Under the pieces are notes generated by a model that saw only the letters and a program-made list of their open reading frames with translations, was not told where the DNA came from and searched no databases. Both the position numbers and the translations under genes were made by a program. From assembly GCA_946479285.1 (NCBI GenBank), contig CAMLFH010000007.1, positions 62,001 through 126,000 on the forward strand: a DNA stretch of 64,000 nt. The letters run 5' to 3'. Origin of the DNA: an uncultured Flavobacteriales bacterium. GTDB lineage: Bacteria > Bacteroidota > Bacteroidia > Flavobacteriales > Crocinitomicaceae. Of the stretch, positions 1 to 64,000 are shown in pieces (within the stretch, counting starts at the first letter, position 1; every line of letters starts with the position of its first letter).

Positions 1-513
1 GCCCTGGTTTTATCAGAATCAGGTGGAAAACGTCGTTTACCGATTATTATTGGTGGATTTGAAGCGCAGGCTATAGCTATTGAATTGGAAAAAATGACTC
101 CTACCCGACCGCTAACTCATGATTTGTTTAAATCACTTGCCCAAACATTCGCTATCCAACTGAAAGAAGTAGTGATCTACAACCTGCAGGAAGGAATTTT
201 CTTTGCAAAACTGGTTTGTGAAAAGGAAGGTGTTTTTTCAGACATTGACGCTCGCACTTCCGACGCAATCGCTTTAGCCGTTCGTTTCGACTGCCCGATC
301 TACACTTTTGAATCCATTTTATCTTCGGCAGGCATCCTTTCTGATGAATTCCTGGAAGATGATGATGAACTGGAAACGGTAGAAGCAGACGACAACGAGT
401 TCACTAAAATGAACAAGGAAGAGCTCGAAGAACAGCTTCAGAATGCCATCGATAATGAAGATTACGAGCTGGCTTCTAAAATTCGCGACGAAATCAATAA
501 GCGCGGCGCTTAA
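1..513 (+). CDS. Bifunctional nuclease (BFN/DUF151) family protein with C-terminal UVR motif, 5' partial
   Basis: The reading frame is open from base 1, so the true start lies upstream of the window; 170 residues are visible. The visible part carries the BFN-domain features GGFEAQAIAIEL near its beginning and a TSDAIALAVR block about 60 residues later. These are typical of the bacterial/plant bifunctional nuclease family, whose physiological role in bacteria is unclear. After an acidic linker the last ~30 residues (EELEEQLQNAIDNEDYELA and onward) match a UVR motif, the UvrB/UvrC interaction helix pair often fused to BFN domains in Bacteroidota. The next gene starts 21 bp later on the same strand, so the two may be co-transcribed. 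Family assignment is confident; function is not. Confidence 0.85.
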   Translation, partial: ALVLSESGGKRRLPIIIGGFEAQAIAIELEKMTPTRPLTHDLFKSLAQTFAIQLKEVVIYNLQEGIFFAKLVCEKEGVFSDIDARTSDAIALAVRFDCPIYTFESILSSAGILSDEFLEDDDELETVEADDNEFTKMNKEELEEQLQNAIDNEDYELASKIRDEINKRGA

Positions 514-534
514 TCAGCATTCAATTCTACTACT

Positions 535-1905
535 ATGGGGAAATCCATCAAATTTCGTTTGACCGCAATGAGTTTCCTCCAATTTTTTGTTTGGGGAGCG
601 TGGTTGATTACAATTTATAATTTTTGGTTTGATACCAAACATTGGGGCGGAGTAGAATTTGGAGCAATTTTCACTACTCTTGGTATTTCTTCTTTGATCA
701 TGCCAACTATTACCGGCATTGTAGCAGATAAATGGATTAACGCCGAACGCTTATATGGAATTCTGCATATTGCCGGAGGTATCTTTTTATGCTCTCTTCA
801 ATTTGTAGAAGACCCAAATACTTTTTTCTGGGTCATTTTAGGTGCGATGCTTTGTTATATGCCTACGATTTCTCTTTCCAATGCAGTTGGCTATACCGTT
901 CTAAAAAATAACGGCTACGATGTCGTAAAGGTATTTCCACCGATTCGGGTTTGGGGAACAGTTGGTTTTATAGCAGCCATGTGGTTTGTGAATCTTACAG
1001 GAAATAAAGCATCCGTCAACCAGTTTATCATTTCCGGGGTCAGTGCTATTATTTTAGGATTGTATTCCTTTTCTCTTCCGAAATGTAAACCTACAAACAC
1101 ATCCAATTCTACCATATCACAAGCACTTGGACTCGATGCATTCAAGTTATTCGCGAATTATAAATTATTCCTGTTTTTTATGTTTTCACTCATGCTGGGA
1201 GCTGCTTTGCAGTTAACAAACATGTACGGAGACGGATATATCAGTGAATTTGGAAAATTCGGAACTTACCAGGATTCAGTGATTGTAAAGTATTCCACTA
1301 TCGTCATGTCCATTTCTCAAATTTCCGAGACCTTATTTATTCTAACTATCCCTTTCTTCTTAAAACGTTTCGGAATCAAAATGGTGATGCTGATGAGCAT
1401 GATAGCATGGGTTCTTCGCTTTGGTTTACTGGCTTATGGAAACCCGGTAGAAGGATTATGGATGATTATAGTTTCATGCATTGTTTATGGAATGGCTTTC
1501 GACTTTTTCAATGTTTCAGGTTCCCTGTATATTGAAACCACTACCCAATCAAAGATCAGATCTTCGGCTCAGGGATTGTTTATGATGATGACAAATGGTG
1601 TTGGAGCAATAATCGGAAGTTTGGTAAGCGCAAAGATTATTCAGCAATTCTTCACTTTAAAATTTGACTCGGTCCAAAAACTATCCGCTTATTTAGGCTT
1701 CGATCCGTCCAATGAAAAGTTCCGAAAAATCATAGAGCATAGCCCGGTGAATGCGGACGGTTCTTTTCTGAAACCTTACACCATGAACGACTGGCAACCG
1801 ATTTGGTTAACCTTTGCAGCATATTCTTTGGTCGTTGCTGTACTTTTCGCCCTTTTATTCAAGCACAAACACAATCCGGCGGAACTGTCAGAAATTTCAC
1901 ACTAA
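535..1905 (+). CDS. Nucleoside permease, NupG-type MFS transporter
   Basis: A 456-residue polytopic membrane protein with about 12 hydrophobic segments, matching the Bacteroidota branch of the nucleoside:H+ symporter family. The N-terminal block FLQFFVWGAWLITIYNFWF, followed by MPTITGIVADKWINAERLYG, is characteristic of these permeases. It is expected to import nucleosides across the inner membrane with protons. It follows the BFN gene by 21 bp. The C-terminus is a short cytosolic tail (KHKHNPAEL). Substrate specificity cannot be told from sequence alone. The start ATG at 535 fits the family N-terminus. Confidence 0.88.
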   Translation: MGKSIKFRLTAMSFLQFFVWGAWLITIYNFWFDTKHWGGVEFGAIFTTLGISSLIMPTITGIVADKWINAERLYGILHIAGGIFLCSLQFVEDPNTFFWVILGAMLCYMPTISLSNAVGYTVLKNNGYDVVKVFPPIRVWGTVGFIAAMWFVNLTGNKASVNQFIISGVSAIILGLYSFSLPKCKPTNTSNSTISQALGLDAFKLFANYKLFLFFMFSLMLGAALQLTNMYGDGYISEFGKFGTYQDSVIVKYSTIVMSISQISETLFILTIPFFLKRFGIKMVMLMSMIAWVLRFGLLAYGNPVEGLWMIIVSCIVYGMAFDFFNVSGSLYIETTTQSKIRSSAQGLFMMMTNGVGAIIGSLVSAKIIQQFFTLKFDSVQKLSAYLGFDPSNEKFRKIIEHSPVNADGSFLKPYTMNDWQPIWLTFAAYSLVVAVLFALLFKHKHNPAELSEISH

Positions 1906-1954
1906 ATTGTTTTACTAAATATTTAATAGTAATTTAATGTTTCAATAACATTGA

Positions 1955-4012
1955 ATGAAAACTATACTCTCCCTTTTTGCACTTGTTTCAAGTGTTATTT
2001 CCTATGGTCAAACTTTTAACGGAACATCCGGAAACATCCAGGATAACCAGGAATTGGTTCGTTCTGTGAACGTTAACGGACTTGCAACGACAATCAATCA
2101 AACGACTTTCGGTTTGGAGCAGGTTTGCCTGTCCATTACACACACCTGGGATGCCGACGTAACGGCCACACTGGAAGCTCCGGACGGAACTCAAATCATC
2201 CTTTTTTCTGCTGTGGGCGGCGATGGTAATGATTTTGACGGAACTTGTCTGCGCAGTGACGTAACAATTTCAATCATCGCTCAAAGCGCTCCTTTCAGCG
2301 GCGTATTCAAACCTATGAATTCATTAGGAATTGCGAATAACAATCAAAATCCTAACGGAACATGGAAGATGCGCATTTATGATTCGGCCGGCGGAGATGA
2401 GGGAACACTGGATTCGTGGTCACTGACTTTCGGGAATGATCCTGCCGCTTACCAGCCATTTACCAGCAGCAACCTGCCGATTGTAATCCTCAACACCAAT
2501 AACCAGGGTATTCCGGATGAACCGAAAATCGAAGCCGGGATGAAAATCATCGATAACGGACCGGGAAATATCAATCACGTTACTGACCCGGCAAATGGGT
2601 ACAACAATAAGATCGGTATTGAACGCAGAGGTTCCAGTTCGGGTGATTTCCCACAGAAATCTTATGCTTTTGAAACACGAGATATAAACGGAACTAAAAA
2701 AGACACAGTTCTTTTGGGAATGCCGGAAGAACACGATTGGATCCTGTACGCACCGTATAATGACAAAAGTTGTATGCGCAACATCCTGACTTATGAACTG
2801 GCAACCAAAATGGAGCAGTATGCTTCCAGGACCATCCTCTGTGAATTGGTTTTAAATGGGCAATACCAGGGAATTTACACCCTAATGGAAAAAGTAAAGC
2901 GCGATGAAAACCGGGTAGATATTTCGAAATTACTTCCAACAGATATTTCCGGCGATGATCTGACAGGAGGATATATCATTAAAATTGACAAAACAACCGG
3001 TTCTAATAACGATGGCTGGACTTCCAATTACCAGGCTGATGATAATTCGGACATCTTCTTTCAATACCATTATCCGAAAGCAGACGATATTGAACCGCAG
3101 CAACTAGCCTATATCCAGGCTTATGTTGATTCCTTTGAAACAGCATTAGCAGCTCCAAATTTTACAGATCCGAATACCGGTTACCGAAAATACAGTGTCC
3201 CGGAAACATTCATTGATTTTTTAATCCTGAATGAGATCAGTAAAAATGTAGACGGATATCGTTTAAGTACCTTCATACACAAACAAAAAGACTCGAAAGG
3301 CGGAAAACTGCGCATGGGCCCAATGTGGGATTTCAATCTTGCCTGGTGGAATGCTGATTACTGTGACGGCTACGATCACACCGGCTGGCAGTACGATTTT
3401 TCAAATACTTGTCCGGGCGGATGGCAGCCTCCAACCTGGTGGTTGCGCATGTTGGAAGATCCGTGGTTCCAGGACGAATTGAAATGCCGCTGGACGACAC
3501 TTCGTCAGACTTTTTTATCCAATGATTCTCTTTACTCGCAAATAGATTCGATTGCTCAATACATCGACACGGCAAAAGACCGCCATTTTGATCAGTGGGA
3601 GCTTTTGGGAATTTACACCTGGCCCAACCCAAGTCCAATTCCTGCAGATTATCCGGGAGAAATTGCCGCATTAAAAACGTGGATTCTCGACCGTGCAGCA
3701 TGGATGGATGATAATATGCCAGGAACCTGTCATTTGGGAATCATCGAACAGGAAATTGCTTCTTTATCTGTTTATCCGAACCCTTTCAATGAAGAGTTGA
3801 ATGTGTCGTGGTTCTCAACCGGAATAAGTAATTCGAAGATCAGGCTATTTGATCTGAACGGCAATGAAATAAGCTCTTTGGAAAAATCGCCGTCATACGG
3901 AATGAACGAAGTAAAACTCGGTAGTTTTGCCGGGGCACTGAGCAGCGGACTTTATTGGGTAGAAATCCAGGAAGGAAGTTCGATCAGCCGCATCAAGGTC
4001 GTGAAGAACTGA
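1955..4012 (+). CDS. Secreted CotH-kinase family protein with P-domain and T9SS sorting domain
   Basis: A 685-residue exported protein. Residues 1-18 form a signal peptide ending SYG-Q. Residues ~40-160 resemble a proprotein-convertase P-type beta domain (LEAPDGTQ, NPNGTWKMRIYD, GTLDSWSLTFG). Residues ~165-600 are a CotH-type kinase-like domain: GIERRGSSSGDFPQKSYAFE, a CMRN segment, LNGQYQGIYTLMEKV and RVDISK are its usual landmarks. The C-terminal ~75 residues (LSVYPNPFNEELNV to the final IKVVKN) are a type IX secretion (Por) sorting domain. The protein should therefore be carried across the outer membrane and anchored or released. The substrate is unknown; CotH domains phosphorylate proteins in Bacillus spore coats. 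No TAnnTTTG box was seen in its upstream gap. Confidence 0.88.
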   Translation: MKTILSLFALVSSVISYGQTFNGTSGNIQDNQELVRSVNVNGLATTINQTTFGLEQVCLSITHTWDADVTATLEAPDGTQIILFSAVGGDGNDFDGTCLRSDVTISIIAQSAPFSGVFKPMNSLGIANNNQNPNGTWKMRIYDSAGGDEGTLDSWSLTFGNDPAAYQPFTSSNLPIVILNTNNQGIPDEPKIEAGMKIIDNGPGNINHVTDPANGYNNKIGIERRGSSSGDFPQKSYAFETRDINGTKKDTVLLGMPEEHDWILYAPYNDKSCMRNILTYELATKMEQYASRTILCELVLNGQYQGIYTLMEKVKRDENRVDISKLLPTDISGDDLTGGYIIKIDKTTGSNNDGWTSNYQADDNSDIFFQYHYPKADDIEPQQLAYIQAYVDSFETALAAPNFTDPNTGYRKYSVPETFIDFLILNEISKNVDGYRLSTFIHKQKDSKGGKLRMGPMWDFNLAWWNADYCDGYDHTGWQYDFSNTCPGGWQPPTWWLRMLEDPWFQDELKCRWTTLRQTFLSNDSLYSQIDSIAQYIDTAKDRHFDQWELLGIYTWPNPSPIPADYPGEIAALKTWILDRAAWMDDNMPGTCHLGIIEQEIASLSVYPNPFNEELNVSWFSTGISNSKIRLFDLNGNEISSLEKSPSYGMNEVKLGSFAGALSSGLYWVEIQEGSSISRIKVVKN

Positions 4013-4121
4013 TATTTTTTATGTTGTAGGTTTAAACAGCGTGTGTATATTACCCGTATCATATACAGCCACAAGTGATTTATAAATTTCCTTGTGTGCT
4101 TTGTGCTCTTTGTGGTTAGAC

Positions 4122-4505
4122 CTACACCTGGATCTTTTTCAGGAAAACATCCGGCTGCGGGTAAATCCCTTTTCGTTCCAGGCGTTTGTCTTTTTTATAA
4201 AGTATGTAACTTTCCGGAATGAATTGTCCGTCTAATTTGGCTTCGAAATAAATGGCGTTTTTATCTTCTTTCAGAAACCGGTAAGTTCCTTTAAGTTCTT
4301 TTGCAGCTATTTTTTCGATCAAAACTCCTTCAGCATTCAATTGAATTTCAATCGCAGCAGTCTGCACCTGGAACACTTCTTCACCCAATTCCAGAGCATA
4401 AGAAGGAATTTCACCACTATAGGTTCCCAGGTATTTCTTTTTAATTTCCTGAGAAATTCCATGGAATGAGCCAATAAGAATAAGTGCCAATAAACAAAAA
4501 CGCAT
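4122..4505 (-). CDS. Hypothetical exported protein
   Basis: A 127-residue protein starting at the ATG at 4505, preceded by an AAAGGGAG ribosome-binding-like sequence. An in-frame extension to 4565 is possible but lacks support. Residues 1-17 (MRFCLLALILIGSFHGISQ) form a signal peptide. The mature part is a small beta-rich domain (KYLGTYSGEIPSYALELGEE, later GTYRFLKEDKNAIYFEAKL), which looks like a one-domain lipocalin/copper-resistance-like beta protein, but I do not recognise a named family. It is divergent from thyA, whose start lies about 130 bp away. Confidence 0.6.
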   Translation of the reverse strand: MRFCLLALILIGSFHGISQEIKKKYLGTYSGEIPSYALELGEEVFQVQTAAIEIQLNAEGVLIEKIAAKELKGTYRFLKEDKNAIYFEAKLDGQFIPESYILYKKDKRLERKGIYPQPDVFLKKIQV

Positions 4506-4603
4506 TTCTCCCTTTTGGGTAAAAATAGAGAAAGGAATCAACAATGCAACCGAATTATCAACCAAAACAACCTGTCAGCGATTAAATTCCCTAACTTCGG
4601 GAT

Positions 4604-4611
4604 TAGTTTTG
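4604..4611 (+). promoter_or_regulatory. -7 box for thyA (TAGTTTTG)
   Basis: Matches the Bacteroidota sigma-ABfr -7 consensus TAnnTTTG, 22 bp before the thyA ATG. No clear TTTG -33 box at the usual spacing. Confidence 0.5.
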
Positions 4612-4633
4612 CAACTCTCATTTCAGGACATTC

Positions 4634-5428
4634 ATGAAACAATATCACGATTTATTACAACACATATTAGACAACGGAACTTTCAAAGGAGACCGCACAG
4701 GAACAGGAACAATGTCTACTTTCGGGTATCAAATGCGTTTCAACCTGGAAGATGGTTTTCCGGTTTTGACTACTAAAAAACTGCACCTGCGTTCGATCAT
4801 CCATGAGTTATTGTGGTTTCTTCAGGGCGATACCAATATCAAATACCTGAAAGACAATAATGTTTCTATTTGGGACGAATGGGCAGATGAAAACGGAGAC
4901 CTGGGACCCGTTTATGGATATCAGTGGCGTTCCTGGCCAACTCCGGAAGGAGGTTCTATTGACCAGATCTCTAATTTAATTGAGCAGATCAAGAAAAATC
5001 CGAATTCCCGCAGATTGATCGTAAACGCATGGAATGTTGCTTACGTAGACAACATGGCTTTGCCTCCGTGTCATACCATGTTCCAGTTTTATGTTGCCGA
5101 AGGAAAATTAAGCTGTCAATTATACCAGCGCTCTGCAGATACTTTCCTGGGCGTTCCGTTCAACATTGCTTCTTATGCCTTGTTAACGATGATGGTGGCA
5201 CAGGTTTGTGATCTGAAGCCGGGAGAATTTATTCACACATTGGGAGATGCGCATTTGTACTCCAATCATTTGGATCAGGCAAAATTGCAATTGGAACGTG
5301 ATTTCAGACCGCTTCCAACCATGAAGATCAATCCGAATGTGAAAGACATTTTTGGTTTTAAATACGAAGATTTCGAATTATTGAATTACGATCCGCATCC
5401 GACCATTAAAGCGCCGATAGCGGTATAA
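4634..5428 (+). CDS. thyA: Thymidylate synthase
   Basis: 264 residues, the same length as E. coli ThyA. It converts dUMP and methylene-tetrahydrofolate to dTMP and dihydrofolate in the cytosol. The catalytic cysteine is residue 146 in [12 protein letters not shown], and the dUMP/phosphate-binding stretch [10 protein letters not shown] and the loop [19 protein letters not shown] are intact. The C-terminus ends in IAV, as in active enzymes. It has its own -7 box at 4604-4611. It is convergent with recQ, and a long perfect-stem terminator/REP hairpin separates the two. No dihydrofolate reductase gene follows it here. Confidence 0.98.
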
Positions 5429-5442
5429 AGAAATTCATTCGC

Positions 5443-5486
5443 AAAAAAATGTAGGCACGCGACGCATCGCGTGCCTACATTTTTTT
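5443..5486. terminator. Bidirectional terminator / REP-like palindrome between thyA and recQ
   Basis: Two perfectly complementary 20-nt arms (5443-5462 and 5467-5486) around a CGCA loop. The core begins GTAGGCACGCGA, and A7 and T7 tracts at the ends make it a good intrinsic terminator in both directions. It belongs to the GTAG-headed palindrome family seen elsewhere in the window. Confidence 0.85.
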
Positions 5487-5492
5487 TATAAA

Positions 5493-7673
5493 TCAATTCG
5501 CCATTTCACTCATAAACTTGATGCGCATCAGGCGCAACTCCTCTTCGGTATAATCACCGTCGAATTCATGGTAAGCGGTTGCCAGATCATCTGTTTCGGC
5601 TTCGGAGAAATAGTCGTAAATCTCCTCCTGATTATCTGAATCAAGGATGTCGTCGATGTAATAATTGATATTCACCCGGGTTCCGGAAGAAACAATTGCT
5701 TCAATTTCTTCAATCACTTCATCCATCGATTTACCCTGTGCTCTTCCAATATCTTCCAAAGGAAGTTTTCTGTCGATGTTTTGGATCAGCTGTACTTTCA
5801 ACACTGATTTATTGATCAGTGATTTAACTACCAAATCCTGTGGTCTGTCGATATCGTTTTCTTCTACATATTGGTGAATCATTTCAATGAAAGGCTGACC
5901 GTAGCGCTGTGCTTTACCGGCACCAACTCCTTGGCAATTCGTCAATTCGTCAATCGTGATCGGATACTGGAAACACATATCTTTCAAAGTCGGCTCCTGG
6001 AAAATAACAAACGGTGGAATGTTATTCTGTTTAGAAAGCACTTTTCTCAGATCAATCAGCATATCATACAAAACCTCATCAAAAGCGCCGCCTTTTCCGG
6101 GAGCAACAATTCCATCATCCTCATCTGAAGCAGAATAATCGTGTTGTTTCAACAAAGTAAATGACACCGGATTCGCTAAAAATGCATGTCCATTTTCAGT
6201 AAACTTAAGTGTTCCGTAAGTTTCAATGTCTTTGTAAAGCAATCCCGCAACCACTGTTTGTCGGATCACAGCATTCCAGAAATGCTCATCACGGTCTTTT
6301 CCAACTCCGAATAACGGAGCCTGATCGTGGCGGTAACTTTTAATTTCAGCGGTAATTCCTCCGGAAAGGAATGCACAAACGTGTTTTGCTTTTTGTTGTT
6401 CCTGAAGGAAATCAACTACCTGAAGCAGTTGGTGAACGAACTCTTTTCCTTCCAGTTTTTCACGCGGATGTTTGCAGTTATCACACATTTCATTGCATCC
6501 CCTTTCATCGAATACCTCTCCGAAGTAATGCAAAATGAATTTACGCCGGCAAACAGAAGTTTCCGAATAAGAAACAATTTCACTTAAGAGCTGCTTTCCG
6601 ATTTCCTGTTCCGCAATCGGTTTTCCCTGGAGGAATTTCTCCAGTTTCTCAATGTCCTTGTAGGAATAGAACGTAATACATTCTCCAACTCCGCCGTCGC
6701 GGCCCGCTCTACCCGTTTCCTGGTAATAACTTTCCAGTGATTTCGGAATATCGTGGTGGATGACAAAACGCACATCCGGCTTGTCGATTCCCATTCCGAA
6801 TGCAATGGTTGCAACGATCACATCGACATCTTCCATCAGGAACATATCCTGGTGTTTTGCGCGAGTTGTTGCGTCCAATCCGGCATGGTATGCCAATGCA
6901 TTGATTCCGTTTACCTGAAGCAATTCGGCCATTTCCTCTACTTTCTTCCTGGAAAGACAATAGATGATCCCCGATTTACCTGCTCGCTGACGGATATATT
7001 TAATGATTTCTTTTTCTACGTCTCTTTTAGCACGAATTTCATAATACAGGTTATCTCTGTTGAAAGAGGACTTATATAAAGTCGCATCCATCATATTGAG
7101 ATTCTTCTGAATATCTGCCTGTACTTTTGGAGTAGCAGTAGCAGTTAGTGCAATAATTGCCACATCGGATATTTTCTCGAAAATCTCGCGAAGCCTGCGG
7201 TATTCCGGACGAAAATCATGCCCCCATTCGGAAATACAGTGCGCTTCATCGATAGCAAAGAAAGAGATTGGTACGGAAGTTAAAAAGTCAATATTTTCCT
7301 GTTTCGTCAGTGATTCAGGGGCAACATATAGTAATTTTGTTTTACCGGCGAGAATATCTTCTTTCACCCGGTTAATTTCTGTTTTGCTGAGAGATGAATT
7401 CAAAAAATGCGCAATTGAGTTGTGATCACTCACATTTCGGATCGCATCCACCTGATTTTTCATCAGTGCAATCAATGGAGAAACTACAATTGCCGTACCT
7501 TCTGATAATAATGCCGGAAGCTGATAACATAGTGACTTCCCACCACCTGTGGGCATAATTACAAACGTGTTCTTTTTTTGCAACACATTGGTAATTATAT
7601 CTTCCTGTTTTCCCTTAAATTGATCAAAACCGAAAAATGTCCTAAGTGCTCCCTTTAGATCATGCTGATCCAT
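5493..7673 (-). CDS. recQ: ATP-dependent DNA helicase RecQ
   Basis: 726 residues with complete RecQ architecture. The Walker A is MPTGGGKSLCYQLPAL (~residues 40-55), the DEAH box is AIDEAHCISEWGHDFRPEY, and motif VI is QETGRAGRDG. A zinc-binding domain with cysteines in CRRKFILHYFGE and GCNEMCDNC follows, then a winged helix. The HRDC domain spans ~residues 530-600 (LYDMLIDLRKVLSKQ to GAGKAQRYG). A further ~110-residue acidic C-terminal tail is common in Bacteroidota RecQ. It unwinds DNA 3'-5' in recombination and repair. The gene stands alone, convergent with thyA. Confidence 0.96.
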   Translation of the reverse strand: MDQHDLKGALRTFFGFDQFKGKQEDIITNVLQKKNTFVIMPTGGGKSLCYQLPALLSEGTAIVVSPLIALMKNQVDAIRNVSDHNSIAHFLNSSLSKTEINRVKEDILAGKTKLLYVAPESLTKQENIDFLTSVPISFFAIDEAHCISEWGHDFRPEYRRLREIFEKISDVAIIALTATATPKVQADIQKNLNMMDATLYKSSFNRDNLYYEIRAKRDVEKEIIKYIRQRAGKSGIIYCLSRKKVEEMAELLQVNGINALAYHAGLDATTRAKHQDMFLMEDVDVIVATIAFGMGIDKPDVRFVIHHDIPKSLESYYQETGRAGRDGGVGECITFYSYKDIEKLEKFLQGKPIAEQEIGKQLLSEIVSYSETSVCRRKFILHYFGEVFDERGCNEMCDNCKHPREKLEGKEFVHQLLQVVDFLQEQQKAKHVCAFLSGGITAEIKSYRHDQAPLFGVGKDRDEHFWNAVIRQTVVAGLLYKDIETYGTLKFTENGHAFLANPVSFTLLKQHDYSASDEDDGIVAPGKGGAFDEVLYDMLIDLRKVLSKQNNIPPFVIFQEPTLKDMCFQYPITIDELTNCQGVGAGKAQRYGQPFIEMIHQYVEENDIDRPQDLVVKSLINKSVLKVQLIQNIDRKLPLEDIGRAQGKSMDEVIEEIEAIVSSGTRVNINYYIDDILDSDNQEEIYDYFSEAETDDLATAYHEFDGDYTEEELRLMRIKFMSEMAN

Positions 7674-7960
7674 AAAAGTTGAATATTAGAGGATTACCTA
7701 AATTAATAAATCGAAATTACAGATAATAAAACGCAAAGGCGCTATAAAATCGGCAACTATACTAAAATACAAGATAAATCAATAGAAAACAACTATTAAC
7801 GGATGTTGTGTTATTAATTTTTGATGCGGATTTCATTTTTTCACCCCTTTTCCGGAGGCATTTGTCCATGAAATTCATCTTTCCCGGCAGGCAAATCAAC
7901 AAAATTTGTGATTTAAGGGTCTTATTAACATTTGAAACCCCGAAAATTTTGATGAATTAT

Positions 7961-7968
7961 TAACTTTG
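7961..7968 (+). promoter_or_regulatory. -7 box immediately before tatC (TAACTTTG)
   Basis: Exact TAnnTTTG match ending 9 bp before the tatC ATG at 7978. Initiation 5-7 bp downstream would leave almost no leader. The rest of the ~300-bp gap between recQ and tatC (7674-7960) is AT-rich; I see no gene or structured RNA in it. Confidence 0.5.
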
Positions 7969-7977
7969 CGCCAAAGT

Positions 7978-8775
7978 ATGGAAGAAGAAAAAAATATGTC
8001 ATTCTTGCAGCATCTCGAGGAATTGAGATGGAGACTGGTTCGATGCGCAGCTGTAATCATTGTTTTGGCAATTGTACTCTGGTGGAACCAGGATTGGATC
8101 ATGAGGCATGTTTTCCTTTCAATGAGCAAACCCGATTTCTTCACTTTCGACTTTTTCTGCCGGTACATGAACTTCATGTGTGTAGACGAAATTCCAATTA
8201 ATTTCCAGTCAACAACTATGGGCGGACAATTCTCTTACGCCTTGTGGATGAGTTTCCTTGGAGGAGTTGTCATCGGCTTCCCTTTTATCTTCCACCAATT
8301 GTGGTCTTTTGTAAAACCGGGGTTGAAGCAGAACGAAAAGAAAATGGTGAAAGGCATTGTTTTCTACGTGAGCCTTCTTTTCTTTTTGGGAATTTTATTC
8401 GGATATTTCATTGTTGCCCCGATGAGTGTTCAGTTCTTCGGAACCTATCAGATCAGCAAAGAAATCAAGAACGACTTCACCATCAACTCTTACATGAGTA
8501 CGATACTTTCTACCGTATTCTATTCCGGGTTGTTCTTTTTACTTCCAATTCTGGCCTACTTACTGGGAAAACTGGGAATTGTTTCTTCCGGATTCCTAAC
8601 AAAATACCGCAAGCATTCCATCGTGGTGGTTTTGATTTTGGCAGCAATTATTACTCCGCCGGATATCATCTCGCAGGTAATCGTAAGTATTCCGATCCTC
8701 CTTCTTTATGAAATTGGAATTTTTGTCGTGAAACGTGTTGAAAAAACGCGCTTAAAAGAGGAAACAAACGGGTAA
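7978..8775 (+). CDS. tatC: Sec-independent translocase subunit TatC
   Basis: 265 residues from the ATG at 7978; an upstream TTG at 7966 is in frame but overlaps the -7 box. The N-terminus MSFLQHLEELRWRL carries the highly conserved TatC HLEELR motif that recognises twin-arginine signal peptides. Six membrane segments follow, with the conserved FEFP-like region here as GVVIGFPFIFHQLWSFVKPGL and the late TPPDIISQ motif (ITPPDIISQVIVSIPILLLYE). It forms the Tat receptor with TatA/B, which are not in this window. The DUF5686 gene follows 45 bp later. Confidence 0.96.
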   Translation: MEEEKNMSFLQHLEELRWRLVRCAAVIIVLAIVLWWNQDWIMRHVFLSMSKPDFFTFDFFCRYMNFMCVDEIPINFQSTTMGGQFSYALWMSFLGGVVIGFPFIFHQLWSFVKPGLKQNEKKMVKGIVFYVSLLFFLGILFGYFIVAPMSVQFFGTYQISKEIKNDFTINSYMSTILSTVFYSGLFFLLPILAYLLGKLGIVSSGFLTKYRKHSIVVVLILAAIITPPDIISQVIVSIPILLLYEIGIFVVKRVEKTRLKEETNG

Positions 8776-8820
8776 ACATGTCATGTTTTTACTGGGATTT
8801 TTCTTAGTTTTACGTTATCT

Positions 8821-11280
8821 ATGTTTAAACTAAGGATTCTATTTCTACTCTGCCTGATTCAAAGCTCTGTGTATTCACAACAGACTAAAGTTTCAGGACG
8901 CGTTATTGACGCAGAAACGGGAGAAGGAATGCCTGATGTAAAAGTACAGTTTCAATTTTCGAAAATCGGTACACTTACAGACAGTCTTGGGTTTTATACG
9001 CTTCAAACTTATTATGCAACAGACAGCATCACTTATTTGATGCCCGAATTTAAGTTTGTCACCAAAGCCATTAAAAAAGATCAGGAACAGGTCATTGATA
9101 TAAAAATGGTTGAAGCTGTCATGGATATTACCGAAGTGACCGTGAAGCCGCCCGATGAATTTCCTTCGACTACCCTGCATAAAAAAGTAATTGCTCACAA
9201 AGACATCAATAACAAGGAAAAACTAAAGTCTTACGATTACGAATTATACAATAAGATCCAGCTCGATCTGAACAATATAGGGGACAAATTCAAGGAACGG
9301 GATATTGTAAAACGCCTGGATTTGGTAATGGATTACCTGGATTCGGTGGATGGGGGAAAAACCTATCTGCCGGTTATCTTATCGGAAAACATTTCACAGT
9401 TCAGTTATAAAAACAACCCCAACAAGAAGCGGGAATTAGTTTCCGCTACCCGAATTTCAGGAATTGAAAACCTGCAGTTGAACCAGTTTTTGGGAGAAAT
9501 GTACCTGGATTTTAATGTCTACGACAATTACATAAACATCTTTCAAAAAGCCTTCGTTAGTCCGGTGGCGAATTTTGCCCGCAATTATTACAAGTTCTAC
9601 CTGGAAGACAGTATGTACATCGACAATAACTGGTGCTACAAATTACGTTTTACTCCAAAAAGAACGGGCGACATTACGTTTGAAGGAGAAATGTGGATCA
9701 ATGACACCACTTACGCTGTCAAATCGTTTAAGGCGAAATTATCGCCGGGAGCAAATATCAACTATGTACAGGATATGTACATGGAACATCATTTTGACCA
9801 GGTGCAGCCAGAAGTATGGATGCTTACCGAAGAAAAAATGATCCTTGATCTGAAGGTTACCAAAGGAACAAAACTCTACGGCTTTTTCGGACGAAAATAT
9901 TCATCCCGAAAGAATTTTGTGATCAACAAAGAGCATCCGGACGATTATTACAAGAGTGATTTTACGGTGGAACTCGCCGACAGCGCCAAAATACGCGACA
10001 AAGAATATTGGATTACACACCGGCACGTTCCGTTGAATGACCAGGAAAACGGGATTGACAACATGGTCGATTCCCTGAACCACGATCCTTTCTTTAAATT
10101 CCTGAAGAACTCTACTTACATGCTCGCTTCGGGATATTATCCGGTAGGTAAAATCGAAATTGGTTCTATTTACTCGCTTATTTCTTTTAACCCGGTTGAA
10201 AAATTCAGAACAGGTCTTGCAATCCGGACCTCCAATGCTTTTTCCAAACGCGTCGAATTCGGAGGAAGATTGTACTATGGTTTCGGTGACGAACGCTTCA
10301 AATACGGATTAACAACCCGAATCAACATTACCCCGAGAAAACGCGGACTTTTGATCGTTTACGGAAACCGGGATATTGAACAAATCGGAATTTCACCAAC
10401 TGCCGCAGCGGTCGGATCCACTTTTAGCAGCCTTTTACGCACCGGGCCTCTAGACAAATTGACTTTTGTGGACAAAGCCGGAATTAACCTGGAAAAGGAT
10501 TTAGGGAAAGATTTTATCATCTTCGGGGGCTTTGAATGGAAAGAATACACACCATTGGGACTCGCTACTTATGAGCGCCGCAATGAATACGGAGGACTCG
10601 ACACCATCCGACACGTACAAAGCTCGGAAGTAACCCTGCGATTCAGATGGTGTAAGGACGAAGAGTTTATTTCCGGGAATTTTGACCGTACCACACTTCC
10701 ATCCAAATACCCGATTTTATCTATCCAGGGAATTTTCGGGATTAAAGGAGTTTTTGGAAGTGATTACAACTATCAAAAATTGGAATTTGCACTGGAGCAC
10801 AGTCGCACCATCGGTGTTTTGGGAAGATTGCGTTATGGAGTGAATTGTGGTGCTGTTTTGGGAACCGTTGCTTATCCCTTCCTGAAAGTGCACGAAGGAA
10901 GTCAATCCTATTGGTTATACACCAATTCCTTCAACCGCATGTCGTATTTTGAATTTATTTCTGATCGTTACGTTGGCGGATTTATTGAGCAGCATTGGCA
11001 GGGATTGTTATTTGACCGCATTCCGCTGATCAAGAAACTCAAATGGAGATTGGTCACTTCCGGTAGAATTACTTACGGTGCAATTAGTCAGCGACACAAT
11101 GACGTGATGATCATCCCGACTTTTACCAAAAAATTTGGAGACACACCTTATGTTGAGGCAGCCGTCGGAATTGAAAACATTTTCAAACTGGGACGCATAG
11201 ATTTGGTTTGGAGACTCACTCACCTGGCTCCCGGCATTCCTCCGGTGGGAATCCGTGCACGCTGGTCCTTTGCATTCTGA
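8821..11280 (+). CDS. DUF5686 and carboxypeptidase-like regulatory domain outer-membrane protein
   Basis: 819 residues. Residues 1-19 are a signal peptide (ending VYS-Q). Residues ~23-110 form a carboxypeptidase-D regulatory-like beta domain (KVSGRVIDAETGEGMPDVKV), as in TonB-linked Bacteroidota proteins. The remainder matches the DUF5686 family, with many alternating amphipathic strands and a terminal aromatic (final residues ARWSFAF), typical of an outer-membrane beta-barrel ending in Phe. Function is unknown; the family is widespread in Bacteroidota. It lies 45 bp after tatC and may share its transcript. Confidence 0.82.
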   Translation: MFKLRILFLLCLIQSSVYSQQTKVSGRVIDAETGEGMPDVKVQFQFSKIGTLTDSLGFYTLQTYYATDSITYLMPEFKFVTKAIKKDQEQVIDIKMVEAVMDITEVTVKPPDEFPSTTLHKKVIAHKDINNKEKLKSYDYELYNKIQLDLNNIGDKFKERDIVKRLDLVMDYLDSVDGGKTYLPVILSENISQFSYKNNPNKKRELVSATRISGIENLQLNQFLGEMYLDFNVYDNYINIFQKAFVSPVANFARNYYKFYLEDSMYIDNNWCYKLRFTPKRTGDITFEGEMWINDTTYAVKSFKAKLSPGANINYVQDMYMEHHFDQVQPEVWMLTEEKMILDLKVTKGTKLYGFFGRKYSSRKNFVINKEHPDDYYKSDFTVELADSAKIRDKEYWITHRHVPLNDQENGIDNMVDSLNHDPFFKFLKNSTYMLASGYYPVGKIEIGSIYSLISFNPVEKFRTGLAIRTSNAFSKRVEFGGRLYYGFGDERFKYGLTTRINITPRKRGLLIVYGNRDIEQIGISPTAAAVGSTFSSLLRTGPLDKLTFVDKAGINLEKDLGKDFIIFGGFEWKEYTPLGLATYERRNEYGGLDTIRHVQSSEVTLRFRWCKDEEFISGNFDRTTLPSKYPILSIQGIFGIKGVFGSDYNYQKLEFALEHSRTIGVLGRLRYGVNCGAVLGTVAYPFLKVHEGSQSYWLYTNSFNRMSYFEFISDRYVGGFIEQHWQGLLFDRIPLIKKLKWRLVTSGRITYGAISQRHNDVMIIPTFTKKFGDTPYVEAAVGIENIFKLGRIDLVWRLTHLAPGIPPVGIRARWSFAF

Positions 11281-11284
11281 AAGA

Positions 11285-11460
11285 TGTTCAAGCCTTCAAA
11301 AGGTTCAAATCTTCTTCGCTCTGTGCCTTCGCTGAAGCTTCAGCATAAACGTTACAAGCTTCGAAGGTTCAAAGGATTTAAAAAGAGCCAATTTGAACAT
11401 TTGAAAATTTGAATCAGCCTCGGCTGAAACATTTGAACATTTGAACATTCTAGTCTAATT
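11285..11460. repeat. TTGAACAT-type repeat module, copy 1
   Basis: Between the DUF5686 gene and lptB lies a mosaic of TTCAAA/TTTGAA units in opposing orientations. It contains the dyad AATCAGCCTCGGCTGAAAC at 11412-11430, followed by tandem ATTTGAACATTTGAACATT units. The same 20-bp dyad and following units recur at 39657-39705. Left and right units can pair into a long imperfect hairpin, so this may be a degenerate MITE-like element. No coding potential seen. Confidence 0.6.
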
Positions 11461-11464
11461 ATCT

Positions 11465-11472
11465 TATTTTTG
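11465..11472 (+). promoter_or_regulatory. -7 box immediately before lptB (TATTTTTG)
   Basis: TAnnTTTG match only 5 bp before the GTG start at 11478, predicting a leaderless or near-leaderless lptB transcript. Confidence 0.45.
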
Positions 11473-11477
11473 TTTTT

Positions 11478-12209
11478 GTGAAGTTACATACACACGATAT
11501 CAAAAAGACCTACAAAGGTCGGAACGTAGTAAAAGGAGTTACTATAGAAGTGAACCAGGGAGAAATTGTTGGTTTATTGGGCCCGAACGGTGCCGGGAAA
11601 ACAACATCCTTCTACATGATGGTTGGTTTGGTGAAACCGGACGAAGGCAAAGTATTCCTGGATGACCTGGAAATCACGCATTATCCTATGTACAAGCGCT
11701 CTCAACTAGGAATAGGATATCTTCCCCAGGAAGTATCTGTATTTCGAAAACTGAGCGTGGAAGACAATATCTTATCCATCCTCGAACTGTCTGATCTGAG
11801 CAAAATCGAACGTAAAGAGAAAATGGAACAGCTCCTGGAGGAATTCAGCCTGACAAAAGTTCGAAAAAACCTGGGAAACAGACTTTCCGGGGGTGAAAAG
11901 AGAAGAACAGAGATTGCTCGTGCATTGGCAACAAATCCGAAATTCGTTTTATTGGACGAACCTTTTGCAGGAGTAGACCCGATTGCAGTAGAAGATATTC
12001 AAAGTATTGTTTCGGATCTGCGCAAAAAGAATATCGGGATTCTGATCACAGACCACAATGTACAGGAAACTTTATCCATTACAGACAGAGCTTATTTGTT
12101 GTTTGAAGGAAGTATTTTGAAATCGGGAACTGCTGAAGAACTGGCTTCTGATGAACAGGTGCGCAAGGTTTACCTGGGTCAAAATTTCGTGCTGCGCGCT
12201 AAGAAATAG
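11478..12209 (+). CDS. lptB: LPS export ABC transporter ATP-binding protein LptB
   Basis: 243 residues. It is the cytosolic ATPase that, with LptF/LptG, extracts lipopolysaccharide from the inner membrane. The Walker A is [16 protein letters not shown], the Q-loop region reads [15 protein letters not shown] (typical for LptB), the signature is [16 protein letters not shown], and the Walker B is [16 protein letters not shown]. The H-loop is [10 protein letters not shown]. The start is a GTG with no Shine-Dalgarno and a -7 box 5 bp upstream; no alternative start preserves the first strand. LptF/G are not adjacent here. Confidence 0.95.
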
Positions 12210-12256
12210 GAAGGCATAAAAAAAGCCTCCGTGGGAAGAGACTTTGGTTTGTTTCG

Positions 12257-12397
12257 TTATTTAGATGCTAAATCAGCGTTTTCAGGCGTGTTATCAATAC
12301 TCCCGTAAGCCTCGCAATGTCCTCTGGAGGAACCACAAGACGCTAAAACTACCGCTAAGAAAGCAGCCATAGCTGCGTAGGCAAAAAATTTCTTCAT
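12257..12397 (-). CDS. Small lipoprotein (46 aa), CEAYG type
   Basis: I found this by reading the minus strand of a 636-bp gap that otherwise looks empty. It encodes MKKFFAYAAMAAFLAVVLASC, a clean lipobox signal with Cys at residue 21, then a short mature peptide GSSRGHCEAYGSID and a polar tail ending ASK. A -7 box TAGATTTG lies at 12440-12447 and a TTTG -33 at 12471-12474. A second small gene 218 bp away encodes a similar peptide with CDAYN. Small lipoproteins with a C(D/E)AY core are, from memory, common in Flavobacteriia; function unknown. Confidence 0.72.
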   Translation of the reverse strand: MKKFFAYAAMAAFLAVVLASCGSSRGHCEAYGSIDNTPENADLASK

Positions 12398-12439
12398 AGT
12401 TATTGCTTGTTTTTTAGTTTACTAGTTGTTGTACGGATA

Positions 12440-12474
12440 CAAATCTATCATTTTTTAACGTTAGTTAGCACAAA
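12440..12474 (-). promoter_or_regulatory. Promoter of the 46-aa lipoprotein
   Basis: On the minus strand, TAGATTTG (12440-12447) with TTTG (12471-12474) separated by 23 bp, the upper end of the usual Bacteroidota spacing. The start codon is 42 bp further on. Confidence 0.5.
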
Positions 12475-12614
12475 TATTATTCACATTCCTAATTTTTCTT
12501 GTGTGGATTAGTTGTGATTTAATTGAAAAAATTCATTTTTTTTTAACGCTGTCCGTATTAAAAATTATCCAATCCTCCTATTCATCTACGTTTCAGGTAG
12601 AATAGTGCTGACAA

Positions 12615-12740
12615 TTATTTTCCGGATTTTTCTGTTTCATCCATCCCATTATATGCGTCACAATTTGCTTTTGTTCTACAGGATGCGCTCGTCAAAACAA
12701 CAAACAGGGCAATTGCAAGAATTCCAAGGATTTTTTTCAT
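12615..12740 (-). CDS. Small lipoprotein (41 aa), CDAYN type
   Basis: Minus-strand frame of 41 codons plus stop: MKKILGILAIALFVVLTSASC forms a lipoprotein signal with Cys at residue 21, and the mature part reads RTKANCDAYNGMDETEKSGK. The cysteine position and the C-D/E-A-Y core are shared with the gene at 12257-12397, so the two are probable paralogues. A -7 box TAAGTTTG lies at 12785-12792. A plus-strand open frame over the same bases has no family resemblance and I treat it as a shadow. Confidence 0.7.
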   Translation of the reverse strand: MKKILGILAIALFVVLTSASCRTKANCDAYNGMDETEKSGK

Positions 12741-12784
12741 CGTCTAGTGCTTTAATGGTTCGTACTAATTGTGATTCTTCTATA

Positions 12785-12792
12785 CAAACTTA
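12785..12792 (-). promoter_or_regulatory. -7 box of the 41-aa lipoprotein (TAAGTTTG)
   Basis: TAnnTTTG match on the minus strand 44 bp before the ATG at 12740; no clear -33 box. Confidence 0.4.
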
Positions 12793-12845
12793 CTACTTTC
12801 AGCGTTATATATTAGGATATTCTAGATTTTTGTGAAAGGAAATAA

Positions 12846-14564
12846 TTGAAATTGAGGGCTTTGGGTAAATGTATTCAGGAAAAATGGCTGATTGGTGTTT
12901 TGATCGGTTTATCAATTTTGAGTTGCCGGATACTCCATGCTCAAAAAAGTCTTCATTTTTCAGATGATGCCTTCAAAAAGATCAGCAAACGAACATCTTT
13001 CACCTATTCCGACACTTTTTCACTGCAAAATACACTTCAGGAGATCCAGCTTCTGGCTTATAAAAAAGGATACCTGACTTTCGGGATCGATTCCATTATT
13101 CCAAGCGACAGTTTGAACAGTGAAGCTTATTTCACGCTTGGTCTCCGTTATAAACAACTCAATCTGTCCATTTCAGACGACAGCAAACGCGCATTACGGG
13201 AAATTGGGATCAGTCCGCGAACCATTGAAACGCTCACTCCTACTCCTTTGGAAATTTCCAGAAATCTGCAGCGTGTTCTGCATGAATTTGAAATCGCCGG
13301 ATATCCTTTCGCACAAATTTCCTTTGAGGATCTCCGCATGGAGAAAGAAGCACTTTATGCCGAACTGATTGTGACCCCGAACTCGCGGGTAAAATGGAAC
13401 GACCTGATTGTTTCCGGGAGTAAAGTCAAACTATCCAAACGATACCTGGAGAATTTTCTTCACATTGAAAAGGGAGATTGGTACAACCAGGAGCAAGTAG
13501 ACCTGATCAATACCCGGCTCACACAATTGATCTTTGTGAGGCAAACCAAACCGGCAGAAATCCTGTTTACCCCGGAAGGTGCTAATCTTTATTTGTACAT
13601 TGAGACGAAACCCGTTTCTTTATTCAACGGAACCATTGGATTGCAGCAGGACCCGATCAAATTAAAGTACCAGTTGACCGGTGATTTACGCCTGAAACTT
13701 CAAAATGCATTCAAGCACGGAGAATTATTCGATCTGAACTGGCGATCCATTCAACCGGGAAGTCCACAATTGAAAATACAGGCCGCTTATCCGTTCTTAT
13801 TCAATACACCTTTCGGATTGGATGGCCAGTTTTCCTTATTCAAACGTGATTCTACTTTCCTGGAGCTAAAAACCAGTATTGGCGTTACTTACTTTGTTTC
13901 AGGTGGAAAAACACTGACCGGATTCTACAAAAATCAACAATCCAATCTACTGGGCGCTGCAAATACCGGATTGGCTTACGGAACTTCCAAAAGCAACCTG
14001 TACGGACTTTCTTTCCGGAACCAAACGGTAGATTATCTGCCCAATCCGCGAAAAGGTTTTATCTGGTACCTGGAAGGAAACGTTGGGAAACGAACTCTGA
14101 TCAAAGATTCCGTCACCAATCATTACCTCATCTACGGCGGCAAAGTGCAAATAGAATACTATCAGTCGCTGGGAAAACGTTTTGTGATAAAAGGAGGCTT
14201 GCTCAGCGAATCCTTTTATACCAATAATATTCAGCAGAATGAGTTGCTGCGTTTCGGCGGAAATCTTTCCCAGCGCGGTTTCATGGAAGACGAACTATTG
14301 GGTACTTTTCGCGCAACGCTGACCATTGAGCCCCGATTTATCCTCGACCAAAACTCGTATCTCTTTGTTTTCTATGACCAAAGCTGGTATGAGCGAAATG
14401 TGCAGCTATACCGCCATGATTCGCCAAAAGGTTTTGGTGCCGGGCTTTGTTTCGGGACCAACATCGGGATTTTTTCTTTGACTTATGCCCTTGGACAGCA
14501 ATTCTCCAACCCAATCCTGTTCCGCGATTCGAAGGTGCATTTTGGATATGTAGCCTATTTTTAA
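12846..14564 (+). CDS. Omp85/TamA-like outer-membrane protein with POTRA-like N-terminus
   Basis: 572 residues, with a signal peptide to about residue 33 (ILHAQ). Residues ~40-260 contain repeated alpha/beta segments compatible with POTRA domains (ISRNLQRVLHEFEIAGYPFA, RYLENFLHIEKGDWYNQEQV). The C-terminal ~300 residues are alternating amphipathic strands with the Omp85 hallmark near residue 475 (GGNLSQRGFMEDELLGTF contains the RGF motif), and the last residue is Phe. The family inserts or exports outer-membrane proteins or surface factors. The start is TTG at 12846 with AAAGGA a few bases upstream; the exact start is uncertain. It stands alone, so its client is unknown. Confidence 0.78.
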   Translation: MKLRALGKCIQEKWLIGVLIGLSILSCRILHAQKSLHFSDDAFKKISKRTSFTYSDTFSLQNTLQEIQLLAYKKGYLTFGIDSIIPSDSLNSEAYFTLGLRYKQLNLSISDDSKRALREIGISPRTIETLTPTPLEISRNLQRVLHEFEIAGYPFAQISFEDLRMEKEALYAELIVTPNSRVKWNDLIVSGSKVKLSKRYLENFLHIEKGDWYNQEQVDLINTRLTQLIFVRQTKPAEILFTPEGANLYLYIETKPVSLFNGTIGLQQDPIKLKYQLTGDLRLKLQNAFKHGELFDLNWRSIQPGSPQLKIQAAYPFLFNTPFGLDGQFSLFKRDSTFLELKTSIGVTYFVSGGKTLTGFYKNQQSNLLGAANTGLAYGTSKSNLYGLSFRNQTVDYLPNPRKGFIWYLEGNVGKRTLIKDSVTNHYLIYGGKVQIEYYQSLGKRFVIKGGLLSESFYTNNIQQNELLRFGGNLSQRGFMEDELLGTFRATLTIEPRFILDQNSYLFVFYDQSWYERNVQLYRHDSPKGFGAGLCFGTNIGIFSLTYALGQQFSNPILFRDSKVHFGYVAYF

Positions 14565-14565
14565 A

Positions 14566-14602
14566 TCAGAAGGGATTTCGACTCCGCTCAATCACCTTCT
14601 GA
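14566..14602 (+). terminator. Hairpin after the Omp85 gene
   Basis: Arms TCAGAAGG (14566-14573) and CCTTCTGA (14595-14602) just beyond the stop codon. The loop contains one arm of a longer repeat, which could form an alternative structure. Confidence 0.5.
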
Positions 14603-14642
14603 TAATTATTCTTAAGCAAAAAGGAGACTGAGCGGAGTCGAA
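14577..14642. repeat. Inverted repeat TTCGACTCCGCTCA / TGAGCGGAGTCGAA
   Basis: Perfect 14-bp arms (14577-14590, 14629-14642) separated by 38 bp. The sequence resembles a dispersed extragenic repeat seen in several Bacteroidota genomes (from memory). It overlaps the preceding hairpin, so the two structures are mutually exclusive. Confidence 0.7.
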
Positions 14643-14725
14643 GGCTGCTTTAGCCTAAATCAACCAAAGAAACACTTTAATCAATCGGCAAAAAACCAAA
14701 CCATTATTTTCTCTATCTTGAATGC

Positions 14726-16048
14726 ATGAACTACTTATGTGTATCCGGGAGATTATGGCTTACCATACTGATGGTCGTCAACATACATCTATTCTGTGAG
14801 GTCAGCTATTCACAGGATGTTGTTGTGACCGGAGTTGTCATGAATGAGCAAAACCAACGCGTAGCTGGCGCAGAGATCAAACTTGGACAGGCAAATTCCA
14901 AAACCAATTCAAAAGGAATCTTCCTTGTAAAAACAAACGTGTTTCCTACCCAGCTGAATATCAAACATCCGCTTTACAAAAATTACCTGCAGGTTGTACG
15001 CGCTCCGATGAACAGAAATGACACTATTAAGCTGGAGATTATCCTGGAAGGAAAGGAAACAGAGTTGGAAGAAGTAACCGTCAACTCTTCCCGGATTATT
15101 TGGGCATATGAAAAAAAGAATACGCATATTATTGATTTTTCGCTTTATGAAAATGAAATACTGCTGGTTTGCGCTGAAAATCACCAGTATTTTTTAAGGC
15201 GACTGGATTCGATAGGGAAGAAAATAGTAGATGTTCAAATCAAAAAAAATCCGGTTGGATTATACCACGACTGCACAGGTGGAACTCATTTAGTTTATGC
15301 CGACAGTATTTTCGAAATTAAGTTCATCCGCAACTCCATCGGTATGCTTTCCGGGGATTCGTATGAAAACACCATGCAGGTTTTATCTCCCTGTGTCATT
15401 TCCAGCCCGGATAATATCATTCTGAAAAGATTGGGGCCACACAACAAACTGGTGGAATATGTGAAGATTGATTGGAACACTAAAAAACCAAGTCAGCTTT
15501 ACATAACGAGTGATCAACAAATGATGCGCCAGCTGGATGAGTATGCCGCAGCGAATCAGATTGCTGTTCCCCTGTCTAACCCTAATTACAGTCGTACAAC
15601 CGTAGTCAACACCTCAACTGACAGGCAAAAATGGCAAAACCAGCAGTTTTACAACCAGATTCTCAAAAAACCGCTTTATGCGCCTATTTTCGAGATCAAT
15701 GATTCAGTTTTTGTATTCGACCATTTTAAAGACAGCGCTATGGTTTATTCGCGTTCCGGAAAACACATTCGTTCGTTCCAGATCAGTTATCATTATTTTG
15801 AAAACTGGAAAAGTGAGTTGTTCCTCAACGAGGAAAAAACAAAGTTATATGCCAAATACGAAATTGAAGGTTTGGTAACTCTCCGGCAAATTGATCCTTC
15901 CACCGGGAAAGTTCTAAATGTAGATATACTGGAAAAACACATTTACCCGATGAAAATTCAAATCCGGGGAAATTTTGCTTATTACATCTACAAACATTAC
16001 CTGGATAACAGTATTCACTACCTCTATAAACAACCTTTGAAAAAATAA
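14726..16048 (+). CDS. Secreted carboxypeptidase-regulatory-like domain protein, tandem paralogue 1 of 3
   Basis: 440 residues: signal peptide to about residue 30 (VSYSQ), then a carboxypeptidase-D regulatory-like beta domain (VVTGVVMNEQNQRVAGAEIK, residues ~32-105). The linker ETELEEVTV is a plug-like motif common after these domains in TonB-linked proteins. The remaining ~320 residues are beta-rich repeats (FSLYENEILLVCAENHQYFL) suggestive of a propeller, with no barrel. Two further copies follow directly (16072 and 17423). Conserved C-terminal landmarks in all three are FDHxxDSAxV(Y/F), then a xKxYAxxExEG-type stretch and a final YK(xY)LDxSxHY(L/I). I do not recognise a named family beyond the N-terminal domain. 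Confidence 0.72.
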   Translation: MNYLCVSGRLWLTILMVVNIHLFCEVSYSQDVVVTGVVMNEQNQRVAGAEIKLGQANSKTNSKGIFLVKTNVFPTQLNIKHPLYKNYLQVVRAPMNRNDTIKLEIILEGKETELEEVTVNSSRIIWAYEKKNTHIIDFSLYENEILLVCAENHQYFLRRLDSIGKKIVDVQIKKNPVGLYHDCTGGTHLVYADSIFEIKFIRNSIGMLSGDSYENTMQVLSPCVISSPDNIILKRLGPHNKLVEYVKIDWNTKKPSQLYITSDQQMMRQLDEYAAANQIAVPLSNPNYSRTTVVNTSTDRQKWQNQQFYNQILKKPLYAPIFEINDSVFVFDHFKDSAMVYSRSGKHIRSFQISYHYFENWKSELFLNEEKTKLYAKYEIEGLVTLRQIDPSTGKVLNVDILEKHIYPMKIQIRGNFAYYIYKHYLDNSIHYLYKQPLKK

Positions 16049-16071
16049 TCACTCATTTTCACCCAATCACT

Positions 16072-17376
16072 ATGCACTATTTAAATTACATCCGAATTCT
16101 TTTACTGATCTTCTTCTCCGGAAGTATGATCACTAATTCTTACTCACAGGTGGAAGCAGTGATTAAAGGAAAAGTAGTGAACGAAAACGGAGCACCGGTT
16201 CAAAATGCAGTTGTCAAACTAGGCATTCGGGACACACGCACCAATTCATCCGGTCTTTTCGTCGTTAAGAACATTGAATTCCCGGCTCAGCTAACTGTAA
16301 AACATTCTTCGTACAAAGAGTATCAGGACATGATTGTTCATCCCGACAAATGGAAAGATACGGTCCGGATATTTATAGAAATGACCGGACAGGAAAAGGA
16401 ATTGGAAGAAGTAACCGTTTCTGCCGACAAGATATTTTGGGTGTATCCTCGAAAACAAGCCAATATATTGGATTTTATCCTTCAACGGAATAACGAAATT
16501 ATGCTTTGTTGCAGGGATGAAGACAATTATTTCCTGCGAAGCCTGGATGCACAGGGAGAAAAAATAAACGAAGCCCGGATCCGAAAGAATCCGCAACAGT
16601 TATACCGTGATTGTATGGAAAGCATTCACCTGGTTTATTCGGACAGTATCTATGAAACTGCGCTTATCAACAATTCGATCGGTTTTTTCCAGGCAAGAGC
16701 AACATTGGAACTCTTCAAACTATTAAAATCCTGTGTTTACAAAGATGATAATAACCTGATCAAATACACTTATTCCGATATAAATCAACGCATTGAGTAT
16801 ACTTCCATTAACATTCAAACAAAAAGTTCGCAAACAATTTATGTCGGGGAAAATCGCGTGCACAACAGGGGACTTCGAGACTTCATAGCAGACAACAATG
16901 TATCCGATGAACAGTTATTCCACACTTTAGACCCGGAATTAATTCGGATTCTAAGAAGCAAATGGGCCAAACGAAAATTATATGAACAGGTGTTGACCCT
17001 TCCTGTCTATATTCCGTTGTTTGAAATAAATGATTCACTGGTCATCTTTGATCATCTCAATGATTCTGCTGTTGTCTTTACCAAAGAAGGCACTCTGGTG
17101 CGTTCCTTCCCGATCTACTACCAGTATTTCCCGGGCTGGGAAAATGAGCTTATTACCAACATTGAAAAAACAAAAGTCTATGCCCGCTACGAACACGAGG
17201 GAATCGCGACCCTTCGGGAAATCAATCCCACAAATGGAAAAACGGAGCATATCATCCGATTGGAAAAACATGTTTTCCCGGCACACATTCAAATCTACAG
17301 CAATTACATTTATTATATCTACAAAGACTACCTGGACCAGAATATGCATTATCTTTTCAAACAGCCTATTGAATAG
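16072..17376 (+). CDS. Secreted carboxypeptidase-regulatory-like domain protein, tandem paralogue 2 of 3
   Basis: 434 residues, starting 24 bp after paralogue 1. Signal peptide ends near SYSQ (residue ~27). The regulatory-like domain reads AVIKGKVVNENGAPVQNAVV. The shared linker is KELEEVTVSADKIFWVYPRK, followed by NILDFILQRNNEIMLCCRDE. The C-terminus closely resembles its neighbours (DYLDQNMHYLFKQ). The arrangement shows tandem duplication followed by divergence. Likely a periplasmic or outer-membrane-associated lectin- or propeller-like protein; the role is unknown. Confidence 0.72.
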   Translation: MHYLNYIRILLLIFFSGSMITNSYSQVEAVIKGKVVNENGAPVQNAVVKLGIRDTRTNSSGLFVVKNIEFPAQLTVKHSSYKEYQDMIVHPDKWKDTVRIFIEMTGQEKELEEVTVSADKIFWVYPRKQANILDFILQRNNEIMLCCRDEDNYFLRSLDAQGEKINEARIRKNPQQLYRDCMESIHLVYSDSIYETALINNSIGFFQARATLELFKLLKSCVYKDDNNLIKYTYSDINQRIEYTSINIQTKSSQTIYVGENRVHNRGLRDFIADNNVSDEQLFHTLDPELIRILRSKWAKRKLYEQVLTLPVYIPLFEINDSLVIFDHLNDSAVVFTKEGTLVRSFPIYYQYFPGWENELITNIEKTKVYARYEHEGIATLREINPTNGKTEHIIRLEKHVFPAHIQIYSNYIYYIYKDYLDQNMHYLFKQPIE

Positions 17377-17422
17377 ATTCTGTTTTCCTATTTTTATGTA
17401 AATTCGATCAGCATTAAAGCTC

Positions 17423-18760
17423 ATGACACATCTCGTGAAATTCCGGATTATTCTTCTTTTAAGCTTTGGTTTAGCAACAAGCATAAGCTGGTGCCAGGAT
17501 GATATCATCATCAAAGGAAAAGTGGTGAATGAAACAGGTGTTCCGGTTAGAAATGCCTCTGTTCAGATCGATATTCACAACGCACGGACGAATGCCAACG
17601 GATTTTTCCTACTGAAAAACGGGAATTTTCCGGCACAGATTACTGTGAAAGCAAATCAATACAATGTATATACGGACATCTTACTTTTCCCTGAAAAGTG
17701 GAAAGACACTATGCTCGTTTCCATTGTTATGACTGCGAAAGAAACACAACTGGAAGAAGTAACCGTTAGTGCAGAAAGCAAGTTCTGGGTTTATCCGCGC
17801 AAACAGGCAAATGTGCTCGATTTTAAAGTGGAAGAAGACGGAAATATCATCCTCTGCTGCAGTGATGAGCACAATTATTTCCTGCGTCATTTGAATGAAT
17901 CGGGAGATAAAATGTATGAAACGTCGATCCGGAAACACCCGAAACAAATTCGCCAGGATTGCGGCGGAAAATTTCACCTTGTTTACAACGACAGCATTTA
18001 TGAGACATCAATCGTTGGACAGTCCGTTGGAATATTTTCACCCCTTCCCTATTATAAAGCGATCGGATTATTGGACAACTGCTCTTATTCGGATGACACT
18101 TCGATTATCATTCGAACATACATGAATCAAAAGCAATACCTGGAATATCAATTGATCACCAAAAAAACACGAAGCAGTAAAACGCTTTACGTGAGTCAGG
18201 ACCGACAAAAAAACCGGCAGCTAAAAGATTATGAGCGCGAAAACAGGCTTACTGTTGGAGAAATCCTGAAGGAATCAAATGCCAATCACAGTGATAAACT
18301 TTCCAATAATAATTACGATATTAAAAAAGCCCGGGATCGCTGGACCACCCAAACCTTTTATGATTTAATTCTTTTAAAACCTATTTACGCTCCATTATTC
18401 GAGTTGAATGATTCCATCATCATCTTTGACCATCCCAATGATTCGGCTATTGTATTTACGAAAAGCGGCGTCAGGGTTCGGAGCTTTCCCATTTCTTATC
18501 ACTATTTCAGAGGCTGGAAAAGCGAATTGATCCCGAATATTGAGAAGACGAATATTTATGCACGTTTCGAGCGGGACGGGATAACAAGTTTGAGAAAGAT
18601 CAACCTCTTAACCGGTAAAACGGAAGAAGTGGTCCAAATAAAAGACCACATTTATCCGGAGCACATTCAAATCCGAAAAGACTTTATTTTCTACGTTTAC
18701 AAAGATTATCTTGATCTGAGTATGCACTATATTTTCAAGCAGCATCTAACAAATAAATAA
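17423..18760 (+). CDS. Secreted carboxypeptidase-regulatory-like domain protein, tandem paralogue 3 of 3
   Basis: 445 residues, 46 bp after paralogue 2. Signal peptide to about residue 25 (ISWCQ). The regulatory-like domain is DIIIKGKVVNETGVPVRNAS. The linker TQLEEVTVSAESKFWVYPRK makes it closer to paralogue 2 than to paralogue 1. The central region differs most between copies and carries a basic stretch here (residues ~230-310). The C-terminus is KDYLDLSMHYIFKQ. Three copies in a row suggest dosage or antigenic diversification rather than a pathway. Confidence 0.72.
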   Translation: MTHLVKFRIILLLSFGLATSISWCQDDIIIKGKVVNETGVPVRNASVQIDIHNARTNANGFFLLKNGNFPAQITVKANQYNVYTDILLFPEKWKDTMLVSIVMTAKETQLEEVTVSAESKFWVYPRKQANVLDFKVEEDGNIILCCSDEHNYFLRHLNESGDKMYETSIRKHPKQIRQDCGGKFHLVYNDSIYETSIVGQSVGIFSPLPYYKAIGLLDNCSYSDDTSIIIRTYMNQKQYLEYQLITKKTRSSKTLYVSQDRQKNRQLKDYERENRLTVGEILKESNANHSDKLSNNNYDIKKARDRWTTQTFYDLILLKPIYAPLFELNDSIIIFDHPNDSAIVFTKSGVRVRSFPISYHYFRGWKSELIPNIEKTNIYARFERDGITSLRKINLLTGKTEEVVQIKDHIYPEHIQIRKDFIFYVYKDYLDLSMHYIFKQHLTNK

Positions 18761-18763
18761 AGA

Positions 18764-18796
18764 TTTGATTTTGGGTTGAAAAAGAAGGTATTTTTG
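18764..18796 (+). promoter_or_regulatory. Promoter of the Pif1-like helicase gene
   Basis: TTTG at 18764-18767 and TATTTTTG at 18789-18796, spaced by 21 bp, fit the Bacteroidota -33/-7 pattern; the ATG is 18 bp downstream. Confidence 0.65.
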
Positions 18797-18814
18797 CGTA
18801 TCTTCAGGTAAGAG

Positions 18815-21118
18815 ATGAAAAACAATACAGAATCAATCAGCAATCCCGCTGAATTTACAGAACGATTTATTAATCAAACCAACAGCCCGGTTTTCCTTAC
18901 CGGAAAAGCTGGTACCGGGAAAACTACCCTGTTGCGCAAAATCGTAGAGACTACCCATAAAAATACGGTGATCGTAGCGCCAACCGGAATTGCGGCTTTG
19001 AATGCAGGCGGAGTAACGATACATTCCTTTTTCCAGCTTCCTTTCAGCTCATTTATCCCTGATTTCATTTCAGAAGGATTGGTGCAGGGAAATACTAAGT
19101 TCGAATCGAAAGAAACGTTGAAACGCCATTTTCATTTCAATAAGGTTCGTCAAAACCTGATCCGGAATGTTGAACTGCTGATTATCGACGAAGTTTCTAT
19201 GCTTCGTGCAGATTTATTGGATGCCATCGACTGGACATTGAGAAATGTACGGAAGAACAACAATCCTTTTGGCGGACTCCAGGTCTTATTCATAGGTGAT
19301 TTATTGCAACTTCCCCCGGTTATTAAGCCCGAAGAATGGAGCGTTCTGCAAAAATACTATCATGGAATTTTCTTCTTCAATGCGCGCGTTCTGCAGGAAC
19401 AGGCTCCGGTTTACATCGAACTGGATAAGATTTTCAGACAGGACGATCAGCTTTTCATTGATCTGCTGAACAACCTGCGAAACAACCAGGTCACTGTCGA
19501 TGATCAGCGATTACTGGAAAAATACGTGAATCCACATTTCGATACGAGCAAAGAAGAAGGATACATTACACTAACAACACACAATTCGAAGGCAGATCAA
19601 ATGAATGCGGCAGCTTTGAATTCACTGAACGAAAAATCCCTCACCTATTCTGCTGAGATCAAGAATGATTTTCCACCACATTTATTTCCGATAGAGAAAG
19701 AAACCGAATTAAAAGTCGGCGCTCAGATCATGTTCATTAAGAATGATATTTCATTTGAGAAAAACTTTTACAACGGAAAAATGGGCGTTATTAAATCTCT
19801 GACAGCGGATGAGATCGAAGTATTTTTCCCCGAGGAAAAACGAAGTATTACCGTTGAAAAATACGAGTGGAACAATATTAAATACACTTTAAACGATCAA
19901 ACCGGCGAAATCGAGGAAGAAACCCTCGGAACTTTTGTGCACTACCCGATCAAACTTGCCTGGGCAATTACCATCCACAAAAGCCAGGGATTGACTTTTG
20001 ATAAAGCCGTTTTAGATGTTTCGAATGTATTTGCTCCGGGTCAGGCATATGTTGCGCTCTCCAGGCTTCGTAGTTTAGAAGGGTTGGTACTATTGAAACC
20101 GCTTTCCATGAATGGTTTGGTAAACGATCACCAGGTTGTTTCTTACTCCTCCAATAAAGCTCCGGAAGAACGCATGCAATTATTCCTCGACCAGGAAACT
20201 GCCCGTTTTGTTTACAACAGTTTGGTTCAGGCTTTTGACTGGTATGATTACACTGCAAAATGGGCAACCTTCGAACTGGGCTTTAAAAACCAGGGACCAA
20301 AAACGGAAAAAGGAAAAGATGTAAGCTGGGTTGCAAACCAGATGCAGACCATCCAGTCAACTTTTGATGCTGCCCGGAAATTTCAAAATCAGCTGGCCAA
20401 TCTTTTTTCGAAAGAAAAGCCCGAATGGGAATTTATCCATGAACGCGTGCAAGCTGCTTACCAGTATTTTTTCAAACCGTTGGACGCACAAGTCTATTCG
20501 ATTATGAAACGTCGGTACGAAGTGGCTAAAATCAAAAAAAACAAGACTTATTTTGAAGAGCTGGAAGAATTGGAGCAGGAAGTGGTTGCTGTTGTTCACC
20601 GGTTGATGAAAGGCCGTTTATTGATGGAAGCAATCCTGAACCAAAAACCATTTACGAAGGAAACAGTCAGATCGGTGGAAATTACGAATTACGTCATCGC
20701 GAAAAGCCACAGTATTCAGCAGGAATTGCGTGCAAACCGCTCCATGATGGATGAAATGATGGAAGAAGATTTCACTGATGTGATTAAAATGGTAACTCCG
20801 AAAAAGGAGAAGGAAGAAAAAGTCATTAAGAAAAATACTTACGAAATCACTTTGGAACTCTTCGAAGCAGGAAAAGCATTAGAAGAAATAGCCAGCGAAC
20901 GCCAGTTGGGAGTTACCACCATCGAAGGACATTATGCCAAACTGATCCAGCAGGAGAAGATTGATATTACAGACGTTCTGGATCCGAAGCGCATCAGCGA
21001 GATTGAATCGTATCTGGAAGATTCCGAAGGAAAAACATTGGGAGTATTGAAAGATGAACTGGGAGATAAAGTAAGTTACGCCGAATTGAAGTGGGTCCAG
21101 GCTTCGAAGATGTTGTGA
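18815..21118 (+). CDS. Pif1-like superfamily 1B DNA helicase with C-terminal HTH domain
   Basis: 767 residues. The N-terminal helicase core has Walker A GKAGTGKTTLLRK (~residue 30), Walker B LLIIDEVSMLRADLLDAI, motif III IGDLLQLPPV, and the late motifs AWAITIHKSQGLTFDKAVLD and QAYVALSRLRSLEGL. These match the Pif1/RecD2 branch of 5'-3' helicases. The C-terminal ~100 residues include a helix-turn-helix (TYEITLELFEAGKALEEIA, then GVTTIEGHYAKL), a domain often attached to RecQ/Pif1-type helicases in Bacteroidota. Probable role: replication fork or G-quadruplex processing. It has its own promoter. Confidence 0.88.
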   Translation: MKNNTESISNPAEFTERFINQTNSPVFLTGKAGTGKTTLLRKIVETTHKNTVIVAPTGIAALNAGGVTIHSFFQLPFSSFIPDFISEGLVQGNTKFESKETLKRHFHFNKVRQNLIRNVELLIIDEVSMLRADLLDAIDWTLRNVRKNNNPFGGLQVLFIGDLLQLPPVIKPEEWSVLQKYYHGIFFFNARVLQEQAPVYIELDKIFRQDDQLFIDLLNNLRNNQVTVDDQRLLEKYVNPHFDTSKEEGYITLTTHNSKADQMNAAALNSLNEKSLTYSAEIKNDFPPHLFPIEKETELKVGAQIMFIKNDISFEKNFYNGKMGVIKSLTADEIEVFFPEEKRSITVEKYEWNNIKYTLNDQTGEIEEETLGTFVHYPIKLAWAITIHKSQGLTFDKAVLDVSNVFAPGQAYVALSRLRSLEGLVLLKPLSMNGLVNDHQVVSYSSNKAPEERMQLFLDQETARFVYNSLVQAFDWYDYTAKWATFELGFKNQGPKTEKGKDVSWVANQMQTIQSTFDAARKFQNQLANLFSKEKPEWEFIHERVQAAYQYFFKPLDAQVYSIMKRRYEVAKIKKNKTYFEELEELEQEVVAVVHRLMKGRLLMEAILNQKPFTKETVRSVEITNYVIAKSHSIQQELRANRSMMDEMMEEDFTDVIKMVTPKKEKEEKVIKKNTYEITLELFEAGKALEEIASERQLGVTTIEGHYAKLIQQEKIDITDVLDPKRISEIESYLEDSEGKTLGVLKDELGDKVSYAELKWVQASKML

Positions 21119-21135
21119 AACAACTTTTCTTCACT

Positions 21136-21936
21136 TTAATACCTTCTATTTTCCACTTCCTGTAAAACAACTATTTGTTGAATCGCTATTTGGTTCAATT
21201 TGATTAATCTGTCTTTTTGCGGGATTTTTTCACTGATGAAAACAGCATTGAGATTTTCCATATTCGCAAGGCAAATCAATTCATTAATACCAGCATAGTC
21301 CCTGATATTTCCCTTAAGATCAGGATTAGCATCTCTCCATTGTTTAGCAGTTATGCCAAAAAGAGCCACATTAAGAACATCCGCTTCATTTGCATAAATG
21401 ACCGAAGTCTGAGCAGATGAAAGTTCCTGGGGTATTAAATTTCGCTTGATAGCATCTGTATGAATATGATAATTGATTTTTGCCAGTTCACGCTTGGCAG
21501 TCCATCCGAGTTGTTTTTGCTCTTCTTCTTTAAGTCGTTGGAATTCTTTAACCATGTACAATTCGAATTCCACCGATATCCAACTGGCAAACTTAAAAGC
21601 GATATCCTTGTGAGCAAAAGTTCCCCCATATCTTCCGGACTTAACTATTATACCTTTCGCATTCGTAGTATTAATCCATTTAAGAGGTGAAAGAGTAAAT
21701 GCATTCAATCCGGCTTGATTTTTAAACCCCTCGAATTCGAGGGGTTTAAATTCACCATTGTATAGAGACTCCCAAATACCTAAATACTCAATAGTATTCC
21801 GATTCCGCATCCAATTAGCTATAACAGAATTGGCGTCATCGGTCTTATATTTTGCAATGTCAGTAAGTGATATAAAATCTGAATCATTGATTATTATTAC
21901 TGCTACACTAGTATCTTTTATATTAATCTTAGCCAT
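21136..21936 (-). CDS. KilA-N domain protein
   Basis: 266 residues. The N-terminal ~130 residues are a KilA-N DNA-binding domain: DFISLTDIAKYKTDDANSVI, WMRNRNTIEYLGIWE, and GRYGGTFAHKDIAFKFASWI with its GRYGGT(F/Y)AH core. The rest is helical (LKEEEQKQLGWTAKRELAKI) and resembles the usual C-terminal half of these stand-alone proteins. KilA-N proteins are typical of phages and large DNA viruses, but single chromosomal copies are common in Bacteroidota and spread horizontally. No phage gene flanks it. Its coding sequence includes a perfect 30-bp palindrome at 21721-21750. Confidence 0.88.
   Translation of the reverse strand: MAKINIKDTSVAVIIINDSDFISLTDIAKYKTDDANSVIANWMRNRNTIEYLGIWESLYNGEFKPLEFEGFKNQAGLNAFTLSPLKWINTTNAKGIIVKSGRYGGTFAHKDIAFKFASWISVEFELYMVKEFQRLKEEEQKQLGWTAKRELAKINYHIHTDAIKRNLIPQELSSAQTSVIYANEADVLNVALFGITAKQWRDANPDLKGNIRDYAGINELICLANMENLNAVFISEKIPQKDRLIKLNQIAIQQIVVLQEVENRRY
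21721..21750. repeat. Perfect 30-bp palindrome inside the KilA-N coding sequence
   Basis: TTTAAACCCCTCGAA followed by its exact reverse complement, in frame, encoding FKPLEFEGFK. The next base pair outward breaks the symmetry. A 30-bp perfect palindrome is not expected by chance in a coding sequence. Confidence 0.95.
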
Positions 21937-21994
21937 TTAGAATGTTTACTTATCCAATTTAATTAAAATTATGTTACTTCACATTTCAAACAAA

Positions 21995-22024
21995 AAATCA
22001 CACCCGTCGAGACAGATGTGATTT
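21995..22024 (-). terminator. Second intrinsic terminator downstream of metK
   Basis: Arms AAATCACA and TGTGATTT. Read on the minus strand the second arm runs into a T6 tract. It lies about 80 nt beyond the first metK terminator and just before the KilA-N start. Confidence 0.65.
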
Positions 22025-22102
22025 CACCAAACTACCAAATACTACTCGTCATTAAACCAACTAATGACTTTGTTTTCTATAGAACACAATCTTTCAAAAA
22101 AG

Positions 22103-22144
22103 TAACAACCCCGAAGCAGACTTTCAATCGCTTCAGGGTTGTTA
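22103..22144 (-). terminator. metK terminator
   Basis: 15-nt arms (22103-22117, 22130-22144) with one mismatch around a 12-nt loop. On the minus strand the second arm ends in GTTA followed by CTTTTTT, a good intrinsic terminator. Confidence 0.8.
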
Positions 22145-22173
22145 AAGATTAAAATATGGTTGTAAACTGTTTC

Positions 22174-23454
22174 TTACAAAGAGAAAGCAGCTTTTACTTT
22201 ATCTACGAAATCTAATTTTTCCCAAGTGAACAATTCTACTTCTTTCACAACTTGCGTTCCGTCAGGAGCAGTAAATGTTTTCTTCACTACTTCATTCTTA
22301 CGTCCCATGTGTCCGTAAGCAGCAGTTTCGGAATAAATCGGGTTTCTCAATTTCAAACGCTGCTCAATTGCATAAGGACGCAAATCAAAGATCTCCGCAC
22401 ATTTCTTAGCGATCTCTCCGTCTGTCATGTTTGTTTTAGAAGTTCCGTAAGTATTGATGAACAAACCACAAGGCTTAGCCACACCAATTGCGTAAGAAAC
22501 CTGTACCAAAACCTCATCACACAAACCAGCCGCAACTAAGTTCTTCGCGATATGACGTGTTGCGTATGCCGCAGAGCGGTCAACTTTGGAAGGATCTTTT
22601 CCGGAGAAAGCACCACCACCGTGAGCACCTTTTCCACCATATGTATCAACAATGATTTTACGACCAGTCAAACCTGTATCTCCGTGAGGACCTCCGATAA
22701 CGAATTTTCCTGTTGGGTTGATATGGTAAGTGATTTGGTCGTTGAACAACGATTGCAATTCCGGTTTCAATTTCGCTTTCACACGAGGAATTACGATGTT
22801 GATAATATCTTCTTTGATCTTTTTCAACATATCTGCCTCTGCTCCGAAATCATCGTGCTGTGTAGAAACTACGATCGAATCAATACGTTGTGGAACATTG
22901 TCGTCAGAATACTCAATCGTAACCTGGGATTTTGCATCCGGACGCAAATATCCGATGATATGAGATTCGTTGTTACGGATTTTAGACAATTCCTGTAGGA
23001 TATTGTGAGCCAAATCCAAAGCCAACGGCATGTAATTATCCGTTTCTTTCGTGGCGTAACCGAACATCATTCCCTGGTCACCAGCTCCCTGAGCATCTGC
23101 TTTCGCTTCGAAATCATCATTGGAAACTTTACGGTCAACACCCTGGTTGATATCCGAAGACTGATCGTGAATTGCAGAAAGAATTCCACAAGAGTTCGCT
23201 TCGAACATGTATTCAGACTTCGTGTAACCGATCTTACGGATTACCTCACGGGCAATCGACTGAACGTCCAAATACGTATTTGTTTTTACCTCTCCGGCCA
23301 AAACTACCTGACCTGTTGTTACTAAGGTTTCGCAAGCGACCTTCGACGTTGGGTCGAAAGCCATAAAGTTATCGATTAACGCATCTGAAATTTGATCCGC
23401 TACTTTATCCGGGTGTCCTTCAGAAACCGATTCTGAGGTGAACAAATATGACAT
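22174..23454 (-). CDS. metK: S-adenosylmethionine synthase
   Basis: 426 residues. It makes SAM from methionine and ATP in the cytosol. The family signatures are intact: the start [21 protein letters not shown] with its methionine/ATP-binding His, [12 protein letters not shown] (signature 1), and [19 protein letters not shown] (signature 2). The catalytic lysines and the [20 protein letters not shown] segment are present. The 100-bp upstream region shows no SAM-riboswitch-like structure. A strong terminator follows the gene. Confidence 0.98.
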
Positions 23455-23557
23455 AGTCCTTGAGTATAAAAATTATGGTCGCGAAATTAGTGAAAAAAAA
23501 GAAATGGAATCGCGAATGTTGAAAAAACAAAGATTAATATTCTATTAAGTTTGTAGA

Positions 23558-23971
23558 TTAATCTAAAGAAAGTACTTTCCCTTCTAGAACTGCCCCCACA
23601 GAATCCAAGGTATTGGTTTCAAGAGAAAGCATCTGATCCTTGAAACTTTTCACATAAATGGTTTTGGAATCAAAAACTATCCGATTCATATCCAATCCTG
23701 CCTGCTCAAATGATTTAATGAGTGTTTTATGTCTCTTTGCAGCCAAATCACTGGATTCCGATTCCAATTGGCACAAAGTAAGTTCAAGTACAATTCCAGG
23801 GTATTCCAATTGAACTTCATGAAGCCGATTCAGCGAATTATTGAAAAATTCTTTGTAAATACCTTTCTTAAAGTAAATACTATTGTCTTCCATGTTTACT
23901 GCTTTCGGCAAAGATTGAAGATCTAAGCTCTGCATGAAAAAAGCAAAAAGAATAATGACGAACCATTTCAT
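23558..23971 (-). CDS. Hypothetical exported protein, possible truncated OmpA-like fold
   Basis: 137 residues with an N-terminal signal-like segment (MKWFVIILFAFFMQSLDLQS). The mature part contains IVLELTLCQLESESSDLAAK, then a segment (RHKTLIKSFEQAGLDMNRI) with the spacing of an OmpA C-terminal domain: strand, then a helix of the LAxxRxxxVxxxLxxxGI kind. The glycan-binding Asp/Arg pair is not clear, so this is only a resemblance. It is divergent from the gene at 24066, with about 95 bp between the starts. Confidence 0.5.
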   Translation of the reverse strand: MKWFVIILFAFFMQSLDLQSLPKAVNMEDNSIYFKKGIYKEFFNNSLNRLHEVQLEYPGIVLELTLCQLESESSDLAAKRHKTLIKSFEQAGLDMNRIVFDSKTIYVKSFKDQMLSLETNTLDSVGAVLEGKVLSLD

Positions 23972-24065
23972 GGAACTAAATATACTGGATTTCTATTGAA
24001 TGTAACGACATCCTATTTTATCGTTAAGAATGACACTTTGAAGATTTATCTATTAATTTCAACGA

Positions 24066-24884
24066 ATGAAACAACTGATTATTTTCTTACTCTTATTAAT
24101 ATCCTACTCTGTAAAAGCTGACTTTGTAGATATTGCGATTTTGAAAGTAAATGGAGTGCTCGTCAGAAAATTAACGAACAACAACCAAAACCCTTATTTC
24201 GTAAATCTCAGCAGATTTCATATTGGAGATACTTTATGTATTCAAATCAGAACCGATCACGGTGCAGAAAAGCATTCATATATCACGCTTAAAAATCTTG
24301 AAAACAATCATCATTTTGTGTTAGATAAAGAAAATCGATTTATTATTTCAAACGAGTTGCTTCAAAAAAAGCATCTTTTATCAGTGACTTATGTTCTTGA
24401 TTATCCTGAGGAAATGGAAATTACTTGGGACATTTGCAAAATAATTCCAAACGATCAAATAGAAAAAGTATATGCGAGTATTAATGAGCTGAGAGATTAC
24501 CTGATTTCAGTTTCCAATGGAAAACCAAAATCTTCCGCTTCAATACTAAACGATTCCATCACCACAAACTACCAATTAAGCCCCACAAAAAAAGGAGTTT
24601 TGGAGAAAGTCCTTAAAGACACCTTGAATTATTCCATCAATAAAATCCGGGATTTTTTGGTTTTGAATCAATCGGAAAAAACATTTATAAAGCAAATCGA
24701 TGCTATAGACTACGTAAAACTACATGATTTCACAGGTAATATGTATGGTTCTATTACAACCGGTGATGACGGGATAGATACTTTTTGTTTTTTCTTTGGT
24801 GATTTCAATTATCGCCTTGAATTTCACTTTGCATACATGAAAGACAAATACATCCTTGAAAAAATATTTTATAATACGAACTAA
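24066..24884 (+). CDS. Hypothetical exported protein
   Basis: 272 residues with a signal peptide (MKQLIIFLLLLISYSVKAD). Residues ~20-125 look beta-rich (FVDIAILKVNGVLVRKLTNN, DTLCIQIRTDHGAEKHSYIT); the rest is helical, then beta (YRLEFHFAYMKDKYILEKIF). I do not recognise a family. The YdcF-like gene starts 16 bp after its stop, so the two are probably co-transcribed. Base composition is AT-richer than in the neighbouring housekeeping genes. Confidence 0.55.
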   Translation: MKQLIIFLLLLISYSVKADFVDIAILKVNGVLVRKLTNNNQNPYFVNLSRFHIGDTLCIQIRTDHGAEKHSYITLKNLENNHHFVLDKENRFIISNELLQKKHLLSVTYVLDYPEEMEITWDICKIIPNDQIEKVYASINELRDYLISVSNGKPKSSASILNDSITTNYQLSPTKKGVLEKVLKDTLNYSINKIRDFLVLNQSEKTFIKQIDAIDYVKLHDFTGNMYGSITTGDDGIDTFCFFFGDFNYRLEFHFAYMKDKYILEKIFYNTN

Positions 24885-24899
24885 CAAATTGCTTATTAA

Positions 24900-25460
24900 A
24901 TGTCCCGCCGAATAATCAAACGCATCATTTACCTCTTCCTTCTTTGGTTTGGTATTCATCAGATAGTTATCATAACCGACGGACTAACGGACGAAAATAC
25001 CAAAACAGATGTAGCTGTGATCTATGGCAATACAGTTCATGAAGACGGAACTATTTCAAAAAGATTAAAAGCCCGGTTGGACCGTGGAATTCAATTGTAC
25101 ACTGATTCTTTGACCGATATGTTATTCGTAAGCGGCGGACTTGGAAAAGAAGGATTTTACGAAGGGACAAAAATGCAGGAATACCTGGTTGAAAAAGGAA
25201 TTCCGGCTGAAAAAATTGTGGTCGACAACCAGGGAAACAACACCAAACTAACCACACAGAATTTTGTCAAAAAGTTCGGTAAAGAAAAAAGTGTCGTTGT
25301 AGTAAGTCAGTATCACCATGTATCCAGGGCAAAACTAGCTTTTAGGAAGGCCGGGATAAAAGATGTCACCGGTGCACATGCTGACTACTTTGAGATTCGG
25401 GATTTTTATTCCTGTATTCGGGAGTTCTTTGGATATTATTCTTATTTATTGATGAACTGA
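24900..25460 (+). CDS. YdcF/SanA-like (DUF218) protein
   Basis: 186 residues. An N-terminal membrane anchor (residues ~5-25) precedes a DUF218 domain: DVAVIYGNTVHEDGTIS, RLKARLDRGIQLY, MLFVSGGLG, EYLVEKGIPAEKIVVDNQG, and VVVSQYHHVSRAKLAFRKAG. All the usual landmarks of the family are present. These proteins act at the inner membrane and have been linked to envelope integrity (SanA) or SAM binding (YdcF). The neighbour downstream is a LytS-like kinase, 25 bp away. Confidence 0.85.
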   Translation: MSRRIIKRIIYLFLLWFGIHQIVIITDGLTDENTKTDVAVIYGNTVHEDGTISKRLKARLDRGIQLYTDSLTDMLFVSGGLGKEGFYEGTKMQEYLVEKGIPAEKIVVDNQGNNTKLTTQNFVKKFGKEKSVVVVSQYHHVSRAKLAFRKAGIKDVTGAHADYFEIRDFYSCIREFFGYYSYLLMN

Positions 25461-25485
25461 AAAATCGTTACCTTCGATCTGTAAT

Positions 25486-26211
25486 ATGGTCTCAATAGCA
25501 CTTTTTGTCCTTTCGGTTTTGTTTCTTGCACTGTTGGTGTACTGCAGAATGTTGTACTTAAAACTCAAGGAAACAAAGAACACAAATAGTGATTTAAGCA
25601 GTAAAAATCATGAGTTAAATGCGCGGGTCCATTCCAGCGAATTGAGTTCCATCCGCTACAAACTGAATCCGCATTTGTTTAAGAATGCTTTGAATTCCAT
25701 TCAATCTCACGCCTATCAGACCTATTATTCCATGGACAAACTGTCCGGAGTATTGGATTACATCCTGTATGAAAGCGATCAGCCTTTGGTAAGTTTACAG
25801 GAAGAAATGGATTTCGCAGCAAACTTCATTGAAATTAACCGGCTTAAGCTTAGTCCTTTGTTTGACCTGCGCATTCGGAATACCATCAATCTCAAAGACG
25901 AACGGATCAGCAATCTGAAAATATTACCGCTTATCACCGTCGATTTGATTGAAAATGCGTTCAAGCACACAGATTTTCAAAAAAGCGAATCCTTTATTTC
26001 CATTCATCTCGAAATTGTCAACAATGAGTTTGTATTGGAAGTCAGCAACCGCATTTCCGAAAGTAAACCGATGAAAAAAGAACGCAGCGGACTGGGAATC
26101 AAAAACCTGGAAGAGCGTTTAAAAATTGCATATCCCGAAGCATACGAGTTGACTTTGAAAAATGAAACTCCGGTTTTTCACGCACGCCTCAAATTGAAGC
26201 TAAATGGATAA
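25486..26211 (+). CDS. LytS-type sensor histidine kinase (single membrane segment)
   Basis: 241 residues with one N-terminal membrane helix (~residues 1-22), a short coiled linker, and a His_kinase (PF06580-type) domain. The phospho-accepting His is in YKLNPHLFKNALNSIQSHAY, and the ATP-binding N box is VDLIENAFKHTDFQ with GLGIKNLEERLK as the G box. No sensory domain is visible, so it may sense the membrane or a partner. It overlaps the LytTR regulator gene by 8 bp. Confidence 0.88.
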   Translation: MVSIALFVLSVLFLALLVYCRMLYLKLKETKNTNSDLSSKNHELNARVHSSELSSIRYKLNPHLFKNALNSIQSHAYQTYYSMDKLSGVLDYILYESDQPLVSLQEEMDFAANFIEINRLKLSPLFDLRIRNTINLKDERISNLKILPLITVDLIENAFKHTDFQKSESFISIHLEIVNNEFVLEVSNRISESKPMKKERSGLGIKNLEERLKIAYPEAYELTLKNETPVFHARLKLKLNG

Positions 26212-26923
26212 CAGGTTACTTCGCGTGGTTTTATTGGATGATGAATTGCTTGCACTGGGCTATCTAAGAAGTTTGTGCGAAGGAATTCCCCATATTGAAG
26301 TGATCAAAGCTTTCGATAATCCGGCGGTATTCTTGTCAGAAGTAGAAAATCTGTCCTTCGACTTTTGCATTTCAGACATTGTGATGCCGAACCTGAGCGG
26401 ATTGGAAGTAGCCGAAAAATTGCATTCCACTCCTATCATTTTCACCACGGCCCACAACGAATACGCCGCAGACGCGTTCGACATTGAAGCGATAGATTAC
26501 CTCCGCAAACCAGTCCAAAAAGAACGATTGGAACGCGCCATCGAAAAAGTAAGAATTCGAATTGAGCAGTCAAAAAACCAGGGAGTTTGGTCTGTAAACA
26601 CGAACAAAGGAAAATTCACCATCCAGCTTTCTGCCATCGTCAGTTTCTCTTCGGATACGTATGACCGCAGAGACAAATCCATGCTTTTGCAAAACGGAGA
26701 CGAATTGGTGGTAAAAAACAAATCCTTCGATCAATTATTAAAAGAGTTGGAGGGCATTTCGTTTATCCGAATCTCTAAATCCGAGTTGATCTCCAAAGAT
26801 TTCATCCAGGGTTATCAGGGTGATGTCGTATTCAGTAAACTCCGTACAAAAGAAGGAAAATACCGCGAATTCGCCCTAAGCGAAAACTACCGAAAGACAT
26901 TCGTCGAAGCATTCAATCAATAA
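26204..26923 (+). CDS. LytTR-family response regulator
   Basis: 239 residues. The receiver domain (residues ~5-120) has the acidic pair in VVLLDDELLALGYL, the phospho-Asp in FDFCISDIVMPNLSGLEV, and the conserved Thr and Lys in PIIFTTAHNEYAADAFDIEA and YLRKPVQKERLERA. The LytTR DNA-binding domain occupies ~145-237 (FIRISKSELISKDFIQGYQG). It is translationally coupled to the kinase gene. LytTR regulators bind pairs of short direct repeats; none are evident immediately upstream of the pair. Confidence 0.92.
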   Translation: MDNRLLRVVLLDDELLALGYLRSLCEGIPHIEVIKAFDNPAVFLSEVENLSFDFCISDIVMPNLSGLEVAEKLHSTPIIFTTAHNEYAADAFDIEAIDYLRKPVQKERLERAIEKVRIRIEQSKNQGVWSVNTNKGKFTIQLSAIVSFSSDTYDRRDKSMLLQNGDELVVKNKSFDQLLKELEGISFIRISKSELISKDFIQGYQGDVVFSKLRTKEGKYREFALSENYRKTFVEAFNQ

Positions 26924-26943
26924 TCTGCTGTGCTTGTGCCACA

Positions 26944-26971
26944 GTAGTGATCAGTCGCGACTGATCACTGC
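26944..26971. repeat. GTAG-headed REP-like palindrome
   Basis: GTAGTGATCAGTCG and its reverse complement with one mismatch at the penultimate pair. It lies 20 bp after the LytTR stop codon and shares the central CAGTCG/CGACTG with the element at 35492. Confidence 0.8.
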
Positions 26972-27050
26972 GTAAACCTTCTCGGTACAATTAATATGGT
27001 TTTCAGTACATTCTTAAAAAAGATCGTATTTCGTTTACTATCTGCTGACT

Positions 27051-27058
27051 TACTTTTG
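27051..27058 (+). promoter_or_regulatory. -7 box of the first antiporter gene (TACTTTTG)
   Basis: TAnnTTTG match 16 bp before the ATG at 27075. No canonical -33 at the usual spacing. Confidence 0.45.
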
Positions 27059-27074
27059 CTGAAAATTAAAAGTT

Positions 27075-29354
27075 ATGCGTAATCTCAGAAATCTCTTATT
27101 CTACATTATAACGATTGGTGGTTTCGCCACTTTAATTTTTGGAGTCATTCTATCCGGAAAACCTTTGGAAGCTGGAAAAGTAACCACTTTCAAGCCGGAA
27201 GTAACCGCATCCACCTGGCAGCAATTCACCGAGACTTACTACCACAATTTAACGCATCCTTTAGCCATTCTTTTATTGCAGATCATCACCATTCTTGTCG
27301 TGGCAAGGATCTTCGGGTTTTTCTGCCGAAAGATCGGTCAGCCTTCCGTAATCGGTGAAATTATCGCCGGAATTTTCTTAGGCCCGTCTTTCATCGGAAT
27401 GTATTTCCCGGAATTCGCCCATTTCGCATTCCCGGATAAATCCATGGACAACCTGAAGTTCTTAAGCCAGATCGGTTTGATTCTCTTTATGTTCGTTGTT
27501 GGAATGGAACTGGAATTAAAAACACTAAAAAACAAAGCGAACGATGCAGTTGTCATCAGTCACGCCAGTATCATTTTCCCTTTCACATTAGGCGTTGGGC
27601 TTGCTTATTTGCTTTATACAGAATTTGCTCCTGAAAATGTAAACTTCCTGTCATTCGCATTATTCATTGGAATTTCCATGAGTATTACCGCCTTCCCGGT
27701 TCTGGCACGCATTGTCCAGGAGCGCGGTTTAAGCAAAACCAGGCTGGGAAATATTGTGATTACCTGCGCTGCTGCAGATGATATTACTGCCTGGTGTATC
27801 CTGGCTGCCGTGATTGCTATCGTAAAAGCAGGTTCCGTGCTAAGTGCTATTTACATCATCTTCATGGCAATTGGATATGTCTTTTTAATGCTGAAGATCG
27901 TGCAGCCTTTCTTAAAACGGATCGGAGATAAACATTCCAATAAAGAAAGTTTGAGTAAACCGGTGGTTGCTATTTTCTTCATTACCTTACTTGTTTCGGC
28001 TTTCGCTACAGAAGTAATCGGGATCCACGCTTTGTTCGGAGCATTCCTTGCGGGTGTGATCATGCCGGCGAATATGAATTTCAGAACGATTTTCATTGAA
28101 AAGATCGAAGATGTTTCCGTCTTGTTATTACTTCCTTTATTCTTTGTTTTCACCGGTTTGAGAACACAGATCGGTTTGTTGGACGACTGGCATTTGTGGG
28201 CGATTGCATTACTGATCATCGTGGTGGCAACCGTTGGAAAATTCGTTGGATCAGCTTTTGCAGCAAGATTCGTAGGTCAGCCCTGGCGCGACAGTTTGAT
28301 CATCGGGGCCTTGATGAACACCCGCGGATTAATGGAATTGATCGTTCTGAACATCGGGTACGATTTAGGAGTTCTTTCCGACGAGATTTTTGCGATGTTA
28401 GTTATTATGGCTTTGGTTACGACTTTCATGACCGGACCAATGCTCGACCTCATCAACTGGTTGATGCCGGAGAAAAAAACAGACGAGGAAAAAGCAGAAA
28501 ATCAGCAGCTTTCCACGAAATATTCCATTTTACTTTCATTCGGAAACCCGGAAAGAGGAAGAACATTGCTTCGTTTAGCTAACAGCTTCATCCGGAAATC
28601 GCCTGAAAATGCCAATATTACTGCACTTCACGTTTCACTGAGTAATGACTTGAACCAATTCAACGCGCAGGAATATGAGCGTGTGAGTTTCGCACCAATC
28701 ACCGAGGAATCCCAAAAACTGCACATGCCGGTTGTCACTTTGTTCAAGCCAACTGTTGATATCGACAAAGAAATCACGGATACTTCCAATGCCGGAAATT
28801 TTGACCTGCTACTGATCGGAATCGGAAATTCGGTTTTCGAAGGTTCACTTTTGGGACGTGTTCTCGGATTCACCACCAAACTCATCAACCCGGAACGTTT
28901 GTATGAAACCATTACCGGTAAAGAGCCATTGTTCGAAAACACGGTTTTTGATGAAAGGACCCGCCAATTGATCAAAAATGCCAAATTACCTATCGGAATT
29001 GTAATTGATAAAGAATTGGAAAAAGTGGAAAATGTATTCCTGCCGATCTTCTCGATCCACGACAGTTTTCTATTGGTTTATGCTCAAAAATTGATCCATC
29101 ACAGCGATGCGCGTGTCACGATCATCGATTCTTCCGGAATTGTGAAAACGCACCCGGAATTGAAAGAGTCTATCCGCATGATCGAACAGGTGGCTCCGAA
29201 CCATATTTCGCTGCAGACCGAACCGCGCCTGGATAAAGATTTTATGCACCAGCAAGATTTAATGCTCATTAGCCACGACAGCTGGAAAAAAGCAGTTGAA
29301 ACGCAAAGCCTGTGGCTCACAAATACCCCTTCAGTGCTTATTTTAAAACCGTGA
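27075..29354 (+). CDS. CPA2-family cation:proton antiporter with C-terminal UspA-like region
   Basis: 759 residues. Residues ~1-460 form a Na+/H+ exchanger-type membrane domain with about 12-13 segments: [59 protein letters not shown], and [15 protein letters not shown] with the paired acidic residues expected for ion exchange. [20 protein letters not shown] is another family signature. Residues ~490-759 are a soluble part resembling universal-stress-protein domains, probably regulatory. It expels cations in exchange for protons at the inner membrane; ion specificity is unknown. A second antiporter of the same type lies at 31659. Confidence 0.9.
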
Positions 29355-29492
29355 TTTGATTTTAAGGCTAGAATTTTCGAGGAGAAACTAGCGAAGCTGT
29401 TGAAGACTGAGGCTCCATCTCACAAGATGGAAAAGCCGAGGGATAAGATTTTAAAGAATCAATCGAATAAATCTGAGGGGTATTTACTACAA

Positions 29493-29528
29493 AAAAGTAG
29501 GGGCGCGATTAATCGCGCCCCTACTTTT
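29493..29528. repeat. REP-like perfect palindrome (36 bp)
   Basis: AAAAGTAGGGGCGCGATT followed by its exact reverse complement. The A/T ends allow it to serve as a terminator. The core is identical to that at 41221-41260. The rest of 29355-29590 holds a small hairpin (TCCATCT/AGATGGA near 29413-29430) and no gene. Confidence 0.9.
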
Positions 29529-29590
29529 GGTTATACACGCTTTGTTTTTCAAACAAATAAGATTACATTAGTTCGTCTAACAAATTCACC

Positions 29591-30451
29591 ATGAAACGAC
29601 TACTACTTTTTCTCCTGATTGCCCCTGCTCTGTCGATAATCAGTTATGGTCAGGAAAAAGCATCCGAAATAAAGAAGGTCGATGACAAACAGCAGAAACA
29701 AGGCTACTGGATCTGGTATGGAAAAGATCGTCCGAACTCCGGAGTTCCACCGGATGGCAAAGTGGAAGAAGGAAGGTATGTAGACAGTCGAAAAGAGGGA
29801 CTCTGGATTAAATACCACCAGGATGGAAAAACACCAAAAATCATTGGCCATTATCAAAACAACAGACCTGTCGGACAATATCAGAAATTTGATGAATCAG
29901 GTCAACTCAAAGAAAAAGGAACATTTTCCAAAAACTTATACTGTGATACTTTGATCAAATGGCATCCAAATGGTCAATTGTATTATGTCGCTTTTTTTAA
30001 TAATGAAGGACAAGAACAAGGACAAGTCACCTACTATTATGAAAATGGTACCATTGAACTTACCTATTTTGCTGAAAATGGCATCCCAAAAAATGAGATT
30101 CATTTCACTCAAAACGGAGACACACTCCAACAATACAAAAGAAGCGACCGTGTTTTTTGGACGGATGCCGAAAAAGAAAAGTATGAATCAGGTTCTTCCC
30201 GGATAAAACCCCAAAAAATCAATCAAAAACCACCTTTCACAGATCCCGCATCTTTAAACTCCGGAAAAAAAAATCTGGTACCTAACGGATACAATATCCT
30301 CTTGAATGAAGACAAAGAAAAGTGGCAGGAAGGAACTTTCAAAGACGGACAATTGTGGGATGGAAAGGTTTACATCTATGACAAGGATGGTATTTTACTG
30401 AAAGTCGAAGTGTATAAATCCGGGCTGTACTACTCCGACGGACAACTCTAA
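29591..30451 (+). CDS. MORN/YwqK-like repeat exported protein
   Basis: 286 residues with a signal peptide (cleavage near ISYGQ). From residue ~25 on it is a chain of MORN-like repeats of about 22-25 residues with the pattern G-x-W-x2-Y-x2-(D/N)-G: KQGYWIWYG, KEGLWIKYHQDGK, PVGQYQKFDESGQLKEKGTF, WHPNGQLYYVAFFNNEGQEQ, and near the end GTFKDGQLWDGKVYIYDKDG. Databases often call such genes 'YwqK family antitoxin' because of the repeats, but nothing here indicates a toxin-antitoxin pair. It is probably a periplasmic or surface protein. It is convergent with the DUF4476 gene across a shared terminator. Confidence 0.75.
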   Translation: MKRLLLFLLIAPALSIISYGQEKASEIKKVDDKQQKQGYWIWYGKDRPNSGVPPDGKVEEGRYVDSRKEGLWIKYHQDGKTPKIIGHYQNNRPVGQYQKFDESGQLKEKGTFSKNLYCDTLIKWHPNGQLYYVAFFNNEGQEQGQVTYYYENGTIELTYFAENGIPKNEIHFTQNGDTLQQYKRSDRVFWTDAEKEKYESGSSRIKPQKINQKPPFTDPASLNSGKKNLVPNGYNILLNEDKEKWQEGTFKDGQLWDGKVYIYDKDGILLKVEVYKSGLYYSDGQL

Positions 30452-30467
30452 AATCAGATAATCAAAA

Positions 30468-30499
30468 AAATCCCATCTGCCTGCTGGCAAATGGGATTT
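30468..30499. terminator. Bidirectional terminator between the MORN and DUF4476 genes
   Basis: Arms AAATCCCAT and ATGGGATTT around a 14-nt loop, preceded by an A7 run that becomes a T tract for the minus-strand transcript. Confidence 0.75.
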
Positions 30500-30521
30500 C
30501 AAATTTCCTTAAAAGCGATTC

Positions 30522-31505
30522 TTATCTGGTGAATCCGCTTGTATACGTGTTCAATTCATCAATGCTTGATTCGAACGTAAACGCATCATTCAACTGGTAG
30601 TAATTCCCGATATCATACGTGTAACCGTAAGCATATTTCGCAAGATCCAATCTTGTATCTTCAAAACTGAACAACAACATCAAACGTTTCACTTGTCCGC
30701 TGGTCATACAGTTTGTATTGATCACTTGTTTTGCCATCGTCAGTTTAGAATCATCAAAAGATTTTGCTTCGATTGATTTAACCACTTCATTAAAGCGGCT
30801 TTCACTCATCGGGTACCCGTTGCAACCAACATTTCCGTTGTAACCCGGCATCACATAACCGTTTTGCACCGTACCAACATTACCTGACTGAACTGTTCCA
30901 ACATTTCCGGAAGTAGTCGTGGTTGTTGAAGAATAAGTAGTAGTTGTACTTTGAGTTTGAGTATTCATCCCCGTTTCATTCACATTGATGTTCATATTAA
31001 TATTCGCACCACCGGTCATCGGATCATTTACATTGATTCCAACGTTCATCTGATCTGTTGTACCAGGATTGGTTGTTGTGTTGGAGATAACAGTTGTCTG
31101 AGTTACCGAAGTTGTAAGCGGTGTATCGTGATAAACGATTACATTCTGACCACCGATGGGTCTTGGAGCCTGCGCAATTGGAACTTCACTCATCCATCTC
31201 AAAACAGTCTCTCCTTTATTGCTGGTTTTGATCGTATAAGTAGTTTCTGTTCCCGGATTGAAGTTCAATGTCTTATCAATATCCGGAGTCATTCCATCTG
31301 TGAATTTGACTTTGACCTTGTAATAAGGCTGGATCAGGTTTGTAACCCGCACATTTGTTTCCGGGTTCGCATTTTGCTGCACACCATTCAAAATAACATA
31401 GAACTGCTGACCTTGTTCAGAGAAGAAGACCAGGTTGGTATTTTGCTGAGCAATGGTCCACTGAGCAACAAATAGTAAAATAAAAAGAGTAAAAAAGTGT
31501 TTCAT
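30522..31505 (-). CDS. DUF4476-domain exported protein
   Basis: 327 residues from the ATG at 31505, where a signal peptide begins (MKHFFTLFILLFVAQWTIAQ); an in-frame extension to 31574 has no support. Residues ~20-125 form a beta domain (FFSEQGQQFYVILNGVQQNA) seen in these proteins. A Thr/Asn/Ser-rich low-complexity linker (~125-230) follows. The C-terminal ~95 residues are the DUF4476 helical domain (SESRFNEVVKSIEAKSFDD, CMTSGQVKRLMLLFSFEDTR). The family is Bacteroidota-specific with unknown function. A -7 box lies at 31550-31557. Confidence 0.85.
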   Translation of the reverse strand: MKHFFTLFILLFVAQWTIAQQNTNLVFFSEQGQQFYVILNGVQQNANPETNVRVTNLIQPYYKVKVKFTDGMTPDIDKTLNFNPGTETTYTIKTSNKGETVLRWMSEVPIAQAPRPIGGQNVIVYHDTPLTTSVTQTTVISNTTTNPGTTDQMNVGINVNDPMTGGANINMNINVNETGMNTQTQSTTTTYSSTTTTTSGNVGTVQSGNVGTVQNGYVMPGYNGNVGCNGYPMSESRFNEVVKSIEAKSFDDSKLTMAKQVINTNCMTSGQVKRLMLLFSFEDTRLDLAKYAYGYTYDIGNYYQLNDAFTFESSIDELNTYTSGFTR

Positions 31506-31549
31506 GGGTAATAATTTAAATTTCAAATGTCCTTTTTCAAAAACGATGC

Positions 31550-31557
31550 CAAAGCTA
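31550..31557 (-). promoter_or_regulatory. -7 box of the DUF4476 gene (TAGCTTTG)
   Basis: TAnnTTTG on the minus strand, 44 bp before the ATG at 31505. Confidence 0.45.
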
Positions 31558-31631
31558 CCATTACTTCCCTTCAAAAAGAAATTTTAATCGCTCTTTAACT
31601 TTTAAAATCCACATTCATCGAAAATTGCGAT

Positions 31632-31639
31632 TATTTTTG
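31632..31639 (+). promoter_or_regulatory. -7 box of the second antiporter gene (TATTTTTG)
   Basis: TAnnTTTG match 19 bp before the ATG at 31659. Confidence 0.45.
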
Positions 31640-31658
31640 TCACAGATATTCCAAAAAG

Positions 31659-33839
31659 ATGAACGGGCTATTCGAGCAATTTTCCAAAGAATTCCAGAAC
31701 CTAATCGGTGAGTTTAAATTGCCATTGGAGAATCCCATTCTTACATTTTCGCTGCTTTTATTAATCATTCTTTTCTCCCCGATTATTTTAAGAAGGGTGA
31801 AAATTCCGGCATTGATCGGTTTGATTATTTCAGGAGTTATCATCGGTCCGAACGGTTTTCAATTGATTTCGGAAGCCAACATGAAAACAGGTTTCGTGAA
31901 TATGTTTGCCAAGATCGGTTTGCTCTACATCATGTTCATGGCCGGTTTGGAACTCGACATGCAGGAATTCAAACGCTACCGCAATAAATCACTGACTTTT
32001 GGCGCATTGACTTTCTTCATACCGCTTCTTTTGGGTTATCCAACCTGCAGGTACGCACTCGGATTGAGTGAAATGGCGAGTTTGCTTACAGCAAGTATGT
32101 TCGCTACGCATACATTGGTTGCCTATCCGATCGTTTCCAAATTCGGGATCTCTAAAATGGAAGCTGTGGCCATTGCAATCGGCGGAACAATTTTGACCGA
32201 TACAGCAGTTTTAATCATTCTTGCTGTGATTTCCGGCTCCGACAATGGCGTTATCAACACCAGCGTTCTCGTCCATTTATTCATTACCCTTTCCATTTTC
32301 AGTTTGATCATGTTTTGGGGAGTTCCCAAAATTTCGCGGTGGTTTTTAAGTAAACTTGAATCTGAAAAGTCTTCGCAGTTCATTTATGTATTATCGATTC
32401 TTTTCTTCGCGGCATTTTTAGCGGAAGTAGCAGGAATTGAAGGAATCATCGGTGCTTTTGTTGCAGGATTGGTCATGAACCGCCTAATTCCGCATTCTTC
32501 CACCCTGATGAACCGCATCGAATTCATTGGAAATGCGCTGTTCATTCCATTCTTCCTGATCTCAATCGGAATGGTGGTGAATGTAAAAGCATTGGCAAAC
32601 GAACCGTGGGCTTGGGCTGTTGCCGGAATCCTGAGTGCTTTTGCCATTTTTAGCAAATTTTTAGCGGCTTTGATTACGCAGTTGATTTTCAAAATGACTC
32701 GTCCGGAACGACAGGTAATCTTTGGTTTAAGCACGGCCCACGCTGCTGCAACGCTGGCCGTAATCAATGTTGGGTACACCATGGGAATCCTCGACATTGA
32801 GATTGTAAACGGAACGGTTATTCTTATTTTGATTACCAGTATGACTGCTTCTTTTGTCACTGAAAATGCCGGTAAAAAATTACTCATTGCACAAACGAAA
32901 AATGAACCTTTGGAAGGACCTTCCATGAGAAGTCAGCATGTATTGGTTGCCGCAAATGAGTTGAGAGGAAATGAATCACTACTCGATTTTTCAGTTTTGA
33001 TCACGGATAAAACGGTCATGAACCCGATTTCTGTGGTCAGCGTACTGGAAAATGACGCGGAAGCCGAAATGCGCATTCGCCGTTCCCGAAAACACATCGA
33101 TGATTTTATTACGCACTATAACAGCGGCGAGATCAACGTACACGCCATGGCAACGATCGACCACAATTTATCCAGTGGAATTGCACGCGTTTCGAAAGAG
33201 TTGGTTGCAGATATCGTTTTGATCAATGATAATTCCAAATCCAGCCTCTTCAAAAGACTGATTGGTGATGACCGCGATCATTTATTAAATGTTTGCGAGA
33301 AAACAGTTTTCTTCTGTCACTTCAACCATGCTTTTGCACTCTACCGGAAGATCGCCGTTGTTTGCCCGGTTTATGCCGAGTTGGAACAAGACTGTAATCA
33401 ATGGCTGGAACGCGTCATGCGGATTTCCAAAGAGTTGAACCTGGATATCGAGGTATACAGCACCCGTGAAACGTTTGAAAAAGTAAAAGCCTATCGCACA
33501 TACCGCAAGTTCAGCGCAGATCTGATTCACTTCCCGATCGAATCACCGGAAGACCTGCTTGAATTACTTCCTAAGTTCAACGAACACCAGTTATTCGTTT
33601 CTGTTTTTGCTCGCCAGGGTTCTGTTTCTTCATTCACCGGAATGGAATCTTTGCCTCAGCGCATGGAAAAAGAAAACAGCAAGCTTGACCATATTTTTAT
33701 TTATCCTTCTCAAAGCGCATCAGACTTATCATATGCAGCTTATGACGATATGAGCGGAAGTCCGCTTGCAGCCGGGGTAGAAACCATTCAGCGTTTGTCC
33801 AAAGAAGTTGGGGGAATGTTTAAGAAGTCAGAAGAGTAA
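31659..33839 (+). CDS. Second CPA2-family cation:proton antiporter with UspA-like C-terminus
   Basis: 726 residues, same overall plan as the gene at 27075. The membrane domain (~25-415) includes KIPALIGLIISGVIIGPNGF, LYIMFMAGLELDMQEFKRYR, the acidic ATHTLVAYPIVSKFGISKME region, GGTILTDTAVLIILA and GLSTAHAAATLAVINVGYTM. The acidic pair of the first antiporter (ADD) is replaced here by TDT, which may change ion stoichiometry. Residues ~430-726 form two UspA-like lobes. It has its own -7 box. The neighbours do not suggest a substrate. Confidence 0.9.
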   Translation: MNGLFEQFSKEFQNLIGEFKLPLENPILTFSLLLLIILFSPIILRRVKIPALIGLIISGVIIGPNGFQLISEANMKTGFVNMFAKIGLLYIMFMAGLELDMQEFKRYRNKSLTFGALTFFIPLLLGYPTCRYALGLSEMASLLTASMFATHTLVAYPIVSKFGISKMEAVAIAIGGTILTDTAVLIILAVISGSDNGVINTSVLVHLFITLSIFSLIMFWGVPKISRWFLSKLESEKSSQFIYVLSILFFAAFLAEVAGIEGIIGAFVAGLVMNRLIPHSSTLMNRIEFIGNALFIPFFLISIGMVVNVKALANEPWAWAVAGILSAFAIFSKFLAALITQLIFKMTRPERQVIFGLSTAHAAATLAVINVGYTMGILDIEIVNGTVILILITSMTASFVTENAGKKLLIAQTKNEPLEGPSMRSQHVLVAANELRGNESLLDFSVLITDKTVMNPISVVSVLENDAEAEMRIRRSRKHIDDFITHYNSGEINVHAMATIDHNLSSGIARVSKELVADIVLINDNSKSSLFKRLIGDDRDHLLNVCEKTVFFCHFNHAFALYRKIAVVCPVYAELEQDCNQWLERVMRISKELNLDIEVYSTRETFEKVKAYRTYRKFSADLIHFPIESPEDLLELLPKFNEHQLFVSVFARQGSVSSFTGMESLPQRMEKENSKLDHIFIYPSQSASDLSYAAYDDMSGSPLAAGVETIQRLSKEVGGMFKKSEE

Positions 33840-33864
33840 ATCATCTAAATCCTTAATTTTCAGT

Positions 33865-34272
33865 ATGACAAATTATAGAGAAGACTGGAATCTTTATGTA
33901 GTGAATTTTCTAATGAAAGAAACCATTAAGGATGACCATGAAAATTTCTTGTCTGAATCGTATTATATTTCTGTTGAATTATTCCGATTTAAAAATCCTG
34001 AAGAAGCTTACAATCTCGTCCAACAAATGGTTGAAAACAACGGGCTTTCCTATGTATATCGGAATGAGAAAGGAAACACCATTGAATTGGAATGTATTGG
34101 ATTAAACGATTTGGATCTTCTTCAAACAAATCCCCAACAAATGAAAAATGATCTGGAAGCAGGGTATGAATATGGATTTGATATAACGACTATAAACCTG
34201 AATAACATTCAAAATCCAATCGATTCTTTTTTGACTAAAAGCAAAAGTGATTTGAAATTATTTATGGATTAG
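33865..34272 (+). CDS. Hypothetical protein, ferredoxin-like small domain
   Basis: 135 residues from the ATG at 33865, 25 bp after the antiporter stop; a longer frame from 33808 would overlap the antiporter. After MTNYREDWNLYVVNFLMKE the core is YYISVELFRFKNPEEAYNLV, then NNGLSYVYRNEKGNTIELEC. This strand-helix-strand pattern loosely recalls RraB (regulator of RNase E) domains, but I cannot confirm it. The stop overlaps the convergent MmcQ/YjbR gene by 11 bp. Confidence 0.55.
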   Translation: MTNYREDWNLYVVNFLMKETIKDDHENFLSESYYISVELFRFKNPEEAYNLVQQMVENNGLSYVYRNEKGNTIELECIGLNDLDLLQTNPQQMKNDLEAGYEYGFDITTINLNNIQNPIDSFLTKSKSDLKLFMD

Positions 34273-34603
34273 CAATCAACTCCAACAACTTCTTCGGCGC
34301 CACATTGGAATAAGAAGCCTTCACAATATCTTTCAGAAAATCTTCATCTACCTTTTCGAAGTAAACGCGTGTCCAGCCTTGTAAACCCCATTTATTCGGG
34401 ACCGGGTGGCAGGCACTTTCGTCCCATTTGCAAAACACCGATTGCTGCAAAGCAGTCAATTTTACCACGAAAAATGCTTCTTTCTCACTTACCGTTGCAA
34501 AAATCTTCTTTTTAACGCGGTAAGATCTTTTCTCAAAATGAGGTTCTTCTGTCGCTTCAGGCAACGACAGGGCATACTGGGAAAGCTGGTTAAAATTCGT
34601 CAT
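34262..34603 (-). CDS. MmcQ/YjbR-family protein
   Basis: 113 residues, matching the small YjbR family: LPEATEEPHFEKRSYRVKKK, IFATVSEKEAFFVVKLTALQ, and the tail GLQGWTRVYFEKVDEDFLKD. These have a CyaY-like double-wing fold and are annotated as DNA-binding, though the cellular role is unclear. The 3' end overlaps the convergent gene at 33865-34272 by 11 bp. Confidence 0.85.
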   Translation of the reverse strand: MTNFNQLSQYALSLPEATEEPHFEKRSYRVKKKIFATVSEKEAFFVVKLTALQQSVFCKWDESACHPVPNKWGLQGWTRVYFEKVDEDFLKDIVKASYSNVAPKKLLELIANP

Positions 34604-34678
34604 GATTTTATAGCAACTGATTAACGAATATAGCGTTTTGGTGTTATAGAAGTAATTTTAATTGCTTTAATAAAAAAC

Positions 34679-35047
34679 ATGGCTATTATTCTCAATGTCT
34701 TTGCTTTCATCGGCTGCATCATTTGGTTCCACAAATTGGTACAACAGCCCGGCAACAAACTGATCCTTCCGGTTATTTTGGTTTATTTAGCAGCTACGAT
34801 TTTCAGTTTTGTTATTGCGTTCGCTTTACAGCATGATTATCTCGACGGATTACTTCACATGATCGTGAGCGGAATCGCTATTCTGGTATTTTGGCTCTGG
34901 ACAAGTATTGTGATCATTGTGAAATATGCCAAAAAAGATCACGCAAAGCAACTGCTTATTGGCCTGGCACAAACCAGCGCGCTGCTAATCGTTCCAGTGG
35001 CAATTACTTTCCTGATCAGTAACGCTTCATTCAAGATCGGCGGATAA
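34679..35047 (+). CDS. Hypothetical four-helix membrane protein
   Basis: 122 residues with four hydrophobic helices (~1-20, 28-48, 55-80, 92-116), separated by short charged loops (KYAKKDHAK between helices 3 and 4). No recognised family. It lies between the YjbR gene (divergent) and the metal locus (convergent), and ends at a shared terminator. Confidence 0.6.
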   Translation: MAIILNVFAFIGCIIWFHKLVQQPGNKLILPVILVYLAATIFSFVIAFALQHDYLDGLLHMIVSGIAILVFWLWTSIVIIVKYAKKDHAKQLLIGLAQTSALLIVPVAITFLISNASFKIGG

Positions 35048-35050
35048 AAA

Positions 35051-35082
35051 AATCCCGACCCTCCATTAAGAGAACCGGGATT
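35051..35082. terminator. Bidirectional terminator (AATCCCG / CGGGATT)
   Basis: 7-bp stem with an 18-nt loop. On the minus strand, CGGGATT is followed by a T tract, making it a good terminator for the HMA gene. Also ends the convergent gene at 34679. Confidence 0.7.
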
Positions 35083-35104
35083 ATATTCATTGAAGAATGG
35101 TCCT

Positions 35105-35470
35105 TTAATGACCACCGTGTTCTTCATGTTCCATTCCACCTGCTTTGCAGCAAGCCGGTAATTTTTCATATGCTTTCGGATCGGCCAAAATCTCATCTGC
35201 ATTGTACCCTAATTCTGAAAGTTGCTTTTTGATCTCCGCCAATGTAATTACATCGTTCTTGAACTTGACAGTCAATTTTCGCGACGGTACATCTAATTCT
35301 GCGAATTTCACTCCTTTTGTATAGTTCAAAGCTCCTTCAATACGTTCTTTACATTCATCGCATTCGGCGCTGGTCATGATAACCACTGTTTCTGTTTTCG
35401 CCGCAGGTTTTTGGCCAAATGCTGTACTGCTTACAAGCAGTACAATTAGGAATAACAAGTTATTTTTCAT
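35105..35470 (-). CDS. Periplasmic heavy-metal-associated (HMA) domain protein
   Basis: 121 residues: signal peptide to ~residue 19 (SSTAFGQ), then an HMA fold with the metal-binding loop TSAECDECKERIEGAL (CxxC), KFAELDVPSRKLTVKF and EIKKQLSELGYNADE. The C-terminal tail ACCKAGGMEHEEHGGH adds Cys and His ligands. It probably carries copper, nickel or zinc in the periplasm. It lies downstream of the TonB receptor and HYC_CC_PP genes on the same strand, so it is likely the last gene of a metal operon. Confidence 0.88.
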   Translation of the reverse strand: MKNNLLFLIVLLVSSTAFGQKPAAKTETVVIMTSAECDECKERIEGALNYTKGVKFAELDVPSRKLTVKFKNDVITLAEIKKQLSELGYNADEILADPKAYEKLPACCKAGGMEHEEHGGH

Positions 35471-35491
35471 CTTTTTTATTTTAAATTTTTT

Positions 35492-35519
35492 GTAGGAGTC
35501 AGTCGCGACTGACTCCTAC
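35492..35519. repeat. REP-like perfect palindrome (28 bp)
   Basis: GTAGGAGTCAGTCG followed by its exact reverse complement, in the 56-bp gap between the TonB receptor and HMA genes. A hairpin inside the operon could tune expression of the last gene. Confidence 0.9.
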
Positions 35520-35526
35520 TTCGTGG

Positions 35527-37743
35527 TTATTTTTTTTCAACTTTACGCTTGATCTCATATCTGAATCCGGCATAAATCACAGTTCCCATAACCGGCGCCC
35601 AAACACGTGTTGCATCGAAAGTCGGGTCATACGGATTATCTGCACTGATAATCGGATTCTTTTGACGGAAATTAAACAGGTTTTCTCCTCCAATATACAA
35701 ATCCCAACGCTTGAAATGACGCGTAATCTGTGCCAATCCAACAGGTACTGCTTTACTCTTCTCATTCGTTAAACGCGATCCGTCCGGTAAAGTAACATCC
35801 GGCAAACGCATAGGGCTGTATACAGAAATCGTACCATCCACTTCCCATTTCTTATTTCTGCTTGCAAATGCCACATTGAACAAACCTCTGTGCTGCGGAA
35901 TCATCACCTGCTGTCTCAAGCTTCCTGCATAATCCGCTTTCACTTCCAGGAATTTGTAGGCCAAACGGAAAGTGATCGTTTTCCAGGGCATAAAGCTTAA
36001 TTCTGTTTGGAAAGTACTGCTTCTGGAAACATTGCGCTGAAAACCAAAGAAGATCGAATCGGTTGACTGCTCGCGGTCGATGATTAATTGCTTCGAGAAA
36101 CGCGCATGGTAGAAATCAGCAGAAATACTCGCCGGTCGATTCCACCATCTCATCGTTCGAACCGCTGAAATTCCGGAATTCCAAACTTCCTCCTGTTCGT
36201 TACTGCTATTCACGATCCAGGCTTTGGAAGTTGCCAGTAAGGAAGAATTATCCATAACTATCGTTGGTAATCTCCAGGATTTCCCGGTTGTTATACGAAG
36301 GTCCGTAAACTCGTCCAATGTCCATTTTGCATGAACACGCGGTGAGAATTGGAACTTCTCTTTCTGATCACTGAAAGCAGTTTGATAATCTGCACGGATT
36401 CCTCCAACCAAAACCAAACGTGTCCCGACGTAAGTGTATTCGAAAAATGCTCCCGGAGTAATGACATTCCGGTTGAAGTTCACAGAATCAATATGCTGCT
36501 GCAAATCCTGCCCGATTGCCGAAATTCCTACTTTATACTTGTGAGCAGTTGTTCCGATTATTCCATCAAAGATCGCATTGATGTAACCACGCAATTCTCT
36601 TCCTCCAAAATCCCGCAAGCCATACAACCCGTCAGACTGATGGTATTTGAACTGGTAAACAACACCAAAACTTTGGTACCGTTTATTCGGGAAGAGAAAA
36701 CCGGTCTTTGCAAAGAATTCGGCATGCTGATTGGTGGTTTCTGCACGATATCGGTTTGCCATCCCGTAAAGCTGTCCGCCCAAACGCTGATCGTAATAGG
36801 CATTCACGCCAAATTTGGATTCGAACTTCTTCCCTTCATAATCCCAGCGATTCATAAACGCTCCGGATTTACTCAAAGGTGCATCGCGGAAACCGTCTTT
36901 ATTTCTGTCCCATTCGCTTTGTAAAGTAGAAACGTGTGCAAAAGTTCCTGTACTCCATTTATCGTTGATGATTTGTCCGCCGTGAACATTTAATTCTGCT
37001 CTTCCCAAACTGGAACCGTAGCCATTTATAAAAAGGCGCTGCATGGTTTCCGGCTTGCGAAATTCAACATTGATCAGTCCGGCCATGGATTCATACCCGT
37101 TTACAACCGATCCTGTTCCTTTGGTAATTTGAATGGATTCCACCCAGGTCCCGGGAACAGAATTCAACCCGAAACTGCTTTCCAAACCTGTCAGGAAAGG
37201 AATGTTCTCCATTTGCAGCTGCGTGTAAACCCCGTCCAGTCCCAGCAGCTGGATTTTCTTTGCACCGGAAACCGCATCGGTAAAATTCACGTCTACGGTT
37301 GCATTCGTTTCAAAGGATTCGGATAAATTACAACAGGCTGCTTTTTTCAATTCTCCCTCTCCCAGGTTTTCCACCTGCAGAGGTTTTAAACGGGAAAAGG
37401 TTTTCGAATCCTGTTTGAACTCCACAATTACCTCATCCAGTTCGTCTACTTCAAAAAGAATAATTTCCAATCCGGAAAAACGGTCGTCTTTGGTAACTGT
37501 TACGGAATCGCTCTCATAACCCGGAGCTGAGATCACCAGGATATCCGGAAGATCTTTAGGTAGTACTAACTCAAAGCGTCCGTTTTCTTCACTGTAGACT
37601 TGTGCCTGAGCTTTTCTTAATAGTATTTTTGCTTGTTTAAGCGGGACTTTTCCACCATTCTTTATTCCAAATACAATCCCCTGAAGTTGGGCTTGACTGA
37701 ACGAAATAAAAAACAGGAAAAAACCGAATAGGATATATTTCAT
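35527..37743 (-). CDS. TonB-dependent receptor (metal-locus associated)
   Basis: 738 residues. Signal peptide (ISFSQAQ), N-terminal carboxypeptidase-like domain (residues ~20-100, LQGIVFGIKNGGKVPLKQAK), plug (~110-230, with LGLDGVYTQLQMENIPFLTG and GTGSVVNGYESMAGLINVEF) and a 22-strand barrel to the end. CCNLSE in the plug region adds a cysteine pair. Receptors of this kind next to HMA proteins are presumed to import a metal or metallophore complex energised by TonB. The gene lies between HYC_CC_PP and HMA genes. Substrate unknown. Confidence 0.9.
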   Translation of the reverse strand: MKYILFGFFLFFISFSQAQLQGIVFGIKNGGKVPLKQAKILLRKAQAQVYSEENGRFELVLPKDLPDILVISAPGYESDSVTVTKDDRFSGLEIILFEVDELDEVIVEFKQDSKTFSRLKPLQVENLGEGELKKAACCNLSESFETNATVDVNFTDAVSGAKKIQLLGLDGVYTQLQMENIPFLTGLESSFGLNSVPGTWVESIQITKGTGSVVNGYESMAGLINVEFRKPETMQRLFINGYGSSLGRAELNVHGGQIINDKWSTGTFAHVSTLQSEWDRNKDGFRDAPLSKSGAFMNRWDYEGKKFESKFGVNAYYDQRLGGQLYGMANRYRAETTNQHAEFFAKTGFLFPNKRYQSFGVVYQFKYHQSDGLYGLRDFGGRELRGYINAIFDGIIGTTAHKYKVGISAIGQDLQQHIDSVNFNRNVITPGAFFEYTYVGTRLVLVGGIRADYQTAFSDQKEKFQFSPRVHAKWTLDEFTDLRITTGKSWRLPTIVMDNSSLLATSKAWIVNSSNEQEEVWNSGISAVRTMRWWNRPASISADFYHARFSKQLIIDREQSTDSIFFGFQRNVSRSSTFQTELSFMPWKTITFRLAYKFLEVKADYAGSLRQQVMIPQHRGLFNVAFASRNKKWEVDGTISVYSPMRLPDVTLPDGSRLTNEKSKAVPVGLAQITRHFKRWDLYIGGENLFNFRQKNPIISADNPYDPTFDATRVWAPVMGTVIYAGFRYEIKRKVEKK

Positions 37744-37795
37744 GGTTTTTGACGTTTAATTCGACTTCACTTTTTTATTACAAAAAGGAAGGGAA

Positions 37796-38236
37796 TCACA
37801 GGCGCCAAATACACAAATGAGTTAATCTTTCAAGGACATTTAGAGTGGGCGGATCGGATCCTGAAAACAGTTCTTTGTCTTCGTTTGTCCAAACTGCTTC
37901 AAATTGCGGGATAAATGAAAGAATCGAAATTTCTTCCACCGCTTCTGCAAAGATCGGATGCACATCCTGGAAGAAGAAAAAGGAGAATTGCCAGTTGGAA
38001 ACCGCATCCAGACAGCAATTATCGGAAATCGTCTCCTGATCAGAAGAAGTTATTTGAGTACTTGCACAACAATCCGGCTCTTCTACCCTCATATGCTCTT
38101 CAGCACATTCATTGGAAGGAACAAAAACCGATTGCAAAATGCGGTTCTCATGCAAACAGGTATGCTGATAGAAAGGAATACCAATGGTTCCCATCAGTAT
38201 TACCACAATCATTCCTATTTGAAGTATGCGTTTCAT
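37796..38236 (-). CDS. HYC_CC_PP family protein
   Basis: 146 residues from the ATG at 38236; longer frames reach 38395 but run through the divergent promoter region and the Fur start. MKRILQIGMIVVILMGTIGI is a signal/anchor. The mature protein shows the motifs that give the family its name: an HTC-type motif (FYQHTCLHEN), two CC pairs (EPDCCAST, SDNCCLDAV) and a final PP (SDPPTL). These small Bacteroidota proteins occur beside TonB receptors and HMA proteins and are presumed to bind metal. It is the first gene of the minus-strand metal operon, with a -7 box seven bp from its start. Confidence 0.82.
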   Translation of the reverse strand: MKRILQIGMIVVILMGTIGIPFYQHTCLHENRILQSVFVPSNECAEEHMRVEEPDCCASTQITSSDQETISDNCCLDAVSNWQFSFFFFQDVHPIFAEAVEEISILSFIPQFEAVWTNEDKELFSGSDPPTLNVLERLTHLCIWRL

Positions 38237-38242
38237 CGAAAC

Positions 38243-38250
38243 CAAAAGTA
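38243..38250 (-). promoter_or_regulatory. -7 box of the metal operon (TACTTTTG)
   Basis: TAnnTTTG on the minus strand ending 6 bp before the HYC_CC_PP ATG; predicts a leaderless transcript. Confidence 0.5.
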
Positions 38251-38261
38251 CAAAAAAAGAA

Positions 38262-38320
38262 GTACGGATTAATTCATAAAAAACGAGTAACTTGAAATGC
38301 CAACGAATTAAACTTCGTAC
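38262..38320. promoter_or_regulatory. Candidate operator: inverted repeat in the divergent metal-locus promoter
   Basis: GTACGGATTAATTC (38262-38275) and GAATTAAACTTCGTAC (38305-38320) are inverted copies apart from a two-base indel and one mismatch. One copy abuts the Fur -7 box at 38318-38325 and the other lies just upstream of the HYC_CC_PP -7 box. This fits binding by the adjacent Fur-family regulator. Confidence 0.45.
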
Positions 38321-38325
38321 CTTTG
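38318..38325 (+). promoter_or_regulatory. -7 box of the Fur-family gene (TACCTTTG)
   Basis: TAnnTTTG, 18 bp before the ATG at 38343; overlaps the candidate operator half-site. Confidence 0.5.
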
Positions 38326-38342
38326 TTATCCGGAAAATAATC

Positions 38343-38738
38343 ATGAAGACAACACGAAATACCGCAGCAAGAAGTGCTATCCTGGAATTGATCAATGAAT
38401 CCAGCGTAGCTTTATCTCAACCTGCTATTCAACATAAATTGAATGGTTTATGCGATCGTGTGACGATTTACCGCGTATTGGAGCGCTTACAGGACGATGG
38501 TTTAATTCACAAAATTGTCAATGTAAACGGCGTGGTGAATTACGCAGCATGTTCTTCCTGCAATCACAATCATCAGCACGATCACGAGCACATTCATTTC
38601 AGCTGCAGAGTATGCAGTGAACTAACTTGTTTGGATCAGGTCATTCCCTCTTTTTCACTTCCAGCAGGATTCCAGGTGGAAGAAACTTTTTTTACGATCT
38701 CCGGAATTTGTAAAAACTGTCAAGACTCTAAAAAATGA
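38343..38738 (+). CDS. Fur-family metalloregulator (Zur/Fur-like)
   Basis: 131 residues from the ATG at 38343. The winged helix is TRNTAARSAILELINESSVA, HKLNGLCDRVTIYRVLERLQ and DDGLIHKIVN. The regulatory part is His-rich (CNHNHQHDHEHIHFSC), and the structural zinc site has CRVC and CKNC. These fit the Fur family; the His-rich loop suggests zinc sensing, but iron or nickel cannot be excluded. It overlaps the CDF transporter gene by 4 bp (ATGA) and is divergent from the HYC/TonB/HMA operon, so it probably controls both. Confidence 0.9.
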   Translation: MKTTRNTAARSAILELINESSVALSQPAIQHKLNGLCDRVTIYRVLERLQDDGLIHKIVNVNGVVNYAACSSCNHNHQHDHEHIHFSCRVCSELTCLDQVIPSFSLPAGFQVEETFFTISGICKNCQDSKK

Positions 38739-39607
38739 GTTTGAATCACGAAAAAGCAGAAAAAACTGCCTGGTTCAGTTTGATCGGTAATTTCATCATG
38801 GCCGTAGTGAAAGCGCTGGTTGGGTATTTTGGGAATTCTTATGCACTGATTGCTGACGCGATCGAATCTACCGGTGATGTTTTCGCTTCTGCGTTAGTTA
38901 TTGTAGGTTTTCGTTATGCCAAACGTCCACCGGATGAAAATCATCCATACGGACATGGAAAAGTAGAACCCCTGATTACTTTCGTAGTCGTTGGATTTTT
39001 AGTGGCTTCAGCAACTTTGATCATTATCGAAAGTATTCACAACATTCAAACACCACATAAAGCTCCTGCTTCTTACACACTTTGGTTTATTGGAGGCATT
39101 ATCCTTACAAAAGAATTGTTCTTTCGTTTTGTTTCTAAATCCGGCGAAGAAGTGGGAAGTACTTCTTTGAAAGCAGACGCCTGGCACCACCGCAGTGATG
39201 CAATTACTTCTGCCTGTGCTTTTGTGGGAATTGCAATTGCAGTTTACATGGGAGATTCCTGGGCACAAGCTGATGATTGGGCTGCATTGATTGCTTCTAC
39301 GATTATCTTATATAATGCCTACAAAATTTTCCGCCCGGCATTGGGAGAAATCATGGACGAACACTTGTATGATGATTTCATCCTGATCATCCGCGAAAAA
39401 TCAAAAGCCGTTGCAGGAATTCATGACACAGAAAAATGTTTGGTCCGGAAATCGGGCATGCGCTACTGGGTAGATCTGCACATTCACGTAGACGGAAACC
39501 TGAGCGTACATGAAGGCCATACCATTGCTCACAATCTCAAAAAACACTTAATGGACGAACTTCCGGAGATTGAGGATATTTTGGTACACGTGGAACCGGC
39601 GGAATAA
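38735..39607 (+). CDS. Cation diffusion facilitator (CDF) family transporter
   Basis: 290 residues. Six membrane helices with the family metal sites: ALIADAIESTGDVFASALV (first acidic site, HxxxD-like), DENHPYGHGKVEPL (loop His motif), and LKADAWHHRSDAITSACAFVG (second site, with HH and D). The cytoplasmic C-terminal domain (~210-290) ends with HDTEKCLVRKSGMRYWVDLH and LPEIEDILVHVEP, as in FieF/YiiP-type exporters. It expels Zn2+, Fe2+ or similar ions using the proton gradient. Translationally coupled to the Fur-family gene. Confidence 0.94.
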   Translation: MSLNHEKAEKTAWFSLIGNFIMAVVKALVGYFGNSYALIADAIESTGDVFASALVIVGFRYAKRPPDENHPYGHGKVEPLITFVVVGFLVASATLIIIESIHNIQTPHKAPASYTLWFIGGIILTKELFFRFVSKSGEEVGSTSLKADAWHHRSDAITSACAFVGIAIAVYMGDSWAQADDWAALIASTIILYNAYKIFRPALGEIMDEHLYDDFILIIREKSKAVAGIHDTEKCLVRKSGMRYWVDLHIHVDGNLSVHEGHTIAHNLKKHLMDELPEIEDILVHVEPAE

Positions 39608-39609
39608 AA

Positions 39610-39710
39610 ATGTTCAAAGGGTTCAAAGGCGTTTAAGAAATCTATATTGAACTATTGAATCAGCCTCGGCTGAAACTATTGAACTATTGAACCATTGAAC
39701 TAATCAACTT
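39610..39710. repeat. TTGAACAT-type repeat module, copy 2
   Basis: Starts with GTTCAAAGGGTTCAAAGG and contains the 20-bp dyad GAATCAGCCTCGGCTGAAAC (39657-39676), identical to that at 11411-11430. Tandem TATTGAACTATTGAACCATT units follow. As in copy 1, TTCAAA and TTGAA units face each other across the dyad. Confidence 0.6.
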
Positions 39711-39716
39711 TGTCAC

Positions 39717-39724
39717 TACCTTTG
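39717..39724 (+). promoter_or_regulatory. -7 box of the NifU-like gene (TACCTTTG)
   Basis: TAnnTTTG match 23 bp before the ATG at 39747. Confidence 0.5.
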
Positions 39725-39746
39725 TAAAAATAAACAGACAAACATC

Positions 39747-40352
39747 ATGACATCAGTTCCCGTTACAGTATACGTCGAAATGACTCCCAATCCAAACACC
39801 ATGAAATTCGTAGCAAACAAGTATTTGCTGATCAACGGAGAATCGGTTGAATTTCATTCAGGTGCAGACGCAAAAAATTACTCCCCGCTTGCAGAGGCTT
39901 TATTCCAATTTCCATTTGTAAAAACGGTTTTCATCACTGCAAACTTTATTACAATTGCTAAAAACGACAGTATTTCCTGGGATTTTGTGACCATGGAATT
40001 ACGCGAGTTCGTTAAGAACTGGATCGTTGAAGGAAAAGATATTTTGATCCAAATGCCCGTAGCAAAATCAAAACCGGCAGATGCGGATGAATCAAAACCG
40101 TTAAAAGAATACGCTCCATCCGAATACGATGAAGCAATACGTTCTTTGTTGGATGAATATGTTCGTCCTGCAGTTGAAGGTGACGGCGGTGCAATCGACT
40201 TTGTTGGGTTTGAAGAAGGAACAGTTACCGTTGCCTTGCGTGGCGCATGTTCAGGATGTCCTTCCAGTACAGCAACCTTGAAAGGTGGAATCGAGAATTT
40301 ATTGAAACAGCATTTGCCGGATGTAAAAGAAGTGGTTGCAGAATCATTGTAA
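39747..40352 (+). CDS. NifU/Nfu-family Fe-S cluster scaffold protein
   Basis: 201 residues. The N-terminal ~90 residues are an Nfu_N domain (MTPNPNTMKFVANKYLL). The C-terminal NifU-like domain has LDEYVRPAVEGDGGAIDFVG, then GACSGCPSSTATLKGGIENL with the CxxC motif that binds a [4Fe-4S] cluster. It delivers clusters to apo-proteins in the cytosol. The gene stands alone under its own -7 box. Confidence 0.95.
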   Translation: MTSVPVTVYVEMTPNPNTMKFVANKYLLINGESVEFHSGADAKNYSPLAEALFQFPFVKTVFITANFITIAKNDSISWDFVTMELREFVKNWIVEGKDILIQMPVAKSKPADADESKPLKEYAPSEYDEAIRSLLDEYVRPAVEGDGGAIDFVGFEEGTVTVALRGACSGCPSSTATLKGGIENLLKQHLPDVKEVVAESL

Positions 40353-40375
40353 TAAATCATTCATAAAATAATTTG

Positions 40376-40403
40376 GTAGGGACGCGACACATCGCGTCCC
40401 TAC
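40376..40403. repeat. REP-like palindrome (terminator of the NifU-like gene)
   Basis: GTAGGGACGCGA and its reverse complement around CACA. Followed by a T5 run, so likely also a terminator. Confidence 0.85.
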
Positions 40404-40495
40404 TGTTTTTTATACCCGTTCCATTTTTTTTAGGATGGTTTATGGAATTTCTAATTGACTGACATCTTTATAGAAATCAATTAAAAAATCATATC

Positions 40496-41206
40496 ATGAA
40501 AACAATCACATTTATCGCAGCTTTATTCCTTGGAGGAGTAACTTTCGCACAAAACACATTCGGAGATATCATCGGTACATTTACTACTTCGGATAAAAAA
40601 GAAGGAATTTTTGGTGCCCGGGTATACACCTACCGTGGCGACCAGGTTTTTAGAGCAGTTACAAACGAAGATGGACGATTCCGAATCTCAGCGGTACCAG
40701 CAGGCAGTTACCAGGTTTATTTCATAACTAATGAAGGTGATACTACAAAAGCGAAAGAAATAATAGACGTAACACCTGATGGCTACGGAAATTTAGGAAT
40801 TGTTGCGCAGGCAAAAATCAATGAGTTAGAAGAATTTGAAGTGATTGCCGGTCCACCAAGTTTAAGATTGGGTGTTACAGAAGAAACCAAACTTGTAGCG
40901 AAAGACATCAAGCACATGGCGGTAAAATTCGATGCAAAACAAATGATCGCAGCAATTTCTTCTGATGTAAAGCTAACAGATGACGGAGAATTGATCTTCC
41001 GCGGAGCAAGAAAAGGCGATGTGGTGAGTTACATCGACGGAGTAAAAATGACCGATGTACAAAACGTGCCGAGTGCATCCTTGGGATACGTAATGGTTTA
41101 TTCCGGGGCAATTCCTGCTAAATACGGTGATACAACCGGCGGAGTTGTGGTGATGGAAACCCTGAGCTACTTCGATCTATTGAGAGAATACAATAACAGA
41201 CCATAA
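40496..41206 (+). CDS. Carboxypeptidase-like plus TonB plug-domain protein (no barrel)
   Basis: 236 residues: signal peptide (MKTITFIAALFLGGVTFAQ), carboxypeptidase-like regulatory domain (~20-105, GIFGARVYTYRGDQVFRAVT, GSYQVYFITNEGDTT), then a TonB-receptor plug-like domain (ISSDVKLTDDGELIFRGARK, VPSASLGYVMVYSGAIPAKY and GDTTGGVVVMET). It ends soon after the plug, so it lacks the barrel that a receptor needs. I see no frameshift or downstream remnant, so this short plug-only form seems natural. Role unknown. Confidence 0.75.
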   Translation: MKTITFIAALFLGGVTFAQNTFGDIIGTFTTSDKKEGIFGARVYTYRGDQVFRAVTNEDGRFRISAVPAGSYQVYFITNEGDTTKAKEIIDVTPDGYGNLGIVAQAKINELEEFEVIAGPPSLRLGVTEETKLVAKDIKHMAVKFDAKQMIAAISSDVKLTDDGELIFRGARKGDVVSYIDGVKMTDVQNVPSASLGYVMVYSGAIPAKYGDTTGGVVVMETLSYFDLLREYNNRP

Positions 41207-41220
41207 AAACCATCTTTTTT

Positions 41221-41260
41221 AAACATGTAGGGGCGCGATTAATCGCGCCCCTACATGTTT
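41221..41260. repeat. REP-like perfect palindrome (40 bp)
   Basis: AAACATGTAGGGGCGCGATT followed by its exact reverse complement. It lies between the convergent plug protein and manC genes and should terminate both. Two further small hairpins follow (ACCAGC/GCTGGT at 41272-41287 and ACAAGC/GCTTGT at 41295-41309). Confidence 0.92.
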
Positions 41261-41311
41261 TGTTTTTCATCACCAGCTACGGCTGGTAATTATCACAAGC
41301 AGTGCTTGTTC

Positions 41312-42400
41312 TTATTTCGGGAAAAACTCCGGGCTCGTTTCTTCCATCGGAGCCATGTATTTTTTCAAATTCTGTTCGTCGTGCTGGTTCAGGATCATCA
41401 GCATATTATCTGATTCAACGATAATATATCCTTCCAATCCCTGGATCAAGGCCAGTTTATTACTGGGAAGATTCACAATGCAATTCTCCGAATTGATCAT
41501 GTGCACGTGATTACCGATCACCGCATTTCCGTTGTAATCTTTTTCCAGGTGGGAATACAAACTTCCCCAGGTCCCTAAATCCGACCAATCGAAATTGGAC
41601 AAGACCACATCTACGTTTTTCGCATTTTCCATCACTGCAAAGTCGATCGAAATATCTTCACATGCCGCAAAAGAAGCATTTACATAAGCTTGTTCTTCCG
41701 AAGTGTTGTACTTCTGAGACTCATCCGTAAACAAATGAAACAATTCCGGTTTAAACTTTTCCAAAGCATTCAAAATGGTTTTTGCACGCCAGATGAAAAT
41801 TCCCGAATTCCAGTAGTAATTTCCGCTTCTAAGGAAAATCTCAGCCAGTTCACGATTCGGTTTTTCGGTAAAATGCTTCACATCTTTCACCTGTCCGGGA
41901 AGAATATCTCCGTCTTCTACGAATTCGATGTATCCGTAACCGGTATCAGGGCGAGTTGGTTTGATACCCAAAGTCACCAAACGATCTTCTTTATTTGCCG
42001 TTGAAATTGCGGTATTCACAATTTCCGTGAATTTATCTTCTTTCAGGATCAAATGATCAGAAGGAGCTACTACTAACGTTGCATTTGGATTAATTGCATG
42101 AATTTTTGCCGCAGCATAGGTAATGCAGGGAGCAGTATTTTTTCTTTCCGGTTCTGTTAAGATCTGTCCGTCACTCAATTCAGGAAGCTGCTCTTTCACC
42201 AAAGAGAAATAATTTGCGTTGGTAACGATGTAGATATTCTCAGCCGGAGCAATGTGCAGCAAACGCTCGAAAGTCATTCGTAATAAAGACTTCCCGATTC
42301 CAAGCACATCTAAGAATTGCTTCGGGCGCTGAACAGTAGACATTGGCCAAAACCGGCTTCCGATTCCACCAGCCATGATAACGCAGTAATTATCTTTCAT
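41312..42400 (-). CDS. manC: Mannose-1-phosphate guanylyltransferase
   Basis: 362 residues, containing only the nucleotidyltransferase domain (no phosphomannose isomerase half). The signature VIMAGGIGSRFWPMSTVQRP (residues ~8-27) binds GTP; QFLDVLG, LILKEDKFTEIV, TLGIKPTRPDTGYGYIE and KHFTEKPNRELAEIF are all typical. It makes GDP-mannose from GTP and mannose-1-phosphate for surface glycans. The start overlaps the SprT-like gene by 11 bp, so the two are co-transcribed. Confidence 0.93.
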   Translation of the reverse strand: MKDNYCVIMAGGIGSRFWPMSTVQRPKQFLDVLGIGKSLLRMTFERLLHIAPAENIYIVTNANYFSLVKEQLPELSDGQILTEPERKNTAPCITYAAAKIHAINPNATLVVAPSDHLILKEDKFTEIVNTAISTANKEDRLVTLGIKPTRPDTGYGYIEFVEDGDILPGQVKDVKHFTEKPNRELAEIFLRSGNYYWNSGIFIWRAKTILNALEKFKPELFHLFTDESQKYNTSEEQAYVNASFAACEDISIDFAVMENAKNVDVVLSNFDWSDLGTWGSLYSHLEKDYNGNAVIGNHVHMINSENCIVNLPSNKLALIQGLEGYIIVESDNMLMILNQHDEQNLKKYMAPMEETSPEFFPK

Positions 42401-43037
42401 GTATGTTTTCTAAAAGTTGAACAGTAGCAAGAGAATGAATCAAGAACTGACGCTTCGAAGGTACTTCGGTACATAAAAAGCGGGTACGTCTCAATTCCCC
42501 TTTTACAAAGGTTTTTCCCTGCAAAACAAAAGTAGCATTTTTTGGAATTTCTTCAAGAATAATCTCCCCGCCGTTACGCTTGTCATATTGCCTCAAAACA
42601 CGCGACAATTGTGTATCTGTGCAAGACGAAGCTTTCATGTTCGTTAGACTGGTCATCAAAGCAACCTCGATATCCTTGGGAAGTAAACCCATTTGAATAG
42701 CCGGCCACAGTAACTTCCGGAATTCAGACTTCCATTCTTCTCCATGCGGTTTGATCCGGAAACCAAATTGAAGGAAGGTACGCAAATGGGCGAACTCGTG
42801 AAGTGTAGTAATTAGAAAATTATAAGGATTCAGATTTCCATTAATCGAAATCCGGTGAAAGGTTTCTCCGGGCTGCGGTGCACGATAATCCCCTAGTTTC
42901 GTTGACCGTGGATTGGTAATTGCAAAACGAACAGGATGACTAAGCAGCAAATCTGCCACCATTTCCTCAAAACCACCCGGTAAATAAGGCTTTAACTGTA
43001 GGATATACTTTTCCTTTTTTGTCAGTTTTACTTCCAC
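42390..43037 (-). CDS. SprT-like zinc metalloprotease domain protein
   Basis: 215 residues from a GTG at 43037; a TTG at 43058 is also in frame but would lie upstream of the -7 box. The zinc-binding motif is HEFAH in ITTLHEFAHLRTFLQFG, followed by HGEEWKSEFRKLL, as in SprT/Spartan domains. The C-terminal part (GEIILEEIPKNATFVLQGKT, then RTRFLCTE) is a small beta unit, without the usual four-cysteine zinc ribbon. Members of this family process DNA-protein crosslinks in eukaryotes; the bacterial function is less clear. First gene of an operon with manC. Confidence 0.85.
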   Translation of the reverse strand: MEVKLTKKEKYILQLKPYLPGGFEEMVADLLLSHPVRFAITNPRSTKLGDYRAPQPGETFHRISINGNLNPYNFLITTLHEFAHLRTFLQFGFRIKPHGEEWKSEFRKLLWPAIQMGLLPKDIEVALMTSLTNMKASSCTDTQLSRVLRQYDKRNGGEIILEEIPKNATFVLQGKTFVKGELRRTRFLCTEVPSKRQFLIHSLATVQLLENIHER

Positions 43038-43042
43038 GAATG

Positions 43043-43050
43043 CAAAGATA
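43043..43050 (-). promoter_or_regulatory. -7 box adjoining the SprT-like start (TATCTTTG)
   Basis: TAnnTTTG on the minus strand ending 5 bp before the GTG at 43037, predicting a leaderless sprT-manC transcript. Confidence 0.5.
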
Positions 43051-43286
43051 AGGCGCAATTCGACTCAAACAGCGGGTTCCGGAACAAGTTATGAATCAGG
43101 AGCGGTGAATAAACACTTCCATTCAAAATGATGAAACGCTTGCGCTAAAGCTTGTGCCATCGCTAAAGCTATTGGCGACACGCGATCAGCGTAGGCACAT
43201 GCAAAATTCAAAAACCCTCCTATTTTGCAATTTGAATTCTGCAATTTGAATTCTTCGTTCATATTTTTTTAACTTTATACTCGAAT

Positions 43287-44027
43287 ATGGGGATAATACA
43301 AAATATCGGCAAGTATTTCATGATGATGTGGATCGTGTTTTCGAAGCCGGAAAAATGGAGAATATTCCGCAGACGTTTTTTTGAAGAAATGGAAGTGATC
43401 GGAATTAAATCTCTTCCGATCGTTGCATTGATGTCTGCCTTTATGGGAGCTGTAATTGCCTTGCAGACTGCTTCTAATATGGACAATCCGCTGCTTCCGG
43501 CTTATACAGTCGGATACATTACGCGTTCGTCTACTATTTTGGAATTCTCACCCACCATTATCTCGTTAATTTTAGCCGGTAAAGTTGGTTCAAATATCGC
43601 TTCAGAAGTTGGAACGATGCGCGTGACCGAGCAAATTGACGCCTTGGAAATTATGGGCGTAAACTCTTTGAGCTACCTCGTCCTTCCAAAAGTAACTTCT
43701 GCCATGATCTTTTTCCCGGTTTTGATCATTTTCTCTATCGGTTTAAGTTTGATCGGTGGATGGTTGTCATTAAAACTTTCCGGACTTTCTTCTACCGAAA
43801 CCTATATTTACGGGATTCGATTCTTTTACAGGGATGGTGATATTGTTTACGCATTATCAAAAACGGTAGTCTTCGCTTTCCTAATCACTTCCATTGCATC
43901 TTTCAAAGGTTATTATACAAAAGGCGGATCTTTGGATGTGGGTAAATCTTCCACAGAAGCAGTAGTAAGTTCCAGCGTTGCTATTTTGATCGCGAATTTC
44001 TTCTTAACTCAAATGTTCTTATTGTAA
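43287..44027 (+). CDS. MlaE-family ABC transporter permease
   Basis: 246 residues with 5-6 membrane helices, matching the MlaE (TTG2B-like) permease family: PEKWRIFRRRFFEEMEVIGI, SLPIVALMSAFMGAVIALQT, and EFSPTIISLILAGKVGSNIA with GTMRVTEQIDALEIMGVNSL are its hallmarks. It moves phospholipids between outer and inner membranes together with an ATPase and an MCE-domain protein. The ATPase gene follows with a 1-bp overlap (TAATG). No MCE (MlaD) gene is next in this window. The ~205-bp gap before it contains repeat-like hairpins and no gene. Confidence 0.93.
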   Translation: MGIIQNIGKYFMMMWIVFSKPEKWRIFRRRFFEEMEVIGIKSLPIVALMSAFMGAVIALQTASNMDNPLLPAYTVGYITRSSTILEFSPTIISLILAGKVGSNIASEVGTMRVTEQIDALEIMGVNSLSYLVLPKVTSAMIFFPVLIIFSIGLSLIGGWLSLKLSGLSSTETYIYGIRFFYRDGDIVYALSKTVVFAFLITSIASFKGYYTKGGSLDVGKSSTEAVVSSSVAILIANFFLTQMFLL

Positions 44028-44794
44028 TGATTGAAGTTGTCAATATCAATAAAACTTTTGGGGATACTCAAATCCTGAAAGACGTCAGTGCTACCTTCGA
44101 AAAAGGTAAAGTAAACCTGATTATCGGGAAATCGGGCTCCGGGAAATCAGTCCTTGCAAAATGTATTGTGGGGCTGCACGAAGTAGATTCGGGACAGATT
44201 TTATATGACGGAAGGGATTTCACCAAAATGGACCGTTTGCAACGCAAGGAAATCAGACAGGAAATCGGGATGTTGTTCCAGGGTTCTGCTCTTTTTGATT
44301 CCATGACCGTTGAACAGAACATCATGTTCCCCTTGACGATGTTCACCAAAATGAGCAGGAAAGAAATGCAGGAACGCGTGGATTTTTGTTTGGAAAGAGT
44401 AAATCTTACCGGAAAGAACGGGCTCTACCCGGCTGAATGTTCCGGAGGGATGCAGAAACGTATTGCAATTGCGCGTGCTATTTCCATGAATCCGAAATAC
44501 CTGTTTTGTGATGAACCGAATTCCGGGTTGGATCCGCAAACATCCATCCTGATTGACAACCTCATCCGTGAAATCACTCATGAATATGAGATCACTACGA
44601 TTGTGATTACACACGACATGAACTCGGTAATCGAGATCGGTGAAAGCGTCATTTTCATCAATAAAGGCGAGAACTGGTGGCAGGGAGACCGCAACTCCAT
44701 TATTACCACGGACAATCCGGAAATCAACGATTTTGTTTTCGCTTCGGATTTTATGAAGGAAATTAAAGAGACCTTAAAGAAGAACACGAAGTAA
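44027..44794 (+). CDS. MlaF-like ABC transporter ATP-binding protein
   Basis: 255 residues. Walker A GKSGSGKSVLAKCIVGL, Q-loop IGMLFQGSALFDSMTVEQNI (the FQ-SALFDS stretch is typical of MlaF), signature CSGGMQKRIAIARAISM, Walker B YLFCDEPNSGLDPQTS and H-loop VITHDMNSVIEIG. Paired with the MlaE-type permease immediately upstream by translational coupling. It powers phospholipid trafficking for outer-membrane lipid asymmetry. The partner MCE protein must be encoded elsewhere. Confidence 0.94.
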   Translation: MIEVVNINKTFGDTQILKDVSATFEKGKVNLIIGKSGSGKSVLAKCIVGLHEVDSGQILYDGRDFTKMDRLQRKEIRQEIGMLFQGSALFDSMTVEQNIMFPLTMFTKMSRKEMQERVDFCLERVNLTGKNGLYPAECSGGMQKRIAIARAISMNPKYLFCDEPNSGLDPQTSILIDNLIREITHEYEITTIVITHDMNSVIEIGESVIFINKGENWWQGDRNSIITTDNPEINDFVFASDFMKEIKETLKKNTK

Positions 44795-44835
44795 GTATCA
44801 AGTATTCTTTATAATTGATAAACCCATTGATCATT

Positions 44836-45483
44836 TCAATAATAGATCTTCAAAATCATCGGTTTCGGCTCTTTATCAATAATTGGAATCAATTCCTCAA
44901 AGTAATTTTCAGACAGCATCGCACAACCCAAACTATTGCAAATCGGATAATACTGTTCTTCATCCGGAACACAACTATATCTGTGCAGTACAATTGCTCG
45001 CTCTGTTGCTTTATTGTTTGATTTTTCCAGGCCAGCCAGCTTATAGGATTTTCCGAAACTCCCCATGTAAGAAGAACCTATTTTATAAAAACCCAATGAT
45101 GTCATATAGGAATTGGGAATATTGCTGAACTGCAGGGAATCAGTACCAGCAATTTCTGATCCGGAACCATGTGCACACAATCCCTTCGAAAGGATCTTAT
45201 TCGTTTTCAAATCCACCACAAATAACCGGTAATACTTCGAGGGAATTTTCATATCGATCAAAATTGCTTTCTGATTGGAATAGATTCCGCCTTTACTTTT
45301 AATATAGGTCTTGACCGATTCAATCTGCTGCGGCAATGTTTTCAAAAAACGGGTAGAATCGTAATCCGACTCAATGACCGGAACTTGAGATTCATCGGCA
45401 TTGGAAGCTGAGACTTGAGCCTGGTTAAAAGTGCAGGCAAACAGAATGAAGATAAAGGCAGTCAAATAATAGAATCGGTTCAT
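44836..45483 (-). CDS. Murein L,D-transpeptidase catalytic-domain family protein (YkuD_2-like)
   Basis: 215 residues from the ATG at 45483, which begins a signal peptide (MNRFYYLTAFIFILFACTFN). The catalytic-domain features are LFVVDLKTNKILSKGLCAHG, FSNIPNSYMTSLGFYKIGSS, ATERAIVLHRYSC and the active-site segment ICNSLGCAMLSEN with its Ser-x-Gly-Cys core. It should cross-link or trim periplasmic peptidoglycan peptides, or act on lipoprotein attachment. The gene stands alone, convergent with the mlaEF pair. Confidence 0.85.
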   Translation of the reverse strand: MNRFYYLTAFIFILFACTFNQAQVSASNADESQVPVIESDYDSTRFLKTLPQQIESVKTYIKSKGGIYSNQKAILIDMKIPSKYYRLFVVDLKTNKILSKGLCAHGSGSEIAGTDSLQFSNIPNSYMTSLGFYKIGSSYMGSFGKSYKLAGLEKSNNKATERAIVLHRYSCVPDEEQYYPICNSLGCAMLSENYFEELIPIIDKEPKPMILKIYY

Positions 45484-45612
45484 GTTTCCGTTTTTTTGTC
45501 TAACGCTAGAAATCAATTTTGGGTACAAAATACGAATTGCCGGTATGATTTTTTATATTTAACTTGAATTCGGATCATGGATTTAAAATATTAACCCGAA
45601 AGGAATCAAATT

Positions 45613-46029
45613 ATGAAGAGAGGAACCATTGCAATTTTAGTCGGAATTATTATCGGAGGGCTTTTCGTTGCTCTGGGCGAAGTGATGTCTACTTATATTT
45701 TCCCGGTGGAGAAACCAATCCCAACCGATCCCACTTTAATGTCGGATTACATTGAGAACGATGTGCCTTTGACTTCGAAAATAGTGGTCGTTTTAAATTG
45801 GGTCATCGCCGCGTTTGTTGCCGGCATCGTCAGTACTTTTATTTCGGGAAGAACATCTCCAAAACCCATGCTTGCATCTGTTGGAGTTTTGAACATCCTG
45901 ACACTCATGAATTTACTGATTATTCTGCATCCGGGCTGGATGTGGATTGCTTCTTTGATCGTCTTCATTCCAATAGGCTATGTCGCTTATTTCCTAATTC
46001 GAAAAAAGAATACCAATGAAGGGATGTGA
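45613..46029 (+). CDS. Hypothetical four-helix membrane protein
   Basis: 138 residues with four hydrophobic segments (~5-28, 55-75, 85-105, 108-130). The N-terminus KRGTIAILVGIIIGGLFVAL is Gly-rich. It resembles small integral membrane proteins without a named family. It overlaps the DUF1801/YdeI-like gene by 14 bp, so the two are co-expressed. Confidence 0.6.
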   Translation: MKRGTIAILVGIIIGGLFVALGEVMSTYIFPVEKPIPTDPTLMSDYIENDVPLTSKIVVVLNWVIAAFVAGIVSTFISGRTSPKPMLASVGVLNILTLMNLLIILHPGWMWIASLIVFIPIGYVAYFLIRKKNTNEGM

Positions 46030-46630
46030 CGAACGAATTACGCAGTACATTTCAAAATCTGCTGATTTCGCGCAGGAAATATTACTTCATTTAAGAGAGT
46101 TGGTGCATGATTTCTGCCCGGATGTGGAAGAAGGAATGAAATGGAGCATGCCCTTTTTCATGTACCGCGGAAAAATCCTTTGTAACTTTGCATCCTTCAA
46201 GCATCATTGTTCATTTGGATTCTGGTTGCATTCTGAAATGAGCGATTTTCACGGACTTTTTAAAAGAAGTGAAGAAGGAGGAATGGGCAGTTTAGGTAAA
46301 ATCACGTCGATGGATGATTTACCGAAAGATGAAAAGTTGGGCGCATACATTGTGGAAGCAATGAGTTTGATTGAACAGGGAACAATTCCGCGTGAACTCA
46401 ATCCGAAATTCAAAAAGCCGCCGGCAGAAGTTCCTGCAGAGTTAACAGAACTGTTGGAGAAAGAACCACAGGCTAAAGCTTTCTTTGAATCACTTCCTCC
46501 TTCACATCAGAGAGAATATACCAATTGGATTACCGAAGCCAAAAGGGAAGAAACCAAACAGCGCAGGTTGAAGCAAACGATTGAAAACCTGGTCGAAGGA
46601 AAGTCAAAAGACTGGAAATATATGCGTTAA
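46016..46630 (+). CDS. DUF1801 plus YdeI/OmpD-associated family protein
   Basis: 204 residues. Residues ~5-115 form a DUF1801-type domain (ILLHLRELVHDFCPDVEEGM, KWSMPFFMYRGKILCNFASF). The rest is the YdeI/OmpD-associated C-terminal helical region (ELTELLEKEPQAKAFFESLP, HQREYTNWITEAKREETKQR). The family is annotated 'bacteriocin protection' in some databases on thin evidence. Overlaps the preceding membrane-protein gene by 14 bp. Confidence 0.85.
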   Translation: MKGCDERITQYISKSADFAQEILLHLRELVHDFCPDVEEGMKWSMPFFMYRGKILCNFASFKHHCSFGFWLHSEMSDFHGLFKRSEEGGMGSLGKITSMDDLPKDEKLGAYIVEAMSLIEQGTIPRELNPKFKKPPAEVPAELTELLEKEPQAKAFFESLPPSHQREYTNWITEAKREETKQRRLKQTIENLVEGKSKDWKYMR

Positions 46631-46701
46631 CCGATTTTCGCCCACCATTGACCGATTTTGACTATTCAACTCCTCATTAGTCTTATACCTTTACTATCTA
46701 A

Positions 46702-47526
46702 ATGGTTCAGAATATGGAAACAGATAACATCCGCACGGAAATAGAACACGAAATCTTAAAAGCACAAAAAGGACACCGTCGCGGAAAAATTGCAGGTGGA
46801 TTAGCCATAGTTTTCTTTGGTGTAATCTATCTTCTAGAACAATTGGGATACAACACTCCCAGTTATTTGCTCAGCTGGCAAATGATCCTCATTGTAATCG
46901 GGATTATTGTATTGGTCAAACACAAATTCAGCAAACCGCACGGATACCTGATGATTATTATTGGAAAGCTTTTCCTTTTGGCAGATTGGTATCCTGAAAT
47001 AATCAACGTCAAGATTATTATTCCGGTTGTAATTATCCTGATTGGTCTTGCAGTTGTTTTTCTCTCGAATAACAGATGTGGAAAACACAACCGAAGAAAG
47101 AAACGCTTTACCCGCGAAAACTGGAAAGAAATTCACGAAGCACAACAAAGAGGTTTCAGTTATTATAAGTACAACGAAAATGATTTCATTGACAGCGTAA
47201 GTTTTTTCGGGGGAATTAACAAAACGATCGTCAGTAAAACCTTTAAAGGAGCAGACATTGTTTCTTTCTTCGGCGGAACAGATATCAATCTTTCGCAGGC
47301 AGATTTCCAGGGGCGGATCGTGATTGATGTAACAAACATTTTTGGAGGCACGACTTTAACGATTCCAAACAACTGGGAAGTGATTTCGGAGGTGGCCAGC
47401 ATTTTCGGAGCTTTTGAAGACAAGCGTCCGCAATACCAAAGAGAATCAGGCGAAGAAAGTAAAGTCATTGTTCTGAGGGGAACCTGTATGTTTGGAGGAA
47501 TTGAAGTGAACAGTTTCAGTAAATAA
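46702..47526 (+). CDS. LiaF-like membrane protein (cell-wall stress response type)
   Basis: 274 residues. After a short basic N-terminus, residues ~28-125 contain four membrane helices as in LiaI/LiaF-type proteins (GLAIVFFGVIYLLEQLGY, MILIVIGIIVLVKHKF, IIIPVVIILIGLAVVFLSN). The C-terminal ~110 residues are the LiaF C-domain: a series of repeating strands, VSFFGGINKTIVSKTFKGAD, IVSFFGGTDINLSQADF and ASIFGAFEDKRP. LiaF proteins regulate envelope-stress kinases. The kinase gene starts 6 bp later, supporting such a role. A near-consensus -7 (TACCTTTA) lies at 46686-46693. Confidence 0.88.
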   Translation: MVQNMETDNIRTEIEHEILKAQKGHRRGKIAGGLAIVFFGVIYLLEQLGYNTPSYLLSWQMILIVIGIIVLVKHKFSKPHGYLMIIIGKLFLLADWYPEIINVKIIIPVVIILIGLAVVFLSNNRCGKHNRRKKRFTRENWKEIHEAQQRGFSYYKYNENDFIDSVSFFGGINKTIVSKTFKGADIVSFFGGTDINLSQADFQGRIVIDVTNIFGGTTLTIPNNWEVISEVASIFGAFEDKRPQYQRESGEESKVIVLRGTCMFGGIEVNSFSK

Positions 47527-47531
47527 AAAGC

Positions 47532-48557
47532 ATGTTTTTAAAAACAAGTACAAGAGTGCAGTTGCTTTTCATCGTTTGGACGGTGATTGCAACTCTTGTG
47601 TTTTTTTGTGTGCTCTTAATCCATCATTATCCTTTTGATATTGTTTGGAAAGACACCCTTTTTTCCGGTTTGCTGATTTCCGTTATCTCCCAGATCATTT
47701 ATTTCATCCAGACCTATTACCACGCGAAAAGACCGGTCAACTTTTCAAACTTCGGGTTAGTTTTAGTTTTAACTGCCGCTTATCAACTCTTAATAAACAG
47801 CGCTTTTAAACTGGTCCTGGGTGATGAACGCTGGCGGGAATATATTCTTCCGTTTGAAGGAGCCCGCGCATTCATTGTCTTTTTCATACTTATTTCCGTG
47901 AGCCTTTATTGGTGGATCAATAAGAATCAGCAAATTCAGTCACAAGTCCAGCAGCAGCTGATTGAACAGGAACGCGCATTGACAAAAGCCGAATTGGACA
48001 ACATTCACCAGCAATTGCAGCCTCACTTTTTATTCAACAGCCTGAATTCGATAGGTGCGCTAACAGAAATAAACCCGAAAGAAGCTAACCGGATGATTCT
48101 TTTATTGAGTGATTTCCTGAGAGGTACTTTGCGGAAAGACATTCAAACACTGATTCCAATTTCCGAAGAAGTTGAGCAGATTAAACGTTACCTGGAAATT
48201 GAAAAAATTCGTTTCGGACACCGTCTGAAAACAGAGTTTGATATTGATGAAGGCTGTATGAAAACATTGGTTCCGCCGCTTTTGTTGCAGCCGGTGATTG
48301 AAAATGCAATCAAATTCGGATTATACGGCTCAACGGATGAAGTCACGATCTATGTGGGAGTAAAACACCAGGATAATGGCTTAGCAATCGAAGTCAGAAA
48401 TCCTTTCGATTCTGAATTCACGCAATTCAAAACCGGCAAAGGTTTTGGACTTACAAGTATCAAACGCAGATTAATGCTGCTTTTTAATCAATATGACTTA
48501 CTAACTACCGAGAAGCAAGAGAAACTATTCATTACTAAAATTCTGATCCCAAAATGA
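47532..48557 (+). CDS. LytS-type sensor histidine kinase (four membrane segments)
   Basis: 341 residues: four membrane helices in residues ~8-130, a short coiled coil (~133-155) and a His_kinase domain. The acceptor His is in HQQLQPHFLFNSLNSIGAL. PLLLQPVIENAIKFGLYG is the N box and GKGFGLTSIKRRL the G box. No extracellular sensor domain, so it may sense via the LiaF-like neighbour. Overlaps the regulator gene by 4 bp. Confidence 0.9.
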   Translation: MFLKTSTRVQLLFIVWTVIATLVFFCVLLIHHYPFDIVWKDTLFSGLLISVISQIIYFIQTYYHAKRPVNFSNFGLVLVLTAAYQLLINSAFKLVLGDERWREYILPFEGARAFIVFFILISVSLYWWINKNQQIQSQVQQQLIEQERALTKAELDNIHQQLQPHFLFNSLNSIGALTEINPKEANRMILLLSDFLRGTLRKDIQTLIPISEEVEQIKRYLEIEKIRFGHRLKTEFDIDEGCMKTLVPPLLLQPVIENAIKFGLYGSTDEVTIYVGVKHQDNGLAIEVRNPFDSEFTQFKTGKGFGLTSIKRRLMLLFNQYDLLTTEKQEKLFITKILIPK

Positions 48558-49279
48558 TTAAGGCGTTCATAGTAGACGACGAACCTTTGGCAAGAGAAGT
48601 CGTTAAGAAACATTTACAAAAGCACCCGGATATTGTCCTGGTAGGAGAAGCAAATGATGGGTTTGAGGCCCTGAAGTTAATTCCGGAAGCGAAACCCGAT
48701 TTATTGTTTTTGGATATCCAAATGCCGAAGATCAATGGTTTTGAATTATTGGAATTACTGACTGAAAATCCATCCGTTATCTTCACTACCGCATTTGATG
48801 AATTCGCGCTAAAAGCATTTGAAGTAAATGCTCTGGATTATTTATTGAAACCGTTTTCAGAAGATCGTTTTGACACGGCAATCAGCAAAAAACGAAATTC
48901 AGAGTTAGTCAGCGACTTCAAGAGAGACATTCCGCTTCAAATCATTCATGAGCAAAACCGCATTGTGGTCAAGGACGGAACCGAGATCAAGATCATTCCC
49001 ATTAACGATGTGGATTATATTGAAGCTTACGATGATTATGTGAAAATCTATCAGGGAAAAAAGTACATTCTGAAAAAACAGACCATGAACCATTTCGAAC
49101 AGGTACTTCCAAAGGATCAGTTCATTCGCATTCATCGCTCTTACATTTTAAATGTCAATCAATTGACCAAGATTGAGTCCTACGAAAAAAATAGTTATGT
49201 GGCCATTTTGAAAAGTGGAACGAGCATTCCAATCTCGCGTTCTTCTTACAGTGATTTAAAATCCAGGCTGGGTTTATAG
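48554..49279 (+). CDS. LytTR-family response regulator
   Basis: 241 residues. The receiver domain has AFIVDDEPLAREVVKKHLQK, the phospho-Asp in DLLFLDIQMPKINGFELL and FTTAFDEFALKAFEVNALDY. The LytTR domain (~140-240) includes IPINDVDYIEAYDDYVKIYQ, FIRIHRSYILNVNQLTKIES and ISRSSYSDLKSRLG. It is translationally coupled to the kinase and forms with the LiaF-like gene a three-gene envelope-response operon. An intrinsic terminator follows the gene. Confidence 0.93.
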   Translation: MIKAFIVDDEPLAREVVKKHLQKHPDIVLVGEANDGFEALKLIPEAKPDLLFLDIQMPKINGFELLELLTENPSVIFTTAFDEFALKAFEVNALDYLLKPFSEDRFDTAISKKRNSELVSDFKRDIPLQIIHEQNRIVVKDGTEIKIIPINDVDYIEAYDDYVKIYQGKKYILKKQTMNHFEQVLPKDQFIRIHRSYILNVNQLTKIESYEKNSYVAILKSGTSIPISRSSYSDLKSRLGL

Positions 49280-49324
49280 AAAAATGGGTTCATTTTGAGG
49301 AAGTAATATTAGAAGCATTTATGT

Positions 49325-49354
49325 AAACCGGGGTAATTCATTTTATCCCGGTTT
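49325..49354 (+). terminator. Terminator of the LiaF/LytS/LytTR operon
   Basis: 12-bp stem AAACCGGGGTAA / TTATCCCGGTTT (one G-U pair) with a 6-nt loop, then a T run. Confidence 0.88.
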
Positions 49355-49393
49355 TTCATTTTTAATAAGCTAAATAATTAAGTTGAAAAATCA

Positions 49394-49494
49394 TTTTGAT
49401 TATTTTTTAATCAAAAAATAATGAATTACATCATGCTATAAAACCCAATAAATACTCATTAAAAATGAAAAAAGATTATTTTTTAATCAAAAAA
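49394..49494. promoter_or_regulatory. Duplicated AT-rich dyad upstream of the 49.6-kb gene cluster
   Basis: A 21-bp sequence, beginning GATTATTTTTTAATC and ending in an A run, is present twice (49398-49418 and 49474-49494), 76 bp apart. Each copy has the dyad GATTA-N5-TAATC; in the first copy it extends to 9-bp arms (TTTTGATTA / TAATCAAAA). The second lies 12 bp upstream of the -33 box, a typical activator position. Confidence 0.65.
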
Positions 49495-49506
49495 ATTGCA
49501 AAAAAG

Positions 49507-49538
49507 TTTGGTGGATCAATAAAGATTTCTTATCTTTG
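49507..49538 (+). promoter_or_regulatory. Strong promoter of the 49.6-58.6 kb cluster
   Basis: TTTG (49507-49510), 20 bp, TATCTTTG (49531-49538): the best match to the Bacteroidota -33/-7 consensus in the window. Predicted start near 49545 gives a ~65-nt leader before the GTG at 49609. The 49280-49608 gap otherwise holds the terminator of the previous operon and the duplicated dyad. Confidence 0.8.
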
Positions 49539-49608
49539 TAAGGTAGCAAATCGGTAAAAGAGATGCTGCGGAAAAACAACCTTATTATTAACCATTATAA
49601 ATCGAATC

Positions 49609-50667
49609 GTGAAACGAATTATCATCCTTTCCGTTGGTACGGCAACTCCTCATGTCATCAAAGCTCTTTCTGAAGCATTTGACATCAATCAGGACCTTCT
49701 GTTTAAAATTCTTTACAATGCACCTGCCGTCTTTTTAGACAATGCAGAAGAAGAATTGGCAAAGAAAGCATTTCTCATTTTAACCGAACTTGGGCTGGAA
49801 GTTTTGGTTCAAAACACAGAAGAAACAGCTCCTCTTCCTACAGAAGCTCTTGATGTTTCCGTATACATCAAAGATCCGGTGAAGCTAAGCACCGTCAACA
49901 AGCAATTGTCTGAATTCCTTGGCTGCAATGAAAGTGAATCCCTTCAACTTTTGCTGAATGAACCGAGCGTGGTTTTAGGTGGGGTTTCTATGGCAACCGC
50001 AGAAAGTCTGCAAAAAAGAATCGATGCAGAAGTCATCGCCAGCAATCCAAAGCTGGATTTATATACCATAGAATTTACTGCAAGCGCCGAAACCGATCGC
50101 CAGAAACTGATCAACCTAATCAAAAGTCAGGAAATTGCTATCCCGGGTGGAGAAACCAGATGGGTACGCAATTTAACCTACGCACAACTAAATCAGTTTT
50201 TAACCCGCTACCGTTCCCAGCATGAGATGAAGATTTACAACCAAAGCTATTCCAGGTTCAGGATCCTCCTGGAAGACTTTGACTTAACGAGTGCAACTCA
50301 AACAGATTTCCTGGTTAACGAAATCGGCATGCCGCAGGAAGCACTCGAAGAGATTCACTCAAACCTTCCTCTTTTATTGGATGAATCTGTCAATTACGGA
50401 GAACTCGAGCAAAAACTCGCCTTGTACAAGCAAGTTGGATTGCGTTGCTCCGATGAACAGATTCCTTTCGGAAAGTATTCCCTCGCAGTGAGTAACATCA
50501 CAGATTCCACAAAGTTCCTTGAAATCCTGGATAAGTTTTTCAAAGATGTCACTTTCAACCAAAGCTCCGGAACCTGGAAGACCCCTCTTCCGCTCGCAAG
50601 TATCCTGAGCAGGCTTCTCGAAAAGCAACTGGAAATCCTGGGATGTGAAATCGAAATCGAATACTAA
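49609..50667 (+). CDS. Protein with repeated ribosomal-L7/L12-C-domain-like units
   Basis: 352 residues, GTG start, no signal peptide. Residues 1-68 (IIILSVGTATPHVIKALSEA, ending ILTELGLEVLVQ) follow the strand-helix-helix-strand order and key residues (VIKA, APAVFL, ELGLEV) of the ribosomal L7/L12 C-terminal domain. Three further units with weaker likeness follow at about 80-155 (VYIKDPVKLSTVNKQLSEFL), 200-275 (RFRILLEDFDLTSATQTDFL) and 280-352 (GKYSLAVSNITDSTKFLEIL). It lacks the L7/L12 N-terminal dimerisation and hinge regions, so it is not the ribosomal protein. It is the first gene of a large cluster. No function is known to me; a binding or adaptor role is inferred. Confidence 0.62.
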   Translation: MKRIIILSVGTATPHVIKALSEAFDINQDLLFKILYNAPAVFLDNAEEELAKKAFLILTELGLEVLVQNTEETAPLPTEALDVSVYIKDPVKLSTVNKQLSEFLGCNESESLQLLLNEPSVVLGGVSMATAESLQKRIDAEVIASNPKLDLYTIEFTASAETDRQKLINLIKSQEIAIPGGETRWVRNLTYAQLNQFLTRYRSQHEMKIYNQSYSRFRILLEDFDLTSATQTDFLVNEIGMPQEALEEIHSNLPLLLDESVNYGELEQKLALYKQVGLRCSDEQIPFGKYSLAVSNITDSTKFLEILDKFFKDVTFNQSSGTWKTPLPLASILSRLLEKQLEILGCEIEIEY

Positions 50668-50672
50668 GACCA

Positions 50673-51230
50673 ATGAAAGAAAACCAATCTAACCTCCATC
50701 TCCAAATCGCTGAAAACGGAAAAATCCTCGCTTTAAAAGGAGATCACAAAGAAGCATTGCGCCACTACAAAGAGGCCATGCGTATGTGTCAGACAGTTGA
50801 TAATTCAGAGCTCTTCCTGCAGCACTACAGTTTATGCGCAATGGAATCCCTGGAATTGATGGAGGCACACGAAGAAATCATCACTTTTTGTGAGAAAAGC
50901 ATTGATTTCCTGACACCAAAAAAGGCCGAACGTACAGATGAATGGTTCAGGAAAAACCTCGCATCCCTCTGGGAACGGAAAGGAATCCAGTGTATCTACC
51001 TGGATGAAAAAACAGAAGCGACTGAGGCTTTGGACGCAGCTCTTAAAGAAGCAAAGGAAATATCTATGCCTTTAGCAAAAGAGCTACTGAACTGGCTTCG
51101 AAGAGGTTATGCGATTTCTCACCAAAAAGTGCGTGATCTACAAAACAGGCATCACTACTTTACTGTTCGTAAAGAAAATGTCAACGAAAAAATAGCAGTT
51201 CAACTGCCGGAAATGATCAATCCGTTCTAA
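50673..51230 (+). CDS. TPR-like helical protein
   Basis: 185 residues, all-helical, no signal peptide. The opening LHLQIAENGKILALKGDHKE and EALRHYKEAMRMCQ is a good tetratricopeptide unit; two further helix pairs (~55-85 and ~95-130, KGIQCIYLDEKTEATEALDA) look like degenerate units. The C-terminus (~140-185) is less ordered. It begins 5 bp after the L7/L12-like gene, so they are co-translated. It probably mediates protein contacts for the genes that follow. Confidence 0.62.
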   Translation: MKENQSNLHLQIAENGKILALKGDHKEALRHYKEAMRMCQTVDNSELFLQHYSLCAMESLELMEAHEEIITFCEKSIDFLTPKKAERTDEWFRKNLASLWERKGIQCIYLDEKTEATEALDAALKEAKEISMPLAKELLNWLRRGYAISHQKVRDLQNRHHYFTVRKENVNEKIAVQLPEMINPF

Positions 51231-51241
51231 ACCCCGTTTTA

Positions 51242-51361
51242 TACGAAATACAGGCTGCCTTATTTGTGCGCACAAATAACTGTCCTCCTGAAACCCATCA
51301 TTAGAATGACCCGGGCACACCGGTTACGCCTTCATTTTTCGGACGCAGCCTGTATTTCGTA
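51242..51361. repeat. 120-nt element bounded by a perfect 17-bp inverted repeat
   Basis: TACGAAATACAGGCTGC (51242-51258) pairs exactly with 51345-51361. Inside is a perfect 20-bp palindrome TTATTTGTGCGCACAAATAA (51260-51279). It occupies almost the entire 155-bp gap between the TPR-like gene and the first family gene. It could be a structured RNA, a stoichiometry-setting hairpin or a small mobile element; no coding potential. The motif GCAGCCT recurs in the hairpin at 58599-58636, at the far end of the cluster. Confidence 0.85.
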
Positions 51362-51385
51362 CAAAACAATTAAAACAATTAATTT

Positions 51386-53209
51386 ATGAGTGATTTAACC
51401 AAATTCAGTGAAGGAGCTTCCATTCTGCAGCAGGTTGATGTCAGTGACATCTTTAAAAACCTTGCCCTCGGAATTGCTGAAGCTCAACAGAAACTAGATG
51501 ACAATTCGATAGCACAGGCTATTAAATTGGCAGAAACCCAGATCAACGGTGTTTCCTTGTTGGAATTAGGGTTCGCTCCGGTATTCTATGCATTCCAATA
51601 TGCAGACATCAGCGCCAGTATCAATTTAAGAATGGCCTTGAAAGAATCATTGGAATTCGGATTCGGATTGGATCTTCAGATAGCCAACAACAAAGGATAT
51701 TCCGAAGATACGCATGATTTCTTAAGCGAAGAAAGCTACACCGAAACTTCAGAAGAGTACAAAACTTCCAGACAGGTTAGTTTCCGCGCCAAAGAAAATA
51801 AGGCGATCAAAATCAATAACAAATTCGTTAAACAAAGCGAATCACTGGCTGCAAAAAGCCGCTTGGAGAAGTTGAAATACGACATCGTTCACGAAGCAGG
51901 TGTAGACCAGGTTTACGACGAAGTTCAGTCAGAAAAAGTAACCAGCAATCAAAGCCGCGGAGTGGATGTCTTCATGGATTCAGGATTCCTTCGAATTGAA
52001 GAAGGAGCAGATTTTGGAAAAACCGGAGCCGGTTTATTTAAAATCACCGATCTTCAAGCTCCTACGATAATTGCTGATCTGGACGGTAGTATGACGAACG
52101 TCTTTCAAACGGCAGCGTCTTTGGGAGCAATGGTACCGAGTGCTTTGACAGCAAACAGCGGTGGAGTTGTATACGGCTTAAGCAAAACCGGGATTTTACA
52201 TGTCCATAACGGATCCGCCTGGGAACAAATTTCAAGTAAGATCTATTTCAGCTTCAACAGCGATGAGATTACCTACAACAAGGATTTGAAATACACAGAG
52301 GACGTAAATAACCTGGTTCATACACATCCAGGTGGAAGTGCTTTCGGAAACAAGAACCATGACAAACATCAGTTGATTCACAAAGTTCTTCGATTCATCA
52401 AAAGTAAAGACTCGGATGCCGGAATTACAATCAAAGGAATGACCGATCCGAAAGGAGGAGACAATCCGAGTAACAAAAGTTTGGCAAAAAGACGTGCTGA
52501 AAAAGTTCGTGATCACATCTTTGGAACTACAGCTTCTGTCAATATAGACACTACTGCGGTAACCAATGCATCCGGAAACAGTGACTTATTAAAGCGTTAC
52601 GCTGAGATCGAGTTGGATGCTGATTACATTGTGTTCATTGACGGACAAATTACCAAGGATGCAAACCCAACAAAAACGGATACCGTTCCAAACAAGTTTG
52701 TCTATGCGAATGACACTTCGACTGGTCAATTCAAGCTTTTGAATGCGAAATATGGGGCATTGACTTTAGCAATTACCAAAGCTACTTTCAACGAGATCGT
52801 AACTGAAGCAAAAACTCAGATTACAAACCATTCGTATGAATTGTCGACTGAAGGAACTCATTACTTTTTAGATGATGAGGCGATTGTAAAACTTTCCCTG
52901 TATACCAATGAATCGGAAGAAATCACAATCGAAGAAAACTCCGAAAACGACAGTCAGGGAACAGAGAATTCCAGCTCTTATATTTGGTCCAAATCAAAGA
53001 ATGAAAAGTCCAAAATAAGTGATGCTGCAAGTAAAAAGTCCCAGAATAACTCGTTTGCTTTAGGTGCAAGTGTGGATTTCAGAATGTCTCGTCAGTTTGA
53101 AATGTCTATGGAAGGAAATGCTGCTATGTCTGCAAGACTGGTTGCGGTTCCTGCTCCACAAGACTTTGTCGGATTCCTTCGAACTGTCTATACAAGCGAG
53201 GAAGGATAG
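51386..53209 (+). CDS. IAEAQ-family protein A with inserted OmpA-like domain
   Basis: 607 residues, no signal peptide. The N-terminal unit (VSDIFKNLALGIAEAQQKLD, residues ~19-38) and LLELGFAPVFYAFQYADISA (~58-77) are shared with the next genes. Between the two family strands (~66-85 and ~556-593) lies a ~470-residue insertion. Its middle part (286-382) is OmpA-like: IYFSFNSDEITYN, ITIKGMTDPKGGDNPSNKSL and AKRRAEKVRDHI, retaining the Asp and Arg that bind diaminopimelate in true OmpA domains. The C-terminal strand ends ARLVAVPAPQDF. It lies ~25 bp before the next member and after the 120-nt inverted-repeat element. Function unknown. Confidence 0.66.
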   Translation: MSDLTKFSEGASILQQVDVSDIFKNLALGIAEAQQKLDDNSIAQAIKLAETQINGVSLLELGFAPVFYAFQYADISASINLRMALKESLEFGFGLDLQIANNKGYSEDTHDFLSEESYTETSEEYKTSRQVSFRAKENKAIKINNKFVKQSESLAAKSRLEKLKYDIVHEAGVDQVYDEVQSEKVTSNQSRGVDVFMDSGFLRIEEGADFGKTGAGLFKITDLQAPTIIADLDGSMTNVFQTAASLGAMVPSALTANSGGVVYGLSKTGILHVHNGSAWEQISSKIYFSFNSDEITYNKDLKYTEDVNNLVHTHPGGSAFGNKNHDKHQLIHKVLRFIKSKDSDAGITIKGMTDPKGGDNPSNKSLAKRRAEKVRDHIFGTTASVNIDTTAVTNASGNSDLLKRYAEIELDADYIVFIDGQITKDANPTKTDTVPNKFVYANDTSTGQFKLLNAKYGALTLAITKATFNEIVTEAKTQITNHSYELSTEGTHYFLDDEAIVKLSLYTNESEEITIEENSENDSQGTENSSSYIWSKSKNEKSKISDAASKKSQNNSFALGASVDFRMSRQFEMSMEGNAAMSARLVAVPAPQDFVGFLRTVYTSEEG

Positions 53210-53234
53210 TATTAACCTATTAAATTCCTAGCAA

Positions 53235-53696
53235 ATGGCAGCAATTGAAACAATCACAAGCACGCTCACCAATTCCCCGCTTTCGTCGATGATCGAAAAC
53301 ATGGGGATTTCGGTAGCAACAGCGCAGGCAGCATTGGACAGCAATTCCATCGAAATGCTTAAAAGCCTTGCTTCAAGTACCGTAGAAATCGGAGGGAATC
53401 AAATCAGCCTATTGAATTTAGGTTTTGTTCCCAGTTTCTATGCTTTTACGGAAGCTAGTTTTGATGCAAAAATGGATTTTGCGATGTCGGAATCAACTGC
53501 TTTCGATGTAAATGGAGTGGTTTCAGTGGAAACCAAGGTAGTTTCGACTACCGTCAGTGCAGGTTACGCACGTAAATTCGATCAATCCGCTTCGGCTTCT
53601 TCGAGTATTGCAGCCCGCATGGTTTCACTGCCTCCACCCGAAAATCTAGTTACACTTCTGAAAAACTTAAGCACAGAAGGAAACACAACAACGTAA
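53235..53696 (+). CDS. IAEAQ-family protein B (minimal member)
   Basis: 153 residues, the shortest full member and so the best view of the core. N-terminal helix SSMIENMGISVATAQAALDS (~17-36), first strand LLNLGFVPSFYAFTEASFDA (~62-81), a short connection, second strand (SAGYARKFDQSASASSSIAA, then RMVSLPPPENL), and a final short helix. No signal peptide, no cysteines. The VPxP motif of its relatives is LPPP here. Preceded by the TATTAACC leader motif (53210-53217). Confidence 0.66.
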   Translation: MAAIETITSTLTNSPLSSMIENMGISVATAQAALDSNSIEMLKSLASSTVEIGGNQISLLNLGFVPSFYAFTEASFDAKMDFAMSESTAFDVNGVVSVETKVVSTTVSAGYARKFDQSASASSSIAARMVSLPPPENLVTLLKNLSTEGNTTT

Positions 53697-53723
53697 TCTT
53701 TTAATCAACAAAAACAACAAAGT

Positions 53724-54611
53724 ATGTTTGAAAACACCAAACCACGCATTGGTCAGGAACTTCTTGACGTGCCAATGGGCGACATGATTCGCCAAATGGC
53801 TTTTGCAATCGCAGAAGCACAAATCGTTCTAGATCAGAACTCTATCGATGTAGCCGAAATGATGGGCGGTTTAACAACTGTCACGGATGAGCAGGGAAAT
53901 GTTACTTTCCACGACAGCCGCGTTTATTTCGGAACTGAAAAAATCACGAGAGCCGAAGCAATTGCTCGTCACAATGCGACGAACAATGTTCAGCAAAAAG
54001 CCGAGATTCGTGCATTGCTTGGAAGTACTTACACACCAATTTTGGACAACACTATTCCTAGTGGATTCACTCCTGGAACTACTGCTGTTCCGGTTGGAAA
54101 ATACATTGACTACCAAGGTTTTTACTACGTAAGTACAGGCGCTTCAACTGCCGCAAGCCAGGTTTCATACGGAGATTTAGAGATTCTTTCAGCAACTCCA
54201 ACTACGGATGCTACGGCTCCATTGTTAAGTCTTCCACGAAGAATTTCTATGTTGGAATGTGGTTTTACACCAACCTTCTATCAATTCGTTGATACGATCA
54301 TTGAAGTAAAGATTTCCATCCGTTACACGCAGGAAGGAAATACGAGCACTGATGTAAACAACAATTTAAGATCAAGTGCAGCTCGTATCGGTCTTGGATT
54401 CGGAAGAATCAAATTCGGGCGATCCGTTCAAACTTCACAGGTTAATGCAAGCTACGCTCAGAAATACAGCTACTCAGCTGAAGGATCGAGTTTACTTCGT
54501 ACCAAATTGGTTCCGATTCCTGCTCCTGCAGTTCTGGAGCAGCGTATCCAGCGAATGATGGAGGAAGAGTTCAATAACGAAACAATTCAGCCAGCACAAA
54601 CTCCGGCATAA
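53724..54611 (+). CDS. IAEAQ-family protein C
   Basis: 295 residues. N-terminal helix VPMGDMIRQMAFAIAEAQIV (~13-32), then LDQNSIDVAEMMGG, a ~140-residue insertion between helix and first strand (rich in Thr, Ala and Gly, IPSGFTPGTTAVPVGKYIDY), first strand LECGFTPTFYQFVDTIIEVK (~178-197), and second strand VNASYAQKYSYSAEGSSLLR (~240-259) ending TKLVPIPAP. The tail is a helix (EQRIQRMMEEEF). The position of the insertion differs from that in protein A, showing two tolerant loops. Followed by a strong hairpin. Confidence 0.66.
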   Translation: MFENTKPRIGQELLDVPMGDMIRQMAFAIAEAQIVLDQNSIDVAEMMGGLTTVTDEQGNVTFHDSRVYFGTEKITRAEAIARHNATNNVQQKAEIRALLGSTYTPILDNTIPSGFTPGTTAVPVGKYIDYQGFYYVSTGASTAASQVSYGDLEILSATPTTDATAPLLSLPRRISMLECGFTPTFYQFVDTIIEVKISIRYTQEGNTSTDVNNNLRSSAARIGLGFGRIKFGRSVQTSQVNASYAQKYSYSAEGSSLLRTKLVPIPAPAVLEQRIQRMMEEEFNNETIQPAQTPA

Positions 54612-54618
54612 TTAACCC

Positions 54619-54645
54619 GGGCAGCTGTCAAAGCGGCAGCTGCCC
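54619..54645 (+). promoter_or_regulatory. Intra-cluster hairpin
   Basis: Perfect 9-bp stem GGGCAGCTG / CAGCTGCCC with a 9-nt loop, 8 nt after the stop of protein C, without a T tract. Probably a processing or stability element rather than a full terminator, since genes continue in the same direction. Confidence 0.75.
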
Positions 54646-54669
54646 TATTAACCCTTAATCAATAAGCAT

Positions 54670-55233
54670 ATGATAAATGTTGGAAGAGAGTTATTGAATG
54701 CTCCGTTTCCTGAATTAGTTCGCACGCTTGGTGTAGGGATTGCCGAGGCTCAATATGCTCTCGATCGTGTTTCTATCAAAATCGCGCAATTAATGGCGGG
54801 ATTCAAACTAAATAATGAGGGAAACCTGGAACGTGACGAAACTGCGTTGATCAAACTCCGAGAAGGAGATGATGGAGTGAGTTTATTGGCACTTGGTTTC
54901 ACCCCTACGTTTTACCAGTTTGTGGAAACATACATTGAACTCAAATTGGCTATTTCGATGAAACAAGAACAGGAAGCCAAAGCCGAATCCAAAGTCGCAG
55001 GTGCTACCTGGTCACCGGTCGGTATAATTGCCGCTTCTGTTAATGCAAGTTACTCTCAGAAATACCAATACGAAGCAAACGGAAGTTCCGAAATGCGAAC
55101 CAAACTCGTAACAGTTCCTGCTCCAGCCATGTTTGAAAGTCGTTTGAAACAATTGATGGACGAAACTGAAATTGCGAGAATTCAACCTGGTCTCGATGAA
55201 GAAAACGATGAAGAAGACGAGAACGAAGATTAA
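54670..55233 (+). CDS. IAEAQ-family protein D
   Basis: 187 residues. Helix FPELVRTLGVGIAEAQYALD (~10-29), first strand LLALGFTPTFYQFVETYIEL (~73-92), second strand VNASYSQKYQYEANGSSEMR (~128-147), then TKLVTVPAPAMFESRLKQLM and a very acidic tail ending EENDEEDENED. Closest to protein C in the second strand and tail. No signal peptide. It begins 24 bp after the hairpin; the leader has the TATTAACC motif at 54646-54653. Confidence 0.66.
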   Translation: MINVGRELLNAPFPELVRTLGVGIAEAQYALDRVSIKIAQLMAGFKLNNEGNLERDETALIKLREGDDGVSLLALGFTPTFYQFVETYIELKLAISMKQEQEAKAESKVAGATWSPVGIIAASVNASYSQKYQYEANGSSEMRTKLVTVPAPAMFESRLKQLMDETEIARIQPGLDEENDEEDENED

Positions 55234-55262
55234 CTATTAACCCATTCTACTAAAACAAGATT

Positions 55263-56336
55263 ATGACAAAAAGTTGGAAAAAACTCGTCAAAGCCAAGGA
55301 TTCAGGTTCCAAAAACGAAAGCGAAAACTCTTTTAGTAATAACCAATTTACCCTGGATGAAATTGCATCCCAAAATGAGAAATTGGAAGATTTGTTGAAG
55401 GAACGGCAATCTTTGGAAAATGAGATGGGCAATTTGCTTCAACCAAGTAATCCTGTAGAAGAAAATCCTCGGTTCACCGGTACTATCGACTCGTTTAAAA
55501 GTAAACGTGAGAAGGAAAAGAACAGAGCCGCTCAAAAGAAAAAACTGGAAGAGCGGCTCTTAAAAAAAAGCAAAGAATTGAAGAAATGGGAAGAAACTCA
55601 GGATCTCCTGAGAGAGAAACTGTCCCTAAAAAACAAGTCTTTGCTTAAAAAAGAAACCGACCAAGATCCTTCAACCAGCCAAAAAGCACGAAAATCAATC
55701 AAAGAAAGTTCGGAGAAACTTTGGCCCAAAACCAAGTCAATCCCGAAAGAGAAAGATGTAATAGAAAGAAAGAAGAAAGTGCAAACCGAACTGGTCGAAA
55801 AAGTAAAAAAAATCCCTGAGAAAATCAAGGAATTAAAAAAACCGATCGATGCATTCGGACAGAAGGATCTTGTGAAGTTTCAACAAAAACTGGATCACGT
55901 GAAAGAGACTGCGGATATTCCAAAAAAGATTCGCAGGATAAAAGATGACTGGGATGAAAAACGGGAAATTCAAAAGGAAAAACTACGGGAAAAAGTAGGT
56001 TTTAAAAAACTTGCGGAGAAACTGGAAGAAGTCAAACGCTTCGGTGAATCAACGAAATCGGAGAGCAAAAATTCTCTGGAATCCCTCGAATCAAAGGTGC
56101 CGGAAATAAAAGGAATGACCGAAAAACTGGAGAAAGAGCTGTCCTTAGATGATCGCAAAAACAAAGTTTCAGAAAATGCTTCTGCAAAAAAAGCAGATCA
56201 AAAAGAAACGGAGCAAAAGGAGACAGAACGCAGAGAAAAACTGAAAGAACGATTTCTATCCAGAAAAAAGGCCGAACGAAAAGACGAAGAACGGTCGAGT
56301 AGAAAAAAAGAACGCAAAAACGAAAAATACAATTAA
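55263..56336 (+). CDS. Highly charged Lys/Glu-rich coiled-coil protein
   Basis: 357 residues, mostly Lys, Glu, Arg and Ser with long heptad-like stretches: ENEKLEDLLKERQSLENEMG-type segments near residue 40-60, KEKNRAAQKKKLEERLLKKS (~80-100) and basic repeats to the end (ERKDEERSSRKKERKNEKYN). Predicted coiled coil with disordered segments and a high positive charge. There is no signal peptide and no IAEAQ motif. It sits between family members D and F, with a 1-bp gap to F, so it is part of the operon. It may scaffold the family proteins or bind nucleic acid; both are inference. Confidence 0.6.
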   Translation: MTKSWKKLVKAKDSGSKNESENSFSNNQFTLDEIASQNEKLEDLLKERQSLENEMGNLLQPSNPVEENPRFTGTIDSFKSKREKEKNRAAQKKKLEERLLKKSKELKKWEETQDLLREKLSLKNKSLLKKETDQDPSTSQKARKSIKESSEKLWPKTKSIPKEKDVIERKKKVQTELVEKVKKIPEKIKELKKPIDAFGQKDLVKFQQKLDHVKETADIPKKIRRIKDDWDEKREIQKEKLREKVGFKKLAEKLEEVKRFGESTKSESKNSLESLESKVPEIKGMTEKLEKELSLDDRKNKVSENASAKKADQKETEQKETERREKLKERFLSRKKAERKDEERSSRKKERKNEKYN

Positions 56337-56337
56337 A

Positions 56338-57006
56338 ATGAGTTCAACAACAACCACCAATTCACTGGCCCTGCATGAAATAGTTCTCAGCATAGCGGAC
56401 AGTTTGAATGAAGCGCAGGAAACACTGCGCAGCGTGTCTCCCTATGATGAATATGGAAGGCCAAATACCTTATACCATGTTCCTTACCTGGACTTTAACC
56501 TGGAAGTTATTTCACAGTTTGAAACAAGTCAAACAGGAAGTTCAGGTGGAAACGGTATTCGTTTCACTCCATTTCGAAGTACAGAAACAACCACCAAAAA
56601 TCAGGGAGTAATAACCAGTAACATTTCCGGAAAGTTTGTGGCAGCAATGCCAAACGAGGGATTATCACAGGTACTATTACAAGGCTCTGCCGTAGCAAAT
56701 GAAGTAACTGGTACATACGCATCCTATACATTGACGGTCAAAGCAATTCAACCAAATAACGAATTCATTGCCGGTCAGCGTATAGAACTAAACTTTGATG
56801 CAACAACATCGAGCGGCATCAACTCAGGAATAAACGTGATAGCTCCTGTTTTTATGGATTCAAAAGACGGATTCACCAAATCTGAAGATGGCAGTTTCTC
56901 TGTAAAAGTCAGACTTGGACTTACCGATTACAATGCAGGAAGGACCTTCATTTTCAAAGCCAATAGTGGAACACAATTTACATCAATCGCAATAAGCAAG
57001 CCATGA
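56338..57006 (+). CDS. Diverged IAEAQ-family relative with beta-rich tail (F)
   Basis: 222 residues. The N-terminus (ALHEIVLSIADSLNEAQETL, ~10-29) has the helix and NEAQ-x2-L version of the family motif. YLDFNLEVISQFETSQ and VITSNISGKFVAAMPNEG occupy the positions of the two strands. The remaining ~115 residues are a beta-rich region (YTLTVKAIQPNNEFIAGQRI, FSVKVRLGLTDYNAGRTFIF) that looks like an Ig-type domain. No signal peptide. Overlaps the next gene by 4 bp (ATGA). Confidence 0.58.
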   Translation: MSSTTTTNSLALHEIVLSIADSLNEAQETLRSVSPYDEYGRPNTLYHVPYLDFNLEVISQFETSQTGSSGGNGIRFTPFRSTETTTKNQGVITSNISGKFVAAMPNEGLSQVLLQGSAVANEVTGTYASYTLTVKAIQPNNEFIAGQRIELNFDATTSSGINSGINVIAPVFMDSKDGFTKSEDGSFSVKVRLGLTDYNAGRTFIFKANSGTQFTSIAISKP

Positions 57007-57920
57007 TACCATTTGATTTTTTTATTCTAGAGTTTATGCTTTATACCTGGAAGAATGAGCCAGCCGAAAATTTCCCGGTAAAAATTCTATACTACAGTTT
57101 TGAGGATTCCGCCTGGGTAACTGTTTTCGGAGGCACTGTTAAGACCGGAAATTTAAGGCTCACTGAGCAGGTAAGAGATGCCACTCCGGCTCAAGAAAAA
57201 TTTTACTCCCTTATAACAGCTGGAAGTTTGCCTCCAATTCGCGTGTGTCCACAAGATATACTCAATGAAGATCTCACGAAAACGCCTGTAATCACAAGTA
57301 CTTTTACCTTTAATCAATTATCGGTTGATGGTCAGGAGGCGTTTCAAATTGATTTCGGCAAATCGTATATGATTCAGGATATTTTAATGGTCGATTCAAA
57401 CAGTACATTCGATGAAATTATTCCGGTTGCGAATTACTTTCCGATTACTGTTACAACAACAGAGCCGGAAACTCCACCTATTCCGATCCAGGATTTGTAC
57501 ACAAACCTGGTTTCCGAAATAGTTTCAGGAAATAATAACAACGCCGATTCCCCTTATAAACTGTCTAACATTTCAGTAAAACTGAAAGCATTGATCCATG
57601 AAGAGGGAGGCTCAATGAGCGCTTCATTACTAAATCTGGAGAATTCAGAGAATGTTAACGGAGATGCGATCAGCGAACTTGTTTTTGACATTACTCCTGT
57701 AAGCAACCGGGAAGAAAACAACATAGCTGTTCCGAACTTACTGGGTCTAACCGAAACTGCCGTCCGCAGAATTCTGAAATCCCTTGGATTAAAGCTAAAC
57801 CCGGTTTATCAGAAAAAAGACACCGTTGTTAACGGAGATTCTTTCAAGCAATCACCGACTCCCGGAACAAATGTTCCTCCAAATAGAATAGTAAACGTAA
57901 TTTTTAGCAAACATGAGTAA
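57003..57920 (+). CDS. PASTA-domain protein with diverged family beta-unit (G)
   Basis: 305 residues. The first ~150 residues are a beta-rich region of unknown type (FPVKILYYSFEDSAWVTVFG). Residues ~165-230 (LYTNLVSEIV, LSNISVKLKALIHEEGGSMS, AISELVFDITPVSN) resemble the two-strand part of the family. The C-terminal ~65 residues are a PASTA domain: VPNLLGLTETAVRRILKSLG, then a strand and the SPTPGTNVPPNRIVNVIFS turn and strand. PASTA domains usually bind muropeptides or beta-lactams outside the cell, but there is no signal peptide. Overlaps its neighbours by 4 and 8 bp. Confidence 0.62.
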   Translation: MIPFDFFILEFMLYTWKNEPAENFPVKILYYSFEDSAWVTVFGGTVKTGNLRLTEQVRDATPAQEKFYSLITAGSLPPIRVCPQDILNEDLTKTPVITSTFTFNQLSVDGQEAFQIDFGKSYMIQDILMVDSNSTFDEIIPVANYFPITVTTTEPETPPIPIQDLYTNLVSEIVSGNNNNADSPYKLSNISVKLKALIHEEGGSMSASLLNLENSENVNGDAISELVFDITPVSNREENNIAVPNLLGLTETAVRRILKSLGLKLNPVYQKKDTVVNGDSFKQSPTPGTNVPPNRIVNVIFSKHE

Positions 57921-58587
57921 TACAAACAACCCCGTTCAATTATTCAGCGAACTTTTAGGAGGTCCGTTGGGTGAATTGATCAGTTCAGTTGGTCAGGGAG
58001 TCGGCGATGCGCAGGCAGCCCTGGACAAGGGAGCACTTCAACAAACGATGGATATTTATGACATCAGCAAAGACGAAGATCGGTCTAACGAAGAATTAAA
58101 TCTCGTAAACTTAATCCGGGAAATGGGCTACCAGCCTACATTTTATTCCATTCCTGAAACAGAAGTGGAAGCACAAATTTCCTTATCGCTCGACCTGAAA
58201 TCAGAGCAATCCACTCCCTCAAACGGTTACACACTTTCTAAATATAAAGTGAACGCAACTCCGCTGAATGCAGGAAATATGAACCGATATGGAATTCAGG
58301 CAGATGCTATGGCAAAACTGAAATTCAAAATTGTTCCTGTTCCTCCACCTCCGGGAAGTGCAGACCTGAGACTTGTTCCGGATCTTAACCGCTGGAATGA
58401 ATCAACTAAGGAAACGATTCTTAGACTCGGATTTGCCTACGAATTAAGATATGAAGATGACGAATTGATCACTGATGAAGAAGGATTAGATGGTTATGAT
58501 ATCGTAGAACAAACCCCGATAGCCGGAACTATTTCCAAAGCCGGAAATCTGTTGGTTCTAAAATTAGCCGAACACGTAGATCAATAA
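57913..58587 (+). CDS. IAEAQ-family protein H with C-terminal PASTA domain
   Basis: 224 residues. Helix GPLGELISSVGQGVGDAQAA (~16-35) and LDKGALQQTM; first strand MGYQPTFYSIPETEVEAQIS (~74-93); second strand ending AKLKFKIVPVPPPPGSADLR (~133-152). The last ~70 residues are a PASTA domain (LVPDLNRWNESTKETILRLG, EQTPIAGTISKAGNLLVLKL). Thus the family tail can be a helix (A-D) or PASTA (H, and probably G). No signal peptide. Last gene of the cluster; a hairpin follows at 58599-58636. Confidence 0.66.
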   Translation: MSNTNNPVQLFSELLGGPLGELISSVGQGVGDAQAALDKGALQQTMDIYDISKDEDRSNEELNLVNLIREMGYQPTFYSIPETEVEAQISLSLDLKSEQSTPSNGYTLSKYKVNATPLNAGNMNRYGIQADAMAKLKFKIVPVPPPPGSADLRLVPDLNRWNESTKETILRLGFAYELRYEDDELITDEEGLDGYDIVEQTPIAGTISKAGNLLVLKLAEHVDQ

Positions 58588-58598
58588 ACCCTACCCAT

Positions 58599-58636
58599 AA
58601 ATTCGGGATGCAGCCTAAAAACTGTGTCCCGGATTT
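58599..58636 (+). terminator. Hairpin at the end of the cluster
   Basis: Near-symmetric arms AAATTCGGGATGCAG / CTGTGTCCCGGATTT with a U-G pair and a small internal loop. No long T tract, so termination may be partial. The ATG at 58608 in this hairpin is a poor candidate start for the next gene. Confidence 0.6.
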
Positions 58637-58673
58637 AAAGATCATCAATGCAAACCTTATCACCAACCACCAC

Positions 58674-59663
58674 ATGCTAAATCTCAAAAAAACGACTGCT
58701 ATTTTCGACCATGTTGCGGAAATAGACAGCAAAAAAGAATATTGGTATTTCCGGACTGATGGCGGAGATTCTTACACGGATTTTATTCAAAACGGATACA
58801 TCGGAATCGATTGGAATTTTATTGCCGCGGAAGATATCCGGGAAGAAAACCTCGATTATCTCCGAAAATCTGTTATCACAAACAGCTACAAATACCGCGA
58901 TGTCCCATACGACTGGCTGGGATCGGGAGAAAAATCATCTGTCACCAAAACCATCAACAAACTTTTCACTTTCAAAAATCTTAAAAAGGGCGATGTAATC
59001 CTGATTCCGTCTGAAGATGCCGAGTTTTTCAGCATTGGTGAAATTGCAACTGATGAAATCTATGCTGCAAATGAAGCAGATTTGTCAACCGGAAGATTTA
59101 TCAAACGAAGAAAAGTAAACTGGCTCAAAAAATCGATCAGCCACCAGTATTACAATTCATTGTTTTTCTTATTGAAACATTCCAATGCCATCGTTTCTAT
59201 TAAAAAACATGCGGATTTCATTGATTCACTCATGGAAGAATTGTACACCAAGGATGGCGATTGTTTTTTGTCTTTGAGAATTAATAAGGAATCCGAAATC
59301 AGTCTGAAAGACCTGAAAGACTTATTTGATAATTACCTGGGATTGATTTCCAAAATCAACGATGATTTCAATTTCGGAGAAAAAGTGGACACAACAACGG
59401 TGAAACTGAGTTTAAATTCCCCGGGATTCATCAATATCAAACTGCCGGTTGGAAAATCATTGATCTTAGCCAGCCTGATTATTTCCATGTTTTTGAATGG
59501 CTGCTCGAACGAGGAAATCAGCCTAAAAATAAACAGTGAAAATATTCCAACAGATTATATTCCTTACATGGATTCCATACAAAACATCCGGAAAAACCTG
59601 GAAGTGGAGCACGATACCATTTTTGACCGCCTAACCAATTACAGTTATGGAAACAGCAAGTAG
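58674..59663 (+). CDS. EVE/PUA-like N-terminal domain protein with membrane segment
   Basis: 329 residues from the ATG at 58674; a start at 58608 lies inside the preceding hairpin. Residues ~15-150 (KEYWYFRTDGGDSYTDFIQN, GYIGIDWNFI, FKNLKKGDVILIPSEDAEFF, SIGEIATDEIY) resemble the EVE/PUA-like modules found at the start of Mrr-type restriction and other defence proteins. A helical region follows. Residues ~255-275 (GKSLILASLIISMFLNGCSN) are a probable membrane helix. Its stop overlaps the next membrane-protein gene by 17 bp. A role in defence is inferred from the domain, not shown. Confidence 0.55.
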   Translation: MLNLKKTTAIFDHVAEIDSKKEYWYFRTDGGDSYTDFIQNGYIGIDWNFIAAEDIREENLDYLRKSVITNSYKYRDVPYDWLGSGEKSSVTKTINKLFTFKNLKKGDVILIPSEDAEFFSIGEIATDEIYAANEADLSTGRFIKRRKVNWLKKSISHQYYNSLFFLLKHSNAIVSIKKHADFIDSLMEELYTKDGDCFLSLRINKESEISLKDLKDLFDNYLGLISKINDDFNFGEKVDTTTVKLSLNSPGFINIKLPVGKSLILASLIISMFLNGCSNEEISLKINSENIPTDYIPYMDSIQNIRKNLEVEHDTIFDRLTNYSYGNSK

Positions 59664-60117
59664 TTTTTTAGCTTCCGGAGACAATGTCTTTAAGTTTTTA
59701 CTGACTATGTGCATCGGAACAATCCTCTTCAACATCATCTACCCCACGGATAAAATCCGGGACGTTGAAATCCGGCAAAGCGAACTGAGTTACAAATTGG
59801 ACCTCATGAACGAAGAATCTATCCTGCTTTACAAGGAAATCAAAATCCTAAGCAAAGCTAAAAAGGGATTGAACACATTCGGATCAACAGATTTCCGAAA
59901 AAAGCTGGAATTGTTTGATTTGAAGTACAATCAATTTATGAGAAAGGATTATGAGATCAGGCATTTAAGAAGATTGATCGGTATTTCCAGGAGTGAATTG
60001 GATTTTTATTCCAGTTTCCGGTTTTGGAGTTATTATCCTTCCATGGTGATTGGGCTGTTGTCTTTGGTATGTTGGATTAAGTTTTACGTCAGAAGCCAGG
60101 AAACAGACGAATCATAA
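59647..60117 (+). CDS. Hypothetical membrane protein with two membrane helices
   Basis: 156 residues. A membrane helix near residues 12-32 (FLLTMCIGTILFNIIYP) is followed by a ~95-residue charged, probably coiled region (ELSYKLDLMNEESILLYKEI, RKDYEIRHLRRLIGISRSEL). A second helix lies at ~130-148 (MVIGLLSLVCWIKFYV). Family not recognised. It overlaps the EVE-like gene by 17 bp, so the two are translationally coupled. Confidence 0.55.
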   Translation: METASSFLASGDNVFKFLLTMCIGTILFNIIYPTDKIRDVEIRQSELSYKLDLMNEESILLYKEIKILSKAKKGLNTFGSTDFRKKLELFDLKYNQFMRKDYEIRHLRRLIGISRSELDFYSSFRFWSYYPSMVIGLLSLVCWIKFYVRSQETDES

Positions 60118-60195
60118 ACAACTGATTATCAGATCCCATTAAAAATTTTGAAATTCCTCTTTTTTAAGTTAAATTTGATATTATAATTTATTGTC

Positions 60196-60390
60196 ATGAG
60201 TACAATTGTAATTAACAACGAAGACATTATTCAATCTACCAAAGAAGGCAGACTCTATATTCGTACCCAGGATTTTTTCAGACAAAAAAAGGTACAGGAT
60301 ATTATTTTCGGACTACTCGAATCAGACATTATAAAGGATATTGAAGAATATAAAAAAAATCGGGAGAAAGAAAAGAAAAACACTATCTAG
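60196..60390 (+). CDS. Small hypothetical protein (64 aa)
   Basis: 64 residues, ATG at 60196, stop immediately before the ATG of the next gene at 60391 (TAG then ATG). Features: IVINNEDIIQSTKEGRLYIR, QDFFRQKKVQDIIFGLLESD and a Lys/Glu-rich tail. No signal peptide or membrane helix. The back-to-back arrangement with the membrane gene suggests a two-component unit such as a regulator with an effector. Family unknown. Confidence 0.5.
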   Translation: MSTIVINNEDIIQSTKEGRLYIRTQDFFRQKKVQDIIFGLLESDIIKDIEEYKKNREKEKKNTI

Positions 60391-61089
60391 ATGCCCTGGA
60401 ACCTACTATTACTCCCACTTGTTGCGGGATACTACATATTCACAAAATCCTACTATTTTAAGTTCAAACAGCAAAGACTTGATCAGCAAAGATTAATCTT
60501 TGAGAGCATTATCCTGGCTGTTGTTGCTTCAGTAATAACCTATTTGCTTAGATTGTTTTACGAATCCGTTACATCCCTGGAATTTCAAAACATTGTTTAC
60601 AGAGCCATTCCGATCAAATCTCCTTACACAGGAACCTCTTTATGCATAATGATTCTTTCAATCGCTTTCACTGAAATCAGTAATTTGTTTTTGGACGAAA
60701 AGAAACGGATTATAAAGGCTATCAAAGCTATCGGAAACGAATTTGAACTGCAACTGAAATCATCTTTTACAGAGAATAAGCTTTTATTATTTACGCTCAA
60801 TAACGGGAAAATTTACATTGCCTGGGTAAAAGAACTTCCTATACCTTCCGTATCCAAATACGTTAGGATCATACCAATAATCAGCGGATACAGGGACGAT
60901 CAGAAAAATGTTGTATTCACCACACATTATCTTTCCGTTTACGGAGAATACATTAAAGACGGCAAAGTAAAGTCTATTGCGGAACTCAATACGGACGTGA
61001 TCCTAAACTCAGACGACATAGTAACGGTAAGTTTTTTTGACAACGATATGTATCAGGTTTTCAATCAGATCGGAAAAGTGGAACCTTAA
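60391..61089 (+). CDS. Membrane protein with cytosolic beta domain
   Basis: 232 residues. Membrane helices at ~3-18, ~32-55 and ~85-105 precede a ~115-residue cytosolic beta domain (FELQLKSSFTENKLLLFTLN, GKIYIAWVKELPIPSVSKYV, RIIPIISGYRDDQKNVVFTT, DDIVTVSFFDNDMYQVFNQI). The pattern of small beta domain after a membrane anchor looks like an SH3-like fold, but I cannot assign a family. It follows the 64-aa gene without a gap, suggesting a two-gene unit. Confidence 0.52.
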   Translation: MPWNLLLLPLVAGYYIFTKSYYFKFKQQRLDQQRLIFESIILAVVASVITYLLRLFYESVTSLEFQNIVYRAIPIKSPYTGTSLCIMILSIAFTEISNLFLDEKKRIIKAIKAIGNEFELQLKSSFTENKLLLFTLNNGKIYIAWVKELPIPSVSKYVRIIPIISGYRDDQKNVVFTTHYLSVYGEYIKDGKVKSIAELNTDVILNSDDIVTVSFFDNDMYQVFNQIGKVEP

Positions 61090-61125
61090 TTTTCAGGCAA
61101 AAGTGATTGCGCTCAGATTAGCGTT

Positions 61126-61641
61126 TTAACCCTTCAGCTTCTTCACAATATTCGTGGTACTGAATCCTTCAACAAGCGCAACAGTTTTTACTTCGCCGCC
61201 AGTTGCGAGGATTGCTTCTCTGCCTACAATGTATTTTTTATTGGAAGGATCGGCCTCATTTGCATCGTAATCTGCCCCTTTTACCAAAATACCGGGTTTC
61301 AATGATTCAATGACCGAAACCGGGGTGTCTTCATCAAAGAAAACCACTCCGTCAACAAATTCCAGGGAAGCCAAAATCAAAGCTCTGGAGGATTCCGGGT
61401 TGATGGGCCGCTCCTCTCCTTTTCCCTGCCGCTTGACAGATGCATCCGTATTAATCGCAATGATCAGTTTGGAGCCGAAATCCGCCGCCTTTGCCAAATA
61501 CGTAACATGTCCTTCATGCAAAATATCGAAACAGCCATTGGTAAAAACCACTTTTTCGCCGGATTGTTTCCATTCCTGAACACGTTGCGCCATTTCTTCC
61601 AACGAAGAGACCTTATGCTTGATCTGTTCGAACTTCCCCAT
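61126..61641 (-). CDS. rfaE2: D-glycero-beta-D-manno-heptose 1-phosphate adenylyltransferase
   Basis: 171 residues from the ATG at 61641 (a TTG at 61686 is in frame but lies deeper in the upstream gene). The cytidylyltransferase-like core is VFTNGCFDILHEGHVTYLAK with the HxGH motif, AINTDASVKRQGKGEERPIN, GVVFFDEDTPVSVIESLKPG and LVEGFSTTNIVKKL. It makes ADP-heptose for lipopolysaccharide core synthesis. It encodes only the C-terminal half of E. coli HldE, as in other Bacteroidota. Its 5' end overlaps the flippase-like gene by 29 bp. Confidence 0.94.
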   Translation of the reverse strand: MGKFEQIKHKVSSLEEMAQRVQEWKQSGEKVVFTNGCFDILHEGHVTYLAKAADFGSKLIIAINTDASVKRQGKGEERPINPESSRALILASLEFVDGVVFFDEDTPVSVIESLKPGILVKGADYDANEADPSNKKYIVGREAILATGGEVKTVALVEGFSTTNIVKKLKG

Positions 61642-62635
61642 CTTTTGAATAGTTTTTTGGTAAGAGAAAAAAGGAGATAACTCCAAGAATGATAATTAAA
61701 AGTGTTTGTGATGACCAGATGATCATTCCTAATGCAGAGCCAATTCCCAACAACTCATCACCGGATTGATCCTTCAAATAGTAATCAATAACCAATCCTA
61801 CAACAATGGGAAAGATCCCAAGTCCACCGTTTGTGAGTGTAATTCCCAATGAACCGGCCAAAAAAGCTAGAAGTATTCCGGTTGGCGGCACTTTAGATGT
61901 TTCATCCAGAGCAAAAAAGCAGATGGCGAAATAAACCACGTACATGATCCAAATAAACAAGGTATGCCCGATAAATGCACCGGGATTTTTCGTTTTGAAA
62001 ACGGATAAAACTCCGTCAACTATTCCTTTGATGAAGCCAATGACTTTCTGCCGGATTTTTTTGATTAGAACCACCACACCAAAAGCAGCGATAAAAACTC
62101 CAATCACAATCCATTTGATTAGCCGGACTTTGGTTGCCGATTCGGGATCATTTCCAATTTCCTGGATCAATTCCTTGATTTTCCAAAAATCACCGGCTCC
62201 GACAAATAAAGCCAAAAGCATTACCAACAAAAGCATGATGAGGTCGAAAACGCGTTCTGCCAAAATAGTTCCGAAAGATTTGGCAAAGGGAACTCCGTCT
62301 GAGCGATAAAGCATTGCAGCCCTGGAAGCTTCTCCGGCTCTTGGAATCGTCAGATTCACAATATAACCGATCATGATTGCATGATACCGATTCCAAAAAG
62401 ATGTTTTATAGCCCATTGGTTCCAATAGGTACTTCCAGCGATAGGCTCTTGAAAGCAAAGCCAGGAAGCTTAATAATAAAGACAGGAAAATCCAGAAATA
62501 ATTAGCTTCGCGAAGTGCTTTATAAAAAACAGTCTTCGCCTCCAGTTCCATGGAGTCGAAAAAATACCAGATCAGATAAACGCCTAAGGCCAGTGGAAGA
62601 ACTGTTTTTAGAAGAATACCTGCTATTTTTTTCAT
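61613..62635 (-). CDS. Lysylphosphatidylglycerol synthase TM/UPF0104-like flippase-type protein
   Basis: 340 residues, about eight membrane helices. The family landmarks are YFWIFLSLLLSFLALLSRAY (with the RxxRW-type LSRAYRWKYL), IGYIVNLTIPRAGEASRAAM and SLGITLTNGGLGIFPIVVGL. It belongs to the lysyl-PG synthase/flippase membrane domain family without the synthase domain, so it may move a lipid across the membrane. It lies between panD and rfaE2, overlapping panD by 1 bp and rfaE2 by 29 bp. Confidence 0.85.
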   Translation of the reverse strand: MKKIAGILLKTVLPLALGVYLIWYFFDSMELEAKTVFYKALREANYFWIFLSLLLSFLALLSRAYRWKYLLEPMGYKTSFWNRYHAIMIGYIVNLTIPRAGEASRAAMLYRSDGVPFAKSFGTILAERVFDLIMLLLVMLLALFVGAGDFWKIKELIQEIGNDPESATKVRLIKWIVIGVFIAAFGVVVLIKKIRQKVIGFIKGIVDGVLSVFKTKNPGAFIGHTLFIWIMYVVYFAICFFALDETSKVPPTGILLAFLAGSLGITLTNGGLGIFPIVVGLVIDYYLKDQSGDELLGIGSALGMIIWSSQTLLIIILGVISFFLLPKNYSKDGEVRTDQA

Positions 62636-62985
62636 TAGACTATCAAATTAGTCAATTCATTTGGAAATACCAAAGATGGTTTGAATGATCGGGCTTCTTC
62701 AGGTGTCATGTATCCATAACCGATTACGATAATCATATCACCCACAGCCACTTTTCTGGCGGCAGGTCCATTCAGACAAATCGTTCCGGTTCCACGATCA
62801 CCTTTTATAACATACGTTTCAAGGCGTTCACCATTGTTAATATTGACAACCTGAACACGTTCTCCTTCAACCAGGTTAGAGGCATCCATTAATGCTTCAT
62901 CAATGGTAATACTTCCAACATAATTTAATTCAGCTTGGGTAACGCGTACACGGTGAATTTTTGATTTGACTACTTGTATCAACAT
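62635..62985 (-). CDS. panD: Aspartate 1-decarboxylase
   Basis: 116 residues. A pyruvoyl enzyme that makes beta-alanine for pantothenate. The self-cleavage site is Gly-Ser in [18 protein letters not shown] (Ser about residue 25), and the N-terminal [11 protein letters not shown] and the GRGTI-like [17 protein letters not shown] are typical. Its own -7 box lies at 63006-63013, but it follows panC by ~120 bp, so both independent and shared transcription are possible. Confidence 0.96.
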
Positions 62986-63005
62986 GCTTGTAAAAAATCG
63001 AGGTG

Positions 63006-63013
63006 CAAAGATA
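63006..63013 (-). promoter_or_regulatory. -7 box of panD (TATCTTTG)
   Basis: TAnnTTTG on the minus strand 20 bp before the panD ATG at 62985; no clear -33. Confidence 0.5.
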
Positions 63014-63040
63014 GTACTATAATTACTAATTATGAATGCC

Positions 63041-63107
63041 TAATTACGAATTATAAATAATTGGCAGAGGGGTTAATTCGGCCTCGATAACTTGGAATTC
63101 GTAATTA
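63041..63107. repeat. 12-bp inverted repeat in the panC-panD gap
   Basis: TAATTACGAATT (63041-63052) pairs exactly with AATTCGTAATTA (63096-63107); the second arm includes the panC stop codon. Loop of 43 nt. Confidence 0.7.
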
Positions 63108-63944
63108 AACAAGCGTCATATTATCAATCAATCTCACTTCTCCGCAGAAACACGCAATGCACATGGTTGCTCCCGGTACCCATTGATCAGTCAATTCTTT
63201 CAAAGAATTCGGATCAACAATACTTAAATACTCCAAATCAAGTGTTCCCTGGTCAAAATAAGCGATTGCTTTTGCTTTCGTTTTTTGGGGTGAAAAAGTG
63301 GTAGCATCTATTTTGGCTTGCGCTAAAGTTTGGTATATGATCAGCGCTTCTTCTTTTTGATTATCCGATAACCGGGCATTCCTGCTGCTCATGGCAAGTC
63401 CTTTTTCAGTCCTGGAAGTTTCGCAGGGAATAATTTGAATCGGAAGATTTAGTTGAGTCACCATCTTTTTGATCACGGCTACCTGCTGAAAATCTTTCAA
63501 CCCGAAAAATGCTTTTTGCGGTTCAACCAACTGAAACAGGCGGGAAACGACCTGAACGACTCCTTTAAAATGTCCCGGACGAAACTTTCCTTCCATTACC
63601 TCGTCCAAACCTTCTAAATCTACCCGGGAAGATACCAGGTTTTCAGGATAAATTTCTCGTTCTGAAGGAAAAAAAGCCACATCACATCCAAATTTTTTCA
63701 ACAATTCAGAATCGGCTTCCGGAGTTCGGGGATACTTTTCAAGATCGGATGGATTATTGAACTGTGTGGGGTTTACAAAAACACTCACAACAACCACGTC
63801 ACACGCAGCACTGGCGCGACTTACCAAGTCCATATGTCCTTGATGCAGGGCTCCCATAGTTGGCACAAAACCAATACTTTTACCTTCTTTGCGAGCTGCG
63901 TTCAGAGCCTGATTTAGCCCTGCAACCGTGTTAATTATTTTCAC
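63105..63944 (-). CDS. panC: Pantothenate synthetase
   Basis: 279 residues, GTG start at 63944. It ligates pantoate and beta-alanine using ATP. The family signatures are SIGFVPTMGALHQGHMDLVS (HxGH), VVVSVFVNPTQFNNPSDLEK, RPGHFKGVVQVVSRLFQLVE, FGLKDFQQVAVIKKMV and the KMSKS-like KGLAMSSRNARL. It stands upstream of panD on the same strand, an ordinary vitamin B5 pair in Bacteroidota. A -7 box is at 63974-63981. Confidence 0.97.
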   Translation of the reverse strand: MKIINTVAGLNQALNAARKEGKSIGFVPTMGALHQGHMDLVSRASAACDVVVVSVFVNPTQFNNPSDLEKYPRTPEADSELLKKFGCDVAFFPSEREIYPENLVSSRVDLEGLDEVMEGKFRPGHFKGVVQVVSRLFQLVEPQKAFFGLKDFQQVAVIKKMVTQLNLPIQIIPCETSRTEKGLAMSSRNARLSDNQKEEALIIYQTLAQAKIDATTFSPQKTKAKAIAYFDQGTLDLEYLSIVDPNSLKELTDQWVPGATMCIACFCGEVRLIDNMTLV

Positions 63945-63973
63945 TTTTTACCCTTTCGTTCAAAACAAGCTGG

Positions 63974-63981
63974 CAAAACTA
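63974..63981 (-). promoter_or_regulatory. -7 box of panC (TAGTTTTG)
   Basis: TAnnTTTG on the minus strand 29 bp before the GTG; any -33 box would lie at or beyond the window edge. Confidence 0.45.
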
Positions 63982-64000
63982 TACTAATATCTTGAAGATT

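Follow-up and report, generated by a model that had tools for sequence, protein, structure and literature searches.

The window analysed here, a stretch of 64,000 nucleotides from an uncultured member of the Flavobacteriales, contains ten genes (g1 to g10) that all lie on the forward strand between positions 49609 and 58587. The initial annotation had counted nine; its description of co-oriented reading frames with short gaps or overlaps holds, while the number had to be corrected to ten. The first two genes encode a protein whose first ~70 residues resemble the C-terminal domain of L7/L12 (g1, 49609–50667, 352 aa) and a TPR-like protein (g2, 50673–51230, 185 aa), both from families with a normal cysteine content. 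They are followed by g3 (51386–53209, 607 aa), in which a core comprising residues 14–102 and 537–605 is split by an insert containing an OmpA-like domain (residues 325–407), by the minimal core protein g4 (53235–53696, 153 aa), by g5 (53724–54611, 295 aa), a core protein with an insert, and by the core protein g6 (54670–55233, 187 aa). The least conserved gene, g7 (55263–56336, 357 aa), encodes a highly charged protein that by eye resembles a coiled coil. Further downstream, g8 (56338–57006, 222 aa) combines a diverged core with a C-terminal Ig-like region, g9 (57003–57920, 305 aa) starts with an N-terminus that looks beta-rich by eye, continues with a half common to the C-terminal half of g10 and carries a PASTA domain at residues 242–303, and g10 (57913–58587, 224 aa) joins a core to a PASTA-like C-terminal region.

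Upstream of g1, the duplicated dyad reported before consists of two exact copies of the palindrome GATTA-N5-TAATC, a distal one at 49398–49418 and a proximal one at 49474–49494. On the forward strand, these are followed by a promoter at 49507–49538 with the pattern TTTG-N20-TAnnTTTG, which we take to be the consensus of the Bacteroidota promoter, and by a conserved g1 leader at 49534–49611 (mean column identity of 83% in an alignment of 6 loci). Taken alone, the promoter pattern says little, with six matches in the window against 3.1 expected; it is conserved together with the dyad in 6/6 Fluviicola-type loci examined, both palindromes being kept in each. The tandem pair occurs once per genome in each of five whole genomes, while a reversed-pattern control gave no match. 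The tandem palindromic operator of Fluviicola, predicted from sequence, is specific for the cluster. The hairpin proposed at the end of the operon was not recovered: between 58560 and 58700 there is no inverted repeat of at least 12 nt, and inspection by eye shows no more than an imperfect pair roughly 10 nt long.

The gene order is conserved. Among 81 loci, namely the window and the best 80 of 129 confirmed database matches, 64 contain all nine genes other than the variable g7 in order and on the same strand, which rules out chance clustering; because only the best 80 matches were kept, such counts are biased toward near relatives. Of the 17 remaining loci, 13 sit at contig ends, and one locus (L045) lacks several cluster genes; gene calls in GC-rich loci were mechanical. 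A lack of synteny in related genomes had been named in advance as speaking against a common system, and synteny turned out to be conserved far beyond relatives: the record titles of the carriers among these best 80 of 129 matches cover seven phyla. Carriage is nevertheless rare, with 3 of 295 Bacteroidia, and in the cluster tree alphaproteobacterial isolates are nested within gammaproteobacterial ones. The operon may have spread horizontally.

The proposed paralogous family was borne out, as g3, g4, g5, g6, g8 and g10 form one family. No Pfam family matches its core, and a Big_1 (Ig-like) match was obtained for 9 of 58 g8 members, the g8 of the window not being one of them. A guess that pointed to DUF2589 (PF11655) is supported as distant homology via g4. 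The hhalign alignment covers g4 over its full length (153 columns) with a score of 41.6, while 40 block-shuffled controls reached at most 21; its probability is 72%, its E-value 3e-5 and its identity 14%. Although g4 aligns end to end, none of the ten products matches the PF11655 Pfam model at E-values up to 1. Like g8, one DUF2589 protein (L088) ends in an Ig-like tail, as judged by eye. To our knowledge, no function has been established for DUF2589. Structure models of g6 (pLDDT 65.7) and g4 (pLDDT 60.7) are of low confidence and have no significant match among solved folds. The L7/L12 likeness of g1 is weak by Pfam alone (E 0.25) and firmer when the family profile is compared with solved bL12 (E 4e-5); the TPR match of g2 reaches E 9e-6. 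Both proteins are probably cytosolic assembly factors. A strong match to a known system had also been named in advance as counter-evidence. Searches of Pfam, NCBIfam, PHROGs, PADLOC and solved structures linked none of the proteins, by a strong profile match, to any particle or secretion system that has been characterised, in line with the initial annotation; two of the searches against solved structures gave one chance-level row each.

Peptidoglycan recognition, predicted early on, fits the domain content. The OmpA-like domain of g3 (E 1e-5) scores just short of the Pfam cut-off, and PASTA is found in g9 (E 1.5e-11) and weakly in g10 (E 0.015). Among length-filtered rows (58 of the 75 g3 and 56 of the 73 g9 having a match), OmpA was detected in 55 of 58 g3 and PASTA in 56 of 56 g9 proteins. 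D354 and R370 of g3 are conserved in at least 90% of the 58 rows, while a strict OmpA motif is matched in just 21 of 72; these are the Asp and Arg of the diaminopimelate site, which have a role in peptidoglycan binding. In L042 and L075 the protein at the third position lacks OmpA.

As judged from hydropathy rather than by a dedicated predictor, none of the ten window products has a signal peptide, as claimed before, or a membrane-like segment, the highest 19-residue value being 1.19. A hydrophobic N-terminus occurs once across all families, in one g8 member, and membrane-like segments occur in 14 of 72 g1 and 9 of 73 g8 proteins. Cysteine is depleted ninefold in g3–g10 without g7 (0.13%) compared with g1 and g2 (1.19%), distal flanking reading frames having 1.17%; the depletion is seen in 62 of 65 loci (Wilcoxon p 3e-12). 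Low cysteine is also compatible with a periplasmic or surface site, and coiled coils may contain little of it by nature.

To describe the surroundings, we collected the nearest genes within 500 bp of the cluster on either strand. After 21 cut, incomplete or closely related loci had been dropped, 99 such genes were found, and 96 entered the family search, the two from L007 and the upstream one from L006 being left out. Nine of the 96 match peptidoglycan-hydrolase families (Amidase_2 five, CHAP two, M15_4 and M74 one each), while 87, those of the window included, encode no recognised hydrolase. One of the two CHAP matches lies below the Pfam cut-off. In a random draw of 99 out of 311 distal reading frames, no hydrolase family was matched by two or more genes; families with a single match may lie outside the 25 listed. 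In L038, the second and third genes past g10 encode GH108 and GTA_holin_3TM, and none of ten hydrolase-type flanking proteins tested has a signal-like N-terminus by hydropathy. A link to two-component systems was dropped, with Response_reg in 4 of the 96 genes. According to PMC8910223, tailocins and eCIS are released through lysis by endolysin and holin. The earlier idea of cytosolic assembly followed by an extracellular role gains support from the cysteine depletion and the lysis-type neighbours.

Our leading, still tentative, reading is that the cluster encodes a soluble hetero-oligomer that forms in the cytosol, probably gets out by lysis and targets peptidoglycan, and that has no kinship with known tail parts. 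The paralogues g3, g4, g5, g6, g8 and g10 together with g9, distant kin of DUF2589, would build the assembly, with g7 as a possible scaffold. Its recognition domains would be contributed by g3 (OmpA) and by g9 and g10 (PASTA). Once outside, most likely through cell lysis, the assembly would bind cell walls and, with partner hydrolases, might attack them.

Alternatively, the cluster could serve eCIS in trans as a partner or anchor, e.g. by docking or firing them at peptidoglycan. A PF04984 sheath elsewhere in the genome is indeed enriched in Bacteroidia (19/26 carriers vs. 13/116 others without a known cluster, p 6e-10; 19/20 vs. 9/24 in genomes of at least 4 Mb, p 9e-5) and in Alphaproteobacteria (10/18 vs. 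14/114, p 1e-4), counts that are inflated because carriers include close relatives (six Caulobacter, several Fluviicola and Kordia). This comparison comprised 72 genomes of the 80 carrier loci (L005, L013, L016, L027, L029, L064, L067 and L080 were left out), with classes assigned from titles and the tree and L006 taken as Bacteroidia; the 4 Mb split used the sizes of G021–G118, all assumed to be part of the sheath sample. Genome size accounts for part of the association. By eye, seven of eleven sheath loci inspected (L115–L120 and L125) resemble eCIS operons. However, Gammaproteobacteria show no association (6/23 vs. 16/113, p 0.21), 33 of the 72 carriers have no sheath match, and none of the reading frames listed at the eleven loci matches a cluster family (g7 left out). 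We consider such a partnership unlikely, and to a similar degree we doubt a surface or periplasmic structure that leaves by an unrecognised non-Sec route and acts on the producer's own envelope. The peptidoglycan-binding and Ig-like domains and the low cysteine content would suit it, but the ten genes include no recognised secretion gene and a signal-like N-terminus is confined to the single g8 member.

Less probable again is a non-contractile phage tail of the F-type tailocin kind that has been domesticated and has diverged strongly. The endolysin and holin genes in L038 and the Ig-like tails on core proteins speak for it, as do the resemblance of the g6 model to the viral model BFVD A0A516MP19 (E 2e-4) and a 4,044-base record labelled 'Bacteriophage sp.' that encodes a DUF2589 relative (37% identity, E 8e-15). 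On the other hand, only the OmpA region of g3 has a PHROGs match, which agrees with the absence of phage genes stated at the outset, a scan of viral contigs confirmed none with a g6 relative, and the phage records searched gave no relative of g6 or g3. Despite the two contrary hints, viral origin was thus rejected as the main reading. An organelle- or gas-vesicle-like structure within the living cell appears highly improbable: the products are soluble and many of them are paralogues of one small alpha/beta protein, yet a cytosolic structure would gain little from three peptidoglycan-recognition domains, and none of the ten products matches a gas-vesicle family of Pfam, the GvpA-type wall protein included. 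Anti-phage defence was discarded as well, since PADLOC matches only the TPR of g2 and the PASTA region of g9 and none of the core proteins.

Returning to the lysis-freed hetero-oligomer, a bolder claim, possible yet rather doubtful, is that it represents a new class of extracellular protein machine without kinship to phage tails, put together in the cytosol from hairpin proteins of a dedicated family, let out by programmed lysis that its own operator controls and directed at bacterial peptidoglycan, often in hosts that also produce contractile injection systems. We judge a ten-gene synteny across phyla, with core proteins that are all uncharacterised, to be rare. If a particle is made, bacteria would have a nanomachine that belongs to none of the phage-tail, gas-vesicle and secretion-system lineages and whose molecular target is clear, and DUF2589 would gain a functional context. 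The cluster-specific operator makes the system testable in culturable Fluviicola, Kordia, Halomonas and Caulobacter.

The open-licence PMC texts, as far as they were covered for DUF2589, the domain combinations and eCIS, contain no recognisable description of the cluster. It can be compared with several known systems. Peptidoglycan-binding proteins with PASTA or OmpA-like domains, as known so far, are as a rule exported by a signal peptide or held by a membrane anchor; the cluster proteins share these domains and keep the OmpA Asp and Arg, but have no signal peptide or anchor by hydropathy. The GH108 and holin genes in L038 and the amidase, CHAP, M15 and M74 neighbours elsewhere recall phage endolysin-holin cassettes. 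In contrast to such cassettes, however, they are optional, belong to varied enzyme families, are missing from most loci and include one holin only. Searches of Pfam, NCBIfam and PHROGs detected neither the sheath, tube and baseplate genes of contractile injection systems (eCIS, R-tailocins and T6SS) nor an AAA+ ATPase family in the cluster. Like eCIS and R-tailocins, it comprises multiple genes for structural proteins without signal peptides, has hydrolase or holin neighbours at some loci and is spread patchily, in two classes often in the same genomes as they are. The putative particle would be an analogue of lysis-released phage-tail-like particles, built from unrelated proteins.

Between 49609 and 58587 of the window lie ten co-directional open reading frames, g1 to g10, where the initial annotation had counted nine. 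Neighbouring genes stand close together in the loci compared: g1-g2 and g8-g9 have a median spacing of -4 bp, g3-g4 one of 3 bp, and no other measured pair exceeds 31 bp. Pfam assigned TPR to g2, OmpA to g3 and PASTA to g9, with weak matches of g10 to PASTA and of g1 to L7/L12; g4 to g8 had no convincing Pfam match, and NCBIfam, PHROGs and PADLOC searches yielded nothing of weight beyond these domains. The g2-g3 gap of the window is filled by a 23-nt inverted repeat (51236-51258 and 51345-51367, 96% complementary, 86 nt apart), possibly a small element or RNA structure. Behind g10, a gene at 58608-59663 is present in six of seven Fluviicola-type loci and absent from L003; its product has no convincing Pfam family and a possible membrane segment close to its end.

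Profile comparison joined g3, g4, g5, g6 and g10, every pair at E <1e-12, while g8 is linked to g10 at 1e-7 and g9 joins the second half of g10 at 1e-10. The g6 model (pLDDT 65.7) comprises a 30-residue helix, a hairpin of two 18-residue strands (pLDDT about 60 to 80) and a C-terminal helix; that of g4 (pLDDT 60.7) shows helices and a short strand pair, nothing more. Of 76 sequences, 72 have an amphipathic strand 1 and 3 an amphipathic strand 2. The g3 core is split: g4-like pieces stand at both ends in 68/72 proteins, a median of 427 residues apart, and between them sits the OmpA domain (55 of the 58 g3 scanned). Judged by the g6 model, this insert would fall at the hairpin tip. A Big_2 domain occurs in 3 of 120 listed g4 homologues, C-terminal in both whose sequence was read, and a Big_1 match in 9/58 g8; such optional tails suggest surface decoration.

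The suspected relation to DUF2589 (PF11655) was upheld as distant homology. Against a nine-sequence DUF2589 profile, g4 scored 41.6 over 153 columns, compared with at most 21 for 40 block-shuffled profiles; the merged core profile reached 37.3 (20 shuffles <=24) and g6 31.3 (40 shuffles <=22). The g5 score of 28.2 is close to its reversed control (27.9), thus g5 alone is no evidence of homology; g3, g8 and g10 singly gave 21-25, close to controls. DUF2589 was matched in 1 of 20 genomes with the cluster (carriers) and in 6/99 genomes of the class, and one short record labelled phage encodes a relative. PMC3949148 reports Archaeoglobus AF0414-AF0417 as DUF2589-related. In L083 the DUF2589 gene (1486-2022) sits among other small unknown genes; a DUF2589 protein is also encoded in L088.

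Homologues of g6 numbered 576 at E <=0.001; among those with a name the best are from Fluviicola, which makes the window a Fluviicola-type genome (Bacteroidota). A genome-contig scan with the g6 alignment gave 129 confirmed matches; in a viral scan, 0 of 112 pattern matches were confirmed. When each of the ten genes was searched with an iterated HMM, the same g1-g10 order came back across loci. With the fast-evolving g7 left out of the score, the nine remaining genes are complete, ordered and on one strand in 64 of 81 loci (the best 80 of the 129 matches plus the window). Thirteen of the 17 exceptions sit where a contig ends, including L041 and L076, both also flagged for order; L076 has additional core genes beyond g10. 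On the same Anaerolineales contig, g9 (2807-7447) measures 1546 aa, far above the median of 412 elsewhere. In L047 all nine genes are present and over-long ORF starts upset the order, in L042 and L075 a short core protein without OmpA occupies position 3, and L045 is the remaining exception.

Judged by record titles, the loci would come from Bacteroidota, Pseudomonadota and Myxococcota, and, with a single metagenome-bin contig each, from Gemmatimonadota, Latescibacterota, Verrucomicrobiota (Opitutales) and Chloroflexota (Anaerolineales). The g6 profile, run on samples of whole classes, matched 3/295 Bacteroidia, 3/274 Gammaproteobacteria and 3/289 Alphaproteobacteria, each count including a carrier chosen beforehand. 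The two other gamma- and two other alphaproteobacterial genomes in these counts (L109-L112) gave one clear and three weak g6-profile matches and hold just two or three cluster-type genes apiece. These loci and L001 (11643-14422) are reduced, with two or three core-family members, one of them on a Sphaerotilus plasmid. There is thus a wider family, whose most elaborate version has all ten genes. The 'Glaciecola amylolytica THG-3.7' record (L006, 4.6 Mb) carries a g6 of 85% identity with neighbours and operator as in Fluviicola-type loci, and is therefore probably mislabelled.

In a concatenated FastTree phylogeny of seven families, with long branches flagged, the alphaproteobacterial isolates Phycocomes, Mangrovicoccus and Roseitranquillus fall into one group with Marinobacterium and Saccharospirillum, whose local support is full. 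The nine genes also show correlated pairwise distances across 37 loci (Spearman 0.38-0.85). Both would fit a cluster that moves and is inherited as a unit, although the correlation would also be expected from shared species history alone.

Two palindromes, GATTA-N5-TAATC, precede a conserved promoter (TTTG-N20-TAnnTTTG) in six Fluviicola-type loci (the window, L002, L003, L004, L006 and L007). Their half-sites are invariant (12/12), the spacers vary, and the palindromes lie 65-77 bp apart. The window holds these two sites only; each of five whole genomes has a single tandem pair, placed by its coordinates at the cluster promoter, and none has the reversed pattern. There is likely a dedicated regulator. 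The g1 leader (49534-49611) starts with TTTGTAAGGTAGCAA, invariant in the six loci, behind which come a variable stretch and a second invariant block; it is possibly a structured leader RNA. Just upstream of the cluster (46702-49279) are genes for a LiaF-like membrane protein, a His_kinase-type sensor kinase and a response regulator resembling the LytTR one of L002; relatives of kinase and regulator stand upstream in L002-L004 too.

By hydropathy, a hydrophobic N-terminus was seen in a single protein, a g8, of all the families tested; segments of membrane type appear in 14/72 g1 and 9/73 g8, and in 0-3 proteins of every other family. Mean cysteine content is 0.13% for g3-g10 (without g7) against 1.19% for g1 and g2 of the same loci and 1.17% for distal flanking ORFs; g4 is cysteine-free in 73 of 74 loci, and eleven structural proteins of extracellular contractile injection systems (eCIS), taken as a yardstick, contain 0.5%. 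Three subunits bear peptidoglycan-recognition domains. Read most simply, g1 and g2 would remain in the cytosol and the other products would end up outside without Sec export.

Peptidoglycan hydrolases were matched in 9 of 96 nearest genes (within 500 bp of the cluster): Amidase_2 in L008, L042, L070, L074 and L077 (the last two near relatives), CHAP with PG_binding_1 in L028 and, divergent, L030, M15_4 in L062 and M74 in L075. Among 99 distal control genes no hydrolase family was matched twice, single hits being visible only for the 25 families listed. Further out, the second and third genes downstream in L038 encode GH108 and GTA_holin_3TM, and the second gene upstream in L054 a C39-like peptidase. 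The window is without a hydrolase neighbour, and its next three longer downstream genes have no convincing Pfam family. In L070, a single ORF immediately after the cluster (13928-14965) fuses Amidase_2 to CobU (cobinamide kinase), with related ORFs at the same place in L073 and L078; this odd fusion perhaps stems from insertion into a cobalamin operon.

A PF04984 sheath match was found in 39 of 72 carrier genomes tested. Carriers exceed genomes not known to carry the cluster in Bacteroidia (19/26 vs 13/116) and Alphaproteobacteria (10/18 vs 14/114); in Gammaproteobacteria the difference is not significant (6/23 vs 16/113). The p-values are too small because related carriers were counted separately. 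Genome size matters, but the Bacteroidia difference persists at >=4 Mb (19/20 vs 9/24). Seven of eleven sheath neighbourhoods read looked by eye like eCIS operons, four were unlike these or ambiguous, and none of their listed ORFs matched cluster families; the association may reflect either a shared lifestyle or a functional link. We found no recognisable description of the cluster in the open-licence literature. Since the searches turned up no gene in it that defines a contractile system, a phage tail or a gas vesicle, we file it under none of these. The order of the genes, their paralogy and domains, the depletion of cysteine and the operator are observed, whereas a particle, its release and its effect are inferred. 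The account with the best support is a hetero-oligomer that would assemble in the cytosol, target peptidoglycan and become extracellular, most simply by lysis.
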